Source of the DNA: Burkholderia cepacia ATCC 25416
GTDB taxonomy: Bacteria > Pseudomonadota > Gammaproteobacteria > Burkholderiales > Burkholderiaceae
Direction: 5' to 3'
Assembly (NCBI RefSeq): GCF_001411495.1
Contig: NZ_CP012981.1
Location: forward strand, 1,736,001 to 1,800,000
Length of the DNA stretch: 64,000 nt
Positions 1 to 64,000 of this stretch are shown piece after piece; position 1 is the stretch's first letter, and each line of letters opens with the position of its first letter. Under the pieces are notes generated by a model. It was not told the DNA's origin, searched no databases, and was given only the letters and a program-made list of their open reading frames with translations. The position numbers and the translations under genes are program-made.

Positions 1-620
1 TTGTAGACCGTCGCGCGGCCCATCCCGAGCACATTCGCGACGTAGTTCGCCGCGCTCTTGCCGCGGAACGCGCCCTCCGCGTACAGCGCTTCGACGAGCT
101 CGCGCCGGTGCTCGCGCGTGAGCCCGTTCAGCCCGACCTGCCGCTCGCGCAGCCAGCCGTGCAGGAACGTGTTGATGCGCTCCTGCCAGTCGTCGCGGAA
201 CAGCTCGTCCGGCTGCGCGACCACGCCCGCACCCTTGATGAACAGGTCGAGCGTCGCGCGCACCTCGTCGAACACCGCGATGTTGAAGTTGATGCACATC
301 ATCCCGGCCGGGTGGCCTTCGTCGTCGAACAGCACGTTGCTCACGCAGCGCATCCGCCGGCCGTCCCAGTTCAGCTTCTCGTACGGGCCGATCACGCGCT
401 CGCGTGCGGAATGATCGATTTCCTCCAGCGCGGAATCGTCGCCGACCTCGCGCTTCGACAGGTTGTTCGCGAGATACAGCACGGTCTGGTCGTGCAGATC
501 GTGGATCACGACTTCCGCGTACGGGAAGAACAGCGCGGCGATACCGTCGGCGATCGGCGCATAACGGGTGAGCAGCAGGTCTTTGACGGGGGATTTCTTC
601 TTGCGCATCGGTGTCGCCAT
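1..620 (-). CDS. YheO/DauR-like PAS-HTH transcriptional regulator, 3' end outside window
   Basis: The minus-strand frame runs from an ATG at 620 (alternative ATG at 608) off the left edge, so the C-terminus is missing. The N-terminal half is a PAS-like sensor module of the YheO family, with a segment reading PYAEVVIHDLHDQTVLYLAN. The end seen here enters a helix-turn-helix reading NYVANVLGMGRATVY, typical of the HTH_22 domain of this family. DauR of Pseudomonas, which controls D-arginine catabolism, belongs to this family. The next gene upstream on the same strand is an ornithine-cyclodeaminase homologue, as in the dauBAR operon, so a role in controlling this cluster is inferred. The gap to that gene is 131 bp and shows no clear promoter. 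The family call is firm; the effector is unknown. Confidence 0.85.
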   Translation of the reverse strand, partial: MATPMRKKKSPVKDLLLTRYAPIADGIAALFFPYAEVVIHDLHDQTVLYLANNLSKREVGDDSALEEIDHSARERVIGPYEKLNWDGRRMRCVSNVLFDDEGHPAGMMCINFNIAVFDEVRATLDLFIKGAGVVAQPDELFRDDWQERINTFLHGWLRERQVGLNGLTREHRRELVEALYAEGAFRGKSAANYVANVLGMGRATVY

Positions 621-751
621 CTCGGGTGGGCGGGGGCCGGGCGGCCCATCGGGCCGGCGAGGCGGCGTGCCGGTGGCCGGCATGCCCGTGCGCCCGCGCG
701 CGGCCGCCGCGGCGGTTGCGCCATTGTATCGGCCCCGCGCTCGCGTGCCGC

Positions 752-1714
752 TCATGCGCGCGTCAGGTGCGCGTACAGCGCGTGCGCGATCGCGATGTCC
801 TCGAGCCCGAGGCCGATCGAGCGGAAGAATGCGTGACGCGCGTACGACGGTGCCGGACAGGTGCCGGCGACGAGCGCGGGCAGGTCGCCGGCGATCCGCG
901 CGGCTTCCCAGCCGTGCTCGGCCGTCGCGATCTGCATTTCGCCGGCGCTCGCGGGCGTCGTGTGCCGGTAGTCGCAGTACACGTCCATGTCGGGCAGCCA
1001 GGCGGGCGGGATCTCGTGCGCGCGCGCGACGTTCGTGCTGATCGACGTGACGAGCGCGGGGCGCGTGAGCATCCCGTCGCCGAGCACGGGCGTGCCCGAC
1101 GACGTGCACAGCATCACGACGTCCGCGTCGCGCACGCAGGCTTCGACGCTCGCCGCGGCGCGTGCGCGCGGGTCGAGCTGCGCAAGCGCCGCCTGCTGCG
1201 ACGCGTCGCCGGCGAGCGCGGGCGAGTACACGCGGATCGTCTCCCAGTCGCGCAATCCCGCGGTGTGCCGCAGGTGCGCGAGGCCGACCGCGCCCGCGCC
1301 GACGATCGCGAGATGGCGCGCGTTGCCCGGCGCGAGACAATCGACCGCGAGCGCGGTCGTGCCGGCCGTGCGCTCGACCGTCAGCAGGCCCGCGTCGCAC
1401 CACATCAGCGGCTGGCCCGTGCGCATCGACATCAGCGCGGTCCACGCGGTGACGATGGGCTTGCCGCCCGTCACGACATACGGCGACAGCTTCGCGCCGA
1501 ACACCTGCGCATCGGCGAGCGCGCCCAGATACGTGATGAAGTCGCCGGCCTGCTCGGGAAACAGTGTGAGCGTTTGCGGCGGCTGCACCGCGCGCGTCGC
1601 GGCGAGCGACGCGAACATGCTGCGCAGCGTGCCGAGCACGTCGAGCGACGGCAGGGCCGCGCGCACCGCGGCTTCGTCGACGGTCAGCGGCAGGGTCGGG
1701 GCGGTTTGCGTCAT
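752..1714 (-). CDS. Ornithine cyclodeaminase/mu-crystallin family protein (DauB-like)
   Basis: The product is 320 residues, the normal size for the ornithine cyclodeaminase/mu-crystallin family. It has the central Rossmann dinucleotide-binding motif (AIVGAGAVGLAHL, about residues 140-152) and the family's N-terminal substrate lobe (FGAKLSPYV, TALMSMRTGQPL). Members are NAD(P)-dependent imine reductases, ornithine cyclodeaminases or dehydrogenases. In the Pseudomonas dauBAR cluster DauB reduces 2-ketoarginine to L-arginine after DauA oxidises D-arginine. A FAD dehydrogenase, a basic-amino-acid binding protein and a DauR-like regulator lie alongside, so this reaction is the preferred inference; true ornithine cyclodeaminase activity in opine breakdown is the alternative. 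It is transcribed away from the binding-protein gene across a 378-bp divergent promoter region. Confidence 0.8.
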   Translation of the reverse strand: MTQTAPTLPLTVDEAAVRAALPSLDVLGTLRSMFASLAATRAVQPPQTLTLFPEQAGDFITYLGALADAQVFGAKLSPYVVTGGKPIVTAWTALMSMRTGQPLMWCDAGLLTVERTAGTTALAVDCLAPGNARHLAIVGAGAVGLAHLRHTAGLRDWETIRVYSPALAGDASQQAALAQLDPRARAAASVEACVRDADVVMLCTSSGTPVLGDGMLTRPALVTSISTNVARAHEIPPAWLPDMDVYCDYRHTTPASAGEMQIATAEHGWEAARIAGDLPALVAGTCPAPSYARHAFFRSIGLGLEDIAIAHALYAHLTRA

Positions 1715-1788
1715 GGGGACATCTCCGGTCGGGGCCGGACTGGACTGTCTCGATCGACGTGTCCGGCAGTGTTCGTGATGGACGAAAA

Positions 1789-1801
1789 GTCTAATATAGA
1801 C
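1789..1801. promoter_or_regulatory. Palindromic operator candidate, copy 1 (GTCTA-ATA-TAGAC)
   Basis: A perfect 13-bp palindrome with half-site GTCTA and a 3-bp spacer lies about 75 bp upstream of the cyclodeaminase-family gene. The same half-sites with the same spacing recur 155 bp away. The binding protein is not known; the YheO/DauR-like regulator encoded at the left edge is the obvious candidate. Confidence 0.6.
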
Positions 1802-1942
1802 AAACGAAATCGGGAGAATTTTTCTTTTCGAGACTGTGTGTCATCGCGAGATTCGGGAAAAACATCGATAAATCAAGGGTGTTTTCGATGTCGGGCGAAT
1901 TTCAGATGACGCGTATCGGGGCACGATTTTCGTATCCCCTAT

Positions 1943-1966
1943 AGTCTATCGTAGACTTTGAGTCTA
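1943..1966. promoter_or_regulatory. Palindromic operator candidate, copy 2 (GTCTA-TCG-TAGAC) plus a third half-site
   Basis: AGTCTA-TCG-TAGACT at 1943-1957 is a perfect palindrome. It shares the GTCTA-N3-TAGAC core with the copy at 1789-1801 and is followed at 1961-1966 by a further AGTCTA half-site. It lies about 130 bp upstream of the binding-protein gene. Two identical operators facing the two divergent transcripts suggest joint control and possibly looping. Between the copies the DNA is unusually A/T rich for this genome, as expected of promoter DNA. Confidence 0.6.
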
Positions 1967-2092
1967 TATTTCGCGTGCAGGACACGACCCGCCGCCGCGT
2001 GGCGACCGCCTGCTTCGAATGCCGATCCGGCGCCCGGCCGCGGCCGTCGTGTACCGATCTTCATCGCCTCAATCCAGAACGGAAGGACCGTC

Positions 2093-2872
2093 ATGAACTG
2101 GAAGCTCTCCCTCTGCGCCGCTGCGGCGCTCGCCTGCGCGGCCGTCACGGCCCACGCGGAACAGACCACGTTGCGCTTCGGGATCGAAGCCGCCTATCCG
2201 CCGTTCGAGAGCAAGACGCCGGCCGGTCAGCTGCAGGGTTTCGACGTCGACATCGGCAACGCGGTGTGCGCGAAGCTGAACATGAAGTGCGTGTGGGTCG
2301 AGAATTCGTTCGACGGCCTGATTCCGGCGCTGCAGGCGCGCAAGTTCGATGCGATCAATTCGGCGATGAACATCACCGCGAAGCGCAAGCAGAGCATCGA
2401 CTTCACGCCGGCGATCTACGTGGTGCCGATCGTGATGGTCGCGAAGCACGGCTCGCCGCTGCGGCCCGACGTCGCGAGCCTGCGCGGCAAGCACGTCGGC
2501 GTGCTGCAGGGCTCGTCGCAGGAGGATTTCCTGAAGGCGCACTGGGCCAACGCGGGCGTGGCCGTCGTGTCGTACCAGGATCAGGACCAGATCTACGCCG
2601 ATCTCGTCGCGGGTCGTCTCGACGCGGCCGTGCAGGAAGCGCAGACCGCGCAGGACGGTTTCCTCGACAAGCCGGCCGGCCGCGACTACCAGATCGTCGG
2701 CGAGCCGCTGAAGGATCCGGCGACGCTCGGCGAAGGCACGGGCTTCGGGATGCGCAAGAACGACAAGGCGCTGCAGGCGAAGATCGTCGGCGCGCTCGAC
2801 GCGCTGAAGAAGGACGGCACGCTCGGCGCGCTGTCGCAGAAGTACTTCAAGCGCGACATCGTCGCGAAGTAA
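2093..2872 (+). CDS. Periplasmic amino-acid ABC transporter substrate-binding protein (LAO/HisJ type)
   Basis: The 259-residue product begins with a signal peptide (MNWKLSLCAAAALACAAVTAHA) cut after the AHA, followed by the start of a family 3 solute-binding fold (LRFGIEAAYPPFESK, then GFDVDIGNAVCAKL). The family binds polar or basic amino acids in the periplasm. The start is ATG 2093, preceded by GGAAGGA; an in-frame upstream extension from 1958 lacks signal-peptide character. Basic amino acids are a reasonable substrate given the neighbouring catabolic genes. No permease or ATPase gene accompanies it, so it either serves a transporter encoded elsewhere or the rest was lost. It is followed after 67 bp by the FAD dehydrogenase, probably as an operon. 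Confidence 0.9.
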   Translation: MNWKLSLCAAAALACAAVTAHAEQTTLRFGIEAAYPPFESKTPAGQLQGFDVDIGNAVCAKLNMKCVWVENSFDGLIPALQARKFDAINSAMNITAKRKQSIDFTPAIYVVPIVMVAKHGSPLRPDVASLRGKHVGVLQGSSQEDFLKAHWANAGVAVVSYQDQDQIYADLVAGRLDAAVQEAQTAQDGFLDKPAGRDYQIVGEPLKDPATLGEGTGFGMRKNDKALQAKIVGALDALKKDGTLGALSQKYFKRDIVAK

Positions 2873-2939
2873 TGACCGCCGCGCGCCGGCCGCCGGGCCG
2901 GTGCGTGCCGCATCGAATCTCGACGCAGTACGGGGAACC

Positions 2940-4184
2940 ATGGATTTCGACGTCATCGTTCTGGGGGCCGGCATCGTCGGCGTGTCGTCGGCGCTGCATC
3001 TGCAGGATCGCGGGTTGCGCGTCGCGCTCGTCGACCGGCGTGCGCCCGGCGAGGAAACGAGCCACGGCAATGCGGGGCTGATCGAACGCTCGTCGGTCGT
3101 GCCGTACGCGTTTCCGCGCCGGCTCGGTACTTTGCTGCGCTATGCGCGCAACCGCTCGGTCGATCTCTACTGGGACTACCGCGCGCTGCCCGCGTATGCG
3201 GGCTGGCTTGCGCGCTTCTGGCGCGAATCGTCGCCGCAGCGGCTCGCGGCCGCCGCGCGCGACCTGCTGCCGCTCGTCGCGGCGAGCGTCGTCGAGCACG
3301 ACGCGCTGCTCGCGCGTACCGATGCGCAGCCGCTCGTGCACGACGGCGGGTGGATCGAGGCGTTCCGTTCGCCCGCGCTGTTCGATGCGGAAACGCGCGT
3401 GCAGCAGCGCGTGGCCGACGCGCACGGGCTGCGGATGACGGTGCTCGACGCACGTGCGTTGCGCGCGGCGGAGCCCGGCGTCAGCGACGCGTTCTGCGGC
3501 GCATTCCACTGGCAGGACCCAAAGACCGTGTCGAGCCCGGGCGGGCTGACCAAGGCCTACGCCCGGTTGTTCGAGCGCGACGGCGGCACGTTCGTGCTCG
3601 GCGATGCCAAGACGCTCGCGCAGGTGGAGGACGGCTGGCAGGTCGGTACCGAACACGGGCCGATCTCGGCGCGCTCGGCGGTGGTTGCGCTCGGGCCGTG
3701 GTCCGATCACGTGTTCGCGCCGCTCGGCTACCGGATTCCGCTGCGCGCGAAGCGCGGCTACCACATGCACTACCGGCCGACGCGCGCGCCGTTGAACGTG
3801 CCGGTGTGTGATACCGAGGAAGGTTTCGTCGTCGCGCCGATGGAAGGCGGCCGCCTGCGGCTCACGACCGGCGTCGAGATCGCGCTGCGCGGCGCACCGC
3901 CAACCGGCGTGCAGCTCGCGCGTGCGGAGCCGCTGGCGCGCGACGCGTTCGGCATCGGCGAGCGGCTCGATCCCGAGCCGTGGCTCGGGATGCGGCCGTG
4001 CACGCCCGACATGCGCCCGGTGATCGGGCCCGCGCCGCGCCATCGCCACCTGTGGTTCGCGTTCGGCCATTGTCACCACGGGCTCACGCTCGGCCCCGCG
4101 ACCGGGCGCCTGCTCGCCGAAATGATGACGGGCGCGCCGACCTATATCGATCCCCATCCGTACCGGCCCGCACGCTTCGGCTGA
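2940..4184 (+). CDS. FAD-dependent D-amino-acid dehydrogenase (DadA/DauA-like)
   Basis: The 414-residue product opens with a FAD-binding dinucleotide fold (DVIVLGAGIVGVSSALHL) and carries the downstream DAO-family elements, including WLGMRPCTPDMRPVIGPAP and the C-terminal flavin-contact segment FAFGHCHHGLTLGPATG. Such enzymes oxidatively deaminate D-amino acids to 2-keto acids and pass electrons to the respiratory chain. The start is taken at ATG 2940, directly before the Rossmann fold and behind CGGGGAA; an upstream in-frame start at 2901 adds 13 unconserved residues. With a DauB-like protein, a DauR-like regulator and an amino-acid binding protein beside it, D-arginine is the preferred substrate. 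An opine oxidase role is the main alternative. Confidence 0.85.
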   Translation: MDFDVIVLGAGIVGVSSALHLQDRGLRVALVDRRAPGEETSHGNAGLIERSSVVPYAFPRRLGTLLRYARNRSVDLYWDYRALPAYAGWLARFWRESSPQRLAAAARDLLPLVAASVVEHDALLARTDAQPLVHDGGWIEAFRSPALFDAETRVQQRVADAHGLRMTVLDARALRAAEPGVSDAFCGAFHWQDPKTVSSPGGLTKAYARLFERDGGTFVLGDAKTLAQVEDGWQVGTEHGPISARSAVVALGPWSDHVFAPLGYRIPLRAKRGYHMHYRPTRAPLNVPVCDTEEGFVVAPMEGGRLRLTTGVEIALRGAPPTGVQLARAEPLARDAFGIGERLDPEPWLGMRPCTPDMRPVIGPAPRHRHLWFAFGHCHHGLTLGPATGRLLAEMMTGAPTYIDPHPYRPARFG

Positions 4185-4681
4185 TCCGGCGGCGCGCGCA
4201 GCCTCGCGCGCGCCGGTTGCGACGCGGCCTTTACAATGTTTCATTCTGCTATCCGGATTACCGGAAATCGCGCAATCGGAAATGATCTGCGTAATCGGCA
4301 AGAAAGATGATCGCCAAATAAAGAAAATCAGCAAATCGGCGATTTATCAATGCATTTTCATTTTGCTGAAATGTGTAATCGGCAGCTGCTCGTGACGGTC
4401 TGATGCACCACCCTGGCGGCGCGCTCCGGTGTTACGCGGAATGTACCGGAACACGTTACCACGGGGCTCGCAAACGTTACGTTACATCCGTGCTCCGACG
4501 CCCTTTTTCATCAGATGATTGCGATGCCGGGGTCATGCTTTTCGTCTGAAATCGATTAAAAAAGCGTTATTGATCGCTAATAGACAGACGAATCAATCCG
4601 GTTTTTCGAATTGGCACACTTCGTGCAATCCGTCCCCATGCTTTATCAACGTTGTGCCAACCGAGATGGGGAAAAACAAAG
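4185..4681. other. Intergenic region upstream of the repeat protein
   Basis: These 497 bp hold no convincing gene. The left part (about 4240-4380) is A/T rich with short repeats of AATCGG and no coding periodicity. The part from 4425 to 4490 repeats GTTAC/CGTTAC motifs (for example TGTTACG at 4431, CGTTACC at 4454 and tandem CGTTACGTTAC near 4476), which could be an activator-binding region for the sigma-54 promoter at 4612. No terminator is evident after the upstream gene. Confidence 0.5.
4612..4626 (+). promoter_or_regulatory. Sigma-54 (RpoN) promoter
   Basis: TGGCAC-ACTTC-GTGC matches the RpoN consensus TGGCAC-N5-TTGC at nine of ten positions, with the required spacing between the GG at -24 and the GC at -12. 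Transcription would start near 4638, giving a leader of about 44 nt before the ATG at 4682. A sigma-54 promoter implies an enhancer-binding protein acting upstream. Confidence 0.7.
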
Positions 4682-7174
4682 ATGGGACAAAATCTGAAAT
4701 TGACGGGTGCAGCGCTGTCGGTCGCGACGGTGTTCGGGGTGCTGGCTTCGGGTTCCGCGGTGGCGGGGCCCCTTGATGGGCTGCCGATCCCGCAAGTGAT
4801 CGTCAACCCGCCGACGAACAGCGTCTCGGTCGGGCTGGTCGCGACGGGGACGTCGCCGCTGGGTTCGGTCACCGTGGCGGCGGGCGGGGCAGGCGCGATC
4901 CAGACGTCCCTTGGCGACCCCGGCCAGGCACTGTCGGGCGCCGTGGGGGCGGTGACGGGTGCGCTGAGCGGCGGCAACCCGGCCGGCGCGTTGACCGGTG
5001 CGCTGAATACGGCGACGGGGGCGCTGGGCAATGTCGGTGGTGGCGCGAATCCGCTGGCGCCGGTTCAAGGTGTCGTCAATCAAGTGACGGGTGCACTCGG
5101 CGGTGGCAACCCGGCTGGTGCGTTGACGGGGGCACTCGGCACGGTGACCGGTGCGCTCGGCAACGTCGGTGGCGGCGCGAATCCGCTGGCGCCGGTTCAA
5201 GGTGTCGTCAATCAAGTAACGGGCGCGCTTGGCGGTGGCAACCCGGCTGGTGCATTGACGGGTGCACTCGGTACGGTGACCGGTGCGCTCGGCAACGTCG
5301 GCGGCGGGTCGAATCCGCTGGCGCCGGTTCAAGGTGTCGTCAATCAAGTAACGGGCGCGCTCGGCGGTGGCAATCCCGCTGGTGCGTTGACGGGGGCACT
5401 CGGCACGGTGACGGGCGCGCTGGGCAACGTCGGCGGCGGGTCCAATCCGCTGGCGCCGGTTCAAGGCGTCGTCAATCAAGTAACGGGCGCACTCGGCGGT
5501 GGCAACCCGGCTGGTGCGCTGACCGGCGCACTCGGCACGGTGACGGGCGCACTGGGCAGTATCGGCGGCGGCTCGTACCCGCTGGGGGCGGTTCAAGGCG
5601 TCGTCAATCAAGTCACGACTGCGCTCAATAACGGCAACCCAGCCAGCGCATTGACGGGTGCGCTCGGTACCGTGGCGGGTGAGCTCGGTGCTGGCAATCC
5701 GGCCGGCACGGTAACCGGTGCAATCGGCAACGTGACGGGGGCGCTCGGCGCATTGGGCGCTATCGGCGGCGGCAATCCCGCGGGTGCGCTGACCGGCGCA
5801 CTGAACACGGCGACCGGGACGCTAAGCAACGCACTCGGTACCGCAACGGGTGCGCTCGGCAGCGGCAACCCGGCAGGCGCACTGACCGGCGCACTCGGTA
5901 CGGTGACGGGCGCACTGGGCGGCATCGGTGGCGGCTCGAACCCGCTGGCCCCGGTGCAAGGTGTCGTGAACCAGGTCACGGGCGCGCTCGGCAGCGGCAA
6001 CCCGGCAGGCGCGCTGACCGGCGCACTCGGCACAGTGACGGGCGCACTGGGCGGCATCGGCGGCGGTTCGAACCCGCTGGCCCCGATCCAGAACGTCGTC
6101 GACCAGGTTACCGGTACGCTCGGCAGCGGCAACCCGGCCGGCACGCTCAGCAACGCGGTCAACACGATCACGGGCACGCTCGGCAACGTCGGCGGCGCGG
6201 GCAGCCCGCTGGCGCCGGTGCAAGGTGTCGTCACGCAGCTCGCGGGCACGCTCGGCGACTCGAATCCGCTGGCGCCGGTGCAAGGCGTCGTGAACCAGGT
6301 CGTCGGCACGCTGTCCGGCGCCGGTGGCGGCAGCCCGATCGCGCCGATCACGAACCTCGTCAACGGCCTGCAGAACGCGCTGCCGACGGGCGGCAACGCG
6401 GCTGGTGCGCTGACCGGTGCACTCGGCTCGGTGACGGGCGCACTCGGCAGTCTCGGCAACCTCGGTGGCTCGAATCCGCTGGCCCCGGTGCAGGGTGTCG
6501 TGAACCGGGTCGTCGGCACGCTGGGCAACAGCAATGCGGTCGGCACGGCCACGAACGCACTGGGTAACGCGGTCGGCTCCGTCGTGGGCGCACTCGGCAA
6601 CCTCGGCGGCACGAACCCGCTGGCGCCGGTGCAGGGCGTCGTGAACCAGGTGGTCGGCACGCTCGGCAACCTCGGCGGGTCGAACCCGCTGGCGCCGGTG
6701 CAAGGCGTCGTGAACCAGGTCGTCGGCACGTTGTCCGGCGCGGCGGGCAACAACCCGATCGCACCGATCACGAACCTCGTGAGCGGCCTGACGGGCGGCA
6801 GCAACCCGGCCGGCGCACTGACCGGTGCGCTCGGTTCGGTGACGGGCGCACTCGCGAACGGTCCGGTGGCCCTCGGGCAGGCGGCCGGCGCGCTGTCGGG
6901 CGCGGCCGGTTCGACGGCAGCGGCGGGCGGCAGCCTGCTTGGCTCGGGCGCGAACGCGGCCGGCGGCACGGCGGGGGCGGTTGGCTCGCTGCTGACGACG
7001 GGCGGCAACGCGACGGCGACGGTCGTCAACGCGGTCGGCACGACGGTGGGCACGGCGCTCGGCTCCGCGCCGGGCCTGTCGGTCACGCCGCATTCGGGCA
7101 ACAGCGCGCCGGGCAACCCGCTCGCACCGGTGTCGTCGCTGCTCCAGTCGCTGACGGGCGCACTGCCGAGGTAA
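4682..7174 (+). CDS. Secreted Gly/Ala-rich repeat protein (collagen-like repeat class)
   Basis: The product is about 830 residues. ATG 4682 follows the sigma-54 leader and starts a clean signal peptide (MGQNLKLTGAALSVATVFGV, cleavage after SAVAG). The upstream ATG at 4652 would put ten odd residues before it. The rest is low-complexity sequence made of G, A, N, V, T, L and P with almost no charged residues or cysteine. Its 44-residue unit contains NPAGALTGALGTVTGALG and NPLAPVQGVVNQV. Units are near-perfect at the N-terminal end and degenerate towards the C-terminus, which finishes with a less repetitive segment (SLLQSLTGALPR). Such proteins are labelled collagen-like in Burkholderia genomes, but there is no G-X-Y triplet periodicity here. 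A surface or matrix role is inferred; no enzymatic motif is visible. Confidence 0.85.
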   Translation: MGQNLKLTGAALSVATVFGVLASGSAVAGPLDGLPIPQVIVNPPTNSVSVGLVATGTSPLGSVTVAAGGAGAIQTSLGDPGQALSGAVGAVTGALSGGNPAGALTGALNTATGALGNVGGGANPLAPVQGVVNQVTGALGGGNPAGALTGALGTVTGALGNVGGGANPLAPVQGVVNQVTGALGGGNPAGALTGALGTVTGALGNVGGGSNPLAPVQGVVNQVTGALGGGNPAGALTGALGTVTGALGNVGGGSNPLAPVQGVVNQVTGALGGGNPAGALTGALGTVTGALGSIGGGSYPLGAVQGVVNQVTTALNNGNPASALTGALGTVAGELGAGNPAGTVTGAIGNVTGALGALGAIGGGNPAGALTGALNTATGTLSNALGTATGALGSGNPAGALTGALGTVTGALGGIGGGSNPLAPVQGVVNQVTGALGSGNPAGALTGALGTVTGALGGIGGGSNPLAPIQNVVDQVTGTLGSGNPAGTLSNAVNTITGTLGNVGGAGSPLAPVQGVVTQLAGTLGDSNPLAPVQGVVNQVVGTLSGAGGGSPIAPITNLVNGLQNALPTGGNAAGALTGALGSVTGALGSLGNLGGSNPLAPVQGVVNRVVGTLGNSNAVGTATNALGNAVGSVVGALGNLGGTNPLAPVQGVVNQVVGTLGNLGGSNPLAPVQGVVNQVVGTLSGAAGNNPIAPITNLVSGLTGGSNPAGALTGALGSVTGALANGPVALGQAAGALSGAAGSTAAAGGSLLGSGANAAGGTAGAVGSLLTTGGNATATVVNAVGTTVGTALGSAPGLSVTPHSGNSAPGNPLAPVSSLLQSLTGALPR
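4950..6860 (+). repeat. 132-bp tandem repeat array inside the secreted repeat protein
   Basis: The phrase CCGCTGGCGCCGGTTCAAGG recurs at 5051 and 5183, exactly 132 bp apart, and continues in register to about 5600. Beyond that, units are shortened, lengthened and reordered (AGALTGALG blocks and NPLAPVQGVV blocks alternate) up to about 6860. The near-identity of the first five units points to recent expansion or gene conversion, so length variation between strains is expected. Confidence 0.9.
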
Positions 7175-7228
7175 ACGGCCGGACACGCACGGCGGCGCGA
7201 GATCGGCCGCCGTGCGCAACGGGTCGCG

Positions 7229-7270
7229 CAACGCGGCATGACAGGGATGTCATGCCGCGTTGTCCTTTTT
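7229..7270 (+). terminator. Rho-independent terminator after the repeat protein
   Basis: A perfect 15-bp stem (CAACGCGGCATGACA pairing with TGTCATGCCGCGTTG) closes a GGGA tetraloop and is followed by TCCTTTTT. It lies 55 bp after the stop of the repeat-protein gene and ends its transcript. Confidence 0.9.
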
Positions 7271-7460
7271 GGGGCGCGCTTTCTTTCGTCGTATGAACGG
7301 CCGCGGCCGGCGTTCGTCGGCCGACGCGGAATAATCGGCCTCCTTCGTCCGTTTACATACCGAATCCCGGCAGCACCGGCCGGCGGGATAATGGTCGCGA
7401 CGAAGCCGATCGTCCCGGCCGGTGCCGCCGTGTCGCGATGCCGTGCCAAGGAGAAAGGAC

Positions 7461-7820
7461 ATGAAACGGATACTCGTTGCCGCCGCGCTGACGGCGGCTA
7501 TCGTGCGGCCGGCCGCCGCGGAACCGCCCCGTGCCGGCGACGGCAAACTGGTCGACGAAGATCGCATGACGCTGTACGTGTTCGATCGCGACGCGCCCGG
7601 CAAGAGCGCGTGCGACAGCGCGTGCGCGGCCAACTGGCCGCCCGCGCTCGCCGACGCGTACGACAAGGCCGTGGGTGCACTGAGTCTCGTCGCGCGCGAC
7701 GACGGCCGCAAGCAATGGGCGTATCGCGGGCGCCCGCTGTATCGCTGGAAGCAGGATCGCAAGCCCGGCGACGCGGGCGGCGACGGGATCGGCGGCATGT
7801 GGCACGTTGCGCGCCCGTGA
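7461..7820 (+). CDS. Small secreted protein of the Yx(FWY)xxD repeat family (COG4315-like)
   Basis: The 119-residue product has a signal peptide (MKRILVAAALTAAIVRPAAA) but no lipobox cysteine. The mature part carries the family motif in MTLYVFDRD, the segment CDSACAANWPP and the second motif half RGRPLYRWKQD. Members of this family are small periplasmic or lipid-anchored proteins of unknown biochemical function, often encoded next to ECF sigma factors. ATG 7461 is set by a strong ribosome-binding site, AAGGAGAAAGG. The gene is first in a compact six-gene run and is followed after 27 bp by the sigma factor. Confidence 0.8.
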   Translation: MKRILVAAALTAAIVRPAAAEPPRAGDGKLVDEDRMTLYVFDRDAPGKSACDSACAANWPPALADAYDKAVGALSLVARDDGRKQWAYRGRPLYRWKQDRKPGDAGGDGIGGMWHVARP

Positions 7821-7847
7821 CCGCATGGCGGTGCGCGAGGCATCCTG

Positions 7848-8363
7848 ATGAGCTATGAATCGGATCTGCTGGTATGGCTGCCGCATCTCACGCGCTATGC
7901 GCGCGCGCTGACGGGCGACCGCGCCTGGGCGGACGATCTCGTGCAGGACACGCTCGAGCGTGCGCTGAACCGCCCGCCGCGCGATGGCGGCAACCTGCGC
8001 GCGTGGCTGCTGACGCTGCTGCGGCACCGCTTCATCGACCAGTTGCGCGCGCGGCACGAGATCGCGGTCGACGATGCGACGGCGCCGTGGCAAACGATGG
8101 CCGCGCCGGCCGGCGAGATCGGCGGGCTGGTGCTGCGCGACGTGCAGCGCGCGCTGTACCGGCTGCCGGTCGAGCAGCGCGAGGTGTTGCTGCTGGTCGC
8201 GCTCGAAGAGTTGAGTTATCGCGACGCCGCACAGGTGCTCGGGGTCCCGGTGGGAACGGTGATGTCGCGCCTCGCACGGGCGCGCGGGCAGATGCGCGCG
8301 ATGCTGTCGGACGAGCCGTCGGCGCACGGCACGCCCGCGTTACGGGTGATCGGGAAGACATGA
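7848..8363 (+). CDS. ECF-family RNA polymerase sigma factor
   Basis: The 171-residue product has the two domains of an extracytoplasmic-function sigma factor. Region 2 includes the core-binding segment DDLVQDTLERAL (about residues 25-36). Region 4 includes LPVEQREVLLLVALEELSY and the helix-turn-helix AAQVLGVPVGTVMSRLARAR (about residues 130-150). There is no extra C-terminal domain. Its TGA overlaps the ATG of the anti-sigma gene (ATGA), so the two are translationally coupled. The stress sensed is unknown; the cupredoxin downstream suggests copper or oxidative stress in the envelope, which is inference. Confidence 0.92.
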   Translation: MSYESDLLVWLPHLTRYARALTGDRAWADDLVQDTLERALNRPPRDGGNLRAWLLTLLRHRFIDQLRARHEIAVDDATAPWQTMAAPAGEIGGLVLRDVQRALYRLPVEQREVLLLVALEELSYRDAAQVLGVPVGTVMSRLARARGQMRAMLSDEPSAHGTPALRVIGKT

Positions 8364-9145
8364 TGGACGAACCGCGCAAACCTTCGAACGACGAGCGGGA
8401 CGACGATGCGTCGGCGCAACTGCTGTCCGCGTTGCTGGACGGCGAGCTGTCCGGGCGCGAGCGAAACGAGATGCTCGAGCGGGTGCAGGCCGATCCGGAG
8501 GAGGCCGAACGATTCGCGCATTATCGGGCGCAGCGCGACGCACTGCAGGCGCTGTTTCCGCTGCCGGGTGCCGCGCCCGCGCTGTTCGTGCAGCGCCGCG
8601 CGCCGCGTCGGCGCGGGATCGCCCATGCGCTCGCGGGGCTCGCGGCCGGGCTGCTGATCGGCATCGCGCTGCACGCGGGCTGGGTCGCGCTCGACAGCGA
8701 ACCGGCGTTCGCCGCGCGCGCGGATGTCGCGTACGCGACGTACGTGGCCGATCGCGAACATCCGGTCGAAGTCGGAGCGGGCGACCCGGAACGCCTCGCC
8801 GGGTGGCTGTCCGCGCGTCTCGGGCGGCCCGTGCGCGCGCCGTCGCTCGACGAATACGGCTACGCGCTGCTCGGCGGCCGGCTGCTCCCGGGCGACGCGG
8901 GGCCGGCCGCGCAACTCATGTACCAGCGCGCGGACGGCGAGCGCGTGACGCTGTACATGACGGCCTACGACGCACGGCGCGTCGCGCCGCGGGCGATGTC
9001 GGCCGGCGACCGCTACACGTATTTCTGGTCGGATCGCGGGATGGGCTACGCGTTGTCCGGCCAGGGCGATGAACGGCGCCTGCGCGAACTCGCGATCGAA
9101 GCGTGCGGTGCGCTCGGCGGCCAGACCGACGCGTGGAAGGGGTGA
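8360..9145 (+). CDS. Membrane-anchored anti-sigma factor (cysteine-free N-terminal domain)
   Basis: The 261-residue product starts at the ATG overlapping the sigma-factor stop (a second ATG at 8363 is possible). The cytoplasmic N-terminus has the anti-sigma helical pattern (LLSALLDGELSGRERNEMLERV) but lacks the HxxxCxxC zinc motif, so redox sensing through zinc is unlikely. One transmembrane helix follows at about residues 90-112 (ALAGLAAGLLIGIALHAGWV). The periplasmic part of about 145 residues contains a repeat-like module seen in related transmembrane regulators. It is probably the sensor that releases the sigma factor. Confidence 0.85.
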   Translation: MMDEPRKPSNDERDDDASAQLLSALLDGELSGRERNEMLERVQADPEEAERFAHYRAQRDALQALFPLPGAAPALFVQRRAPRRRGIAHALAGLAAGLLIGIALHAGWVALDSEPAFAARADVAYATYVADREHPVEVGAGDPERLAGWLSARLGRPVRAPSLDEYGYALLGGRLLPGDAGPAAQLMYQRADGERVTLYMTAYDARRVAPRAMSAGDRYTYFWSDRGMGYALSGQGDERRLRELAIEACGALGGQTDAWKG

Positions 9146-9173
9146 TGCGCGCGGCGCCGGTACGGAGCACGAG

Positions 9174-9605
9174 ATGAAGATGACGATGACGAAGGGGCTC
9201 GTGCTGATCCCGTTGCTGGCGGCACTCGCCGCGGGCACCGCGCTTGCCCGGGCGGAGGGCGACGTACCCGTGCGCGTGCCCGTCGACGCCGACGGCGTGC
9301 AGCGGGTCGCGATCGTCGGCGGCAGCTATTTCTTCCGACCGAACCACGTGATCGTGCGGGCGCACGTGCCGGTCGAGCTGACCGTGTCGGCCGAGCCCGG
9401 CCTGGTGCCGCACAGCTTCGAAATCGATGCGCCGCAGGCCGGCATCGCGGTGCACACGGCACTCGGCACGACGCCGAAGACGTTTCGCTTCACGCCGGCG
9501 CAGCCGGGCCGGTTCGCCTACTATTGCACGCATCGGCTGCTGTTTTTCAGCAGCCATCGCGAGCGCGGGATGGAAGGCGTGCTCGATGTCGAGGCGGCGC
9601 CGTGA
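9174..9605 (+). CDS. Exported cupredoxin-domain protein
   Basis: The 143-residue product has a signal peptide (KGLVLIPLLAALAAGTALARA). The cupredoxin fold shows a type-1 copper ligand set: His in VPHSFEID, Cys and His in YYCTHR, and Met in RERGMEG. ATG 9174 follows GGAG; start codons further upstream lie inside the anti-sigma gene. It probably binds copper in the periplasm, as an electron carrier or copper buffer. Its position after an ECF sigma and anti-sigma pair suggests it is a regulon member. Its last four bases overlap the GTG start of the next gene. Confidence 0.85.
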   Translation: MKMTMTKGLVLIPLLAALAAGTALARAEGDVPVRVPVDADGVQRVAIVGGSYFFRPNHVIVRAHVPVELTVSAEPGLVPHSFEIDAPQAGIAVHTALGTTPKTFRFTPAQPGRFAYYCTHRLLFFSSHRERGMEGVLDVEAAP

Positions 9606-10234
9606 TCGCCGCGTTGCTGGCCGCGAGCCTGATAGGAGCGAGCATGACCGCCGACCCCGTGACCGTCGCGCAGGCGCATTTCGACCACGTCCGCTCGTAC
9701 CGCGCGACGATCCGCTCGTCCGCGCGCAGCGGCGAACATACGGAATTCCGCTACGCATACCTGAAACCGGGCTTCGTCCGGATGGATTTCGTGTCGCCGC
9801 ATCACGGCGCGGTGCTCGCGTACGATCCCGGCGACGGCAAGGTGCGGCTGCGCCCGTTCGGCGCGCATGCGCCGCCCGCGCTGACGCTGTCGCCGTCCAA
9901 TCCGCTCGTGCGCGACCGCAGCGGCCACCGGGTCGACCGGTCCGACGTCGGCGAACTGTTGCGCAACGTTCATGCGCTGCAGGAGGGCGGCTCGACGGTG
10001 ACCGAAGGCGAGGAGGCCGTCGGCGGCCGGACCGCGCTGCGCGTGTCGGTTACGGGCGCGCCCGCGCATGCGGTCGACGGCGTGCATCGCTACCGGCTGT
10101 GGCTGGATACGGAGGACGGCTTTCCGCTGAAGGTCGTCAGCTTCGCGGACGATGGCGACGTGCCGCTCGAAACCGTGACGCTCGACGACGTCGAGATCGA
10201 CGTCGCGTTTCCCGAACGCTTCTTCGCGCCCTGA
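9602..10234 (+). CDS. Exported DUF1571/LolA-like protein
   Basis: The product is about 210 residues from a GTG start that overlaps the upstream TGA (GTGA). It begins with a hydrophobic export signal (IAALLAASLIGASMTA). The body resembles DUF1571 or outer-membrane-lipoprotein-sorting-like proteins: an N-terminal helix on the coupling of load and response (VAQAHFDHVRSYRATIRSS), then strands such as VRMDFVSPHHGAVLAYDPGDGKV, and a C-terminal segment on the surface (YRLWLDTEDGFPLKVVSFAD). A carrier for a hydrophobic ligand in the periplasm is plausible. The assignment rests on overall pattern only. Confidence 0.65.
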   Translation: MIAALLAASLIGASMTADPVTVAQAHFDHVRSYRATIRSSARSGEHTEFRYAYLKPGFVRMDFVSPHHGAVLAYDPGDGKVRLRPFGAHAPPALTLSPSNPLVRDRSGHRVDRSDVGELLRNVHALQEGGSTVTEGEEAVGGRTALRVSVTGAPAHAVDGVHRYRLWLDTEDGFPLKVVSFADDGDVPLETVTLDDVEIDVAFPERFFAP

Positions 10235-10278
10235 GCGGTGCGCTGACTCATGCCCCTGACGGGCATGCCGGAGGCTGC

Positions 10279-10794
10279 ATGGCGGAATACCGGTTCTCGA
10301 CGACCTGGCGCGTGGACGCGCCGCTCGCGGCGGTGTGGGATGCGATCTACCAGGTCGACCGCTGGCCCGACTGGTGGAAGGGCGCCGTACGCACCGTCGA
10401 GATCGAGCCGGGCGACGTGCGCGGCGTCGGCGCGCTGCACCGGTACACGTGGAAGGGCGCGCTGCCGTACCGGCTGACCTTCGACATGCGCGTGCGACGC
10501 GTCGAGCCGCGTCATGCGCTCGAAGGCCGCGCGAGCGGCGCGATCGAGGGCGACGGATGCTGGTCGTTCGCCGCCGACGGCGCACGCACGATCGTGCGCT
10601 ACGACTGGCATATCCGCACGCACGTGCGCTGGATGAACCGGCTGGAGCCGCTGGGTCGGCCGCTGTTCCGATGGAATCACGACGTCGTGATGCGCGAAGG
10701 CGCGAAGGGGCTCGCGTGGCTGCTGGGCGCGGCCGTCGAGACGGACGGCCGGACTTTCCGGCCGTTGCCGGATGCGGGTTGCGCCGATGCCTGA
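10279..10794 (+). CDS. SRPBCC-family (START-like) protein
   Basis: The 171-residue product has the N-terminal signature of polyketide cyclase/START-like lipid-binding proteins (VDAPLAAVWDAIYQVDRWPDWWKG). The rest consists of beta strands forming a cavity and a closing C-terminal helix. No signal peptide is present, so it is cytoplasmic. The start is ATG 10279 behind GGAGG. It is the last gene of the sigma-factor operon and ends 24 bp before the 7-bp minisatellite. The ligand is unknown. Confidence 0.75.
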   Translation: MAEYRFSTTWRVDAPLAAVWDAIYQVDRWPDWWKGAVRTVEIEPGDVRGVGALHRYTWKGALPYRLTFDMRVRRVEPRHALEGRASGAIEGDGCWSFAADGARTIVRYDWHIRTHVRWMNRLEPLGRPLFRWNHDVVMREGAKGLAWLLGAAVETDGRTFRPLPDAGCADA

Positions 10795-10818
10795 ATGCGC
10801 GTGAACGTGTGTAAAAGC

Positions 10819-10993
10819 GCCGAACGCCGAACGCCGAACGCCAAACGCCAAACGCCAAACGCCAAACGCCAAACGCCAAACGCCAAACGCCAAACGCCAA
10901 ACGCCAAACGCCAAACGCCAAACGCCAAACGCCAAACGCCAAACGCCAAACGCCAAACGCCAACCGCCAACCGCCAACCGCCAACCGCCAACC
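10819..10993. repeat. 7-bp minisatellite, 25 perfect-register units
   Basis: The array consists of 3 copies of GCCGAAC, then 17 copies of GCCAAAC, then 5 copies of GCCAACC, with no register slip. It fills the space between two convergent genes and ends two bases before the stop codon of the FbpC-like gene. The ordered variant blocks suggest expansion from within. Because 7 is not a multiple of 3, the array stays open in all frames on both strands, and the reading frames through it are artefacts. Confidence 0.97.
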
Positions 10994-10995
10994 GC

Positions 10996-12045
10996 TCAGC
11001 GCGCGTACGCCATCACCGCGCCATCCACCACCAGGGCGACACGTTCGCCCACGGCCGGACACCGGTGTCCCGGCACGCGTGCGCGCACGAGCACGTCAGG
11101 ATCGGCATCGAGGCGCACGACCACGTCGGCATCCTGGCCCGCGAACCGCGCGGCTTCGACGCGCGCCGTATGGCCGCGCGCGGCATCGGCCTGCGTGACC
11201 GGCACGATGCCGATCTGCTCGGGGCGCAGCATCGCGTCGGCCGGCCCGTCGGGCAGCGGCGCGACGAGCGGCAGTTCGCCGAGCGCGCAGGCGATGCGCA
11301 TGCTGCGCACGCGGCCGGCGAGCAGCACGGCCTGCCCGACGAACGACGCGACGTCGCGCGTGACCGGCTGCCGGTACAGCGTCTGGGGCGCAGCCGTTTG
11401 TACGAGGCGGCCGTGCCACATCACCGCCACTTCGTCGCCGAGCGTCATCGCCTCGGGCTGGTCGTGCGTGACGAGCACCGATGTCGCGCCCGCCGCGGCG
11501 AGCGCATCCGCGACCGCGCTGCGCGTTTCGTGGCGCAGCGACGTGTCGAGCGCGGAGAACGGTTCGTCGAGGATCACGAGCGACGGCTCCGGCGCGAGCG
11601 CGCGGGCGAGCGCGACGCGCTGCTGCTGGCCGCCCGACAGTTGCTGCGGCGCGCGGCTCGCATACGATGCGGGCAGCCCGACCATCTCGAGCAGTTCGTC
11701 GACGCGATGATGGCGCCGCCGCGCCGCGCGCGGCAGCCCGAACGCGATGTTGTCGGCCACCGACAGATGCGGAAACAGCGCGCCTTCCTGCGGCACGTAG
11801 CCGATCCGGCGCGCCTCGGGCGGCAGGTGCAGGTCGGGTGCGGCCACGCGGCGCCCGTCGATTTCGACGGTGCCGCGCTCGGCGCGCTCGAAGCCGCACA
11901 GCACGCGCAGCAGGGTCGTCTTGCCGCTGCCGGACGGGCCGAGCAGCGCGAGGCGCGAACCGCGCCGCACCGTGAGGTCGATGTCGTGCAGGACGGTATG
12001 CGATCCGAACGATTTGGACAGGCCGTGGATGCGTAGTTCGCTCAT
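10996..12045 (-). CDS. fbpC: Fe(III) ABC transporter ATP-binding protein (FbpC-like)
   Basis: The 349-residue product has Walker A (LLGPSGSGKTTLL), Q-loop (YVPQEGALFPHLS), signature LSGGQQQR, Walker B (LVILDEPFSAL) and the switch His in VTHDQ. A C-terminal TOBE-like region follows, as in FbpC/PotA-type importers. The start is taken at ATG 12045, where the ABC fold begins; upstream in-frame codons add unconserved sequence within the 28-bp gap to the permease gene. It energises iron import with the permease and binding protein encoded upstream. Its stop lies directly beside the 7-bp repeat array, so changes in array length could alter the 3' end of this mRNA. Confidence 0.92.
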   Translation of the reverse strand: MSELRIHGLSKSFGSHTVLHDIDLTVRRGSRLALLGPSGSGKTTLLRVLCGFERAERGTVEIDGRRVAAPDLHLPPEARRIGYVPQEGALFPHLSVADNIAFGLPRAARRRHHRVDELLEMVGLPASYASRAPQQLSGGQQQRVALARALAPEPSLVILDEPFSALDTSLRHETRSAVADALAAAGATSVLVTHDQPEAMTLGDEVAVMWHGRLVQTAAPQTLYRQPVTRDVASFVGQAVLLAGRVRSMRIACALGELPLVAPLPDGPADAMLRPEQIGIVPVTQADAARGHTARVEAARFAGQDADVVVRLDADPDVLVRARVPGHRCPAVGERVALVVDGAVMAYAR

Positions 12046-12073
12046 GGGCGGTTCCGGGGAAAAAGGGCGGCGC

Positions 12074-13672
12074 TCAATCGCGCACCGACGCGCGGCCGAG
12101 CAGCAGGAACAGCAGTCCCGATGCGCCGAGCGACAGCGCGACGAGCAGCGCCGCATAGGGCGCCGCGGCGGCGAACGCGAGCGTCGCCGTATCGCTCCAC
12201 ACCTGCGTCGCGAGCGTGCGCGTGCCGATGGGCGACAGCAGCAGCGTCGCGTTGAGTTCCGTCACGACCGAGATGAACACCATCGTCGCGGCCGCGCCGA
12301 GGCCCGGTGCCGCGAGCGGCAGCACGATGCGCGTGAGCGTCGCGCGCCAGCCGAGGCCGAGCGAGCGCGCGGTTTCCTCGAGCCGGACCTGCACGTGCGA
12401 CAGCGCGGCGCGCACGCTGACGACCGCGAGCGGCAGGAACAGGATCGCGTACGCGGCGACGAGCGCCGGTGCGCTCTGGTAGAGCGGCTGCAGCAGCCGC
12501 ACCGTGATCGACACGATCGCCAGCGCGACGACGATGCCCGGCACGCCCTGCACGGTCATCGCCGTGCGCTCGAGGACGGTGGCGACGCGGCCCGGATAAC
12601 GGACCAGCAGGAACGCGAGCGGCAGCGCGAGCAGCGTCGTGACGGCCGCCGCCGTCAGGCCGTAGCCGGACGACGCGAGCGTGGCCTGCCACAGCAGCTC
12701 GGGCGACACGTCGGCCGGCGTGACGGCGGCCGCGCCCTGTTGCGTGAGCCAGTAGCCGATCATCGCGAGCGGCACGCCGAGCGTCGCGGCGGCGAGCGCG
12801 GCGAACGCGACGGTGACGGGGCCGCGCAGGTTGCCGAGCGGATAACGCATCGCGACGCGGCGTGCGGCGCGGTGCGTATGACCGTAGCGCGCATGGCCGC
12901 GTGCGCGCGCCTCGATCGCGAGGCACAGCAGGCACAGCGCGATCAGCACGCAGCCGAGCAGCGATGCGCCGCCGCCGTCGAACGCGGTGCGGTATTCCGC
13001 ATAGATCTCGGTCGTGAACGTGCGAAAGCGCAGCAACTGGAATGCGCCGAACTCGGACAGCACGCCGAGCGCGACGAGCAGCATCCCGCCGCACAGCGCG
13101 GGGCGCAACTGCGGCAGCACGACGCGGAAGAAGGTATGCCACGGCGAGCAGCCGAGCGTGCGCGCGCTTTCCTCCAGCGCGGGGTCGAGCTCGCGCAGCG
13201 CGGCGGCCACCGGCAGGTAGACGAGCGGGAAATACGCGGAGGTCAGCACGATCAGCGCGCCGAGGAAATCCTGCAGGTCGAGGCTCAGCGACACCCACGC
13301 ATAGCTCGTGATGAACGGCGGCACCGCGAGCGGCGCGGCCGCCAGCGCGGTCCACAGCGGCCGGGCCGGCAGGTCGGTGCGCTCGATGAACCACGCGAGC
13401 GCCGTGCCGAGCAGCGTGCATGCGAGGGTCGCGGCGAGCGTGATCGACAGCGTGTTGACGAGCAACTCGCCGACGAGCGGGCGCCACAGCAGCTCGATCG
13501 CATCGTCGACGCCGAAGGTGGCCGCGCGGTACAGCGTGAAGCCGAGCGGCAACAGGATCGCGAGCGGCCCGCACGCGGCCGCGGCGACGAGCGCGCGCGA
13601 CGGGCGCCGCCGGGTCGCGGTGCGCTCGCCGTCGCGCGCGGTGCGCGCCGTGCGGGACACGGCGTCGCTCAT
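12074..13672 (-). CDS. fbpB: Fe(III) ABC transporter permease (FbpB/SfuB-like, fused duplicate)
   Basis: The 532-residue inner-membrane protein consists of two homologous binding-protein-dependent permease halves, each with about six transmembrane segments, as usual for FbpB. Both halves carry the coupling-loop EAA-type motif (LEESARTLGCSPWHTFFRVV in the first, LEETARSLGLGWRATLTRIV in the second). The start is ATG 13672, giving MSDAVSRTAR with a basic cytoplasmic N-terminus. The gap to the binding-protein gene upstream is 2 bp, so the genes are cotranscribed and probably coupled. The assignment is firm for the family. Iron as substrate comes from the partner protein and the Fur-box-like site at the operon head. 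Confidence 0.92.
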   Translation of the reverse strand: MSDAVSRTARTARDGERTATRRRPSRALVAAAACGPLAILLPLGFTLYRAATFGVDDAIELLWRPLVGELLVNTLSITLAATLACTLLGTALAWFIERTDLPARPLWTALAAAPLAVPPFITSYAWVSLSLDLQDFLGALIVLTSAYFPLVYLPVAAALRELDPALEESARTLGCSPWHTFFRVVLPQLRPALCGGMLLVALGVLSEFGAFQLLRFRTFTTEIYAEYRTAFDGGGASLLGCVLIALCLLCLAIEARARGHARYGHTHRAARRVAMRYPLGNLRGPVTVAFAALAAATLGVPLAMIGYWLTQQGAAAVTPADVSPELLWQATLASSGYGLTAAAVTTLLALPLAFLLVRYPGRVATVLERTAMTVQGVPGIVVALAIVSITVRLLQPLYQSAPALVAAYAILFLPLAVVSVRAALSHVQVRLEETARSLGLGWRATLTRIVLPLAAPGLGAAATMVFISVVTELNATLLLSPIGTRTLATQVWSDTATLAFAAAAPYAALLVALSLGASGLLFLLLGRASVRD

Positions 13673-13674
13673 GC

Positions 13675-14709
13675 TCAGAGGAGGCCGGCCTGACGCAGCA
13701 GCTTGCCGGCCTGGCTGTCGTCGCCGAGCTGTTCGAACGTCAGCGCCGGCGGGCTCAGTTCGTTGAACGGTTTCAGGATCGGATCGGGGGCGACGCCCGG
13801 ATGCAGCGGATACTCGAAGCTGACATGGCCGCCCGCCATCAGCTTCTGCGCACGCTCGCTGACGAGATACGCGACGAACTTCTGCGCTTCCGGCTGGTGC
13901 TTCGACGCTTTCAGCACCGCGGCGCCGGACACGTTGACGGCACCGCCGACGTCGCCGTGGCCGAAGTGGTGGATCGCGCTGCGCGTCGACTTGTCGCCGA
14001 GTTCGGCGTGCAGGCGGTCCCAGTAGTAGTTGTTGACGATGCCGGTCAGCACGCCGCCGCGGTTGACGGCCGCCGTCACGCCTTCGTCGTCGTCGAAGAT
14101 CTGCGCGTTGGCCTTCAGGCCCTTCAGCCATTGCAGCGTCGCGGCCTCGCCGTGCAGCGCGAGCACCGCGCTCACGAGCGGCAGGAAGTCCGCGTCGCTC
14201 GGCGCGACGCCGACCTTGCCCTTCCATTCGGGCTTCGCGAGATCGAGCAGCGACGCGGGCAGCTGCTGCGGCTGGATTTTCGCGGTGTTGTAGACGAGCA
14301 CGTTCTCGCGCGCGAGCACGCCGACCCAGTTGCCGTCGGCCGGGTTGAAGCGCGCGGGCACCGATTGCAGCGTGGCGCCGTCGGTCTTCGCGAACAGGCC
14401 CTTGCGGTCGAGCAGCACGAGCTCCGGCGAGTTTTCGGTGAAGTACACGTCGGCCGGCGTGCGGTCGCCTTCCGCGACGATCTGCGCGGCGAGCGCGGGG
14501 CCCTCGCCCGAGCGCACCTTCACGGTGATGCCGCTCTGCGCTTCGAAGTCCTTGACGAGCTGGTTCACGACTTGCTCGTGTTGCGCGTTGTACAGCGTGA
14601 GCGTCGCGGCATGCGTGCCGGTGGCGTGCAGTGCGCCGGTCAGCATCAGCGCGGCGGCCGTCGCGGAAATCAGGTGCCGCAGCGGGCGGCTAACGGGTGA
14701 AGTGATCAT
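13675..14709 (-). CDS. fbpA: Periplasmic Fe(III)-binding protein (FbpA-like)
   Basis: The 344-residue product starts at ATG 14709 with an export signal ending at HAA, then LTLYNAQHEQVVNQL. The His/Glu pair in YNAQHEQ and the adjacent tyrosines in IVNNYYWDRLH are the iron-ligand positions of class I ferric-binding proteins. It captures Fe(III) in the periplasm and hands it to the FbpB-like permease. It lies in the middle of the porin-to-ATPase operon, 65 bp after the peroxidase gene. Confidence 0.92.
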   Translation of the reverse strand: MITSPVSRPLRHLISATAAALMLTGALHATGTHAATLTLYNAQHEQVVNQLVKDFEAQSGITVKVRSGEGPALAAQIVAEGDRTPADVYFTENSPELVLLDRKGLFAKTDGATLQSVPARFNPADGNWVGVLARENVLVYNTAKIQPQQLPASLLDLAKPEWKGKVGVAPSDADFLPLVSAVLALHGEAATLQWLKGLKANAQIFDDDEGVTAAVNRGGVLTGIVNNYYWDRLHAELGDKSTRSAIHHFGHGDVGGAVNVSGAAVLKASKHQPEAQKFVAYLVSERAQKLMAGGHVSFEYPLHPGVAPDPILKPFNELSPPALTFEQLGDDSQAGKLLRQAGLL

Positions 14710-14774
14710 GTCGTTTTCAGCAGGTTGCATCCGGCCGGGCCGGAAAGGTGTGCGTTGGCTTGCGTGGCGCGACG

Positions 14775-16073
14775 TCATGCGTCGAACAGCGCGGCGCCGA
14801 TGTACGAACCGGGTTGCGCGCCCGGCGGGCACGCGAAGATCGCGCTGCCGACGTGCGTGGTGAACTGGTTCATGATGTCCAGCTTCGAGAGCTTCTCGTT
14901 GATCGGAATGAAGCCCTTGCGCGGGTCGCGCTGGTGCGCGACGAACATCAGCCCCGCGTCGTACTCGGTCTGCTGGCGCCATGGCGGCCAGCGTTCGATG
15001 TAGAAGCTCGTGCTGTCGTTGTACGAGTACGCGCGGCGCAGGATCTGCGCGCCGTTGTTGACCTGCGGCGATGCGAGGCGCGCGTGCGAGTTGTCCGGGA
15101 TCACCGGGTTGCCGTCCTTGTCGGCCGCGTCGAGGTCGAGCGCCTCGAACTCGTCCTTCTGGCCGAGCGGCGCGCCGCTGTATTTGTGGCGGCCGACCAC
15201 CTGTTCCTGGAAGCCGAGTTCCGTGTTGTCCCAGTGTTCGAGCGTGATGCGGATCCGGCGCACGACCGTGTAGGTGCCGCCGATCATCCATGCCGGACCT
15301 TCGCTGCCGGCCCACACGAATTCGTTCATCGCGGCCGGATCGGACATCGGCGGATTCATCGTGCCGTCCTTGAAGCCCATCAGGTTGCGCGGCGTCTCGC
15401 CGGGCTTGCCCGACGTGAAGCCGGCCTGGCCCCAGCGCATCTGCGTCGCTTTCGCGCCGAGCCGCACGAGCTGGCGCACGGCGTGGAACGCGACCTGCGC
15501 GTCGTCCGCGCATGCCTGGATGAACAGGTCGCCGCCGGTCTTCTCGGGCAGCAACTGGTCGCCGTTGAAACGCGGCAGGTCGACGAGCGCGGCGGGGCGT
15601 TGCTTCGCGAGGCCGTAGCGGTCCTTGCCCGCGAGCGCGAACAGGCCGGGCCCGAAGCCGAACGTGATGGTCAGGCGCGCGGGGCCGAGGCCGAGCGCGT
15701 CGCCCCCGTCGGCCGGCGCGACTTCGTCGCCGCCCGTCGCGGCGAGCGGTTGCGCGGTGTCGCCGCGCGTCATCCGCGCGGCGGCGTCGGTCCAGGTCTT
15801 CAGCAGCGCGATGACGTCCGCGCGCTGCGCCGTCGTCAGGTCGAGCGCCGCGAAATACGCGTGGCGCTGCTGCGGCGTCGCGATGCCGCTCTGGTGCTGG
15901 CCGTAGAACGGCTCGACGCCGTCGTGCGCGGGGGCCGGTGCGGCGGCGGGGGCATCCGCCGCCTTCGCGGCCGGCATCGACGCCGCCGCGAGGCCGGCGG
16001 CCACCGCCGCGCCGCCCGCCTTCAGGAAGCCGCGCCGTGCGGGGCGGGGCGGCTGGTTGTGATCGTCTGCCAT
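14775..16073 (-). CDS. efeB: Tat-exported Dyp-type peroxidase (EfeB/deferrochelatase-like)
   Basis: The 432-residue product begins with a twin-arginine signal (RRGFLKAGGAAVAAGLAAAS), so it is exported folded with its haem. It carries the Dyp motif GxxDG in NLMGFKDGT, the proximal haem His in NSHARLASP and the distal Arg region in ILRRAYSY. EfeB-type enzymes act in the periplasm with peroxide and have been linked to iron release from haem and to ferrous-iron uptake. In the usual efeUOB operon the partners are a ferrous permease and EfeO; here the partners are an FbpABC importer, a porin and a propeller protein. The start at 16073 is 11 bp from the upstream stop. Confidence 0.9.
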   Translation of the reverse strand: MADDHNQPPRPARRGFLKAGGAAVAAGLAAASMPAAKAADAPAAAPAPAHDGVEPFYGQHQSGIATPQQRHAYFAALDLTTAQRADVIALLKTWTDAAARMTRGDTAQPLAATGGDEVAPADGGDALGLGPARLTITFGFGPGLFALAGKDRYGLAKQRPAALVDLPRFNGDQLLPEKTGGDLFIQACADDAQVAFHAVRQLVRLGAKATQMRWGQAGFTSGKPGETPRNLMGFKDGTMNPPMSDPAAMNEFVWAGSEGPAWMIGGTYTVVRRIRITLEHWDNTELGFQEQVVGRHKYSGAPLGQKDEFEALDLDAADKDGNPVIPDNSHARLASPQVNNGAQILRRAYSYNDSTSFYIERWPPWRQQTEYDAGLMFVAHQRDPRKGFIPINEKLSKLDIMNQFTTHVGSAIFACPPGAQPGSYIGAALFDA

Positions 16074-16084
16074 GGTTCGTTCCG

Positions 16085-17218
16085 TTACTTCGCGAGCAAC
16101 AGCGTGTTGACGTCGTCCGCGACGTAGTAGAAGCCGTCGCCCTCGGGCGTCATCGCGATGCCGAACAGGTTGCCGTTGCCGGGGGGCGACTGCGCCTTGT
16201 CGGTGTTGATCCAGCGCGCGTAGAGCTGCTTGCCGGCGACCGGGTCGATCTCGACGACCTGGCCGTTCTGCGCGTTGGTCGCGAGCAGGTGGCCGTTCGG
16301 TGCGGTCGCGAGCGCGAGCGGGCGGCGCAGGAAACCGTCGGCGGTGACCTGGCGGCCGACGCCCGCGCTGGTGTCGCGCGTGAGCGGGTCGTCGATTTCG
16401 ACGATCCGGTTGCCGATCGCGTCCGACACGTACAGCTTCTTCTGGTCGCCGGACAACGCGAGGCCGGTCGGGCCGACCAGGAACACGCCCTTGTCGGCCT
16501 GCGCGCCGAGGCCGCTCGCGACGACCGTTTCCTGCTTGATGACGGGCGGCTTGCCCGCCGGTACGTCGAGATCGAGGCGCAGCACGGTCGCCTGCTTGTA
16601 GACGGGCGGGTTGCCGTCCGCGCGGCCGACGCCGAAGCCGGCCATGCTGACGAACAGCGTCGCGCTGTCGCCGCGGTCGACCACGGCCATGTTGCCCCAC
16701 GGGTCGTTGATGTTCGGGGTCGACCACGTCGATGCGATCTTGCCCTGCGGATCGAGCACGATCAGGCAGCCGGCCCCCTTGGTGTTCGTCGTGCCGTCGT
16801 TGCTCGGCGTGCTGCCGACGATCACCCAGCCGGATTTGAGCATCGTCATCGCCGTCGACAGGCCGATGCCGCCCGGGCACGCCTTCAGGTCGCGCGGGAT
16901 CGATGCGAACAGGCTCAGCTGCTTCGTCGACGGGCGGTAGTCGACGATCGTGCTGCCGGTACCTTGCAGGTTCGCCGCGTTGTTGAAGTTGTCGACGAGC
17001 ACGTCGCCCGCCTGGATCGTGCCGGCCGACACCGGCGCGACCGCGATTGCGTACGGGTTCTGGTCGCCGTTGTCGGGCACCGTGTTGACGAGCGTGGTGT
17101 GGCGATGCAGCGTCTCGAGGAAACCTTGCGGCTCGGCGAGTGCGCCGGCGGCGGCCGTCAGTGCGGCGGCGGCCAGTGCGCCCGTCGCGAGGCGGCGAAG
17201 CGGGGCGGATTGAATCAT
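16085..17218 (-). CDS. Exported beta-propeller (NHL-repeat-like) protein
   Basis: The 377-residue product has a signal peptide (RRLATGALAAAALTAAAGALA, cleavage before EPQG). The mature protein is made of repeated blade-like segments, for example GPTGLALSGDQKKLYVSDAI, RPLALATAPNGHLLATNAQ and NLFGIAMTPEGDGFYYVAD, the pattern of NHL or YVTN propellers. There is no catalytic signature. It lies between the porin and Dyp peroxidase genes in one operon, so a periplasmic scaffold, ligand-binding or peroxidase-partner role is inferred. The start at 17218 follows a 65-bp gap from the porin. Confidence 0.8.
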   Translation of the reverse strand: MIQSAPLRRLATGALAAAALTAAAGALAEPQGFLETLHRHTTLVNTVPDNGDQNPYAIAVAPVSAGTIQAGDVLVDNFNNAANLQGTGSTIVDYRPSTKQLSLFASIPRDLKACPGGIGLSTAMTMLKSGWVIVGSTPSNDGTTNTKGAGCLIVLDPQGKIASTWSTPNINDPWGNMAVVDRGDSATLFVSMAGFGVGRADGNPPVYKQATVLRLDLDVPAGKPPVIKQETVVASGLGAQADKGVFLVGPTGLALSGDQKKLYVSDAIGNRIVEIDDPLTRDTSAGVGRQVTADGFLRRPLALATAPNGHLLATNAQNGQVVEIDPVAGKQLYARWINTDKAQSPPGNGNLFGIAMTPEGDGFYYVADDVNTLLLAK

Positions 17219-17283
17219 GTGAATCTCCTGGAGGGCGCGCCGTCCGGGCGGCGCGCGAAAAACGGGTAGCGTGGGCGCGTCGC

Positions 17284-18750
17284 TCAGAACGTGATCGTCG
17301 TACGCGCGCCGAGCACGAACGTGTTGCGCAGCGGCTGCGTCGCGTCGCTCGGGTTTTGGCCGGCGCCCGCGTTGAACGTGTACTGCGCGTCGGCCTGGAC
17401 GATCCACCACGGGTTCACCTGGTACTGGTAGGTCGCTTCGAGCGTCGTCTCGCGGGTGCGCACGCCGTACGGGCCGGTCGCGAACGTCCGCGCGGCCTGG
17501 TCGAGGTCGGTCACGTGGTTGCCGACCTGGATGTACGTGACGCCGAGGCCGACGCTGTCGTTGTCGCGGCCTTCGAACGGCGCCTTCAGCACGATTCCCG
17601 CATTGGCCGAGAAGCTCACCAGGTTGCGGTCGCCCGGCGCGCCCATCACGCGCGCGAACACGCCGAGGCTGCGCGGGCCGGTCGGGTCGGGGCGCCAGAT
17701 CATCTGGTCGGCCACCGCGTAGAAGCTGTAGTCGCCGTGGCGCAGCTGCGCGTTTCCGTTCGACGCGGGATCGGAGAGCGACAGCCCGTCGGTGCCCACG
17801 TTCTGGTCCGCGAAGCGGCCGTTGTGATACCAGACGCCGATCTTGTAGGTGCCCGGCAGCCCGTTCGAGCGGCCGGTGTCCATTTCGCCGTCGGACGGCT
17901 GGTTCAGCGCGTACTGCAGCTCGCCGATATAGAGCGTGCCGTTGTGCAGGTTGAAGTTGGTGCCGCTGAGGTTGTTCGGGTTGTTGCCGAGCGGGTCGCC
18001 GTCGAACACGCCCGCGAGCGCGGTGAGCTTCGGCGTGATCTGCGCGCGCACGCGCACGCCGAGGCCCGCGAGCGGATACGCGGGGCCGCCGTTGGGCAGG
18101 TCGTACGACGGCAGTGCGGGCCAGCCGAACATCGTGTTGACGAACGTGTTCGCATACGTGCTGACCATGAATTCCTGGTCCAGGCTCTGCTGGCCGATCT
18201 TCACGTCGACGCGCTTGTCGAGGAACGACTGCTGGTACCACAGCTCCCACAGGCGCGTCGTGCCCTGCGCCTCGATGCCGCTCGCGGTGTTGAGCGTGCC
18301 GAGGTTCCGCGCGCTCAGGTTGGTGCCGTGGATCTGCAGCGCGCTGACGTTGAACGTGCCGCCGGCCAGGCCGATCGCCTTCTGCGTGTCGACCGTCAAC
18401 GTGGCCGTCGTCAATCCGTCGTACGCGCCGCCGCGGTTCAGGCCGCCGCGCAGGTTCGCGAGGTATTCGCTGGTTTCGGTGATCTGCAGTGTCGCGCCGT
18501 ACTTGCCGAGCCACGGGCGGATGCCGCCCATGTCGCCGAGCAGGCTCTGGCGCGTCCAGATGCCGGTCCACATGTTGGTCGGCTTCGCCTGGATCGAGAG
18601 GTCGGCCTCGGGTGCTTCGGGTTGTGCGTCGACGGGTACGTCGGCGAAAGCGGCGCCGCTCGCGAACGACGCGCATGCGAGGATGGCCGCGCAGGCGGCG
18701 GGGCGCATCCGGGCACGGATGCTGTCTCCCTGGAACGACGCAAACTTCAT
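17284..18750 (-). CDS. OprB-family outer-membrane porin
   Basis: The 488-residue product has a signal peptide ending at AFA (ACAAILACASFASGAAFA) and OprB-type segments: LLGDMGGIRPWLGKYGATLQ near the mature N-terminus, the LWELWYQQSFLDKRVDVKIG strand, and a C-terminus ending in phenylalanine (TTITF), as outer-membrane barrels do. OprB porins pass sugars and other small polar solutes. As first gene of an operon with a Fur-box-like site upstream and iron-uptake genes behind it, this one may pass an iron complex or haem-related ligand; the substrate is inference. The 5' region runs to the divergent A/T-rich spacer. Confidence 0.88.
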   Translation of the reverse strand: MKFASFQGDSIRARMRPAACAAILACASFASGAAFADVPVDAQPEAPEADLSIQAKPTNMWTGIWTRQSLLGDMGGIRPWLGKYGATLQITETSEYLANLRGGLNRGGAYDGLTTATLTVDTQKAIGLAGGTFNVSALQIHGTNLSARNLGTLNTASGIEAQGTTRLWELWYQQSFLDKRVDVKIGQQSLDQEFMVSTYANTFVNTMFGWPALPSYDLPNGGPAYPLAGLGVRVRAQITPKLTALAGVFDGDPLGNNPNNLSGTNFNLHNGTLYIGELQYALNQPSDGEMDTGRSNGLPGTYKIGVWYHNGRFADQNVGTDGLSLSDPASNGNAQLRHGDYSFYAVADQMIWRPDPTGPRSLGVFARVMGAPGDRNLVSFSANAGIVLKAPFEGRDNDSVGLGVTYIQVGNHVTDLDQAARTFATGPYGVRTRETTLEATYQYQVNPWWIVQADAQYTFNAGAGQNPSDATQPLRNTFVLGARTTITF

Positions 18751-18889
18751 ATCAAATCCCTGGTTCTAATTAGTGTGGAGTCCTGCTTGTCGATCGCTGT
18801 CCGGACGCTCGGCTCCGATTGGCCAGGGCACGAAGCGAAGCGCAACGCGGCGCATCGTAGGAGTGTCAAATGGGAAAGTCAATGTAAAC

Positions 18890-18908
18890 GAGAATGATTC
18901 GCATTAAA
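18890..18908 (-). promoter_or_regulatory. Fur-box-like operator upstream of the porin/iron operon
   Basis: GAGAATGATTCGCATTAAA matches 13 of 19 positions of the Fur consensus GATAATGATAATCATTATC, including the AATGA...CATT inverted core. It lies 140 bp upstream of the porin start, in the only promoter region of the six-gene iron operon. Other candidate promoter elements in the A/T-rich DNA around it are not distinctive enough to call. Confidence 0.6.
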
Positions 18909-19623
18909 TTACCGAATGTAATCCAGGGGCTTACGGACAGGGCGTTTGGCGTGTTTAGTGCAGAGGTAAACCGTAAATATCGGCGTAATGAAAATGAATG
19001 CTTGGATGCGAAGCGATGGATCCGCGGGGTGGGGCACGGGAGGCATCCGGCTGGGTTCCGGCGATTAATGTCGAGGCTCGTTCAGATTCGGACGGCCCGT
19101 GTTGTCGAAGCAAGGCTTCCGGACGAGGCACGCTTCCGTCGTTGAGTCGATGGTTCGCATGATTTTGAATGGCCGGTTATCGCAGGCCGGTGACGGTGAT
19201 CGCCGAAGGCCGCAAATGCCTCCCTCTTTCTGGATGTGACAATCGTTCAAATCTTGCCGTGTGCGGACGCGTACCATCGTCAATGCTCTGTTACCGGAGC
19301 ACTTCCCCTCGGATTTGACGCCAAGCTCACGCTTGGCTTTTTTCTGATCGAGGTTTTTTGCGGGGCAGGATGTTTTCGGACGGCATCCGGTCACGACCGA
19401 TCTCTGGATAACGTTTGTTCAACGACGGCTCGAGGTCTGGTTGAATTTTCAAACCGACACGTCGACGTTGGAAGGGCCCCAGGAAATTCCCGGTTTCCGA
19501 CGCGCGCCCCATGCAACGTTGGCAAATCGGCATTGAGGCGGTAATGGATATCCAGCGTCCATCTTCCGGGTCCGAGCTGCGCTGCGGAACGTTCACTGCT
19601 TTGGACTGCTGATCGGGGTTGCC
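18909..19623. other. Long intergenic region between the iron operon and the TPR-glycosyltransferase
   Basis: These 715 bp have lower GC than their left neighbour and hold no gene I can support. The few open frames (about 80-110 codons) lack ribosome-binding sites and recognisable motifs. The one clear element is a Rho-independent terminator at 19320-19343 that follows no annotated plus-strand gene, so a small RNA ending there is possible. Confidence 0.5.
19320..19343 (+). terminator. Orphan Rho-independent terminator
   Basis: GCCAAGC-TCAC-GCTTGGC forms a perfect 7-bp stem with a tetraloop, followed directly by six T residues. No gene on the plus strand ends upstream of it, so it may end a small RNA or a transcript from within the spacer. 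Confidence 0.8.
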
Positions 19624-21186
19624 GTGGAATCGAATCTTGAAGATATCCAGTTGTGCTATGACAAGGCCATCGAGGCTTATAACGCTGGCCAGCCTGAACT
19701 TGCTCTTCGGCTGGTCGAAGACGTTCTGAAGGAGTACCCGTCGAGCGGTGATGTCCTGCATCTGAGAGGGCTGATCGCTCTGTCGTTGAATGAGGTTGAG
19801 GAGGCCGAGGACTGGTTCACACGGGCTATTGATGTGTCTCCTGATGCCACTTTCTACAACAGCCTGAGCGTGACGCAAGTCCGATTGAACGCGTTTCCTC
19901 AGGCGGCAGCAAGCGCGCGAAGCGGTCTGGCGTTTGCCGAAGATCATCAGCCGGATCTGGACACTTCGAAGCTGCTGTATAACTTGTTTATGGCCTTGGA
20001 TCTGGATGACAAGCCGGAAGACGCCCGTGATATTTGCCGACGCATGATCGAACGTTATCCAGCGCGTCCGGATGCTCATAGCAATCTGGGCGTGAGTTTC
20101 TACCAGTTAGGAAAAATCGATCTGGCGATCAATGCGTATCGTCAAGCAATCAAGTTGAATCCAAACCATCTCGTAGCTCACGCCAATCTCGGATATGCAT
20201 TGCTTTGCGCCGGCGACTATGGGGAAGCGTGGCCACATTTCGAACACCGATGGGCAACCATTCGAGAGGGCGATTCGCCTTCAGGGATCAAGCCTCCTGC
20301 TATTTCGATCCGTCGGTGGCTGGGGCAAGCGCTACCGCCAGGGGAAAACCGCCTGCTCGTTTTTGCCGAGCAGGGCTTTGGCGATACGCTGCAATTTTGC
20401 AGATATCTCGAAATGGCCCTCGGACATTTCACGGCAGTTGGATTCATATGCCCGAAACCGCTGCGCCGGTTGCTGACCGATTCATTCTGCTCCCGGTGGC
20501 CGAATCTGACGCTGCTCGAAGACAAGCCATTCAACGCGCTTCGATGGGACTGGTATTGCCCGCTCCTGTCGATGCCCATGGCCTTCGGAACGCGAGTAGA
20601 CAACATTCCCGCCAACTTGCCATATTTGCACGCTGATCGGCGACGATCGCGAAAATGGTCATCGAAAGTGGCAACCTTGTTACCAGGGACTTTGCCTCGC
20701 ATCGGGGTGGTCTGGGCGGGAGGGCATTTGGCCATGCCCGAAGATCGACGGCGCAGTATCAACCTGGAGACGATGGCGCCATTGCTCGCGTGGCCTGGTG
20801 CGCACTGGATCAGTCTGCAGAAGGCAGAAGACATTTCGAAAGCGTTGCCCCACGAGAAGTACCCGCATGTAGTCGACTGGATGCACGAGGTGAGGGATTT
20901 TGCCGATACCGCGGCCCTCATCGACACACTGGATCTTGTCATTTCAGTCGACACTGCGGTCGCTCATCTTGCGGCAGCCATGGGTAAGCGCGTTTGGTTA
21001 CTGAACCGATACTCGGGGTGCTGGCGCTGGTTGCGCAATCGTGAAGATAGTCCGTGGTATCCCGGCATGCGAATCTTTACCCAAACCACGCGCGGAAACT
21101 GGACCGAGGTAATCGAGCGCGTCTTGTCCGAACTGGAGTTCAACGCTACGGCTTTGTCGGCCGAGAGGGCGCATCGGCGCGACTAG
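19624..21186 (+). CDS. TPR-domain glycosyltransferase (GT9/heptosyltransferase-like C-terminus)
   Basis: The 520-residue product has tetratricopeptide repeats over about residues 1-200, for example DAHSNLGVSFYQLGKIDLAI followed by NAYRQAIKLNPNHLVAHANL. A glycosyltransferase domain covers about residues 235-500, with FAEQGFGDTLQFCRYL and the nucleotide-sugar-binding segment VISVDTAVAHLAAAMGKRVW of heptosyltransferase-like (GT9) enzymes. There is no signal peptide, so it acts in the cytoplasm. The start is GTG 19624 with only a weak GGGG upstream. The TPR plus glycosyltransferase layout is typical of enzymes that modify proteins rather than lipid A core, and the Ser/Thr-rich autotransporter 3.6 kb downstream is the obvious potential acceptor. 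That link is inference. Confidence 0.82.
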   Translation: MESNLEDIQLCYDKAIEAYNAGQPELALRLVEDVLKEYPSSGDVLHLRGLIALSLNEVEEAEDWFTRAIDVSPDATFYNSLSVTQVRLNAFPQAAASARSGLAFAEDHQPDLDTSKLLYNLFMALDLDDKPEDARDICRRMIERYPARPDAHSNLGVSFYQLGKIDLAINAYRQAIKLNPNHLVAHANLGYALLCAGDYGEAWPHFEHRWATIREGDSPSGIKPPAISIRRWLGQALPPGENRLLVFAEQGFGDTLQFCRYLEMALGHFTAVGFICPKPLRRLLTDSFCSRWPNLTLLEDKPFNALRWDWYCPLLSMPMAFGTRVDNIPANLPYLHADRRRSRKWSSKVATLLPGTLPRIGVVWAGGHLAMPEDRRRSINLETMAPLLAWPGAHWISLQKAEDISKALPHEKYPHVVDWMHEVRDFADTAALIDTLDLVISVDTAVAHLAAAMGKRVWLLNRYSGCWRWLRNREDSPWYPGMRIFTQTTRGNWTEVIERVLSELEFNATALSAERAHRRD

Positions 21187-21707
21187 TCGACCAAGTGGAG
21201 CAAGCGGAACCGTCTCTCGTGCCATTTCAGCGGGCGGTTTTCGGGGGGGCAGGCGACCGTGCCGGGCGACGCGAACGCGTGAATCGTCGAGAGTCCGCTC
21301 CAATCTGATGATGCTTCGGTATCTTGGGTGAAGTCGGGTTCTTGGAATATTACTCTGCATTCCTGATAGTTTGGGTGGCAAGAAATTGAAGCTGACCTAT
21401 TCCCCGAAGATCAACGAAGAACCTCTTTACAGGCAACAAGTGAGATCGCCGCAGATGCGTTCGGGGATCGTCGAAAGGCTCGGTTTGCCGTCGCGACTCG
21501 AGATAGCCAACGACCGATGCGCCTCGTCATGCCAACGGCAACTTCATCGCGATCCACGGCATCAAGAGCGTCGCGACCGTTCCGTGGCCGGCCATCGGGC
21601 GATCGAATCGCGTCGAGCCTTTCGGGTGTGATTCGAGCGTCCATGCACGGTCGCCCGTGCGGCTCGATTGGCGCATTCGTTCAAACGATGCAGGGGGAGG
21701 CGCAGAA
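21187..21707. other. Intergenic region, possible gene remnant
   Basis: These 521 bp contain no intact gene I can support. A frame from about 21510 to 21707 continues open into the small membrane-protein gene that follows and includes NFIAIHGIKSVATVPWPAIG, but it starts after an in-frame TAG and has no start codon with a ribosome-binding site. It may be the tail of a decayed gene. No terminator is visible after the TPR-glycosyltransferase. Confidence 0.4.
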
Positions 21708-21845
21708 ATGAATAAGGCAATGCTCGGAACGTGCGGACTTCTGATCTGCGGGCTTGTCGTGACGCTGGTGGTTGTCCTCGAAACGGCACCGAAACCGCGG
21801 GCGAAAATCACGCAGGTCGCGGCCAAACCGGTGAAGGTGAGGTGA
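21708..21845 (+). CDS. Small single-pass membrane protein, 45 residues
   Basis: The ATG at 21708 follows an excellent ribosome-binding site (GGGGGAGG, 7 nt spacing). The product has one hydrophobic segment (LGTCGLLICGLVVTLVVVL, about residues 6-24) and a basic, proline- and lysine-containing tail (APKPRAKITQ...KPVKVR). It matches no family I recognise. It ends two bases before the start of a second tiny membrane protein, so the two form a pair and may be translated together. The site and topology support a real gene; function is unknown. Confidence 0.65.
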   Translation: MNKAMLGTCGLLICGLVVTLVVVLETAPKPRAKITQVAAKPVKVR

Positions 21846-21847
21846 GG

Positions 21848-22012
21848 ATGCGTGTCCTGTTGACATTGTGGGGGAGCGCGATTGCGCTGGCCGTCTGCGT
21901 GGCCTGGCTAGCCGATCGCCCCAAACATGGTGAGCTCATGCCCCTTGCGGCTCGACTGATTCAAGGTTCGACGAAGCCGGTGACCAGGCCGCCGCGCGAG
22001 CAGGCTCGGTAA
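21848..22012 (+). CDS. Small membrane or exported protein, 54 residues
   Basis: ATG 21848 follows GGTGAGG, which overlaps the end of the preceding small gene. The product opens with a hydrophobic segment (MRVLLTLWGSAIALAVCVAWLA) that could be a signal peptide or membrane anchor, followed by a basic tail of about 32 residues (DRPKHGELMPLAARLIQG...). The arrangement mirrors the gene before it: short hydrophobic N-terminus, basic C-terminus. No family was recognised. Proximity to the adhesin island suggests, but does not show, a link to it. Confidence 0.6.
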   Translation: MRVLLTLWGSAIALAVCVAWLADRPKHGELMPLAARLIQGSTKPVTRPPREQAR

Positions 22013-22089
22013 CGGCGGTTCGTGCAGTCCCCCGTGCCGGTCACGATCGTACCGATGCCAGAAACGACGTTCCGATGTGAGGTTGAAAA

Positions 22090-22260
22090 ATGCAACATTC
22101 CCTGTATCGAATTCTGAGCGTCACGGCGTTCGCCTGGAAATTGGCGGTACCCGCTGAGAGGGTAACCGTCGGCAACGGCGTTTCGATCAACGATGCCGGC
22201 TGCCGTATCGTGCAACCAGCACATGGTTTGCGCAGCGGTCAGGGTGACACCATTTCCTGA
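22090..22260 (+). CDS. Possible small exported protein, 56 residues
   Basis: ATG 22090 is preceded by TGAGG at about 8 nt. The short product begins with a weakly hydrophobic stretch (LYRILSVTAFAWKLAVPA) and continues with VTVGNGVSINDAGCRIVQPA, which looks like the start of a small secreted protein. It follows the two tiny membrane proteins on the same strand after 77 bp. There is no family match and coding bias is only moderate, so this is a tentative call. Confidence 0.35.
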   Translation: MQHSLYRILSVTAFAWKLAVPAERVTVGNGVSINDAGCRIVQPAHGLRSGQGDTIS

Positions 22261-22349
22261 CTGCAAGCCCTCGGTGTTCACCCGGCAGGAACGCGGCTTG
22301 ACAGCCCCTCGGTCACGTAGGTTGTCTTTGGCGCGGGTACCGGCAGCCG

Positions 22350-23060
22350 CTATTCTGCATCGTGCGTGAGGTTGGGATCGAGCAACTCCAGCCGATAACC
22401 GTGATTGTAGACAGCGCGAAGTCGAACGCCGTTTTCGGGGCCGATTCGCAACTTCGATCGCACACGATAGATATGCGTATCGAGCGTTCGAGAAATATGG
22501 TCGCTATGGCGGCCCCATATCGACTTGATCAATGCTTCTCTTGGCATCGCGCGGCCACAGTTTTGAAACAGGGCGACGGCGACGTTGAATTCTCTCGATG
22601 TCAGTTTGATCGGCTCATCGCTCAGGAACGCGGTTTCGGTCACGAGGTCCAGACGATAACGCCCAATGTTGATCGATGTTGGCGTTGCGTTCACTGGATA
22701 GGCACGCCGCAGGAGCGCGCGTACTCTTGCGATCAGTTCATGGCGACGAACGGGCTTGACCATATAGTCGTCGGCACCTGCATCGAGCGCAATGACAAGC
22801 TGCTCCTCGCGCACTCGATTCGTCAGGAACAGCACGGGGAGATCTCTGCCCACTCGCGCACGAATCCAGGCGAGGACTTCCAGTCCGGAAATATCCGGCA
22901 GGTTCCAGTCGAGCACAACCAGATTGAAGTTGTCGGTTTCGAGGAGGCGTATGGCTTCCGCACCCCGTGTGGCGCCTCGGACATCGAACCCTTCGGCGAT
23001 CAGGGAATCGCGGATGAACGCCGCCTGTGCTGGCTCGTCGTCAACGGCAAGAATCTTCAT
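22350..23060 (-). CDS. OmpR/PhoB-type response regulator, intact receiver
   Basis: The 236-residue product has a receiver domain (residues 1-120) with the acidic pair in LAVDDEP, phospho-acceptor Asp in VVLDWNLPD, Thr in VLFLTNR and Lys in YMVKPV, so it should be phosphorylated. A winged-helix DNA-binding domain follows (about residues 135-230, LTSREFNVAV... and RTLDTHIYRVRSKL). The start is taken at ATG 23060, where the receiver begins; in-frame starts further upstream (23069 and beyond) add residues outside the fold. No sensor kinase gene is nearby. It is a close paralogue of the regulator at 32995-33765, and the two flank the adhesin. Confidence 0.9.
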   Translation of the reverse strand: MKILAVDDEPAQAAFIRDSLIAEGFDVRGATRGAEAIRLLETDNFNLVVLDWNLPDISGLEVLAWIRARVGRDLPVLFLTNRVREEQLVIALDAGADDYMVKPVRRHELIARVRALLRRAYPVNATPTSINIGRYRLDLVTETAFLSDEPIKLTSREFNVAVALFQNCGRAMPREALIKSIWGRHSDHISRTLDTHIYRVRSKLRIGPENGVRLRAVYNHGYRLELLDPNLTHDAE

Positions 23061-23538
23061 TGGCACCATTTTTATCGTGTCGTTTAAATCCGGGAATACC
23101 CTCGTGCATGGGGTGGTTTGGTGGCCGGATTTAACTGAAAGTAAATTGAAACAATATGCCTGGGCCTCGTGCGCCTGGATGGCATGACTGATTTGCGAAA
23201 TAGAGTGGCATTTTTTGGCTGTTTTTTTGTCAACTTTTATGAACGGAATAAATTCTAGGGCGTGATTGATTCGTGACAAATGTTGTCAATTTCAATTTGC
23301 CCTCCATATAGCATGCTTCATGTGGATTGATGAAGCGGGTGCGATTGCCTTTCAGGCGAATTTGCCGTCTGAATGGTTTGTATGACGAAATAGATGTGGG
23401 TCATTCGCCATTGATGGCGTTGAAGCATCCGGAAATATTTTGCGGCTGATAGCGATGGACAGGCGAGTGGCGAGCGGTTACCAGATTGCCGTCTCGATCA
23501 GAGTCTATTTCCAAGAATGGCGAGACGTGATTATCTAA
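23061..23538. promoter_or_regulatory. Divergent A/T-rich promoter region
   Basis: This 478-bp stretch separates the minus-strand response regulator from the plus-strand H-NS-family gene and is clearly A/T rich compared with the flanks. A possible sigma-70 site is TTGTCA at about 23283 followed 17 bp later by ATATAG. The base composition is what H-NS-family proteins bind, so autoregulation and silencing here are plausible. No gene is visible. Confidence 0.45.
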
Positions 23539-23847
23539 ATGCGTAACCTGGAGTCGTATCGGCGGTATTTGGAGAGACGGGCGAAGCTGGAGTCGCGGAT
23601 TGCCGAGGAGCGGCGAGCGGCTGCGGAGGAAATTTTGCTGGAGATCAGATATTGCGTCCGCGAGTTTGGTTTTTCTCCTGAGGATATTTTCGCGGTCGAT
23701 GTCCTGCGTCGTGCGACCAAACGGCGCCCCCGCTATTTCGATCCCGTTAGCGGAGCAACGTGGTCAGGGGTAGGTCGTGCGCCTGAATGGATTCGCGATA
23801 AAGATCGCAAGCAGTTTGAGATATCCAATTTTGAGCGTGAGGATTGA
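23539..23847 (+). CDS. H-NS histone-family DNA-binding protein
   Basis: The 102-residue product has an N-terminal coiled-coil oligomerisation region rich in R, E and A (RRYLERRAKLESRIAEERRA). The C-terminal DNA-binding motif of the family is present in SGATWSGVGRAPEWI (about residues 75-90), including the GxGRxPxWI core. H-NS-like proteins silence A/T-rich acquired DNA, and this one sits in the A/T-rich part of the window 1 kb before the autotransporter gene. It is probably a local silencer or regulator of the adhesin. ATG 23539 has no strong ribosome-binding site, suggesting low expression. Confidence 0.9.
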   Translation: MRNLESYRRYLERRAKLESRIAEERRAAAEEILLEIRYCVREFGFSPEDIFAVDVLRRATKRRPRYFDPVSGATWSGVGRAPEWIRDKDRKQFEISNFERED

Positions 23848-24834
23848 GGCATTTGATCTTTGCATTGAAGTGAAGGTCGGCGGTCTGGTGTGCCGAGTCG
23901 TTTCCGTGGCTCGCCAAATCGGATATCAGACTCTGTAACGCTGTCGATCGCCTGTATCAGGGGATACGGGCGCGGGTAGCGGCATCTGTTGATGCCGAAG
24001 GTCGACAAGCTGCATCCGATAGTTGTTGTCGCGAAATTCGGCATGAGCGGTCAGTCGGTTTGCAATCGGGCCGCATGCTTTGAGGGGCGAGATGATCGCG
24101 GTGGCCGTGCGTACGGCCTCGATCGAAACGTCGACGCGTGAGCAAATCGCTTGCCACCTCTCGGTTGACTTCGATCCGTTGCGGTCGAGGCATTTCGATA
24201 AGCCGGGCGTAGCGCTCAACAGGGAGGGCTTGATGGTCAAACACACCAGGATGTTGCACAAAGAATGCGACAGACAGCTATGTGTCGCGGAGCAGGTCAG
24301 TCTCGACAAGTTATAGCGGGCCGTGCATGACGTCCCGATCCGCCGGTGTCGTCTCCACGAGGCTGGCTTTTGTGGATCGTCGTAGGTCAAGCGTAGCGGG
24401 TTCTCGGGAGGCTTGCGTCAAGAAATCGAACCGTACGAACTATCGACGCATTGTTCCTGGCGCTCCAGGCCAAGGCGCGAACGGATTGATCCGTGTCACT
24501 ACTGTACGCACAACATCACCGGCCTCAACGTCGTCCGCTTCTTTGGCGATTCGCTCGCCGAGGATGACGAGCGTCCAACCATGATCGCGATCGATCACGG
24601 CAATGACGAAACGGCGGGAAGCCAGTCGATGTCAATTAATAAGTTTTACTGAATATAAACGTGAAAAAAAAAGAGCGCCAGGCCAAAAAGTTCGAGATCG
24701 TGTGGCGACACTTGAAATATGGATGGTGACGCTTCACCCCACGAACCATGAGAGCCGTTGACGCCAAGCATGCCAATCCGATGATCGGCGAGGGTGTCAA
24801 ATTCTAATAAAGTAATATCGGATACCTAATCACT
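23848..24834. other. Long non-coding or decayed region before the autotransporter
   Basis: These 987 bp have no intact gene I can support. A minus-strand frame over about 24455-24640 reads ERIAKEADDVEAGDVVRTVV and has good codon bias, but I see no start codon with a ribosome-binding site and do not recognise it; it may be a remnant. Both strands between 23920 and 24320 also have open stretches without recognisable motifs. From about 24650 the DNA is A/T rich and should hold the adhesin promoter, although no convincing -35/-10 pair stands out. Confidence 0.4.
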
Positions 24835-27800
24835 ATGAATAAAATTTATCGAAGCATATGGAATGAGGCGCTGGGTGTGTGGGTGGCAGCATCCGAGCTG
24901 ACGAACGCGCGCGGTAAGGCTTCCAAGAGCATTTTCGAGCAGGGACGTATGAACTCGTCTGGCCAGAGCGTATGCCGTGTGCCGACGATGCGGCTTGCGC
25001 ATGGCGTGTTGGGATTTCTGGCTGTGGCAGGAATCTTGACCGTGGGCATGTTGCCCAACGAGGCGTGGGCGGGGGCGATTGAGAATTGTAATGGCACTCC
25101 TTCGTCCACGGCGTCTATTAGCGGTTCGAACATTAGTGTAACGAGTGTTAACGCTGTCAACGGTGAGGGGGCCTGCGCAAGCGGAACCTCGGGGGTAGTC
25201 ATCTCGGAGAATCCGAGTGCCAACGGCGGTGTAACTGGCACCAATGCCTACATGTTGGTCGGGGGGACCGCAAATAACCCCACCGGTGCGATTACACTGT
25301 ACGGCCCAAGCGGCATAACGCTGAACGCTGGTACGAGCGGCACTATTAACCTGAAAAACACGACGTCGCTGAACAACAACAAGATCACGAATTTGGCGCC
25401 GGGTACGAATCCGACCGATGCGGTGAACTTTTCCCAATTGACGTCGTTGTCGACGTCGACGTCGACGGGCTTGTCGTCGGCCAGCAGCTCGATCGGCTCG
25501 CTGTCCACGTCGACCTCGACCGGTTTGTCGTCGGCGAATAGCTCGATTTCTTCGCTGTCCACCTCGACCTCGACGGGTATCAGCTCGTTGTCGACCGGCC
25601 TGAGCTCGACCAATAGCTCGGTGTCGTCGCTGTCGACTTCGACGTCGACGGGGCTGTCGTCGGCGAACAGTTCGATCGGCTCGCTGTCCACCTCGACCTC
25701 GACGGGTATCAGCTCGCTGTCGACCGGCCTGAGCTCGGCCAATAGCTCGGTGTCGTCGCTGTCGACTTCGACGTCGACGGGGCTGTCGTCGGCGAACAGT
25801 TCGATCGGCTCGCTGTCCACCTCGACCTCGACGGGCATCAGCTCGCTGTCGACCGGCCTGAGCTCGACGGATAGCTCGGTGTCGTCGCTGTCGACTTCGA
25901 CGTCGACGGGCTTGTCGTCGGCGAACAGTTCGATCGGCTCGCTGTCCACCTCGACCTCGACGGGCATCAGCTCGCTGTCGACCGGCCTGAGCTCGGCCAA
26001 TAGCTCGGTGTCGTCGCTGTCGACTTCCACGTCGACCGGCTTGTCGTCGGCGAATAGCTCAATCTCCTCGTTGTCCACTTCGACCTCGACGGGTCTGTCG
26101 TCCGCTAACAGCTCGATTACGTCGCTGTCGACCTCGACGTCGACTGGCTTGTCGTCGGCGAACAGCTCGATTTCTTCGTTGTCCACGTCGACCTCGACGG
26201 GGATCAGCTCGCTGTCGACCGGTCTGAGCTCGACCAACAGCTCGGTGTCGTCGCTGTCGACTTCCACGTCGACTGGCTTGTCATCGGCGAATAGCTCGAT
26301 CTCCTCGTTGTCCACCTCGACCTCGACGGGCATCAACTCGCTGTCGACCGGCCTGAGCTCGACGGATAGCTCGGTGTCGTCGCTGTCGACTTCGACGTCG
26401 ACGGGCTTGTCGTCGGCGAATAGCTCAATCTCCTCGTTGTCCACTTCGACCTCGACGGGTCTGTCGTCCGCTAACAGCTCGATTACGTCGCTGTCGACCT
26501 CGACGTCGACTGGCTTGTCGTCGGCGAACAGCTCGATTTCTTCGTTGTCCACGTCGACCTCGACGGGGATCAGCTCGCTGTCGACCGGTCTGAGCTCGAC
26601 GGATAGCTCGGTGTCGTCGCTGTCGACTTCGACGTCGACGGGCTTGTCGTCGGCGAATAGCGCGATTTCCTCGCTGTCCACGTCGACCTCGACGGGTCTG
26701 TCGTCCGCGAACAGCTCGATCACGTCGCTGTCGACCTCGACGTCGACTGGCTTGTCGTCTGCCAACAGTTCGATCGGCTCGCTGTCCACCTCGACTTCAA
26801 CGGGTTTGTCGTCGGCGAATAGCTCGATTTCTTCGCTGTCCACGTCGACCTCGACGGGCATCAGCTCGCTGTCGACTTCGACGTCGACTGGTCTGTCGTC
26901 GGCCAACAGCTCGATCTCCTCACTGTCCACGTCGACCTCGACGGGCATCAACTCGCTGTCGACCGGTCTGAGCTCGACGGATAGCTCGGTGTCGTCGCTG
27001 TCGACTTCCACGTCGACCGGCTTGTCGTCCGCGAACAGCTCGATCACGTCGCTGTCGACCTCGACGTCGACGGGTTTGTCATCGGCCAACAGCTCGATCT
27101 CCTCGTTGTCCACGTCGACCTCGACGGGCATCAACTCGTTGTCGACGGGCCTGAGCTCGACCGACAGCACGGTGTCGTCGCTGTCGACCTCGACGTCGAC
27201 CGGCTTGTCATCGGCCACCAGCTCGATCTCCTCGCTGTCCACGTCGACCTCGACGGGTATCAGCTCGCTGTCGACAGGCCTGAGCTCGACGGATAGCACG
27301 GTGTCGTCGCTGTCGACCTCGACGTCGACTGGCTTGTCATCGGCCAACAGCTCGATCTCTTCGTTGTCCACGTCGACCTCGACGGGTATCAGCTCGTTGT
27401 CGACCGGCCTGAGCTCGACCAATAGCTCGGTGTCGTCGCTGTCGACTTCCACGTCGACGGGCTTGTCGTCGGCCAACAGCTCGATCTCCTCGTTGTCCAC
27501 GTCGACCTCGACGGGCATCAACTCGTTGTCGACGGGCCTGAGCTCGACCGACAGCACGGTGTCGTCGCTGTCGACCTCGACGTCGACCGGCTTGTCATCG
27601 GCCACCAGCTCGATCTCCTCGCTGTCCACGTCGACCTCGACGGGTATCAGCTCGCTGTCGACAGGCCTGAGCTCGACGGATAGCACGGTGTCGTCGCTGT
27701 CGACCTCGACGTCGACTGGCTTGTCATCGGCCAACAGCTCGATCTCTTCGTTGTCCACGTCGACCTCGACGGGTATCAGCTCGTTGTCGACCGGCCTGAG

Positions 27801-30579
27801 CTCGACCAATAGCTCGGTGTCGTCGCTGTCGACTTCCACGTCGACGGGCTTGTCGTCGGCCAACAGCTCGATTTCTTCGCTGTCCACCTCGACTTCGACG
27901 GGCATCAACTCGTTGTCGACCGGCCTGAGCTCGACCGACAGCACGGTGTCGTCGCTGTCGACCTCGACGTCGACGGGCTTGTCGTCGGCGAATAGCTCGA
28001 TTTCTTCGCTGTCCACGTCGACCTCGACGGGCATCAACTCGCTGTCGACGGGCCTGAGCTCGACGGATAGCACGGTGTCGTCGCTGTCGACCTCGACGTC
28101 GACGGGTCTGTCGTCGGCGAACAGCTCGATCTCCTCGCTGTCCACCTCGACTTCGACGGGCATCAGCTCGTTGTCGACCGGCCTGAGCTCGACCAACAGC
28201 TCGGTGTCGTCGCTGTCGACTTCGACGTCGACCGGTCTGTCGTCGGCCAACAGCTCGATCTCTTCGCTGTCCACCTCGACCTCGACGGGCATCAACTCGT
28301 TGTCGACGGGCCTGAGCTCGACGGATAGCTCGGTGTCGTCGCTGTCGACTTCGACGTCGACCGGCTTGTCGTCGGCGAACAGCTCGATCTCCTCGTTGTC
28401 CACCTCGACTTCGACGGGTCTGTCGTCCGCGAACAGCTCGATCACGTCGCTGTCGACCTCGACGTCGACGGGTTTGTCATCGGCCAACAGCTCGATCTCC
28501 TCGCTGTCCACGTCGACCTCGACGGGCATCAACTCGCTGTCGACGGGCCTGAGCTCGACGGATAGCACGGTGTCGTCGCTGTCGACCTCGACGTCGACGG
28601 GTCTGTCGTCGGCGAACAGCTCGATTACGTCGCTGTCGACTTCGACGTCGACCGGCTTGTCGTCGGCGAACAGCTCGATCTCCTCGCTGTCCACCTCGAC
28701 TTCGACGGGCATCAGCTCGTTGTCGACCGGCCTGAGCTCGACCAACAGCTCGGTGTCATCCCTGTCGACCTCGACATCGACCGGCTTGTCATCGGCCACC
28801 AGCTCGATCTCCTCGCTGTCCACGTCGACTTCGACCAGCATCGGCTCGCTGTCCACCGGCCTGAGCAGCACGAACAGCACGATCCTGTCGCTGTCCACCT
28901 CGACGTCGACGGGTATCGGCTCCTTGTCCACGGGTCTCAGTTCGACCAACAGTTCGATGACGTCGCTGTCCACGTCGACCTCGACCGCGATCGAAGCCGC
29001 GAAAACGCACTACTACAGCGTCAACGACGGCGGTACGCAATCCTCGAACTACGCCAACAGCGGGGCGACCGGTCTCTACTCGCTGGCCGCCGGCGTAGCC
29101 GCAACTGCCGCGGGCGCAAGCAGCGTCGCGGTCGGCTACGGCTCGAACGCACAATCGGACGGCTCGGTCGCGATCGGTCAAAGCGCATCGGCAACAGGTG
29201 GCAAGGCCGTGTCGATCGGCTCCGGCAATACCGCGAGCGGCGACGGCGCGGTCGCGATCGGCGACCCGAGCGTCGCGACCGGTACCGGCGCAGTCGCGAT
29301 GGGTGCGAACGACACGGCGACCGGTACCGGCGCAGTGGCGCTCGGCAACGCGAGCACGGCAACCGGCAACAGCGCGCTCGCACTCGGCAACTCGAGCCAG
29401 GCCACAGCGGACAACACGATCGCACTCGGCAACCAGGCCACGGCCAGCGCCATCGGCGCGCAGGCCTACGGCTCGGGCGCCACGGCCAGCGCCACCAACG
29501 CGCTCGCGTTCGGATCGAACGCCACCGCGAACGTCGCCAACTCGATCGCGCTCGGTGCGAACGCGGTCACCGACAATGCGGTCGCGGTGTCGAGCGTCAC
29601 GGTCGGCGGCGTCACGTACTCGGTCGCCGGCACCAGTCCGGTGGGCGTTCTGAGCGTCGGTGCGCCGGGCGCGGAACGCCAGATCACGAACGTCGCTGCC
29701 GGCCAGGTCTCGGCCACCAGCACGGACGCGATCAACGGCAGCCAGTTGAACGCGACGAACCAGGCGGTCAACAACCTGTCGACGTCGACCGCAACGAACG
29801 TCGCATCACTTTCGACGGGTATCAACTCGCTGTCGACGGGCCTGAGCTCGACCAATAGCAACGTGTCTGCGCTGTCCACCTCGACCTCAACCGCGATCAA
29901 CGCGCTGTCGACATCGACGGCGGCCGGTCTCAGTTCCCTGTCCACCGGCCTGAGCACGACGAACAACAGCGTGGCCTCGCTGTCGACTGGCGTGACGAAC
30001 ATCAACAACCAGTTGAGTCAGCTTTCCACGTTGATGACGACGAACACGACGAACACCGCCGGCGTCGCCGCCGACATGAACGGCACCGGCTCCGACAAAC
30101 CAACCGTCACTGCCGGCTCGAACTCGGTGGCAATCGGCGCGAATTCGAACGACGGCGGTCGCTCGAACGTGGTGTCGGTCGGCAGCGACACGCAGCAGCG
30201 CCAGATCACGAACGTCGCGCCGGGTACGCAAGGCACCGACGCGGTGAACGTGAACCAGCTGACGCAGGTGCAGACGACGTTGTCGACGGCACTGTCGGGC
30301 CAGCAGGCGCAGATCAACTCGCTGGGTTCGCAATTGCAGCAGACCGACCAGATGGCGAAGCAGGGTATCGCAGCCGTCGGCGCGATGGCGTCGATCCCGC
30401 AGCTCGATCGCGACGCCAACTTCGGGATGGGTGTGGGCACGTCGACCTTCCTCGGCCAGAAGGCGATGGCGGTCAACATGCAGGCGCGCATCACGGACAA
30501 CCTGAAGGCGTCGATCAACGGCGGCTTCAGCGGCGGTCAGAAGGTGATCGGCGCCGGCATGCTGTATCAGTGGAAATAA
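24835..30579 (+). CDS. Trimeric autotransporter adhesin with Ser/Thr-rich stalk
   Basis: The 1914-residue product begins with an extended signal peptide (MNKIYRSIWNEALGVWVAAS, then a hydrophobic core and cleavage near NEAWA). A short N-terminal region ends in a neck-like segment (ITNLAPGTNPTDAVNFSQL, about residues 182-200). A Ser/Thr repeat stalk covers about residues 203-1385. Next come YadA-type head repeats (AVAIGDPSVATGTGAVAMGA, about residues 1420-1610), two further neck motifs (QITNVAAG and QITNVAPG) and a C-terminal YadA membrane anchor (about the last 80 residues, ending MLYQWK). The passenger is anchored in the outer membrane as a trimer and mediates adhesion. The start lies behind a weak site, as is common for extended signal peptides. 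Confidence 0.96.
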   Translation: MNKIYRSIWNEALGVWVAASELTNARGKASKSIFEQGRMNSSGQSVCRVPTMRLAHGVLGFLAVAGILTVGMLPNEAWAGAIENCNGTPSSTASISGSNISVTSVNAVNGEGACASGTSGVVISENPSANGGVTGTNAYMLVGGTANNPTGAITLYGPSGITLNAGTSGTINLKNTTSLNNNKITNLAPGTNPTDAVNFSQLTSLSTSTSTGLSSASSSIGSLSTSTSTGLSSANSSISSLSTSTSTGISSLSTGLSSTNSSVSSLSTSTSTGLSSANSSIGSLSTSTSTGISSLSTGLSSANSSVSSLSTSTSTGLSSANSSIGSLSTSTSTGISSLSTGLSSTDSSVSSLSTSTSTGLSSANSSIGSLSTSTSTGISSLSTGLSSANSSVSSLSTSTSTGLSSANSSISSLSTSTSTGLSSANSSITSLSTSTSTGLSSANSSISSLSTSTSTGISSLSTGLSSTNSSVSSLSTSTSTGLSSANSSISSLSTSTSTGINSLSTGLSSTDSSVSSLSTSTSTGLSSANSSISSLSTSTSTGLSSANSSITSLSTSTSTGLSSANSSISSLSTSTSTGISSLSTGLSSTDSSVSSLSTSTSTGLSSANSAISSLSTSTSTGLSSANSSITSLSTSTSTGLSSANSSIGSLSTSTSTGLSSANSSISSLSTSTSTGISSLSTSTSTGLSSANSSISSLSTSTSTGINSLSTGLSSTDSSVSSLSTSTSTGLSSANSSITSLSTSTSTGLSSANSSISSLSTSTSTGINSLSTGLSSTDSTVSSLSTSTSTGLSSATSSISSLSTSTSTGISSLSTGLSSTDSTVSSLSTSTSTGLSSANSSISSLSTSTSTGISSLSTGLSSTNSSVSSLSTSTSTGLSSANSSISSLSTSTSTGINSLSTGLSSTDSTVSSLSTSTSTGLSSATSSISSLSTSTSTGISSLSTGLSSTDSTVSSLSTSTSTGLSSANSSISSLSTSTSTGISSLSTGLSSTNSSVSSLSTSTSTGLSSANSSISSLSTSTSTGINSLSTGLSSTDSTVSSLSTSTSTGLSSANSSISSLSTSTSTGINSLSTGLSSTDSTVSSLSTSTSTGLSSANSSISSLSTSTSTGISSLSTGLSSTNSSVSSLSTSTSTGLSSANSSISSLSTSTSTGINSLSTGLSSTDSSVSSLSTSTSTGLSSANSSISSLSTSTSTGLSSANSSITSLSTSTSTGLSSANSSISSLSTSTSTGINSLSTGLSSTDSTVSSLSTSTSTGLSSANSSITSLSTSTSTGLSSANSSISSLSTSTSTGISSLSTGLSSTNSSVSSLSTSTSTGLSSATSSISSLSTSTSTSIGSLSTGLSSTNSTILSLSTSTSTGIGSLSTGLSSTNSSMTSLSTSTSTAIEAAKTHYYSVNDGGTQSSNYANSGATGLYSLAAGVAATAAGASSVAVGYGSNAQSDGSVAIGQSASATGGKAVSIGSGNTASGDGAVAIGDPSVATGTGAVAMGANDTATGTGAVALGNASTATGNSALALGNSSQATADNTIALGNQATASAIGAQAYGSGATASATNALAFGSNATANVANSIALGANAVTDNAVAVSSVTVGGVTYSVAGTSPVGVLSVGAPGAERQITNVAAGQVSATSTDAINGSQLNATNQAVNNLSTSTATNVASLSTGINSLSTGLSSTNSNVSALSTSTSTAINALSTSTAAGLSSLSTGLSTTNNSVASLSTGVTNINNQLSQLSTLMTTNTTNTAGVAADMNGTGSDKPTVTAGSNSVAIGANSNDGGRSNVVSVGSDTQQRQITNVAPGTQGTDAVNVNQLTQVQTTLSTALSGQQAQINSLGSQLQQTDQMAKQGIAAVGAMASIPQLDRDANFGMGVGTSTFLGQKAMAVNMQARITDNLKASINGGFSGGQKVIGAGMLYQWK
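25441..28980 (+). repeat. 3.5-kb Ser/Thr repeat array of the adhesin stalk
   Basis: The array alternates an 18-residue unit (SLSTSTSTGLSSANSSIS) with a 25-residue unit that inserts SSLSTGLSS (54 and 75 bp). Several dozen units follow each other with a few substitutions, mainly at SAN/STN/STD. Blocks several units long recur almost identically, for example around 27060-27460 and 27470-27870, a sign of recent duplication. More than half of all residues are Ser or Thr. GTCGAC (SalI) motifs recur in nearly every unit. Confidence 0.95.
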
Positions 30580-30583
30580 TTGC

Positions 30584-31477
30584 ATGTTCGCGCACGGCCG
30601 ACTGAAAGCCCGGAGCGGGAGCAAGGCGTATCGGCGGGCACCGGAATTTCGAGTGCGTGCATTGGAGATCGCTGTGGATGGTGCGGCCGTGCGTTGCAAT
30701 ACCGATGATCTTGTCGAAGACGCGGAGCGTGGATTGGCGCGGAAGGAGTTCTTTTTCGTTTATCAGCCAAAGCTCCGCCTTCAGACCGGATTGTTGTCCG
30801 GATTCGAGTCATTGATACGTTGGCAGCATCCGGAGCGCGGCGTGTTGATGCCGGCGGCGTTCATTGACCTCGTCGAAGATTCGCATCTGACAGGCCGATT
30901 CACTGATTATGTGGTCGAGGAGTCCGCGCGCGTGCTCGCCGGTTGGGCTGCGCTCGGCTATGACGATTTGTCTCTGTCCGTCAATTTGCCCGCTCATGAA
31001 GTCACGCGGCCGGGAATGGCAAGAAGACTGGCGCTCGTTCTGGATTCCTACGCCGTCCGTGCCGCGAATTTTCAGATTGAACTGACGGAGTCCATCGATC
31101 CTGGCCCGATAGAGGCACTTGCCGCGGCCGTGTCATCGATTCGAGATCTTGGGGCGAGCGTTGCGATCGATGATTTTGGTTCGGGGTGCTGGTCGTTGAC
31201 CAAATTGCATGGCCTGGCTGTCGATACACTCAAGCTGGATCGATCCTTCATGCGCGACGTTCATGAAAGTGCCGAATCGAGAGCGATGGTCGAAGCGCTC
31301 GTCGAGCTTGGGAGCCGCTTGAAGAAGAACGTCGTCGTGGAGGGTGTCGAAACCAGGGCTCAGTTCGAGTGGCTGAGAGAAATGATGCAGATTGATTGCC
31401 AGGGATACTACATCTCCGAACCCGTTCGAGAGGAGCAGGTGGATCGATTGATCGAACGATGCGGAATTCCGGGGTGA
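30584..31477 (+). CDS. EAL-domain cyclic-di-GMP phosphodiesterase
   Basis: The 297-residue product has an EAL domain over about residues 45-290. The catalytic set looks complete: Glu in FESLIRW, Asn in SVNLPA, the Glu pair in IELTES, the Asp pair in AIDDFGSG, Lys in LKLDRSF, Glu in VVEGVET and Gln in CQGYYISEP. It should hydrolyse cyclic di-GMP to pGpG. There is no sensor domain, only a basic N-terminus of about 45 residues that varies in predicted start. ATG 30584 lies 4 bp after the adhesin stop, so the two are probably cotranscribed. This would couple adhesin synthesis to lower cyclic di-GMP. Confidence 0.88.
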   Translation: MFAHGRLKARSGSKAYRRAPEFRVRALEIAVDGAAVRCNTDDLVEDAERGLARKEFFFVYQPKLRLQTGLLSGFESLIRWQHPERGVLMPAAFIDLVEDSHLTGRFTDYVVEESARVLAGWAALGYDDLSLSVNLPAHEVTRPGMARRLALVLDSYAVRAANFQIELTESIDPGPIEALAAAVSSIRDLGASVAIDDFGSGCWSLTKLHGLAVDTLKLDRSFMRDVHESAESRAMVEALVELGSRLKKNVVVEGVETRAQFEWLREMMQIDCQGYYISEPVREEQVDRLIERCGIPG

Positions 31478-31768
31478 AGCGAGGGCGTTGTTGTTCAGGG
31501 GGAATCCACTTGACCGCGGCCTGGCAGGGCGTGACGAGTGTGGCACTCCGTGACGGGTCGACATGGGCGGGGTGTCCATGCGATGCCTTCAGGGGATGAT
31601 GCCGTTGCGTCAAAACCGGCTCGCTTACGAGCGAGCGTGCGCATTATTTGCCGGGCACAGGCGCAGGCTCGACTCATCGAAGGCGCGGGATCGAACGTGC
31701 CATGTGACGCATGAAAGGACAGGGCGCAACCTTGAGTCGATATCGCGAATCGAAACCGAAAAGTACGA

Positions 31769-32452
31769 TCAGGCCGATACGCGTGAGTGATGCGGTTCAA
31801 AGTCGCGAGTAAAGCAATCTCGCGTGAATGCGTCGATATAGTCCATCATCAAATCGGATGAGCGTCCGGCTTCCTGCTCGTCACCGGCAGCGACTGCTCG
31901 CGCGACTCTCGTGTGCTGCAGGCTCGCCGACGGCAAATCATCCAGCTGCTTGTGATACATGAAGTAAAAGCGTCGCGACAGGGCATGTAACGGCGCGATG
32001 GCCTCGGCGGCGAACCGATTCCGTGAAAACTGCGCGATGAGTTGATTGATCGCATAGACGCATCTCAAGTAGGCGACGACGTCTCGAGATTCGCCTGCCG
32101 CGTCGAGTTTTTTGGCGATTTCGCGGATCTGTTCGCGCTCCTCTGGCAATGACCGCCGTGCAGCGCGTTGCGCGATGAGGCGTTGGAGTTCACGGCGCGT
32201 TTCGAGTACGAGCAACTGATCATGAATGTTCGGGACGGTGATCATGATGCCGTGTCGTGGAACGATCTGAAGGAGATGCGACGCAGCCAGTCGTTGCGCG
32301 GCCTCGCGAACCGGCGTTCTCCCGGTATTCAGCTTTTCTGCGAGAGAGGCCTCGGACCAGACGCTGCCGGGTGCAAGCTCCAGCGTGACGATGAGTTCCT
32401 CGAGTTTATCGTGGGCTTGTTCGGCCAGGGTACTGCCAGTCAGTCCGTTCAT
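31769..32452 (-). CDS. GntR/FCD-family transcriptional regulator
   Basis: The 227-residue product has the N-terminal winged helix of GntR regulators (APGSVWSEASLAEKLNTGRT then PVREAAQRLAASHLLQIVPR, about residues 20-60) and an all-helical FCD ligand-binding domain (about residues 75-220, with LETRRELQRLIAQRAARR). FCD members usually bind small organic acids. ATG 32452 gives a normal-length N-terminus; an extended frame from 32542 adds about 30 residues of unlikely sequence. It faces the EAL gene convergently across 291 bp. The target is unknown. Confidence 0.88.
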   Translation of the reverse strand: MNGLTGSTLAEQAHDKLEELIVTLELAPGSVWSEASLAEKLNTGRTPVREAAQRLAASHLLQIVPRHGIMITVPNIHDQLLVLETRRELQRLIAQRAARRSLPEEREQIREIAKKLDAAGESRDVVAYLRCVYAINQLIAQFSRNRFAAEAIAPLHALSRRFYFMYHKQLDDLPSASLQHTRVARAVAAGDEQEAGRSSDLMMDYIDAFTRDCFTRDFEPHHSRVSA

Positions 32453-32994
32453 TTGCCTAAGTGTTTGCCTGAAGAATATCACTAACATATTAGTCAGGTC
32501 CCCCCTTGTTTTCAACTCGAGACTTAAAAAGGGCAAGGTCAAGGAACGGGTTTACCCCCCTTTGATCTCTGGCAGGTGTCTCGATATCCTACTGATATGT
32601 CAGTAACATTTGAGTGGCATGGTATGTGGATGCGCCATTTCAAGCCAGGACGGGCCATGAGTTTGCTCGACGCGTCGTTCGCTATCGAGGCCGGCATGAA
32701 ATGGCAATCCAGGCGCCGGCTTGCCTGGCAGGCTCGCGACGGTCTGCCAATCCGCATCGTCGACGCCGCTCTTTGGTGTTGGGCACGGAACAGCGGGTAC
32801 TTGGAGAAGTTGATGACGGGCAAGGTTGCAAGGTCGTGTATCGCTGGATTTTGAGGTTGATGTTGGGGTGAGGCGAGGTTGGTTTCAATCGGTCGGCATT
32901 ATCAAAAACAAGACATAAGTTCAGACCTGTGTATTCAGGCGATCGATTTGGAGTGCGATGAAAATCATTCGGGTCGACGAAGGCTGGGGGTGTT
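32453..32994. other. Intergenic region between the GntR and second response-regulator genes
   Basis: These 542 bp contain no gene with a convincing start. A plus-strand frame of about 85 codons from 32597 (MSVTFEWHGMWMRHF...) has no ribosome-binding site and no family match. Between 32470 and 32600 the DNA is A/T rich, including overlapping ATAT and TTAGTCAG elements, and probably carries the GntR promoter and operator. A ribosome-binding site (GGGGGTG) precedes the response regulator at 32995. Confidence 0.4.
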
Positions 32995-33765
32995 ATGAGT
33001 ATCTTGTTAGTGGAAGGGGATCACGATCAGGCGTCGGCCCTTGAAAGGGCGCTGCGCGGGTCGGGTCAGGAAATTTTCCGGGTGTGCGATAGCACGCGGG
33101 CTGTTCAGTTTCTGAAAAAGGAGAGGGTCGAACTCATTGTGCTCGATTGGCGAATTCCAGATGCCAACGGCCTGAATTTGCTGCACTGGATTCGGGCCAA
33201 CGTCGGAGACGAACCGGTCGTTTTGTTCCTTGCCGCGAGAACGCTTGAAGCAGACGTTGCCGCCGCGCTGGACGCAGGAGCCGACGAGTACATCGGCAAG
33301 CCGTTCCGCGAGATCGAGTTGGCCGCTCGCGTCAACGCGCTGTTGCGTCGAAATGGCCGCAACAAGAAACCCGACAGCAGGGTCGAGGTCGGAGCGTATG
33401 TGTTGAACCCGCTGGCGCGCACAATCGCCGTGCACGGAAAGATCATCGACTTGACGGCAAAGGAATTTGCGCTGGCAAATTTCCTGTTCACCAACATCGG
33501 GAGCGTGCTTTCCCGGGATTCCCTGTCGACGCTGGCGTGGGGGCGAGCGCTCGATGGAACATCGCGGAGCCTCGACACGCATATCTATCGACTTCGACAA
33601 AAATTGGCGCTTCGTCCGGAAAACGGGCTTCAATTGAGTGCCGTGTATACGCATGGCTACCGGCTCGATATGGTCGACGACTTTTCGATGGCGGAGAATT
33701 TTGCGGCCCGCGGCCCGGTCCCGCAGCGTGCGATTGTCGAGAGCCCTGCTTCCGCGCTGGTTTAG
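32995..33765 (+). CDS. OmpR-type response regulator with degenerate receiver
   Basis: The 256-residue product pairs a receiver (residues 1-120) with a winged helix (about residues 135-230, SLDTHIYRLRQKL and AVYTHGYRLDMV). Its C-terminal domain is closely similar to that of the regulator at 22350-23060, so the two are paralogues. The phospho-acceptor Asp (IVLDWRIPD) and Lys (YIGKPF) are kept. The acidic pair is altered to Glu-Gly (LVEGDHD), and the conserved Thr/Ser is Ala (FLAARTLE). These changes normally impair metal-dependent phosphorylation or signal transmission, so it probably works without phosphorylation. The start at 32995 follows GGGGGTG. The C-terminal 20 residues beyond the fold are unconserved. 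Confidence 0.88.
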   Translation: MSILLVEGDHDQASALERALRGSGQEIFRVCDSTRAVQFLKKERVELIVLDWRIPDANGLNLLHWIRANVGDEPVVLFLAARTLEADVAAALDAGADEYIGKPFREIELAARVNALLRRNGRNKKPDSRVEVGAYVLNPLARTIAVHGKIIDLTAKEFALANFLFTNIGSVLSRDSLSTLAWGRALDGTSRSLDTHIYRLRQKLALRPENGLQLSAVYTHGYRLDMVDDFSMAENFAARGPVPQRAIVESPASALV

Positions 33766-34006
33766 ACAATTCCGGGAGATTCGTCCGTCTAATTGTGTGA
33801 AGGTGATCCGGGCTGCTCTCGGCGGTTATCGCGCGGGCAGCCCGCTTCGCGCCGGCGATTTCGTGGATCCGATGCATGACGTGTCGACGGGCGGGTCGTC
33901 CGGGTCCTGTGCGATTCCGTGCGCCAGCCATGGCGCAGCAAGATGATGAACTTCTCTTGTCCAGAGGGGACGAATGCGGGGCAGTGCTTCCTCCCCGCAA
34001 GCGCAG

Positions 34007-34024
34007 TGGGGTATCCGTACCCCA
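34007..34024. repeat. Perfect inverted repeat (TGGGGTA-TCCG-TACCCCA)
   Basis: A 7-bp stem with a UNCG-class loop (TCCG) lies 400 bp upstream of groES, with no T tract, so it is not a typical terminator. ATATAAT follows immediately and could be a -10 box. It may be an operator or an RNA structure in a longer groESL leader; its role is unknown. Confidence 0.5.
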
Positions 34025-34296
34025 TATAATTTGCCTGGGTTTGCCCGGATACGCGGGATATCCCTGAGGGATCGTGGCCGTGCGGTTTTCCGGTGGGGAC
34101 GGATCGAGCAAGTGGCGCGCGGCGTCTTCCCGGTTTCTCGGGCTGTCGCCCGGGTTTATGTCCAAGCTATTGTTTTTGCAGGACATATCGGGGGTGTTCC
34201 TGGTTCGTCGAGGTTGCCCTGGGTTCACGTTCGGGTGAGCAACGTTCGAGGTCGAGCGGGCTTCGCCGGCCCGAAAAAAACCGTCATTCCCCCTTC

Positions 34297-34325
34297 TTGA
34301 ATTTGTCAAAACCCGTCCATATAAT
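34297..34325 (+). promoter_or_regulatory. groESL promoter, sigma-70 type
   Basis: TTGAAT at 34297-34302 and TATAAT at 34320-34325 are separated by the optimal 17 bp. The overlapping CTTGAA...CCCGTCCAT also resembles a heat-shock sigma-32 promoter. The -10 box touches the CIRCE operator, so repressor binding would block it. Confidence 0.85.
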
Positions 34326-34351
34326 TAGCACTCGCTGCACGAGAGTGCTAA
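34325..34351. promoter_or_regulatory. CIRCE operator (HrcA site)
   Basis: TTAGCACTC-N9-GAGTGCTAA is a perfect match to the CIRCE consensus. HrcA binds it and represses groESL until heat or misfolded protein draws HrcA and GroEL away. It overlaps the end of the -10 box. Confidence 0.97.
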
Positions 34352-34424
34352 CAATTCTCTGCCGGGCGATAAGCCGGGCAGATTCCCTAAGCGTTCTTCA
34401 ATCTCAGTCAAGAGAGGAGTGAAT

Positions 34425-34718
34425 ATGAACCTTCGTCCTTTGCACGATCGCGTGATCGTCAAGCGCCTGGATCAGGAAACCAAGACCGCCTCGGGCATCG
34501 TGATCCCCGACGCCGCTGCTGAAAAGCCGGATCAGGGCGAAGTCCTGGCGGTCGGCCCGGGCAAGCGTGACGACAAGGGCGCCCCGATCGCGCTCGACGT
34601 GAAGGTCGGCGATCGCGTCCTGTTCGGCAAGTACGCAGGCCAGACCGTGAAGGTCGACGGCAACGAACTGCTGGTCATGCGCGAAGAAGACATCATGGCC
34701 GTGGTCAACGCCAAGTAA
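34425..34718 (+). CDS. groES: Co-chaperonin GroES
   Basis: The 97-residue product is the usual size and starts [14 protein letters not shown], the typical GroES N-terminus, with the mobile-loop segment [23 protein letters not shown] 34425 follows AGAGAGGAG at the right distance; an in-frame GTG 6 bp upstream overlaps that site and is not used. Seven copies cap GroEL in protein folding. It is cotranscribed with groEL, 46 bp downstream, under the CIRCE-controlled promoter. Burkholderia genomes may carry further groESL copies; this one has the HrcA-type control region. Confidence 0.98.
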
Positions 34719-34761
34719 GCGTCCACCGACGGTACATATTCCCAAGAATTCAAGGAGTTAG

Positions 34762-36405
<1,644 letters not shown>

Positions 36406-36460
36406 TCGACTTCGGTCGATGGTGTCCGGAGCGCGCAGCGATGCGCGTTCCAGCCAAAAG

Positions 36461-36492
36461 AAAAGACCCGCAGCGATGCGGGTCTTTTTTTA
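36461..36492. terminator. Bidirectional terminator between groEL and thiD
   Basis: AAAAGACCCGC and GCGGGTCTTTT form an 11-bp stem around a 6-base loop, with a T run after it on the plus strand and the matching T-rich flank on the minus strand. It can end both convergent transcripts. Confidence 0.92.
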
Positions 36493-36592
36493 TTGGTGCC
36501 GTTGAATCGGCGGCGGGCGCGGGACGGCCGGGTGCGGCAAGGATCGCGCTGCGAGTTCGCCGCGACGGCGGGACGTGCCCGCCGTGTCCGGC

Positions 36593-37459
36593 TCAATGCC
36601 GGTGCGACGTCCTCGGCACCGGGTCGACCTTCACCGCCGGCGGGGTATCCGCGTCTTCATTGCTGCGCGCCCAGAAGAACCGGTCGGGCAAATACGCGCC
36701 CATGCCGGGCCGGAACGCGTCACGCACGGCCTGGTACAGGTATTCCTGTGCCTCACGAACCGCTTCGGGCGGCTCCTGGCCGTTCGCGAGCAGTGCCGCG
36801 ATGGCCGCGCCCAGCGTGTCGGTGATGCCCATCAGCCGATGCGGCGAACGATCCCACATGTCCTCGCGCAACTGGCCTTCTTCGCCGTACAGCGTGTTGA
36901 CGAGCCGATGCGAGCCGGTCTCGGACGACAGGATGTACTCGCAGCCCTGCGACAGCAGGTGCGACACGGCTGCGTCGAGATTCGGCGCCTCGGCGTCGCC
37001 GTCCGGCTGCGCGAGCGCGATCAGCGTCGCGTAGTCGGCAACCAGCAGCGTGGTTTGCGGCGCGAGCAGGTCGGCGATCGATTCGCGCAGGTCGTCGGCG
37101 GCGAGCACGTGTTCGTCGTCGAGCGTGAAGTCCGGCGCGAGTACGAGCGGCACGCCGTCGTAGTCGGCGACGACCTCGGCGATCGCGCTCACGACTTCCG
37201 CACGCGTCGCCGCGCCGATCTTGAACGCGGCAACCGGCATGTCTTCGAGCAGCATGCGCGCCTGGGCGGCGACCACGTCGGGATCAAGGCCGGTGACTTC
37301 GTCGCAGGCGGCCGAGTCGCGCACCGTGTAGCCCGTCAGGACGGACACGCCGTGACAGCCCATGCTCGCCAGGGTCATCAGATCGGCTTGGAGGCCGGAG
37401 CCGCCGGTGGGATCGGACAGGCCGAAGGTGAGGACGATCGGAGGGGCGTTGCTGGACAT
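36593..37459 (-). CDS. thiD: Hydroxymethylpyrimidine/phosphomethylpyrimidine kinase ThiD
   Basis: The 288-residue product has the ThiD/PfkB-type kinase fold: LTFGLSDPTGGSGLQADL at the N-terminus (the family motif D-P-x-G-G-x-G-x-Q-A-D), MGCHGVSVLTGYTVRDS, and a C-terminal ATP-binding segment around GITDTLGAAIAALLANG (usually GTGCTL-like; here the residues read ITDTLG, so the motif is atypical). It phosphorylates HMP and HMP-P in thiamine synthesis. The start at 37459 (MSSNAPP) precedes the fold; a longer frame from 37615 adds unconserved residues. It is divergent from the rubredoxin gene and convergent with groEL. Confidence 0.88.
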   Translation of the reverse strand: MSSNAPPIVLTFGLSDPTGGSGLQADLMTLASMGCHGVSVLTGYTVRDSAACDEVTGLDPDVVAAQARMLLEDMPVAAFKIGAATRAEVVSAIAEVVADYDGVPLVLAPDFTLDDEHVLAADDLRESIADLLAPQTTLLVADYATLIALAQPDGDAEAPNLDAAVSHLLSQGCEYILSSETGSHRLVNTLYGEEGQLREDMWDRSPHRLMGITDTLGAAIAALLANGQEPPEAVREAQEYLYQAVRDAFRPGMGAYLPDRFFWARSNEDADTPPAVKVDPVPRTSHRH

Positions 37460-37713
37460 GTAAAAATGGGGCAAGAGAAAAACGGGAAAGCGACGGACAT
37501 GCGGACGGCGAGGCGAAATGGGCGTTTTCGGCCCTGTGTTGCCCGGCAGGCCGCACTTTTCAGCCATTATGCGGCGGAATCCGGCCCGCACGACGGATTT
37601 TTTAGCGCAGCGCAACGTAGTCGCCTTACTCCAGCGCGATTGCTAGGCAGTCCGGCCCCGACACGGTACCATCATGGCTCCCGAATTTACCGACTTTCCC
37701 GACGCGGCTTAAG

Positions 37714-37884
37714 ATGGAATACAAGAGCTGGATGTGCCTGATTTGTGGCTGGATTTATGACGAAGAAGCCGGGCTGCCCGAAGAGGGCATCGCCCCGGGC
37801 ACGCGCTGGGAAGACGTCCCGATCAATTGGACGTGTCCTGAATGCGGCGCCCGCAAGGAAGACTTCGAGATGGTCCAGATCTGA
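37714..37884 (+). CDS. rubA: Rubredoxin
   Basis: The 56-residue product is a canonical rubredoxin. The two iron-binding CxxC motifs are CLICG (about residue 8) and CPECG (about residue 42), separated by the usual spacing with YDEEAG and PINWTCP between. It carries one electron on an Fe(Cys)4 centre in the cytoplasm. It is too short to be noticed by length alone, but the motif set is unambiguous. The gene is divergent from thiD, and 103 bp downstream begins a protein of unknown function. Confidence 0.97.
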   Translation: MEYKSWMCLICGWIYDEEAGLPEEGIAPGTRWEDVPINWTCPECGARKEDFEMVQI

Positions 37885-37987
37885 CCGGACCCTCGGCCCA
37901 CGGCACACCGCTCAGGCCTCGCATCGGCCCGGCGCTCGCGCGCCGAGGCCTGCGCGAGCGACTTGACGATGACAGGCGCGCGTGTGC

Positions 37988-39289
37988 ATGAGGCCCGAAC
38001 CGGCGAACGTTCCCCACCCTGACGCATTGCCCAACCCGCGCGGCGGGGCCGTGCGCGCGGCCGACGCGTGGCTTGCGGCGGCTACCGACGCATTCGAGCG
38101 TCGCGACGACGCGGCCGCGCCGCTGTCCGCCGCGGCGGCCGTGCTGGCGGAAGCCGGCTGGCTGCCGGCCGCGCGATTCGCGGGGCAGTTGTCGGCCGCC
38201 GTGCCGCTCGTCGCCGTCGAGCCGACTTCGGCCGGCTGGCGGGCCGCGCTGCGCGATTTCCGCGCGGCCGTCGGCCGCCACAACCTGCGCGAGCTCGCCT
38301 GCTCGCCCGTTCTCTTCGAACATTTCCGTGCTTTGCGCGCGCAAAGCGCCGCCGACCTGCGCGCGAGCGCGCCGCTCGACGCGCTCGCGCTCGTCGGCCG
38401 CGCGGTGCCGCCGGCCACGCTGCGCGCGTTGCCCGATGCGTTTGCGACCCGGATTCGTGCCCGCTACGAACAGGCGCTGCTTGGCGTGCTGCGCGCGGGA
38501 CACGGCGCGCCCGATGCGGCACTCGCCGAACTCGACGCGATGCTGGCCGTGCTGGCGGGCGACGATCCCTACGATTTCTGGCGGCTCGCGGCCGCGTGCG
38601 TGCGCGCGCTGCGCGCCAGCGGCGCGCCGGAACTGAAGCGCTTTCTCGCGCGGACGAACCTGCTGCTCGGCGAGCACGCGCAGGGCCGGCGCAGTGCGCC
38701 GCCGGAACTTGTGCGCGAGACGGTGGCGCTGCTGTGGCGCGATTTCGCGCTGTTCGGCGCCGCAGCCGAGGATGTCGCACTCGTCGACGTGCTGCACGAC
38801 TACGGGCTGACGGTCGACTGGCACGTCGCCGGCACGCCCGCATCGGAGGCGCTGTGGGAGGCCGATGCCGCCCGGGCCGAGCACGATGCGGTTGCCGCCG
38901 CGCCGACCCGCGCGCTTGGCGTCGTGACGGTCAATGCGCATGCCTATGAGGATTTCCTGCAGACGGCCGATGCGTCGATGGCCGACCTCGCTGCCGATCC
39001 GGCCGCGGCCGACGCGGGGGCCGCGTGGCACGCGTCCGGCGCTGCCTACCGGGTCGGTACGGCCGCATGCGCGCTCGGGCTCGGCCATGCGGCGCTCCTG
39101 GCCGACACGCTGGGCCTGGCGTGGCGGCGTGCGGCGCACGGCGTGCCGCTCGCCGACGGCGGCCTCGATGCGCACGGCCACGCGTCCGACATGCTGCGCG
39201 CGGCGCTGCTGAAGATCGCCGCCGGCGTGGCGCCGCCGGACCTCACCGCGGCGTCCGGCGCGCTCGGCGCGGCGCTCGGCCGGGCCTGA
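37988..39289 (+). CDS. Uncharacterised Ala-rich helical protein
   Basis: The product is 433 residues, rich in alanine (runs such as AAAPLSAAAAVLAEAG), leucine and arginine, and apparently all-helical, with no signal peptide or membrane segment. ATG 37988 is chosen over GTG 37982 two codons upstream. No catalytic motif is visible. In related beta-proteobacteria the rubredoxin gene is followed by type IV pilus chemosensory genes (pilG onwards), and the pattern here loosely resembles the helical N-terminal, Hpt-like part of PilL or FimL. That is a weak suggestion, and no phospho-acceptor His motif could be found. Codon bias strongly supports a real gene. Confidence 0.75.
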   Translation: MRPEPANVPHPDALPNPRGGAVRAADAWLAAATDAFERRDDAAAPLSAAAAVLAEAGWLPAARFAGQLSAAVPLVAVEPTSAGWRAALRDFRAAVGRHNLRELACSPVLFEHFRALRAQSAADLRASAPLDALALVGRAVPPATLRALPDAFATRIRARYEQALLGVLRAGHGAPDAALAELDAMLAVLAGDDPYDFWRLAAACVRALRASGAPELKRFLARTNLLLGEHAQGRRSAPPELVRETVALLWRDFALFGAAAEDVALVDVLHDYGLTVDWHVAGTPASEALWEADAARAEHDAVAAAPTRALGVVTVNAHAYEDFLQTADASMADLAADPAAADAGAAWHASGAAYRVGTAACALGLGHAALLADTLGLAWRRAAHGVPLADGGLDAHGHASDMLRAALLKIAAGVAPPDLTAASGALGAALGRA

Positions 39290-39483
39290 CGAACAGGGGG
39301 ACGAGCAAGGGGATGAACACGCGGCGGCGGCCCTTGCCGCGCGGGCCTGCAACACGCTGCCGACAGCGCCCGCGCGCGTGTTAGAGTGCCGTGTGATCCG
39401 CGCGCGCCGTTGCCAGCGCGGCGCGGCGTTGCTTGTTGATCGCGGCCCGGTCAGGCCGCGGCGTCTTTGCTAAAATTCAAACC

Positions 39484-40062
39484 ATGTCAAAGCCTTCCGA
39501 TCGCATCAATCTCACCAACCAGTTCCTGATCGCCATGCCGAACATGGCGGATCCGACGTTTTCAGGAACGGTGGTCTATCTTTGCGATCACAGCGAGCGC
39601 GGTGCGCTCGGCCTCGTCATCAATCGTCCTACCGACATCGACCTCGAATCGTTGTTCAACCGCATCGACCTGAAGCTCGACATCGAGCCGCTGCTGCACA
39701 TCCCGGTGTATTTCGGCGGCCCGGTCCAGACCGAGCGCGGTTTCGTGCTGCATGAACCGGTGGAGGGCGCGAGCTACAACTCGTCGATGTCCGTCGAGGG
39801 CGGGCTGGAGATGACCACGTCGAAGGACGTGCTCGAGGCGGTCGCGACCGGCAACGGCCCGAAACGCTTCCTGCTGACGCTCGGGCATGCGGGCTGGGGG
39901 GCCGGGCAGCTCGAGGAAGAAATTTCCCGCAACGGCTGGCTGACGGTTGCAGCCGATCCGCGCATCGTGTTCGACACGCCGGCCGAAGAGCGCTTCGAAG
40001 CCGCGCTCGGCCTGCTCGGCGTCAGTTCGTCGATGCTGTCCGGCGAAGCAGGGCACGCATGA
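39484..40062 (+). CDS. yqgE: YqgE/AlgH family protein (DUF179)
   Basis: The 192-residue product matches the family: [20 protein letters not shown] at the N-terminus, [18 protein letters not shown], and [15 protein letters not shown] in the middle. The biochemical function of the family is not known; AlgH influences alginate production in Pseudomonas. ATG 39484 follows a poor ribosome-binding site, and an in-frame start at 39433 would add an unconserved leader. The ATG of ruvX overlaps its stop (ATGA), so it heads the yqgE-ruvX-pyrR-pyrB-pyrC'-plsC run. Pairing with ruvX is conserved in proteobacteria. Confidence 0.93.
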
Positions 40063-40508
40063 GTGGCGCGAGCGCGCGCGATGCGACGCTGCTCGCGTTC
40101 GACTACGGCGAAAAACGTATCGGCGTCGCGATCGGCAATGCGCTGACGCGCTCGGCCCGTGCGCTCGTCGTGATCCAGAACCTGAACCGCGAACACCGCT
40201 TCAAGGCGGTCGGCGACCTGCTGGCCGAATGGCGGCCGGACGCGCTCGTCGTCGGCCTGCCGATGCATCCGGACGGCACGCCGCACGACATGACGCAGCA
40301 GGCGAAGCGCTTCGGCAACCAGCTGAACGGCCGCTTCGGGCTGCCCGTCACCTGGGTCGACGAGCGTTATTCGTCGGTCGAAGCCGAGGCCGGGCTGCGC
40401 GAGCGCAACGTGCGCGGCCGTGCCCGGGCCGAGATGCTCGATGCCGAAGCCGCGCGCGTTATCCTTCAACAGTATCTCGATCAATTGTCCGACCATGAGC
40501 ACCATTGA
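40059..40508 (+). CDS. ruvX: Holliday-junction resolvase-like protein RuvX (YqgF)
   Basis: The 149-residue product has the RNase H-like fold of YqgF: the acidic residue in [16 protein letters not shown], the loop [16 protein letters not shown], and the conserved [10 protein letters not shown] with a final acidic residue in DAEAARVIL. It is required for processing of pre-16S rRNA 5' ends in E. coli and was first named for predicted junction resolution. It overlaps yqgE by 4 bp and pyrR by 14 bp, so the three genes are translated in close coupling. Confidence 0.94.
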
Positions 40509-41007
40509 CGCCGAGGCGCTTTACCGCGTCCTGCTCGACCAGATCCGCGCCGCGTACGGCACGGCTTTCGCCGAACCGGGCGGCCCGCGGCTCGCCGGCA
40601 TTCACAGCGGCGGCGCATGGCTCGCCGAGCGCCTCGCGCTCGATCTCGGCGCGCCGGCGTTCGGCGTCGTGAACGTCGCGCTGCACCGCGACGATTACGC
40701 GAAAAAGGGGCTGCACAGCCAGGCCAGCCCGACGTCGCTGCCGTTCGAAATCGACGGCGCGCGCATCGTGCTCGTCGACGACGTGTTGTATACCGGGCGC
40801 ACCGTGCGCGCGGCGCTCAACGAGCTGTTCGACTACGGCCGTCCGGCCGCGGTCGAGCTCGCGGTGCTCGCCGATCGCGGCGGCCGCGAGCTGCCGGTCG
40901 CCGCGCGCTTCGCGGGCGGCACGCTGGACGTGCCGGCCGGCGCGACGCTCGTGCTCGCGCGCGACGACGCGCAGTTCACGCTGCGCGTCGAGGCGCACGG
41001 CGCCTGA
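40495..41007 (+). CDS. pyrR: Pyrimidine regulatory protein/uracil phosphoribosyltransferase PyrR
   Basis: The 170-residue product is a type I phosphoribosyltransferase with the PRPP-binding motif [18 protein letters not shown] (about residues 85-102), [15 protein letters not shown] near the N-terminus and the surrounding PyrR pattern. In proteobacteria it acts as a uracil phosphoribosyltransferase and regulator of pyr genes. ATG 40495 lies inside the end of ruvX. It is followed by pyrB and the inactive pyrC homologue, the order found in pseudomonads. No attenuator-like structure was recognised in the 73-bp gap to pyrB. Confidence 0.93.
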
Positions 41008-41080
41008 GCGGCACGCGAACCGTATCCCGGGCCGCTGGTTTGCACCGCGGCCCGTTTGCATAGTTGGAATCACGCACACC

Positions 41081-42112
41081 ATGACCACCGACACCACTGG
41101 CCGCACCGGCAATCCCGCTGCGGCCGCGAGCCCCGACCGGTTCCGCTACGGCTTCCTGAAGGGCAATCCGCAGCTCACGAAAAACGGCGAGCTGAAGCAC
41201 CTGCTGTCGATCGAGGGCCTGCCGCGCTCGATCGTCACTCACATCCTCGATACGGCCGAGCAGTTCGTCAGCGTGACGGACCGTGAAGTGAAGAAGGTGC
41301 CGCTGCTGCGCGGCAAGTCCGTGTTCAACCTGTTCTTCGAGAACTCGACGCGTACCCGCACGACCTTCGAGATCGCCGCGACGCGCCTGTCGGCCGACGT
41401 GCTGAACCTGAACATCAATGCGTCGTCGACGAGCAAGGGCGAATCGCTGCTCGACACGATCAACAACCTGTCGGCGATGCATGCCGACCTGTTCGTCGTG
41501 CGTCACGCGTCGAGCGGCGCGCCGTACCTGATCGCCGAGCACTGCGCACCGCACGTGCACGTGATCAACGCGGGCGACGGCCGTCATGCGCACCCGACGC
41601 AGGGCCTGCTCGACATGTACACGATCCGTCACTACAAGCGCGACTTCACGAAGCTGCGCGTGGCGATCGTCGGCGACATCCTGCATTCGCGCGTCGCCCG
41701 CTCCGACATCCACGCGCTCACCACGCTCGGCGTGCCGGAAGTGCGCGCGATCGGCCCGCGCACGCTGCTGCCGGGCGGCCTCGAGCAGATGGGCGTGAAG
41801 GTGTTCCACAACCTCGACGAAGGGCTGAAGGGCGTCGACGTGATCATCATGCTGCGCCTGCAGAACGAGCGGATGAGCGGCGCGCTGCTGCCGTCGGCGC
41901 AGGAGTACTTCAAGACCTGGGGCCTGACGCCCGAGCGCCTCGCGCTCGCCGCGCCCGACGCGATCGTGATGCACCCCGGCCCGATGAACCGCGGCGTCGA
42001 GATCGACTCGCAGGTCGCCGACGGCCCGCAGTCGGTGATCCTCAACCAGGTCACGTTCGGCATCGCCGTGCGGATGGCGGTGATGGGCATCGTCGCCGGC
42101 AACAGCGACTGA
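41081..42112 (+). CDS. pyrB: Aspartate carbamoyltransferase catalytic subunit PyrB
   Basis: The 343-residue product has the carbamoyl-phosphate-binding motif [12 protein letters not shown] (about residues 87-98), the loop SSSTSKGES and [13 protein letters not shown] (about residue 170), all typical of aspartate transcarbamoylase, which makes carbamoyl-aspartate in pyrimidine synthesis. It is longer at the N-terminus than the E. coli catalytic chain, as in the class A type from Pseudomonas that associates with a dihydroorotase-like subunit. Just such a subunit is encoded next. There is no pyrI gene. Confidence 0.97.
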
Positions 42113-42173
42113 GCCCGCTTTCGCGCATCCTGATCCAGGCACTCAACGCATTCAACGCATTCACAGACAGCGC

Positions 42174-43463
42174 ATGAAGATTCATATCAAAGGCGGCACG
42201 CTGATCGACCCGGTCGCCGGCACCGAACGGCAGGCCGACGTTTTCGTCGCGGACGGCAAGGTCGCCGCGATTGCCGACGCTGGCACCGCCGCGCCGGCCG
42301 GTTTCAACGCCGAGAAGACCATCGACGCATCGGGCCTGAGCGTCGCGCCCGGCCTCGTCGACCTGTGCGCGCGGCTGCGCGAGCCGGGCTACGAGCACAA
42401 GGCGACGCTCGCGTCCGAGATGGCCGCGGCCGTCGCGGGCGGCGTCACGACCCTCGTCTGCCCGCCGGATACCGACCCCGTGCTCGACGAGCCGGGCCTC
42501 GTCGAGATGCTCAAGTTCCGCGCACGCAACCTCCAACAGGCGAACGTGCATCCGCTCGGCGCGCTGACGGTCGGCCTCAAGGGTGAAGTGATCACCGAGA
42601 TGGTCGCGCTGACCGAGTCCGGCTGCGTCGGCTTCACGCATGCCAACGTGCCGGTGCGCGACACGCAGGTGCTGCTGCGTGCGCTGCAGTACGCGAGCAC
42701 CTACGGCTACACGACGTGGCTGCGTCCGCAGGACGCATTCATCGGCCGTGGCGGCGTTGCCGCGAGCGGCGCGCTTGCGTCGCGGCTCGGGCTGTCCGGC
42801 GTGCCGGTTGCGGCCGAGACGATCGCGCTGCACACGATCTTCGAACTGATGCGCGTGACGGGCGCACGCGTGCACCTCGCGCGGCTGTCGTCGGCGGCCG
42901 GCCTCGCACTCGTGCGCGCGGCGAAAGCCGAGGGGCTGCCCGTGACGTGCGACGTCGGCGTGAATCACGTGCACCTGATCGATGTCGACATCGGCTACTT
43001 CGATTCGCAGTTCCGGCTCGATCCGCCGCTGCGCAGCGAGCGCGATCGCGAAGCGATTCGCGTGGCGCTCGCCGACGGGACGATCGACGCGATCTGCTCC
43101 GACCACACGCCGGTCGACGACGACGAGAAGCTGCTGCCGTTCGGCGAAGCGACGCCGGGCGCGACGGGGCTCGAGCTGCTGCTGTCGCTGACGCTGAAGT
43201 GGGCGGACGAAACGCGTACGCCGCTCGCGCAGGCGCTGCGCCGCATCACGTCCGCGCCGGCCGACGTGCTGCAGCTGCCGGCCGGCCGCCTCGCCGAAGG
43301 CGGCGCGGCCGACCTGTGCGTGTTCGACCCGCGCGCGCACTGGCGCGTCGAGCCGCGTGCGCTGAAGAGCCAGGGCCACAACTCGCCGTTCCTCGGCTAC
43401 GAACTGCCCGCCTGCGTGCGCACGACGCTCGTCGCCGGACAGATCGCGTTCGAGCGCCCCTGA
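42174..43463 (+). CDS. pyrC': Catalytically inactive dihydroorotase homologue (PyrC'/PyrX)
   Basis: The 429-residue product has the amidohydrolase fold of dihydroorotase, with GLSVAPGLVDLCARLREPG where active enzymes have D-x-H-x-H. The two metal-binding histidines are replaced by Cys and Arg. The later metal site (ICSDHTPVDDDEK) is kept, so the loss is specific. In Pseudomonas the corresponding PyrC' has no dihydroorotase activity but is needed to assemble aspartate transcarbamoylase. Direct position behind pyrB supports the same structural role. A functional pyrC must be elsewhere in the genome. ATG 42174 lies 61 bp after pyrB. Confidence 0.93.
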   Translation: MKIHIKGGTLIDPVAGTERQADVFVADGKVAAIADAGTAAPAGFNAEKTIDASGLSVAPGLVDLCARLREPGYEHKATLASEMAAAVAGGVTTLVCPPDTDPVLDEPGLVEMLKFRARNLQQANVHPLGALTVGLKGEVITEMVALTESGCVGFTHANVPVRDTQVLLRALQYASTYGYTTWLRPQDAFIGRGGVAASGALASRLGLSGVPVAAETIALHTIFELMRVTGARVHLARLSSAAGLALVRAAKAEGLPVTCDVGVNHVHLIDVDIGYFDSQFRLDPPLRSERDREAIRVALADGTIDAICSDHTPVDDDEKLLPFGEATPGATGLELLLSLTLKWADETRTPLAQALRRITSAPADVLQLPAGRLAEGGAADLCVFDPRAHWRVEPRALKSQGHNSPFLGYELPACVRTTLVAGQIAFERP

Positions 43464-43482
43464 ACCACGCCGGACCTTCGCC

Positions 43483-44340
43483 ATGATTGCCCTTCGCAAG
43501 CTGCGTCTCGTCTTTCACCTGTTGCGCGGCATGGCGATCGTCGCGCTGCGTTTTTCGCACGTCACGCCCGCGCGGCGTGCCGAGATGACGCGCCGCTGGT
43601 CGCTCAAGCTGCTGCGGATCTGCGGGATGCGCCTCGTCGTCCACAACGACGGCGCGCGGCTTGACGCGAGCGCGCTCGTGGTCGGCAATCACGTGTCCTG
43701 GCTCGACATCTACACGATCAACGCGTGGCGGCCGACGCCTTTCGTGTCGAAGGCCGAGGTGCGGCAATGGCCGGTCGTCGGCTGGCTCGCCGAGAAGCTC
43801 GACACCGTGTTCCTGCAGCGCGAGAAGCGCACCGAGGCGATGCGGGTCATGCACGAAATGGCCGAGCGCCTGCGCAACGGCGGGCTGATGTGCGTGTTTC
43901 CGGAAGGCACGACGACCGACGGGCAGGAGCTGCTGCCGTTCCATGCGAACCTGTTCCAGGCCGCGGTATCGGCGGGCTGCGCGGTGCAGCCGATCTGCCT
44001 GATGTACGAGGACGCGCAGCGGCGGCAGTCGGTCGCGCCGGCCTACACGGGCGAGCTGGCGCTCGGCAAGTCGCTCGACATGGTGTTGCGCGGTGGCCCG
44101 ATCGTCGCGCATCTTTACGTGTGCGAGCCGATCGCGCCGGGCTGCGACCGGCGGGCGACGTCCGCCGCGGCGCGCGATGCGATCGCGGCCGCGCTCGCGA
44201 CGCTGCAGGAGAAGGTCGGCAAGCCGTCGGCCGAGTCGCTCGCGGAACTGGCGAAGCATGCGTATCCGGCGACCGAGGTCGGTGCCGGCGCGGCAGGCAA
44301 CGAGGCGGCCGACGCACCCGTGCCGGGGCGAGAGGGCTGA
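43483..44340 (+). CDS. plsC: 1-acyl-sn-glycerol-3-phosphate acyltransferase PlsC
   Basis: The 285-residue product has the acyltransferase motifs NHVSWLD (HX4D, about residue 65), FPEGTTTDG (about residue 140) and an N-terminal membrane-associated helix (LRLVFHLLRGMAIVALRF). It transfers an acyl group to lysophosphatidic acid to make phosphatidic acid at the inner membrane. It is the last gene of the yqgE-pyr run, 19 bp after the pyrC homologue, and faces apaH convergently. The C-terminal 25 residues (Ala- and Gly-rich) are not part of the fold. Confidence 0.92.
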   Translation: MIALRKLRLVFHLLRGMAIVALRFSHVTPARRAEMTRRWSLKLLRICGMRLVVHNDGARLDASALVVGNHVSWLDIYTINAWRPTPFVSKAEVRQWPVVGWLAEKLDTVFLQREKRTEAMRVMHEMAERLRNGGLMCVFPEGTTTDGQELLPFHANLFQAAVSAGCAVQPICLMYEDAQRRQSVAPAYTGELALGKSLDMVLRGGPIVAHLYVCEPIAPGCDRRATSAAARDAIAAALATLQEKVGKPSAESLAELAKHAYPATEVGAGAAGNEAADAPVPGREG

Positions 44341-44385
44341 CGCGTTGGGGCCGACCCACCTCCGGCCCCGCGAATCAGTCTCTCG

Positions 44386-45225
44386 TCACTCTCCGCCCGG
44401 TGAGCGGCACGCTTCGCACTGCACCTGCGTGACCGTTCGCTGCGCCGGATCGGCCGTCAGCCGCACGGCCGACAGCTGGTTACCCCACACACACCCCGAA
44501 TCGAGCGCGACGAGGTTCTCTCGCAGCATCAGGCCGAGCGCGGCCCAGTGCCCGAACACGACCGTCACGTCTTCCGTGCGGCGCCCCGGTACGTCGAACC
44601 ACGGCAGGTAGCCGGGCGGCGCGCTGTCGGGGCCGCCGTTCGCCTTGAATTCCATCGCGCCGTCGGGCGTGCAGAAGCGCACGCGCGTGAATGCGTTGAA
44701 CGCGACGCGCATCCGGTCGCGTTTCTTCAGGTTGGGACTCCATCGATTCGGCTCGTTGCCGTACAGCTGCTGCAGCGTATCGCGCCAGTCGGGCGCGCGC
44801 AGCGCGCGCTGGAGTTCGTCGGCAAGTTCGAGCACCAGCGTGGTGTCCCACTGCGGCAGCACGCCCGCGTGCACGAGCAGCATTCCGTTTTCCGCATGCA
44901 CGAACGGGCGATGGCGGACCCAGTCGAGCAGCGCGTCGGCGCCGGGGTCGTCGAGGATTTCGCCAATCGTGTCGCCCGGGCGCTCGGTGCGCAGGCCGGC
45001 GGAGACCGCAAGCAGGTGGAGGTCGTGATTGCCGAGCACGACGGTCGCGCGCGGGCCGAGGTCGACGAGCGCACGCAGCGCGGCGAGGGAGCCGGGGCCG
45101 CGGTTGACGACGTCGCCGGCGATCCATAGCGGGGTGTCGGCAGGCGGGGACAGCTTGTCGAGCAGCGACTGGAGAGCGGAATGACAGCCCTGGATGTCGC
45201 CGATTGCGATGGGGGTGCGGGTCAT
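44386..45225 (-). CDS. apaH: Bis(5'-nucleosyl)-tetraphosphatase, symmetrical (ApaH)
   Basis: The 279-residue product has the metallophosphatase motifs GDIQGCHSALQ, GDVVNRGPGS, GNHDLHL, and the His in LLVHAGVLPQWD. It hydrolyses diadenosine tetraphosphate (Ap4A) to two ADP. The start is taken at ATG 45225 (MTRTPIAIGDIQG), just before the first motif; an upstream in-frame extension from 45282 adds unconserved residues. The sequence CCTCTC before it is not a ribosome-binding site, so translation may be weak. In many Burkholderia genomes it borders the rml/O-antigen locus, as here. Confidence 0.95.
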   Translation of the reverse strand: MTRTPIAIGDIQGCHSALQSLLDKLSPPADTPLWIAGDVVNRGPGSLAALRALVDLGPRATVVLGNHDLHLLAVSAGLRTERPGDTIGEILDDPGADALLDWVRHRPFVHAENGMLLVHAGVLPQWDTTLVLELADELQRALRAPDWRDTLQQLYGNEPNRWSPNLKKRDRMRVAFNAFTRVRFCTPDGAMEFKANGGPDSAPPGYLPWFDVPGRRTEDVTVVFGHWAALGLMLRENLVALDSGCVWGNQLSAVRLTADPAQRTVTQVQCEACRSPGGE

Positions 45226-45565
45226 GAGAGGTAGGTTGTTACAAATCCTGACGCGGGTCGAAAAAGGATGCGATCGCTGCAACTCAACTGCGAGCGTATT
45301 CGGGGAATTTTAACGTATTGATTTGAATGAATATTTTTTCGGGGGAGGGTCCGGGGCGCTGTTTCAAGTTGTTAGCGACGTGGATTTTGACCCAACCCGC
45401 TTCTTATAATTGGTGGCCCTTCAACAAAATTAGCATTTCATGGTTTTGAGGGTTACGGTCAGCAGTTAGAATGCCCGCCTTGGGGGGACGTGCACGTCAT
45501 CGTCGCGTCCGGAGTTCGTGGCGGCTCGCGCTTGAGGCACGCCATGCATGACTAGAGGGAGCCTC
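45226..45565. promoter_or_regulatory. Divergent intergenic region: apaH and rml promoters
   Basis: These 340 bp are A/T rich between 45290 and 45440, the expected place for promoters of both genes. TATAAT at 45405-45410 is a good -10 box for rmlB, but no -35 box is properly spaced (TTGACC at 45387 is only 12 bp away). No JUMPstart/ops element was found. The rmlB ribosome-binding site is GAGGGA at about 45556. Confidence 0.55.
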
Positions 45566-46627
45566 ATGATTCTGGTGACGGGCGGCGCGGGTTTTATCGG
45601 CGCCAATTTCGTAATCGACTGGCTTAGTCAATCCGACGAGGCCGTGCTCAATGTCGATAAATTGACCTATGCAGGCAACCTTCGCACGCTGCAATCGCTG
45701 AACGGAAGCCCGAAGCACGTATTCGCCCGCGTGGACATCTGCGACCGCGCGGCACTCGACGCGCTGTTGGCCGAGCACCGGCCGCGCGCGATCCTGCATT
45801 TCGCGGCGGAAAGTCACGTCGATCGCTCGATTCACGGTCCGGCCGAGTTCGTTCAGACCAACGTCGTCGGCACCTTCACGCTGCTCGAGGCCGCGCGCCA
45901 GTACTGGAGCGCGTTACCCGACGCGGAGCAGGCCGGCTTCCGGTTCCTGCACGTGTCGACCGACGAAGTGTTCGGTTCGCTGTCCGCGACGGATCCGCAG
46001 TTCTCTGAAACGACACCGTACGCGCCCAACAGCCCGTACTCGGCGACGAAGGCGGGCTCCGATCACCTGGTGCGTGCGTATCACCACACGTATGGCCTGC
46101 CGACGCTCACGACCAACTGCTCGAACAACTACGGCCCGTACCAGTTCCCCGAAAAGCTGATTCCGCTGATGATTGCGAATGCACTCGCGGGCAAGCCGTT
46201 GCCGGTCTACGGCGATGGCCAGAACGTGCGCGACTGGCTGTATGTCGGCGATCACTGCAGCGCGATTCGCGAAGTGCTCGCACGCGGCACGCCGGGCGAG
46301 ACCTACAACGTCGGCGGCTGGAACGAAATGACGAACCTCGACGTCGTGCATACGCTGTGCGATCTGCTCGACGATGCCCGACCCAAGGCACAAGGCACGT
46401 ATCGCGACCAGATTACGTACGTGAAGGATCGTCCGGGGCACGATCGCCGTTACGCGATCGATGCGCGCAAGCTCGAGCGCGAACTCGGCTGGAAGCCGGC
46501 CGAGACGTTCGCAACCGGCCTCGCGAAGACGGTCTCCTGGTATCTCGACAACCAGGCGTGGTCGGACGAGGTGGCTTCGGGCGAATACCGCAAGTGGGTC
46601 GAGACCAATTACGCAGCGCGCGTTTGA
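45566..46627 (+). CDS. rmlB: dTDP-glucose 4,6-dehydratase RmlB
   Basis: The 353-residue product is an extended SDR: NAD-binding [13 protein letters not shown] at the N-terminus, the substrate and cofactor site with [13 protein letters not shown], and the catalytic [11 protein letters not shown]yr-X3-Lys. It converts dTDP-glucose to the 4-keto-6-deoxy sugar, the second step to dTDP-L-rhamnose. ATG 45566 follows GAGGGA; earlier in-frame codons do not. It heads a tight rmlBACD operon, which supplies rhamnose for the O-antigen. Confidence 0.97.
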
Positions 46628-46638
46628 CAGGAGAGGCG

Positions 46639-47532
46639 ATGGCACGCAAGGGCATCATTCTCGCCGGCGGTTCAGGCACACGGCTCTATCCGATCACGCA
46701 TGCAGTATCGAAGCAGCTGCTGCCGGTGTACGACAAGCCGATGATCTACTATCCGCTGTCGACGCTGATGATTGCCGGCATCCGGGACGTGCTGATCATC
46801 TCGACGCCGCAGGACACTCCGCGCTTCGAGTCGATGCTCGGCGACGGCAGCCAGTGGGGGATGAATATCCGGTATGCGACGCAGCCGTCGCCGGACGGGC
46901 TCGCGCAAGCGTTCGTCATCGGCCGGGACTTCGTTGGCAACGAGCCGTCGGCGCTCATCCTCGGCGACAACATTTTCTACGGGCACGATCTCGCGAAGCA
47001 GCTCGAGCGGGCCAGCGCGAAGGATACGGGCGCGACCGTATTTGCGTATCACGTTCAGGACCCCGAGCGGTATGGCGTGGTCGAGTTCGACCGCGAATTC
47101 CGCGCGATATCGATTGAAGAGAAGCCGGCAAAGCCGCGTTCGAGCTATGCGGTCACGGGGCTGTATTTCTACGACAGGCAGGTTTGCGACATCGCAGCCG
47201 ACATCAAGCCGTCGGCGCGCGGCGAGCTCGAGATCACCGATGTCAATTCGCGCTACCTGGCGGCGGGCCAGCTCGACGTCGAGCTCATGGGGCGCGGTTA
47301 TGCGTGGCTCGATACGGGTACGCACGATTCCTTGATCGAGGCGGCGACGTTCATCGCGACGCTGCAGAAGCGTCAGGGGCTCATGGTTGCGTGCCCCGAA
47401 GAGATCGCGTACCGCCGCAACTGGATCGACGCGGAGCAGGTGCTGAAACTGGCACAGCCGCTCGCGAAGAACGCCTACGGGCTGTATCTCCGGAACCTAC
47501 TCACCCATCAGGTCGCATGGCAATCCACGTAA
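46639..47532 (+). CDS. rmlA: Glucose-1-phosphate thymidylyltransferase RmlA
   Basis: The 297-residue product has the nucleotidyltransferase signature [20 protein letters not shown] (residues 8-27) and [13 protein letters not shown] at the metal site. It makes dTDP-glucose from glucose 1-phosphate and dTTP, the first step of dTDP-rhamnose synthesis. ATG 46639 follows AGGAGAGG, 11 bp after rmlB; the 3' end overlaps rmlC by 16 bp. Confidence 0.97.
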
Positions 47533-48068
47533 CGTCAACGGCACTGCCCGAAGTCAAGCTTATCGAGCCGAAGGTCTTCGGAGACGCGCGCGGGTATTTC
47601 TACGAGAGCTTCAACGCGCGCGAGTTTGCGGAGCACGTCGCTCCGGGTATCGAGTTCGTGCAGGACAATCACTCGCGGTCCGCAAAAGGCGTGCTGCGCG
47701 GGCTGCACTACCAGATCGAACACACGCAGGGCAAGCTGGTGCGCGTGGTTGAGGGCGAGGTGTTCGACGTCGCAGTCGATGTGCGCCGCAGTTCGCCCAA
47801 TTTCGGCAAGTGGGTCGGCGTGACGCTGTCCGCCGACAACCATCGGCAGCTTTGGGTTCCGCCGGGGTTCGCGCATGGCTTCCTTGTGGTGTCCGAGTCT
47901 GCTCAGTTTCTCTACAAGACGACCGATTATTGGTTTCCCGAGCACGAGCGCAGCATTGTCTGGAACGATCCGGACATCGGGATCGCGTGGCCGCTGGATG
48001 GCGAGCCGCTGCTGGCCGTCAAGGATGCCGCGGGCATGCGGTTGATGGACGCAGATCTTTTTGAGTGA
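47517..48068 (+). CDS. rmlC: dTDP-4-dehydrorhamnose 3,5-epimerase RmlC
   Basis: The 183-residue product is a cupin-fold epimerase with [12 protein letters not shown], the conserved basic and acidic surround of the active site in [17 protein letters not shown] (catalytic His in GLHYQ) and the conserved [11 protein letters not shown]. It epimerises the keto sugar at C3 and C5. The ATG lies inside the end of rmlA, so translation is coupled. Confidence 0.97.
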
Positions 48069-48075
48069 GGTCGTG

Positions 48076-48960
48076 ATGAATTCCGAGTCGACGATCCTCG
48101 TAACCGGTGTCACGGGTCAGGTAGGTTTTGAACTGCTGCGCTCGCTGCAGGGGCTCGGCCGCGTGGTGGAGTGCGACCGCTCGATGCTCGATCTGTCTGA
48201 TCTCGACCGGATCCGTGCTGTCGTGCGGGCGTTGCAGCCGGCCTTCATCGTGAATCCGGCTGCCTATACGGCCGTCGACAATGCAGAGGACGACGTCGAT
48301 GCGGCAAGACGCATAAATGCCGATGTGCCGCGGGTCCTGGCGGAAGAGGCTGCGCGCAGCGGTGCGGTGCTGATTCACTACTCGACCGATTACGTGTTCG
48401 ACGGAGCCAAGGCGGGCGCGTATACCGAGACCGATGCAGTGAATCCGCTGAACGTGTATGGGATGACCAAGCTTGAGGGCGAGCGTGCGATCGAGAACGC
48501 AGGGTGCGCGTACCTGACCTTGCGAACCAGCTGGGTATACGGGCGACGTGGCAGGAATTTCTTGCGCACGATGCTCAAGCTGGGCGCGGAGCGACCCGAA
48601 TTGCGTGTGGTTGCCGACCAGGTCGGCGCGCCGACCTGGTCGAAAACAATTGCAGCCGCGACTGCGCACATCCTCTCCAAAGGGCTGGCGGCCCATGATG
48701 AGGCCTGGTGGCAGGCGCGCTCCGGAACCTATCATCTGAGTGCGGCCGGCGAGACGTCCTGGCACGGTTTCGCCAAGGCGATTCTCGGCATCGCGATGGG
48801 GGATGACGCACCCGCTGTGGTGCCGATTTCCGCGAGCGAGTTTCCGGTGCGCGCACGTCGCCCGGCGAATTCGCGCTTGTCCCACGGCAAACTCGCCGAG
48901 ACGTTCGGCTTGCACCTGCCCGATTGGGAATACGCGCTGGGCCTCTGCATGGCCGACTGA
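48076..48960 (+). CDS. rmlD: dTDP-4-dehydrorhamnose reductase RmlD
   Basis: The 294-residue product is an SDR reductase with LVTGVTGQVGFELLRSL at the cofactor site, the YSTDYVFDGAK loop and YGMTKLEGE with the catalytic Tyr-X3-Lys. It reduces the intermediate to dTDP-L-rhamnose, completing the pathway. The ATG at 48076 follows GTGAGG; a TTG 15 bp upstream is an alternative. The end faces the minus-strand glycosyltransferase convergently across 165 bp, in which I see no clear terminator. Confidence 0.96.
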   Translation: MNSESTILVTGVTGQVGFELLRSLQGLGRVVECDRSMLDLSDLDRIRAVVRALQPAFIVNPAAYTAVDNAEDDVDAARRINADVPRVLAEEAARSGAVLIHYSTDYVFDGAKAGAYTETDAVNPLNVYGMTKLEGERAIENAGCAYLTLRTSWVYGRRGRNFLRTMLKLGAERPELRVVADQVGAPTWSKTIAAATAHILSKGLAAHDEAWWQARSGTYHLSAAGETSWHGFAKAILGIAMGDDAPAVVPISASEFPVRARRPANSRLSHGKLAETFGLHLPDWEYALGLCMAD

Positions 48961-49125
48961 AAGGGATCGCCGGTGGTCGGACCCCTGCATCGCCAGGTAT
49001 TGACCGGGCGCGTCAGGGTAACGGGCAGTCGAGCAAGCGGCGGATCCCGTCACCGAGTTTTATCGTCTTGTCAGCCTTGCGTGCCGAAGCGAACCGCGAT
49101 CGAGCGGGGATAGAACGATAGAACA

Positions 49126-50244
49126 CTAGCCGAGAATGCCAGTTGCCGCGAAACGGGCGGCCCAGCTGTTTGCGCTCCGGATCCGCGATACCTCGTCGTG
49201 CGTCGTCCGGTATTCGAGTGCCTCGACAACGATTGAAGACAGGTTCTCGGATCCGCTCGAGAGGAATGTACCGGGTTCGTCGCACCGTGTTGCCATTTCT
49301 CCGAAGGGGGTCGAGATGACCGGTAATCCGAGCGCTCTGTACTCGTAATACTTGATCGGATCGACACCGTCCGTGAGCGGGTTGCGCAGGAACGGAATCA
49401 GGCCGACGTCGAAGTCCGACATCGCGGCAAGAGCGGCGGCGTGTTTCAGCGGCGGAAGAATCTGCACGTTCTCGGGCAGCGCGATTTGCGGGGGATGGAA
49501 TAACGGCCCGATCAATCGAATCGTGTCCGCGGGGCGGCATTGCGCAAGCGCAGCGAGCCATTGCCAGTCGAACCAAGGCCCCATGGTGCCCAAGTAACCC
49601 AGTACATGCGGCCCGGCATGATCCGACGTCTTTTCGCGGAACGCCGGAAGGACGGCTGGATCGAGCCCGTTGTGGACCAGCCTGGCGTCAGGCCGAATAC
49701 TGCTCCAACTCGAGCGCAAGCCCGAAGACGATACGAAAACCGTGTCGACCTCGCGCGCGACAGCGAGTTCGGTGCGTTTCATCGCCGAGCGCGAAACGCC
49801 TCGATAGAACGACGGGAAGTCGTCCATCCTGTCGTAGAGCGACCGGGCGGGACGAGCCGCTCGTAACAAGTCGAGCGCGAGCCCGGACGGCTTCCCGACC
49901 GCGAGAAGCGTGTTGCGCTCGGCGCAGAATTGCACGACGCGACGCGTGATGTCACGCCATCCGAATCGATTGATTGCGGTGCCGAGGGGCAGTGGCTCAA
50001 GCGGAAGGCTGCGGATGCGGACGACGTCGAGCCAAGGCGGCGCGGCCGTATGCGCGTCGGACTTGCCTTCGCCGGATGGACGGCGCAAGTCTTGAAGCAT
50101 GGGCAGGCGGGTTGGATACGGATCGATCCAGAGCACACGGCCATGGGTTTCTTGATGAAACCACTCGACGAACTTGTGAGGTCGCTGTGCAAAGCTGCTC
50201 CATGGCACCGGCGACAGATAGACGAGTTGTTCGATCACACGCAT
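49126..50244 (-). CDS. Glycosyltransferase, GT-B fold (family 4/1-like)
   Basis: The 372-residue product is a cytoplasmic glycosyltransferase of the GT-B type. The N-terminal half includes SPVPWSSFAQRPHKFVEWF, a signature seen in putative O-antigen and capsule transferases. The C-terminal half has GYLGTMGPWFDWQWL and the sugar-nucleotide part DPIKYYEYRALGLPVISTP, with the typical Glu of the E-x7-E-like motif. It is the most distal gene of the minus-strand O-antigen operon and overlaps the upstream epimerase stop by 10 bp. Donor and acceptor are not predictable. Confidence 0.85.
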   Translation of the reverse strand: MRVIEQLVYLSPVPWSSFAQRPHKFVEWFHQETHGRVLWIDPYPTRLPMLQDLRRPSGEGKSDAHTAAPPWLDVVRIRSLPLEPLPLGTAINRFGWRDITRRVVQFCAERNTLLAVGKPSGLALDLLRAARPARSLYDRMDDFPSFYRGVSRSAMKRTELAVAREVDTVFVSSSGLRSSWSSIRPDARLVHNGLDPAVLPAFREKTSDHAGPHVLGYLGTMGPWFDWQWLAALAQCRPADTIRLIGPLFHPPQIALPENVQILPPLKHAAALAAMSDFDVGLIPFLRNPLTDGVDPIKYYEYRALGLPVISTPFGEMATRCDEPGTFLSSGSENLSSIVVEALEYRTTHDEVSRIRSANSWAARFAATGILG

Positions 50245-51335
50245 TGTTCCCGGATGACGTCGAAAATCCGCTGGGCTGCCTTTCCGTCACCGTAGGGCGA
50301 AACGCCGCGTGCAACCTTGCCGTATTCGTCGGCGTTGTCGAGCATCAGTTGGACCGCATTGACGATCGTATCGGTTTGAGTGCCGACGAGCCTGACAACA
50401 CCGGCTTCGACAGCTTCCGGGCGCTCGGTCTCGTCGCGCAACACCAGAACCGGTTTGCCCAGAGCTGGTGCTTCTTCCTGCACGCCGCCCGAGTCGCTGA
50501 GGATGAGGTACGAGCGCTGCATGGCGGCGACGAACGGCACATAGTCGAGCGGCGGGCAGAGTCGGATCCGGGCGTGGTGCGACAGCAGTTCGCGCGTCGT
50601 ACGCTGGACGTGCGGATTGGGATGTACGGGAAACAGCACCTCGATGTCGTCGTTGGCGTCGACAATCTGGCGAATGGCATGGCAGATCCGTTCGAGCGGG
50701 GCGCCGAAATTCTCCCGGCGATGCGCGGTGACCAGAATCAGCCGTTTCGTGTCGTCGATATCGACGCCGCAGGACGGATGTGTCCGCAAGACAGTGTGAA
50801 GCGCGTCGATGACGGTGTTCCCGGTCACCCAGATCTGGTCGCTGGGGATGTTTTCATGCAAGAGGTTGTCGCGCGAACTCTCTGTCGGCGCGAAATGCAG
50901 CCTTGCGAGGCGCCCCGCGAAAACGCGGTTCATCTCTTCAGGAAACGGATTGCCGAGATCGCGGGTACGCAGGCCTGCTTCAATATGACCGAACGGTATA
51001 TGCCGATAGAAGCATGCAAGCGCCGTGGCCATGACCGTCGTGGTGTCGCCTTGTCCCAGTACGAGATCGGGACGCTTGTCCACGAGCACGGCATCGATAC
51101 CGTCAAGCAGACGCGACGTCAGGCTGGCAAGCCCCTGATTCGGACGCATGATGTCGAGATCGACATCCGGTTTGATATCGAAACAGGTCAGGATCTGGTC
51201 GAGCAGATCGCGGTGTTGCGCGGTCGCGAGCACGTGCACCTTGAATCCCGGATCCGCTCGCAAACGCAGGATGACCGGCGCCATCTTGATGGCCTCCGGT
51301 CGCGTACCTACGACGCACAGTATGGTTCTAGACAT
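50235..51335 (-). CDS. wecB: UDP-N-acetylglucosamine 2-epimerase (non-hydrolysing)
   Basis: The 366-residue product has the WecB/MnaA fold: VVGTRPEAIKMAPVIL at the N-terminus, VLGQGDTTTVMATALAC, FGHIEAGLRTRD, VTAHRRENFG and SDSGGVQEEAPALGKPVLVL at the C-terminal half. It interconverts UDP-GlcNAc and UDP-ManNAc, a precursor of amino-sugar residues in polysaccharides. Start ATG 51335 lies 15 bp from the upstream stop. No UDP-ManNAc dehydrogenase gene is in this window. Confidence 0.94.
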   Translation of the reverse strand: MSRTILCVVGTRPEAIKMAPVILRLRADPGFKVHVLATAQHRDLLDQILTCFDIKPDVDLDIMRPNQGLASLTSRLLDGIDAVLVDKRPDLVLGQGDTTTVMATALACFYRHIPFGHIEAGLRTRDLGNPFPEEMNRVFAGRLARLHFAPTESSRDNLLHENIPSDQIWVTGNTVIDALHTVLRTHPSCGVDIDDTKRLILVTAHRRENFGAPLERICHAIRQIVDANDDIEVLFPVHPNPHVQRTTRELLSHHARIRLCPPLDYVPFVAAMQRSYLILSDSGGVQEEAPALGKPVLVLRDETERPEAVEAGVVRLVGTQTDTIVNAVQLMLDNADEYGKVARGVSPYGDGKAAQRIFDVIREQCV

Positions 51336-51349
51336 GCTGTCGCTACGAA

Positions 51350-54300
51350 TCAATCGATGTAGTCCAGATAGAAATGCGAGTAATCGCGCCACTTCTCCTT
51401 GAAGTAGTTCGCGTTGCGAAGGAATAGCTTGCGATAGGCCTCGCTGCCGCTGTCGGCGCCGGTCGTTTGATGGGGCTGATGGCGGATTCCGGACAAATCC
51501 CGGTAAGTGACCTTCATTCCGAGTGCCTTGACCTGGAAGCACAGGTCCGTATCTTCAAAGCAGGTCGGGTCATAGAAGGTATCGAATCCTTGCGTCGCAT
51601 CGAACGTGCGCCGACGCATGAAGAAGCCGCTGGTACCGAGGAAGCCGATGTCGGCACGATAGCCGTCGCGGATTGCCGCCGCGTTCATCGCCCGATTCGG
51701 ACAATAGTCGGCGATCATGCCGCCGAGATCGGTGCGCGTGGCGTCGAACCAGCCTGCATTCCATCCGATGACGCCGACGCTCGCGTCGTTTTCCAGGACG
51801 TGCAGCGCTTCCTCGAAACCCGACGCGCCCACAAACCACTGATCGCTGTCGAAGAAGACGATGTACTTGCCCGTGCTGTGCTGAACGCCGAGATTACGTC
51901 CCGACGAGCAGCCATTCTCCGGGTTGCGGACCAGCCTGACGTTGGGAAATTCGCGCTCGACGAGCTCTGCACCACCATCGGAACTTGCGTTGTCGACGAC
52001 AATCACTTCCGCTATGTACGGCGCAGCATGCTGGAGCAGGGTCTGCAGGCAGCGTGCGATGATGCCCGCGTTGTTGTGAATCAGGATAACGACGCTGACG
52101 TCGTGCCGGGGCTGCGGCGGGCACAGCTGCTCGACGCGGCCGAGCCAACTGTTGCCCGCAACGAAGATGTCGTCGTTTTGTATGACGGGTTCTGCCGCAG
52201 CGAGTGCGCCGCATTGCGCCGCGAACGACGCAAGGTCCGTGCGAACGTGTAACAGCGGGGTGGCTGTCACGCCAAGTTCCATCGAACACACGACTGGCTT
52301 GCGCTGAAGCAGCGCTGCATAAATACCTGCGGTGGAGTCGGCGCTGCGCAGGCTCCGCGCGCCAAGCGGGAAGAACATGAAATCCGCATGGGCGATGTAG
52401 GCCGGCACTTCGCTCGTGTGCCGCATGCCAAGCATGACGACGTTATCCGGCAGGCCCGGCGTCAGTTGCCCGTCGGCGATCACGCAGAACGTGACGTTGA
52501 CGTTGCGCTCCGCGGTTTCCTTGAGCCACTGGTAATCCACCGAGTCGAGTCCGTCGACCGAGTAGAACAGTGCGACGCTGCGGCGCTTGGACGGCATGTC
52601 GCCCGGACGGTTGTACTGCTTGTAGACGTCGAAGACCGTATGAACCGCGGCACCGGGCAGCAGCTCGATTTTTTCCCGGGCACGCTGCGGGATGGTGTCT
52701 GCAAGTGCCGGCATGCCGACGGTGCATCGATCGGCATCGACGGCGATCGACTCGAGGATGCGCATGGCCTGGCCATCGTGGCTCCAGTCCTGTGCGACGT
52801 CGAGGATTGTTTCGAGCCCGCGATTGCGCGCGAACTCGAAAAAGGGTGTGACCCGGGAGTCGGGCACGCCGATGATCAATTTCGCGCTTTCCGATACCTG
52901 ACCGAAAATGTCCTCGATCTTCGTCGGATCGATATATTCGTGAATCAATCCGGGAATGCGGGGCGTGAGCGGCGCGGGCGTCGATCCCGTATCCGGAGGC
53001 GCGACCAGATAGACAACGCGATGGCCCGCGGCGAGCGCCGTCGTGGTCAGTTGTGCGTAGCGATGCCCGGAACCAGCCCAGTCGTACGCGTGAGCGGCGA
53101 TGACGATGATTTCTTCGCGTTGCAGCTTGGCTGCTGCGCGGAACGAGAGGCGTTGATCTTCCGCAGTCGGAGTGCCGCTTGCCACTTCGATGGCGGCCTG
53201 CTGGATCTGCTGCTGTGCTTGCTGATACCGGTAATGGCGTCGTGCAGCAGACACGAGCGCGCGTACGCCGCCATTGCGCAGAATATAGGCGGCACGGCTC
53301 ATGTAGGTGAGAGGGGCGGACATGTACCGGCGAAAAAGCATAGAGGATCCCGAAGTGGAGTGAATTGCGGCTACGGCCACATTGGGTTGCGGGGGTGCTT
53401 CGGACTCGGCGTGACCCTGCTCGAATTGCCGGATCGTTGCCTTGAGGCTTGAAATTTTATCAGCTTGTTCCTCCGCCGCTTTTCGAGCGGAGTCCTTGAG
53501 CGTCGTCGTTTGCGCGGCATGCACTTGTGACGCGTGCTTGACGAACGCTTCCGCCGCGAGCAGTTTATGGTTCGCCAGTTCCAATCGGTTCTGAAGCTCG
53601 GCGACCTGTTCTTCCTGTTGCGCAAGCTGTGCGTCGCGGAAATGCAGCAAATCCACTGTTTTCCCGAGTTCCGTCTCAAGCTGGCCGACCCGTGCGTCTT
53701 TCTCGGCGAGTTGTGAATCGCGGTAGCGCAGCAGGTCGAGCGCCTTCTCGCTCATGCGAGCGGCGCCATTCTTTTGCCAGACGAGCTGCTCGAGCCATGT
53801 GCTCATCCAATCCAGCTGCTGGCTGCTCCAGCGGCGCGGGGCTCCGCCCGACGCGGCGCGAACGGCCGCAAAAGCGTGGTCCAGGACGGTTGAATGTACG
53901 CAGGCCGAAGCGTTTAGCGCATCGAGCTTTTCCTGCGCGATGATCCAGGGCGCGCCATCCGGGTGTGTCAGCCTGCGCACCGCGGCAGTGAAGTCTGCTG
54001 CGTCGTCGTTCAGTTGAAGGCGCAGCGACGCCGGAAGGCCCGCCATATCGTGCGCACGCGCCATCTTGACGTCATATTCCAGCGCCGCGACCGGGATCGA
54101 TTTTCCGAGTGCGAGGATGCTTCCGTGCAGGCGCATCGAGAACGCGGCGTCGCACTCGCCGATAACCGCGAATGCCTCGTCGGGCGTGATCCCGTCAATG
54201 ATGACACTTTCGATATGGGGCGACACCGCGAGCTTGAGGTGCTCGAGAAAGGATCGATCGGTGAGACGCTCGTGGTCGCCGACGCTCCATTGGAAGCCGA

Positions 54301-55006
54301 GCCACACGATCGACCAGCTGTCGTCCAGCGCTTCATTCAACGCGGAGACGAGTTTTTCTTCCCAGTTCCGGTTGAACTCCCACGATCGGGCAATGACCGC
54401 CAGCTTCTTCTTTGTCCCCAACGGGGCGAGTGTGCCGGAAACGTCGACTTCGGCGGGCGGGCGGCTGACGAATGCCCAGCCCGGATCAGCGCCGACGGGA
54501 ATGTCCCGACTTACGCCGATATCGTGCAGAAGCGCCTCGGAGTCCGTATCGCGCAGCGAAACGTGATCCACATGCGTGAACACGTCGCGCGTGATGTCGC
54601 GGCTGTCCGGGTTGACCAGCGGTCCGACGCCGTGTGCCCAGATGACCGTGCGAACCCCGAACTGCCGAGCCATGTAAAAAATCCGCGCATAGCCCGCGAT
54701 ATCGTTTTGGGTCGGGTCGTAAAGTGCCTCGACGTTGAACGGATGATGATCCTGAAAGATGCCGCCACCGCCGAATACCAGCAGATCGGCGTCGGACAGT
54801 GCGCGGCCGACGGCACCGAGATTGAAATAGTCGACGGCGGCGATGCCGTGGGCATGCGTCGTATATTCGGGATTGATGCTCAGTGCGACGAGCTCGCCGC
54901 CGCGCTCCCGAACCTGGCGAGCGAGCAGGCCCAGCAACAATTCGTCGCCGACGTTGGGTGCGCCGTAATAGCCGACCGCGACGACCTTGATGCTGCGCGC
55001 TTGCAT
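51350..55006 (-). CDS. Pyruvyltransferase / coiled-coil / GT-B / GT2 fusion protein
   Basis: The 1218-residue protein fuses several activities. Residues about 1-400 form a polysaccharide pyruvyltransferase domain (VAVGYYGAPNVGDELLLGLL, VFGGGGIFQDHHPF, and SMRLHGSILALGKSIPV). About 410-530 is a charged heptad-rich coiled coil. About 628-955 is a GT-B-like domain (HAYDWAGSGHRYAQL, HEYIDPTKIEDIFG). About 967-1218 is a GT2 domain (SVVILIHNNAGIIARCLQTL, the DSD motif in FFDSDQWF, and FEDTDLCFQ). The start at 55006 is set by GGAG 9 nt upstream; ATGs at 55024 and 55027 overlap the Wzt stop and are alternatives. Coiled-coil capping enzymes set chain length in other ABC-exported O-antigens, so a capping role is suggested. 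Confidence 0.9.
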   Translation of the reverse strand: MQARSIKVVAVGYYGAPNVGDELLLGLLARQVRERGGELVALSINPEYTTHAHGIAAVDYFNLGAVGRALSDADLLVFGGGGIFQDHHPFNVEALYDPTQNDIAGYARIFYMARQFGVRTVIWAHGVGPLVNPDSRDITRDVFTHVDHVSLRDTDSEALLHDIGVSRDIPVGADPGWAFVSRPPAEVDVSGTLAPLGTKKKLAVIARSWEFNRNWEEKLVSALNEALDDSWSIVWLGFQWSVGDHERLTDRSFLEHLKLAVSPHIESVIIDGITPDEAFAVIGECDAAFSMRLHGSILALGKSIPVAALEYDVKMARAHDMAGLPASLRLQLNDDAADFTAAVRRLTHPDGAPWIIAQEKLDALNASACVHSTVLDHAFAAVRAASGGAPRRWSSQQLDWMSTWLEQLVWQKNGAARMSEKALDLLRYRDSQLAEKDARVGQLETELGKTVDLLHFRDAQLAQQEEQVAELQNRLELANHKLLAAEAFVKHASQVHAAQTTTLKDSARKAAEEQADKISSLKATIRQFEQGHAESEAPPQPNVAVAAIHSTSGSSMLFRRYMSAPLTYMSRAAYILRNGGVRALVSAARRHYRYQQAQQQIQQAAIEVASGTPTAEDQRLSFRAAAKLQREEIIVIAAHAYDWAGSGHRYAQLTTTALAAGHRVVYLVAPPDTGSTPAPLTPRIPGLIHEYIDPTKIEDIFGQVSESAKLIIGVPDSRVTPFFEFARNRGLETILDVAQDWSHDGQAMRILESIAVDADRCTVGMPALADTIPQRAREKIELLPGAAVHTVFDVYKQYNRPGDMPSKRRSVALFYSVDGLDSVDYQWLKETAERNVNVTFCVIADGQLTPGLPDNVVMLGMRHTSEVPAYIAHADFMFFPLGARSLRSADSTAGIYAALLQRKPVVCSMELGVTATPLLHVRTDLASFAAQCGALAAAEPVIQNDDIFVAGNSWLGRVEQLCPPQPRHDVSVVILIHNNAGIIARCLQTLLQHAAPYIAEVIVVDNASSDGGAELVEREFPNVRLVRNPENGCSSGRNLGVQHSTGKYIVFFDSDQWFVGASGFEEALHVLENDASVGVIGWNAGWFDATRTDLGGMIADYCPNRAMNAAAIRDGYRADIGFLGTSGFFMRRRTFDATQGFDTFYDPTCFEDTDLCFQVKALGMKVTYRDLSGIRHQPHQTTGADSGSEAYRKLFLRNANYFKEKWRDYSHFYLDYID

Positions 55007-55023
55007 GGTGTCGTTCTCCGTCA

Positions 55024-56331
55024 TCATTCGAACTCGAATACCGGACACGGCGCGAGCCACCCCGATCCACTGTTGTTTTCCGGAAGCACGTCGATGTGGC
55101 CACCATAGGGCAGGCGCGCGTGCCGCTTGTATTCGCCGGAGGCGATATCGCCGACGCCGACCGCCAGCACATAGCGGTTGCCGGAGAAGCTCGCGCGCAT
55201 CTTCCAGGTGAACTGGTACGTTCCGGCGGACAGGGGCGGCAGCGCAATATTCATGTGCTGGGTGGTCGCGCTCCACAGCACGATATCGTCGATGCTTTTG
55301 ATCTGAAGTCCGAAGCAAGGCTTCGGGTTCGGCTCGGACACGCTGATCGATACGACGACGCGGAACGCTTCATTGAACGAGAAGGTCGTGCGTTCCTTGC
55401 CGTTCGCATCCTCGATCTTCACGTCGAGAATCGACGTCCGGTCCGACAAGGCCGTCATGGCATCGCTTACCGCCGAGCTGGCGGGGGAATCGGTGTCGGT
55501 GTGCTGTGTCGGCACCTCGATGTCGATCGCGCTCCCGCCTTCTTCGTCGACGAGGTCGTTCGCATAGAGCTTGACCACGTCGCGGCACGGACCGTCCTTT
55601 ACCAGCCGGCCCCGCTTCAGGTAGATGGCCCGGTCGCAGTACTCGACGAGGGTGTTGGTGGAGTGTGTTACCAGCAGGATCGTGACGCCTTCCTTCTGCA
55701 TCTTCCGGATCCGCGTCAGGCATTTGGTCTGAAACGCGGTATCGCCGACCGCAAGTGCCTCGTCGACCACCAGGATATCGGGGGAGACGTGAATGGCTAC
55801 CGCGAATGCGAGCCGGACGTACATGCCCGACGAGTAGGTCTTGACGGGCTGGTCGATGAATTCGCCGATGTCGGCGAACGCTTCGATTTCGTGAAAACGC
55901 GCGCGGATTTCTTCCGACGTGATGCCCATGATCCGTGCAGACAGCATCACGTTCTCGCGGCCGCTGAATTCCGGATTGAACCCGGCGCCGAGTTCCAGCA
56001 GTGCGGAGATCCGGCCGTTGACCGTGACCGAGCCGTCGCTCGGCGACAGCGTGCCGGCAATGATTTGCAGCAATGTCGACTTTCCGGAACCGTTTCTGCC
56101 AATGATTCCGATGGTCTCGCCCCGCCGGACGGGGAAAGAGACGTCGTGCAGCGCCCAGAAATCGCGACCGTATTGCCGGGAATTGCTCCCAGGGAGCTTG
56201 ATGCGAGTCGCGAGCGAGTGCCGCAGCCGGTCCGCCGGTTTGTCGTAGATACGGAAGCACTTGGAAAGGTGCTCGACGTTGACGAGCAGCTGTTCCGTTT
56301 GGCTTGTAGGTTCAGGCTCGCGAGTTTGCAT
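55024..56331 (-). CDS. wzt: O-antigen ABC transporter ATPase Wzt with C-terminal binding domain
   Basis: The 435-residue product has Walker A (IGRNGSGKSTLLQIIAG), the ABC signature in YSSGMYVRLAFAVA and Walker B (ILVVDEALAVGD), over about residues 20-265. A beta-rich C-terminal domain of about 160 residues follows (IDDIVLWSATTQHMNIALPP ... FTWKMRASFSGNRYVLAVGV). That domain in Wzt proteins recognises the terminal modification of the finished O-polysaccharide. It energises export across the inner membrane with the Wzm encoded 3.6 kb upstream. The start ATG 56331 is before the ABC fold; its 3' end overlaps the fusion-protein start region. Confidence 0.94.
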   Translation of the reverse strand: MQTREPEPTSQTEQLLVNVEHLSKCFRIYDKPADRLRHSLATRIKLPGSNSRQYGRDFWALHDVSFPVRRGETIGIIGRNGSGKSTLLQIIAGTLSPSDGSVTVNGRISALLELGAGFNPEFSGRENVMLSARIMGITSEEIRARFHEIEAFADIGEFIDQPVKTYSSGMYVRLAFAVAIHVSPDILVVDEALAVGDTAFQTKCLTRIRKMQKEGVTILLVTHSTNTLVEYCDRAIYLKRGRLVKDGPCRDVVKLYANDLVDEEGGSAIDIEVPTQHTDTDSPASSAVSDAMTALSDRTSILDVKIEDANGKERTTFSFNEAFRVVVSISVSEPNPKPCFGLQIKSIDDIVLWSATTQHMNIALPPLSAGTYQFTWKMRASFSGNRYVLAVGVGDIASGEYKRHARLPYGGHIDVLPENNSGSGWLAPCPVFEFE

Positions 56332-56463
56332 GAGAGGGAGCGAGTTAGCTTTCACGTGTTCAGCGCAGGCGGAAAAAAGACGATCGCACAGTAGGCTCAG
56401 GGGTCGGATGCTGACTTGCCTCGCGGCCACCACGGTGGCACGGCGAGGTCAGCATTCGTTCGG

Positions 56464-57702
56464 TTACCGCGAATGCATCAGCCTATTGTAGAGGTCCCGT
56501 TTGGTGCGAACGCACGCATCGAGATCATACTTGTCCTTCAGGAGCTGACGGGCGTTCGTGGACAGCGTCGCCAGCATCTCGCGATTCTGGGCGAGCTCGA
56601 TGATTGTGTCGGCAAATTCAGCCGCCGTATCGCAAATGACGATATCCCGACGGTTGACGGCGCCCAGCCCCTCGCAGCCCTTTGCCGTGCTGAGAACGGG
56701 AATGCCGTTGCTCATCGCTTCCAGAATCTTGACGCGCACGCCGCCGCCTGAAAGCAGGGGAACAAACAGTAGATGTGCATCCGCCAGAATCGGGTCGAGC
56801 GACGGCACGAAGCCGTGAACGAAGATGTGTCGTCCGTCGTGCAGCGCCTTGAGATCGTCCGGCGGGTTGCCTCCGGTGAAATGGAGCTTGATGTTGTGCG
56901 TCTCGAGCTTGTCGCGTACCAGTGGGAGAATGTCGCGGACAAACCACGCAACGCCTTCCGCATTCGGATACCACCAGAAGCCACCCATCCAGAGCAGGTT
57001 GACCTCGTTGGTCGGCTTCGCTCGGTAGTCGGTGTCCTTGATCGGGAAGCACAGCGGCAAATAGTGCTTCTCCACGGGCGCCTTCACGCGCTCCATGTCT
57101 TCGCGTGAAATGAACGTCATGGCGTCGAAGCGCCAGACGTTGTCGATTTCGACGCGTCGGGCGTTGCGGCGGCTGATCTCGGCGATGCGCGCGACCGCTG
57201 CTTTTTTCCAGCCTGTCAGCTGCGCGGGAATCCAGAACGGGAAGAGATCGGATTCGATGTTGTGACTGACCAGGACGGCCGGCAACGCCGGGAAGAACTT
57301 GCGGAAAAACGCCAGATGACTGCTGTGCACCTCAAGCATGTCGATCTTCTTTTCCTTGACGATCCGGCGCGCACTGCGAATTGCCGCAGGGCTGAAGTAG
57401 CTCGCATCCATGAACGGAAGGCCATGGAAGCAATGGACCAGTGAATGCCATGCTCGTCCGGGCGTACCCATGTCGGCAGGCATGGCAGCCCGCGGCTCCA
57501 CGTGGACCGATTTGAAATGTCGTTCATATAGCGAACGATTTTCCTCGATCTTCTTTTTTTCCTCGTCTCCACCGATGGTGAACAGATGGAAATCATACTC
57601 GTCGACCAGCGGCGCGAGCGTATTCATCACGTAGATCGGGCCCCCCGCGCTGGCAGGAAGCGGCGGGGACAGCGTAAAAACGAGGATGCTCTTTTTCTGC
57701 AT
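56464..57702 (-). CDS. Glycosyltransferase, GT-B fold (family 4-like)
   Basis: The 412-residue product has an N-terminal domain beginning SILVFTLSPPLPASAGGPI and a C-terminal nucleotide-sugar domain with WMGGFWWYPNAEGVAWFV, VHGFVPSLDPILADAHLLFV and the retaining-GT segment SGGGVRVKILEAMSNGIPVL, containing the E-x7-E-type glutamates. It probably adds one O-antigen sugar in the cytoplasm. ATG 57702 is 2 bp from the upstream stop; a TTG 21 bp upstream is less likely. It lies between the acyltransferase and Wzt genes in the operon. Confidence 0.9.
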   Translation of the reverse strand: MQKKSILVFTLSPPLPASAGGPIYVMNTLAPLVDEYDFHLFTIGGDEEKKKIEENRSLYERHFKSVHVEPRAAMPADMGTPGRAWHSLVHCFHGLPFMDASYFSPAAIRSARRIVKEKKIDMLEVHSSHLAFFRKFFPALPAVLVSHNIESDLFPFWIPAQLTGWKKAAVARIAEISRRNARRVEIDNVWRFDAMTFISREDMERVKAPVEKHYLPLCFPIKDTDYRAKPTNEVNLLWMGGFWWYPNAEGVAWFVRDILPLVRDKLETHNIKLHFTGGNPPDDLKALHDGRHIFVHGFVPSLDPILADAHLLFVPLLSGGGVRVKILEAMSNGIPVLSTAKGCEGLGAVNRRDIVICDTAAEFADTIIELAQNREMLATLSTNARQLLKDKYDLDACVRTKRDLYNRLMHSR

Positions 57703-57703
57703 A

Positions 57704-58339
57704 TTAGCCACGGGATTCGTCAAACACGTCGGTGTCGAAGAAAGGAGAAAAGTCGGTCAGATAGGCAATGTCGGGATTGCGTTGACCGATGATTTTTGCG
57801 GGCACACCACCGACCACGGTGAAATCCGGGACGTCTTTCGTGACGACCGCGCCGGCCGCGACGACTGCGCCTTTGCCGATCGTCACGCCTGGCAGGATAA
57901 TGGCGCGCGCGCCCAGCCATGCGTGGTCGTGGATGGTCACGACGCCGCCGATCGACATGAAACCCGGGTGGTTGTGATCGTGATGCAGGCTGAGGAGGCA
58001 GCACTGGAACGAGATGTTGACGTTGTTTCCGATCTCGATGCCCGTGCGACCGTCCAGGTAGATCTCACGATTGAGCACGCAGTTGTCGCCGATGCGCACG
58101 TTGCAGCGTGTGTGGTACCCGGTGAAGAACTGCCGCATGCTGACGTGCGTTCGTTGGCCGATGACGATACCCAGCACGCGTCGATAGTAGAAGTTGCGGA
58201 CTCTTTCAATCGGCATGCGCGCAATGAAGTTGTTGCCGATGTAGTACTTGAGCGCGGCCAGAAAAAAATACGTCGACGACGCTAGCAGGCGGGCCTTGAT
58301 CCTGCTTTTCATGCGGCCTCGGAAGCTTGCATTGGTCAT
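57704..58339 (-). CDS. Hexapeptide-repeat acyltransferase (O-antigen O-acetyltransferase-like)
   Basis: The 211-residue product has left-handed beta-helix hexapeptide repeats ([28 protein letters not shown], then [20 protein letters not shown], about residues 85-175) and the closing segment [11 protein letters not shown]. It has the catalytic His region HHDHNHPG typical of maltose/galactoside-acetyltransferase-like enzymes. The first 60 residues ([18 protein letters not shown]) are amphipathic and may associate with membrane. It probably transfers an acetyl group to an O-antigen sugar. Its stop is 2 bp before the next start. Confidence 0.9.
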
Positions 58340-58428
58340 GATGTGAGGGAGCGGTTGATCAGACGGTTGCTGTCGTCGCGCGCCGGAAAGGACGACGACT
58401 GCAACCGCCTTTGCGCGATGGCGGAAGG

Positions 58429-59856
58429 CTAGCTTCGACCGTAGTTGTCGTCGAAGCGGACGATGTCGTCTTCGCCGAGGTAGTCGCCGCTCTGGACTTC
58501 GATCATCACGAGGTCGACGACGCCCGGATTGGTCAGACGGTGCTTGTGTCCGGCCGGGATATAGGTCGATTCATTGGTGCGCAGGTAAAACTCCTCATCG
58601 TTGTTGACGACGAGGGCCATGCCGCTCACCACGATCCAGTGTTCGCTGCGATGATGATGCAACTGCAGGCTGAGGCTTGCGCCCGGTTTGACCTCGATTC
58701 GCTTGATCTTGAAGCGGGTGCTTTCTTCGAGAACCGTATACATGCCCCACGGACGGCCTACCGTTCGATGTACCCGGAAGGTTTCGTGGCCTTGCGACTT
58801 GAGGGCCGCGTAGACGTGCCGAACGTCTTGCGCGCGATTGCGATCGGCAATGAGGAGTGCGTCGGGGGTGTCGACGACCAGGAGGTCCTTGACGCCTACG
58901 GCGCCGACCAGCCGGTTGTCGCTACGGATGTAGCAATTGCTGACATCGTGGAGCAGCGCTTCGCCGTCCACACGATTGCCGTGGTCGTCCGGTTTCAACA
59001 GGTCGCCGAGCGCATTCCACGAACCGATATCGCTCCAGCCGATATCGCAGCGCACGACCTCGACCTTGTCGGAGCGCTCCATCAGCGCGTAGTCGATCGA
59101 AATATCGGGCGTGCGATTCAGCAGGTCACCGTTCAGTTCGACCAATGAAACGCCGCCGCCTTCCGACTGACGAGACTGCGCGATGCATGCACGCGTGGCT
59201 TCGAGCACGTCGGGGCAATGTTTTGCCATTTCCGCCAGCAGGAATGCGGCGGTAAAGCAGAACATGCCGGAGTTCCACAGGAACGATCCCGACTCGACGT
59301 ATTGCCTGGCCACGTCCGCCGTCGGCTTTTCCACGAATCGCTTGACCCGCGTGCCGTCTGCCTCGATGTATCCGTATGCGGTTTCCGCAAACGTCGGCGT
59401 GATGCCGAAGGTGACCAGCGCACCCTTGAGCGCCAAGGCGGCAGCTTCCTGGACGGCGGTCGCGAAGGCGGCATCGTCTGTCACGAGGTGGTCCGCGGGA
59501 AGCACCAGCAGGATTGCATTTTCGCCGAGCGTTGCGGCAACACGCAGCGCGGCGGCGGCGATCGCGACGGCCGTATTGCGGCCGAACGGCTCGAGGATGA
59601 ACGACGTCGACAGATGCCCGGTATTGACGGTGCTGAATTCGTCGCTTGTCTTGAAGTACAACTCGCGGTTCGTGACGGTCACGACTTCGGTGACGCCCGG
59701 AAGCTGGGCGCCGCGCTTGAATGCCTTTTGCAGCAGGCTCTCGCCATCTTCGAGGCGGATGAACGGCTTCGGATGGGATTCGCGCGAAACGGGCCACAGG
59801 CGAGAGCCTGCGCCGCCACACAGGATGGTGGGAACTATTTGGGGCTGCGTCGACAT
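58429..59856 (-). CDS. manC: Mannose-1-phosphate guanylyltransferase / mannose-6-phosphate isomerase ManC
   Basis: The 475-residue product is the bifunctional type II enzyme: the pyrophosphorylase signature [19 protein letters not shown] (residues 15-33), [14 protein letters not shown] in the middle, and a C-terminal cupin-like isomerase domain with [18 protein letters not shown] and [14 protein letters not shown]. It makes GDP-mannose, so the O-antigen should contain mannose or a GDP-mannose-derived sugar. No phosphomannomutase or GDP-mannose-modifying enzyme is encoded in the window. It is 89 bp upstream of the acyltransferase on the same strand. Confidence 0.96.
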
Positions 59857-59973
59857 GTGCAGAATATCTCCGGTGATTGCTCTATCGCGTCATGATCCGA
59901 TCGGTCGGCGATCTATCCGCGTGCACGGCCACTGCCACTGATGCAAGGCGGCAGGCGAGCGCGCTGGCATGGA

Positions 59974-60801
59974 TTACAGGACGTCTGCGAATCCCTTTCG
60001 GGTCCGCTGGAACCACCAGAATCCGAACCACGCGAGAAGCAGCGATGCGATCATGCAGGTTAGCCAGTTCGTCCAGTCGGGGGGGTGCCCGAAGATCAGC
60101 GTGTTGCGTCCCTCTTCGATGATGAACGTAAGGGGGTTGAGTTCGATCCAGGATCGATACTGTGGCGGCAGATTCGACACGGGGTAGAAAACCGGCGACA
60201 GGAACATCAGCACTGACGTGATGACACCGGTAATCTGCGAAATGTCTCGAATGTAGACGCCCAAAGCCGACAGAAACCATGCGAGCCCCAGTGAGCCGAC
60301 GATCAGCGGCAGCATGACGACGGGGAACAGGATGGCGGTCCAGGGCAGCGAGTGGATAAGGATGCACTCGGCGATGATCAGGACCAGCAGGCTGATCGCG
60401 CTGTGGAACAGCGCTGACGCGAGCGCGACCACCGGCAGTATCTCGAGCGGGAAAATAACCTTCTTGACGTAGTTGACGTTTGCAAGGATCAACGTCGGCG
60501 CCCGGTTGATGCACTCTGCCAGCAGGCTGTGGAGGATCAGGCCGACGAACAGGACGATCGCGAAGCTTGCCTTGTCGTCGCTCGTGGTACCCCACCGCGA
60601 CTTGAAGATGACGGAGAAGAAGAAGGTGTAGACGACGAGCATCAGCACGGGATTGAAGAACGACCACGCAAGACCCATTGCTGACCCGCGATAGCGCCCG
60701 ACGACCTCGCGTTGAGTCATTTGCAGAATCAGTCCGCGATTACGGTAAATGCTACGGGCGATCGCCATCGGCGATGCCGGGTGCTTCGAGTTCGGATTCA
60801 T
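59974..60801 (-). CDS. wzm: O-antigen ABC transporter permease Wzm
   Basis: The 275-residue inner-membrane protein has the ABC-2 permease pattern: six predicted membrane segments, with QREVVGRYRGSAMGLAWSFF near the N-terminus (typical Wzm/TagG signature) and FLSPVFYPVSNLPPQYRSW in the fifth-loop region. It forms the export channel for the undecaprenyl-linked O-polysaccharide with Wzt. ATG 60801 is chosen; a second start at 60768 would shorten it by 11 residues. It is the first gene of the minus-strand block; the promoter must lie in the gap to 61547. Confidence 0.93.
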   Translation of the reverse strand: MNPNSKHPASPMAIARSIYRNRGLILQMTQREVVGRYRGSAMGLAWSFFNPVLMLVVYTFFFSVIFKSRWGTTSDDKASFAIVLFVGLILHSLLAECINRAPTLILANVNYVKKVIFPLEILPVVALASALFHSAISLLVLIIAECILIHSLPWTAILFPVVMLPLIVGSLGLAWFLSALGVYIRDISQITGVITSVLMFLSPVFYPVSNLPPQYRSWIELNPLTFIIEEGRNTLIFGHPPDWTNWLTCMIASLLLAWFGFWWFQRTRKGFADVL

Positions 60802-61547
60802 CAAGTTGCGTGTCGTTGCATTCGGATCGGTGATGGAGCCCCCAACCCCTCGCCCACGTGGCGCAGCCATTGTTGCGGGGTGTCGTGAGTCTGAAAAAGG
60901 CGGCAATCCAGTTGGCCGCGACGTTTCAATGTGCTCCCGACTTCAATCCTGAGCGATCGGGCAAACAAGGTGCCATCGCCCGCAACGTATTCTAATGCAG
61001 GCCATCCGTCCAGCCCTGGACTGAAGCGCTCTCTGCCTTGATCGGCGGCGCTTGGTGACGCTGGGTTGAGACCGGACCGGTACCGACTGACGACGGCTCG
61101 CCCATGGAAACCAAGCATGATCGCCGGAATGCCGATGACGCGCAATAGATGTTAATGTTTTCACATCTTTTAACAACTAGGCGTCCGGCGGGGGATTGAC
61201 ATGCTCAGGCCTCCTGGTGTTTATGAGATACGGCATTCGGCGCCGCGAGAGAGGCGCGTCCTGGAAGGGGCGCGTATCTCGTGCTGGAACCCGTCCGGCC
61301 GTGGCTCGCCCTGGTCGCCGATCAGGGCCGAACGCGTTGGGCCGGCACGGATCGAGGGCAGCGGCATTGCACGGCGTCCCGGGACGGGCGCGTCCGGCAA
61401 GGGTGCGAGCAGTTAGAATTGCACCCGTATCGCGAGCACGCGGCAGGCATTCCCTGCACGCCTGACAAATGAGTAAGCCCGCTGTCTCCCAGACGGGCCA
61501 GCCAACCCATCGCGCTTGCTGCAGTCAAGCGCTTAGCCGAATTCCGG
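60802..61547. promoter_or_regulatory. Divergent intergenic region of the O-antigen locus
   Basis: These 746 bp separate the two divergent O-antigen blocks and hold no gene I can support. An inverted repeat AGATGT-N10-ACATCT at 61147-61168 is followed by TTTT and lies in a short A/T-rich island; it may be an operator or a weak terminator. TTGACA at 61196 has no well-spaced -10 box. No JUMPstart element was found. Confidence 0.45.
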
Positions 61548-62402
61548 ATGAATGTCATAAGCGCCCCACAACGTCAGTCCGATGACGTCGATGGTCTCTC
61601 CATTTCCCTGGTCGTATACCGCCCCGATATCGCGCAGCTGCGGCAGACGCTCGACAGCCTCGGCGCAGCGTGCGAGAACCTGCGGGTGGTTTCACCTGAA
61701 TACCCCGTCGAGCTGTTCCTGGTCGACAACGGCGGACTCTGCGACATTTCGGGGGCGGTCGACCGGCTCAGCGCGCAAGGCGTGGCATGCCGAATATTGA
61801 CGGGGCATGGCAACGTCGGTTACGGGCGTGGCCACAATCTTGCGATCGAGCATTCCAGCGGGTCGTTGCACTTGATCCTGAATCCGGATATCGATCTGGA
61901 TCCGCAGGCATTGGTGTTGGCCCGTACGTTTTTCAAATCGCACGCCGATACGGGCTTGATCGCTCCCTGGGTCGGGGACGGAGCAGGCGGGTTTCAGTAT
62001 CTCTGTCGCCGGTTTCCGTCGATCGTCGACCTGCTGGTTCGCGGCTTCTTGCCGACCTGGGCCAGACGGCCGTTCCGGAAGCGACTTGCCCGCTATGAAA
62101 TGCGCGATACCATCGACGGCATGTCCGTCGTCTGGGATCCCCCAATCATCAGCGGTTGTTTCATGCTGTTTCGAACGAACGTGCTGAAGACGCTAGGGGG
62201 CTTTGACCCTCGTTATTTCCTGTATTTCGAGGACTACGACTTGAGCTTGCGCACCCACAATGTCGCGCGTGTCGCCTATGTCCCGTCCATCCGCGTGATT
62301 CATCACGGCGGAGGCGCCTCGCGCAAGGGCTTCGCGCACATTCGGATGTTCGCAGTGTCCGCGCTGAAGTTCTATAGCCGGTTCGGCTGGAGGTTGTGGT
62401 GA
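61548..62402 (+). CDS. GT2 glycosyltransferase, rhamnosyltransferase-like
   Basis: The 284-residue product is a GT-A enzyme with ISLVVYRPDIAQLRQTL near the start, the nucleotide-binding region FLVDNGG, the DxD motif in LILNPDIDLDP and YFEDYDLSLR at the acceptor side, close to WbbL-type rhamnosyltransferases. It probably uses the dTDP-rhamnose made by RmlBACD to extend or start the O-antigen on the lipid carrier. Its stop overlaps the GTG of the following epimerase, so the plus-strand block is one operon. Confidence 0.9.
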   Translation: MNVISAPQRQSDDVDGLSISLVVYRPDIAQLRQTLDSLGAACENLRVVSPEYPVELFLVDNGGLCDISGAVDRLSAQGVACRILTGHGNVGYGRGHNLAIEHSSGSLHLILNPDIDLDPQALVLARTFFKSHADTGLIAPWVGDGAGGFQYLCRRFPSIVDLLVRGFLPTWARRPFRKRLARYEMRDTIDGMSVVWDPPIISGCFMLFRTNVLKTLGGFDPRYFLYFEDYDLSLRTHNVARVAYVPSIRVIHHGGGASRKGFAHIRMFAVSALKFYSRFGWRLW

Positions 62403-63361
62403 GCCGCATTGTCGTAACCGGTGCGAACGGTTTCGTCGGCCACGCTGTGTGCCGACTTGCGCTGGCGGCGGGGCATACCGTCACGGCGCTGGTGCGCCGG
62501 CCGGGTGGGTGTATCGAGGGCGTGCGAGAGTGGGTGCACGACGCACCTGACTTCGAGGGAGTCGCTGGTGCGTGGCCCGATGATTTGCAGGCCGATTGCG
62601 TGATCCATCTGGCCGCGCGGGTACACGTGATGCACGACAAATCCTCCGATCCGGACGCCGCCTTCGATGCGACCAACGTAATGGGCACGTTGCGGGTTGC
62701 CGATGCCGCGCGCATGCATGGTGTGCGCCGGTTCGTCTTCGCGAGCAGCATCAAGGTAGTGGGCGAGGGCGATGCGGGCGTACCGCTCGCGGAGGATACC
62801 GTCCCGGACCCGCAGGATGCATATGGGCGCTCGAAGCTGCGTGCCGAGCAGCAACTGGCCCGGCTCGGTGAGGCTGGTCTCGAAGTCGTCGTCGTCCGTC
62901 CGCCGCTCGTCTACGGGCCGGGGGTACGCGCCAATTTCCTCCGGATGATGGATGCCGTATTCCGCGGCGCGCCATTGCCCTTGGCCGCGATTCCTGCTCG
63001 TCGCAGCGTTGTCTATGTCGACAACCTTGCCGATGCCCTGCTGCACTGCGCAATCGATCCGCGTGCGGCGGGCGAGTGCTTCCACGTCGCTGACGACGAT
63101 GCGCCCTCGGTTGCCGGATTGCTGCGGATGGTCGGTGACGCGCTCGGCAAGCCGGCAAGGCTGTTCCCGGTGCCGGCAGGTGCGTTGCGCGCGCTCGGTC
63201 GGCTGACCGGTCGAAGCGCTGTCGTCGATCGCCTGACGGGCAGCCTGCAGCTCGACACGGGGCGCTTGAGGCGGGTACTGAATTGGCATCCGCCCTATAC
63301 GACGCGGCAGGGCCTCGAGGCAACGGCCGCATGGTATCGTTCGCGCCACTTACAGAAATAG
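62399..63361 (+). CDS. NAD-dependent nucleotide-sugar epimerase (SDR, WbpV/GalE-like)
   Basis: The 320-residue product is an extended SDR with IVVTGANGFVGHAV at the N-terminus, the segment FVFASSIKVVGEG and the catalytic YGRSKLRAEQQL (Tyr-X3-Lys). It resembles C4-epimerases or C4-reductases of UDP-amino sugars in O-antigen loci, such as WbpV. The GTG start at 62399 overlaps the upstream stop and follows GGAGG by 6 nt; the GTG at 62396 is too close. It probably supplies the UDP-sugar used by the initiating transferase that follows. Confidence 0.88.
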   Translation: MSRIVVTGANGFVGHAVCRLALAAGHTVTALVRRPGGCIEGVREWVHDAPDFEGVAGAWPDDLQADCVIHLAARVHVMHDKSSDPDAAFDATNVMGTLRVADAARMHGVRRFVFASSIKVVGEGDAGVPLAEDTVPDPQDAYGRSKLRAEQQLARLGEAGLEVVVVRPPLVYGPGVRANFLRMMDAVFRGAPLPLAAIPARRSVVYVDNLADALLHCAIDPRAAGECFHVADDDAPSVAGLLRMVGDALGKPARLFPVPAGALRALGRLTGRSAVVDRLTGSLQLDTGRLRRVLNWHPPYTTRQGLEATAAWYRSRHLQK

Positions 63362-63366
63362 GCAAC

Positions 63367-64000
63367 ATGCACTTCACGATTAACACGTGGTTTGCCGCGG
63401 TAGCAGTGGCAACGGGCGCGGCCGTCGCCACGACGACGATCCTGCGCGTGCTGCTCGCCACCGGACTGGCGTGGCGACTTGCCACCGACATTCCAAATGA
63501 ACGCTCGCTGCATACGCGCCCGACGCCGCGCGTCGGTGGCTGGGGCATCGTGCCGGTCTGCGTTGTCGCATTGCTGTGGCTCGCGCCACAGATGTGGTTC
63601 ATCGCCGTGGCGGCGGCGGGGCTGGCGGCCTTGTCGCAGCTCGACGATCGGCGCGGGCTACCCGCTCGTGTGCGGTTTGCGGCGCATTTGACCGCGGTCG
63701 TGGCGCTGATCGTCATCTACCCGGCCGCCGCCCCATGGTGGCTGCTCGTGGGGATTGGTTTCGTGATGGTCTGGCTGACCAATCTCTACAATTTCATGGA
63801 CGGAGCGGACGGCCTCGCCGGCGGCATGGCGCTGTTCGGCTTCGGAGCCTACGCCGTTGCGGCACTGTCCGGCGCGCAACCGTCCCCGGATCTCGTCGTC
63901 GCGGGCGGGGCGATCGCGGGGGCCGCGTTCGGCTTTTTGCTGCTGAACTTCCATCCGGCGCGGCTGTTTCTTGGCGACGCAGGTTCGATCCCTCTCGGAT
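63367..64000 (+). CDS. Undecaprenyl-phosphate sugar-1-phosphate transferase (WecA/WbpL-like), 3' end outside window
   Basis: The first 211 residues are seen. This is a polytopic membrane protein of the GT4/MraY-WecA family: NERSLHTRPTPRVGG (about residue 42), the metal-site motif LYNFMDGADGLAGG (about residue 138) and LFLGDAGSIPLG at the window edge. Such enzymes start O-antigen synthesis by moving a HexNAc-1-phosphate to undecaprenyl phosphate. ATG 63367 is 5 bp after the epimerase stop. The gene directly follows the epimerase and the GT2 in the plus-strand operon. It closely resembles WbpL rather than MraY by the ADG motif. Confidence 0.93.
   Translation, partial: MHFTINTWFAAVAVATGAAVATTTILRVLLATGLAWRLATDIPNERSLHTRPTPRVGGWGIVPVCVVALLWLAPQMWFIAVAAAGLAALSQLDDRRGLPARVRFAAHLTAVVALIVIYPAAAPWWLLVGIGFVMVWLTNLYNFMDGADGLAGGMALFGFGAYAVAALSGAQPSPDLVVAGGAIAGAAFGFLLLNFHPARLFLGDAGSIPLG

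What the first reader, a model, noticed from the sequence alone, without database searches (positions are those of the whole stretch)
51350..55006. Pyruvyltransferase-coiled-coil-double glycosyltransferase: a possible all-in-one O-antigen cap and ruler
In ABC-exported O-antigens such as E. coli O9a, a capping enzyme with a coiled coil measures chain length and Wzt recognises the cap through its C-terminal domain. Here one protein carries a pyruvyltransferase domain, a 120-residue coiled coil and two glycosyltransferase domains, and is encoded directly behind a Wzt that has the recognition domain. Pyruvylation as an export cap, built into a synthase with its own ruler, would be a new variant.
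Basis: inference. Interest (0 to 1): 0.72.

Follow-up and report, generated by a model that had tools for sequence, protein, structure and literature searches.

The report
Pyruvate-capping O-antigen terminator with coiled-coil ruler
A Burkholderia surface-sugar gene cluster encodes a protein that probably ends each sugar chain with a pyruvate tag at a length set by a coiled-coil arm, beside an export pump with the matching tag reader; experts had already predicted such systems, and gene comparisons here support the pairing of tag and reader and suggest that one of the protein's two sugar-adding domains no longer works.

Summary
In detail: one 1225-aa ORF (ATG 55027) has a CsaB-like pyruvyltransferase, a predicted ~114-residue helix, a GT-B domain and a GT2 domain, and overlaps the stop codon of a Wzt with a Wzt_C reader. 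Reader and cap enzyme are co-inherited: in fetched loci 13 of 13 Wzt proteins beside a pyruvyl protein carry one reader type (152-266 bits); 47 of 48 others score 32 bits or less and one has no match. This survives polymerase changes in both directions, although the two genes are adjacent, so linkage may contribute. Spacer length runs from 48 to 276 residues. 'Double glycosyltransferase' is doubtful: GT-B motif SPIK[VI]FEY is missing in 79 of 81 pyruvyl fusions, present in 38 of 39 relatives without the pyruvyl domain. Pyruvyl loci lacking it all have a separate GT4 and acetyltransferase (10 of 10, window included); 0 of 6 loci keeping it do; one methyltransferase locus (L088) lacks all three. 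Pyruvate as length-controlling cap was named in print in 2023 as an unvalidated candidate (Burkholderia vietnamiensis, Pseudomonas protegens). So: a predicted variant of capped ABC-exported O-antigens, with comparative support and a probable pseudo-glycosyltransferase. I found no biochemistry on this family.

The parts
51350..55027 (-). pyruvyltransferase / coiled-coil / GT-B / GT2 fusion protein, 1225 aa
54071..54955 (-). polysaccharide pyruvyltransferase domain (PS_pyruv_trans); N24xG26D27, R158xxxS162, R298-L-H300, K320 kept in at least 97% of 82 sequences (1224-aa numbering from 55024)
   Evidence: Pfam E 2e-39; NCBIfam CsaB model 182.7 bits, below its 213.1 cut-off; residues
53408..53749 (-). 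predicted coiled-coil ruler, helix 426-539
   Evidence: spacer length 48-276 aa over 82 sequences
52118..53125 (-). GT-B domain without the SPIK[VI]FEY motif: probable pseudo-glycosyltransferase
51386..52108 (-). GT2 (GT-A) glycosyltransferase domain (limits approximate); DSD and ED motifs kept in 57 of 57 sequences
55024..56433 (-). Wzt, ATP-binding subunit of the ABC exporter (upstream end of ORF; true start probably inside)
55084..55440 (-). Wzt_C reader domain (carbohydrate-binding module) of the type that accompanies pyruvyl fusions
   Evidence: Pfam E 8e-15
59974..60906 (-). Wzm, ABC-2 membrane subunit (start uncertain)
   Evidence: Pfam E 3e-29
56464..57723 (-). GT4-type glycosyltransferase (called GT56), in every fetched pyruvyl locus whose GT-B motif is lost
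57704..58339 (-). hexapeptide acetyltransferase (called HEX), same distribution as GT56
50235..51335 (-). UDP-GlcNAc 2-epimerase WecB (UDP-ManNAc supply); in 8 of 13 fetched pyruvyl loci and also in methyltransferase-capped L061, L088 and L129
   Evidence: TIGR00236 E 1e-143
49126..50244 (-). glycosyltransferase (called GT49), weakly TuaH-like (40 bits, far below that model's cut-off)
58429..59856 (-). ManC, GDP-mannose synthesis
   Evidence: TIGR01479 545 bits, over its cut-off
45548..48960 (+). rmlBACD, dTDP-rhamnose synthesis (rmlC and rmlD by family match; rmlB and rmlA by Pfam class and position)

Best explanation
The protein is the chain terminator and part of the polymerase of an ABC-exported O-antigen. 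The GT2 domain, with GT4 enzymes encoded next to it, builds the chain on its lipid carrier at the membrane. The coiled coil (about 114 residues, roughly 17 nm at 0.15 nm per residue) holds the pyruvyltransferase away from the polymerising site. Once a chain is long enough to reach it, PEP-dependent pyruvylation of the terminal sugar stops growth. The Wzt_C domain then recognises the pyruvylated end and licenses export. The GT-B domain is probably a scaffold that has lost donor binding, its step having moved to the neighbouring GT4. Shown: domain anatomy, conserved PEP-site residues, co-inheritance of cap enzyme and reader, variable spacer length, motif loss. Inferred: pyruvate chemistry, terminal position, length control, export gating, loss of GT-B activity.
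For: (1) Active site: CsaB R148, R306, H308 and K328 (R148, H308 and K328 linked to PEP binding by mutagenesis, R306 by docking; PMC10435577, passages) match R158, R298, H300 and K320, near-invariant in 82 sequences. The mapping is mine, by motif spacing. Six of the 13 were in the model and L059 is a near-copy of the window; L118, L121, L122, L128, L130 and L131 are outside it (L121 is close to L022). In 398 Burkholderiaceae genomes the 5 strong reader hits are exactly the 5 with the full fusion. (4) Ruler: in 56 nearest-neighbour pairs, 20 of 51 spacer gaps of 7 or more residues are multiples of 7 (chance 1/7, p 1e-5). In L118 the spacer is a 42-bp x 8.1 tandem repeat. (5) GT-B motif: 2 of 81 pyruvyl fusions against 38 of 39 relatives.
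Against: No biochemistry was found, and the polysaccharide structure is unknown. Wzt directly precedes the cap-bearing gene, so reader and cap domain could move together by linkage alone. The ATP-binding part of Wzt also follows the cap to some degree (64-89% identity to the window in the pyruvyl loci compared, near-copy L059 aside, against 55-57% in methyltransferase-capped loci), so the travelling unit may be the whole Wzt. The loci are related, so counts are not independent events. 165 of 500 shuffles of the query's spacer also score as some coil, and the 3.5-residue periodicity test failed for the query (p 0.56) and for 5 of 8 others. Outside the spacer 3 of 8 gaps of 7 or more residues are also multiples of 7, so there is no usable contrast, only the 1/7 null. 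Three of 82 spacers are only 48 residues long. WecB does not follow the cap. Methyltransferase locus L088 lacks the GT-B motif by my pattern and has neither GT56 nor HEX. Klebsiella O1 has a terminal pyruvate that does not gate export. Loss of a motif is not proof of inactivity.
Confidence: 0.74

Rival explanations
1. The pyruvyltransferase decorates repeat units along the chain, and Wzt_C reads the polymer rather than a cap; the coil merely tethers domains, and reader and pyruvyl domain stay together because their genes are adjacent.
For: Pyruvylation of repeat units is common in bacterial polysaccharides (general knowledge; review PMC6801904 seen only in search listings); no structure is known here; the two genes overlap.
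Against: The enzyme sits at the far end of a predicted long helix.
Confidence: 0.13
2. Terminal pyruvate is an optional epitope, as with WbbZ in Klebsiella O1, and does not control length or export.
For: WbbZ adds a terminal pyruvate without gating export (PMC10629545, Discussion).
Against: The O1/O2 transporter lacks a reader module, whereas all 13 pyruvyl loci fetched, and the window, have the same reader type. No coil on WbbZ is mentioned in the parts I read.
Confidence: 0.08
3. The GT-B domain is active with an altered donor site, so the protein is a true two-glycosyltransferase polymerase like WbbB.
For: The fold is confidently modelled; GumK, the top Foldseek match, is a glycosyltransferase solved with UDP bound; L088 also lacks the motif without having GT56.
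Against: SPIK[VI]FEY is in 38 of 39 relatives and 2 of 81 pyruvyl fusions, and the stretch shows no replacement motif shared by the family. In pyruvyl loci a separate GT4 is present where the motif is lost (10 of 10, window included) and absent where it is kept (0 of 4; 0 of 6 with two methyltransferase loci).
Confidence: 0.22

Closest known systems
WbbB (Klebsiella O12 / Raoultella terrigena)
   Same: Single polypeptide with an N-terminal terminator, a coil and two C-terminal GT modules, served by a cap-reading transporter (PMC11231755)
   Different: Cap is beta-Kdo, not pyruvate; WbbB has two working polymerase modules, here one looks inactive and partner GTs would be needed
ORF6 of Klebsiella O7 (methyltransferase-kinase, coil, two GT2)
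   Same: Terminator domain, coil, GT modules, with a further GT supplied by a separate protein
   Different: Methylphosphate cap; two GT2 modules
WbdD/WbdA of E. coli O9a
   Same: Coiled-coil ruler and Wzt reader of the cap
   Different: Methylphosphate cap; polymerase is a separate protein
WbbZ of Klebsiella O1
   Same: Terminal pyruvylation of an ABC-exported O-antigen
   Different: No reader on the transporter, not required for length or export
[quoted passage not shown] 2023)
   Same: Same proposed chemistry and role; probably the same family, but those sequences were not identified here
   Different: One sentence in the Discussion; no test of reader pairing or GT state in the parts I read
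CsaB (Paenibacillus alvei)
   Same: Pyruvyltransferase domain and PEP-site residues
   Different: Modifies a Gram-positive wall polymer; score below the CsaB equivalog cut-off (182.7 of 213.1 bits)

Membership tests
Capped ABC-exported O-antigen systems (WbdD/WbbB type) | Wzm/Wzt ABC exporter in the locus | tested here: met
Capped ABC-exported O-antigen systems (WbdD/WbbB type) | Wzt carries a C-terminal reader domain | tested here: met
   Wzt_C E 8e-15
Capped ABC-exported O-antigen systems (WbdD/WbbB type) | Terminator enzyme at the distal end of a coiled coil | tested here: met
   (sequence and model only)
Capped ABC-exported O-antigen systems (WbdD/WbbB type) | Coil length sets chain length | not testable with these tools
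   only indirect: spacer 48-276 aa, heptad-step gaps without a usable contrast
Capped ABC-exported O-antigen systems (WbdD/WbbB type) | Reader recognises the cap and gates export | tested here: inconclusive
   co-inheritance of reader and cap enzyme supports it but gene linkage could contribute; binding not tested
WbbB-type single-protein polymerase-terminator | Two working polymerase GT modules in the same polypeptide | tested here: inconclusive
   two GT folds present, but the GT-B motif is absent; activity itself untested
Polysaccharide pyruvyltransferase (PF04230) | Profile match over the cut-off and conserved PEP-site residues | tested here: met
   136.6 bits against cut-off 25.3
Polysaccharide pyruvyltransferase (PF04230) | PEP-dependent pyruvyl transfer to a sugar | not testable with these tools
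   needs an assay
CsaB equivalog | TIGR03609 score above the curated cut-off | tested here: not met
   182.7 bits against 213.1

The most novel reading that the evidence does not exclude
Terminal pyruvate is a further length-controlling cap chemistry beside methyl, methylphosphate and Kdo, read by its own Wzt_C type. Cap enzyme and reader form one exchangeable unit that has been joined to at least three polymerase arrangements, once on a conjugative plasmid. In the main lineage the first GT module has decayed into a scaffold while a separate GT4 took over its step.
Probability: 0.52. Interest if true: 0.66.

Novelty: new variant of a known kind. Interest (0 to 1): 0.52.

Why it matters
Methyl, (methyl)phosphate and Kdo caps are described for length-controlled ABC-exported glycans (PMC9445017, passages). 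This family offers another with a matched reader type, and natural partners that share the GT2 but differ in cap and reader. That makes cap recognition by Wzt testable with existing genes and gives glycoengineers a candidate export tag. If the GT-B module is inactive, polymerase modules can be kept as scaffolds, which would mislead annotation of 'dual' glycosyltransferases.

Tried and rejected
A CsaB-like pyruvyl-ManNAc cap: attractive because WecB follows the fusion, but WecB is missing from the fetched stretch in 5 of 13 pyruvyl loci and present in methyltransferase-capped L061, L088 and L129, so it is not cap-specific.

Simple hydrophobic periodicity as a coil test: p below 0.05 in only 3 of 9 sequences and not in the query; replaced by COILS-type scoring with shuffles.

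Weak reader relatives (28-32 bits: L110-L113): no pyruvyl profile match in the fetched stretches, so I take them as family background.

Kelly 2023's named strains: the sequences were not identified here. Two P. protegens papers (PMC10715155, PMC9213528; passages only) have no word beginning 'pyruv' in their main text. Mann et al. 2019, the likely fuller census, and the WbbB and WbdD ruler papers are not held, so earlier description of this very family cannot be excluded. Searches on print.

The fold search covered only the GT half; the pyruvyl part of the other model was too poor to use. That first structure job was sent without an alignment by oversight.

Full report

SETTING. The genome is 8.6 Mb; the closest named homolog, 98% identical, is from Burkholderia lata. 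The cluster reads Wzm, ManC, acetyltransferase (HEX), GT4 (GT56), Wzt, fusion, WecB, GT49 on the minus strand, next to rmlBACD on the plus strand. A PF00953 transferase and a PF02719 enzyme follow just beyond the window, which resembles published Burkholderia O-antigen loci (gene list in PMC5462993, passages). That it makes O-antigen is inferred.

FAMILY. A full-length search listed 120 of 150 hits. Of the 120, 81 carry PS_pyruv_trans and Glycos_transf_2, named ones being from Burkholderia, Caballeronia, Paraburkholderia, Pseudomonas, Limnohabitans, Stenotrophomonas, Frateuria, Dyella and others. In 82 sequences (these and the query) the pyruvyl motifs and the GT2 are strongly conserved and the spacer is not; its length runs from 48 to 276 residues, median 137. 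The other 39 listed hits share the GT half with another N-terminus (such as a methyltransferase or GT4 domain) or none. The fusion is rare: at E 1e-50, 7 of 398 Burkholderiaceae genomes match, 5 of them over the full length and 2 over the GT half only, and only the window's own in 369 genomes of the class. Stand-alone pyruvyltransferases with a short C-terminal coil also exist (4 of 9 hits).

CAP AND READER ARE CO-INHERITED. I fetched the surroundings of the Wzt_C places found in 37 of 65 Burkholderia genomes and of relatives elsewhere. A profile from 7 readers beside pyruvyl fusions was scored on 57 Wzt proteins and on 4 later loci. All 13 beside a pyruvyl protein score 152-266 bits. Of the 48 others, 47 score 32 bits or less and L129 has no match at E 1e-3. 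Six of the 13 were in the model and L059 is a near-copy of the window, which was; L118, L121, L122, L128, L130 and L131 were not, though L121 is close to L022. The 48 include identical copies (L061 and L062) and loci with two Wzt genes. The window's own Wzt is not in the count. L096-L100 gave no protein meeting my Wzt criteria (ATP-binding match over 150 bits, over 350 aa) and are not counted. Genome searches with the profile found 5 strong hits in 398 Burkholderiaceae genomes, exactly the 5 with full fusions, all in or near the model; the next hit has 34 bits and no pyruvyl neighbour. In 91 genomes of the genus of the Stenotrophomonas maltophilia E301 genome there were 4 strong hits, each with the fusion next to Wzt. 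In 369 class genomes there were the window's own and 3 weak hits without a pyruvyl match in the fetched stretch.

SWAPS. Methyltransferase-capped L061 has a GT2 63% identical to the window's, as close as the two Stenotrophomonas fusions, yet its reader shows only a 20% match over 109 residues, against 50-51% over 164-169 for Stenotrophomonas. Its reader is instead 45% identical to that of methyltransferase-capped L088, whose GT2 is only 32% identical to the window's. Two cautions: Wzt and the cap domain are neighbours, so recombination in the spacer would carry both by linkage; and the ATP-binding part of Wzt shows the same trend more weakly (64-89% against 55-57% identity to the window). Fourteen readers (13 plus the window) share 30 invariant residues, among them R420, R437 and R440; that these bind the carboxylate is a guess.

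RULER. In 56 nearest-neighbour pairs, 20 of 51 spacer gaps of at least 7 residues are multiples of 7 (chance 1/7, p 1e-5). Pairs share members, so this overstates the certainty. Outside the spacer only 8 gaps are that long and 3 of them are multiples of 7, so no contrast can be drawn. In L118 the spacer contains a 42-bp, 8.1-copy tandem repeat, that is 14-residue units, although the COILS-type score does not call it a coil.

THE FIRST GLYCOSYLTRANSFERASE IS PROBABLY INACTIVE. The GT-B motif SPIK[VI]FEY is present in 38 of 39 listed relatives without the pyruvyl domain (the exception, P0082, begins just after the spacer region, is 47% identical to the query and may be a truncated pyruvyl fusion) but in only 2 of 81 pyruvyl fusions (P0078, P0081). 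Reading this motif as the donor site rests on general knowledge of GT4 enzymes. GT2 keeps DSD and ED in 57 of 57. In the 9 fetched pyruvyl loci without the motif, and in the window, GT56 and HEX are present; in 6 fetched loci with the motif or a close variant of it (pyruvyl L118, L128, L130, L131; methyltransferase L061, L129) neither is. L128 was fetched after the pattern was seen because its fusion keeps the motif, and it fitted. L088, a methyltransferase locus left out, lacks the motif by my pattern and has no GT56 or HEX match, so the rule is claimed for pyruvyl loci only. The loci are related, so this may be one or a few evolutionary events.

COMPARISON WITH WHAT IS KNOWN. Cap, ruler and reader are described for E. 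coli O8/O9a and Klebsiella O12, O4 and O7 (PMC11231755, PMC10629545; named sections and passages), and cap recognition by a Wzt reader has been solved structurally in Aquifex aeolicus (PMC9445017, passages). Klebsiella O1 shows terminal pyruvylation by WbbZ that neither sets length nor gates export. Kelly et al. [quoted passage not shown] The concept is therefore in print. What I did not find in print, within seven searches, is the reciprocal cap-reader pattern or the decayed GT-B; the most relevant census (Mann et al. 2019) could not be read.

VERDICT. Observation confirmed, interpretation partly supported, a predicted variant of a known kind. The evidence is comparative throughout; I found no enzyme activity, polysaccharide structure or export phenotype for this locus.

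Noticed in passing
L118:15339-15677: 42-bp, 8.1-copy in-frame tandem repeat in the spacer of a pyruvyl fusion on plasmid pBYT1-3: a possible route for rapid change of ruler length.
   Followed up: partly
L118:11703-22062: A Wzm/Wzt, pyruvyl-fusion and wecB glycan cluster carried on a 41.8-kb plasmid typed as conjugative.
   Followed up: partly
P0122-P0125: Stand-alone pyruvyltransferases of 466-469 aa ending in a short coil; P0124 is named Brucella intermedia, a species that also has a GT4-coil-GT-GT2 protein (P0088). Whether they share a locus was not checked.
   Followed up: partly
L062:9431-12543: Methyltransferase-type fusion whose C-terminal part lies in another frame than the rest; its relative L061 is open throughout.
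   Followed up: no
L066, L071-L073, L077, L079, L080, L082: Burkholderia loci with two Wzt genes within a few kilobases, several of them beside different large glycosyltransferase proteins: possibly two glycans exported from one locus.
   Followed up: no
window 24835-30579: 1914-aa YadA-type trimeric autotransporter (ESPR, stalk, anchor) in a lower-GC stretch, followed by an EAL-domain protein at 30584-31477.
   Followed up: no
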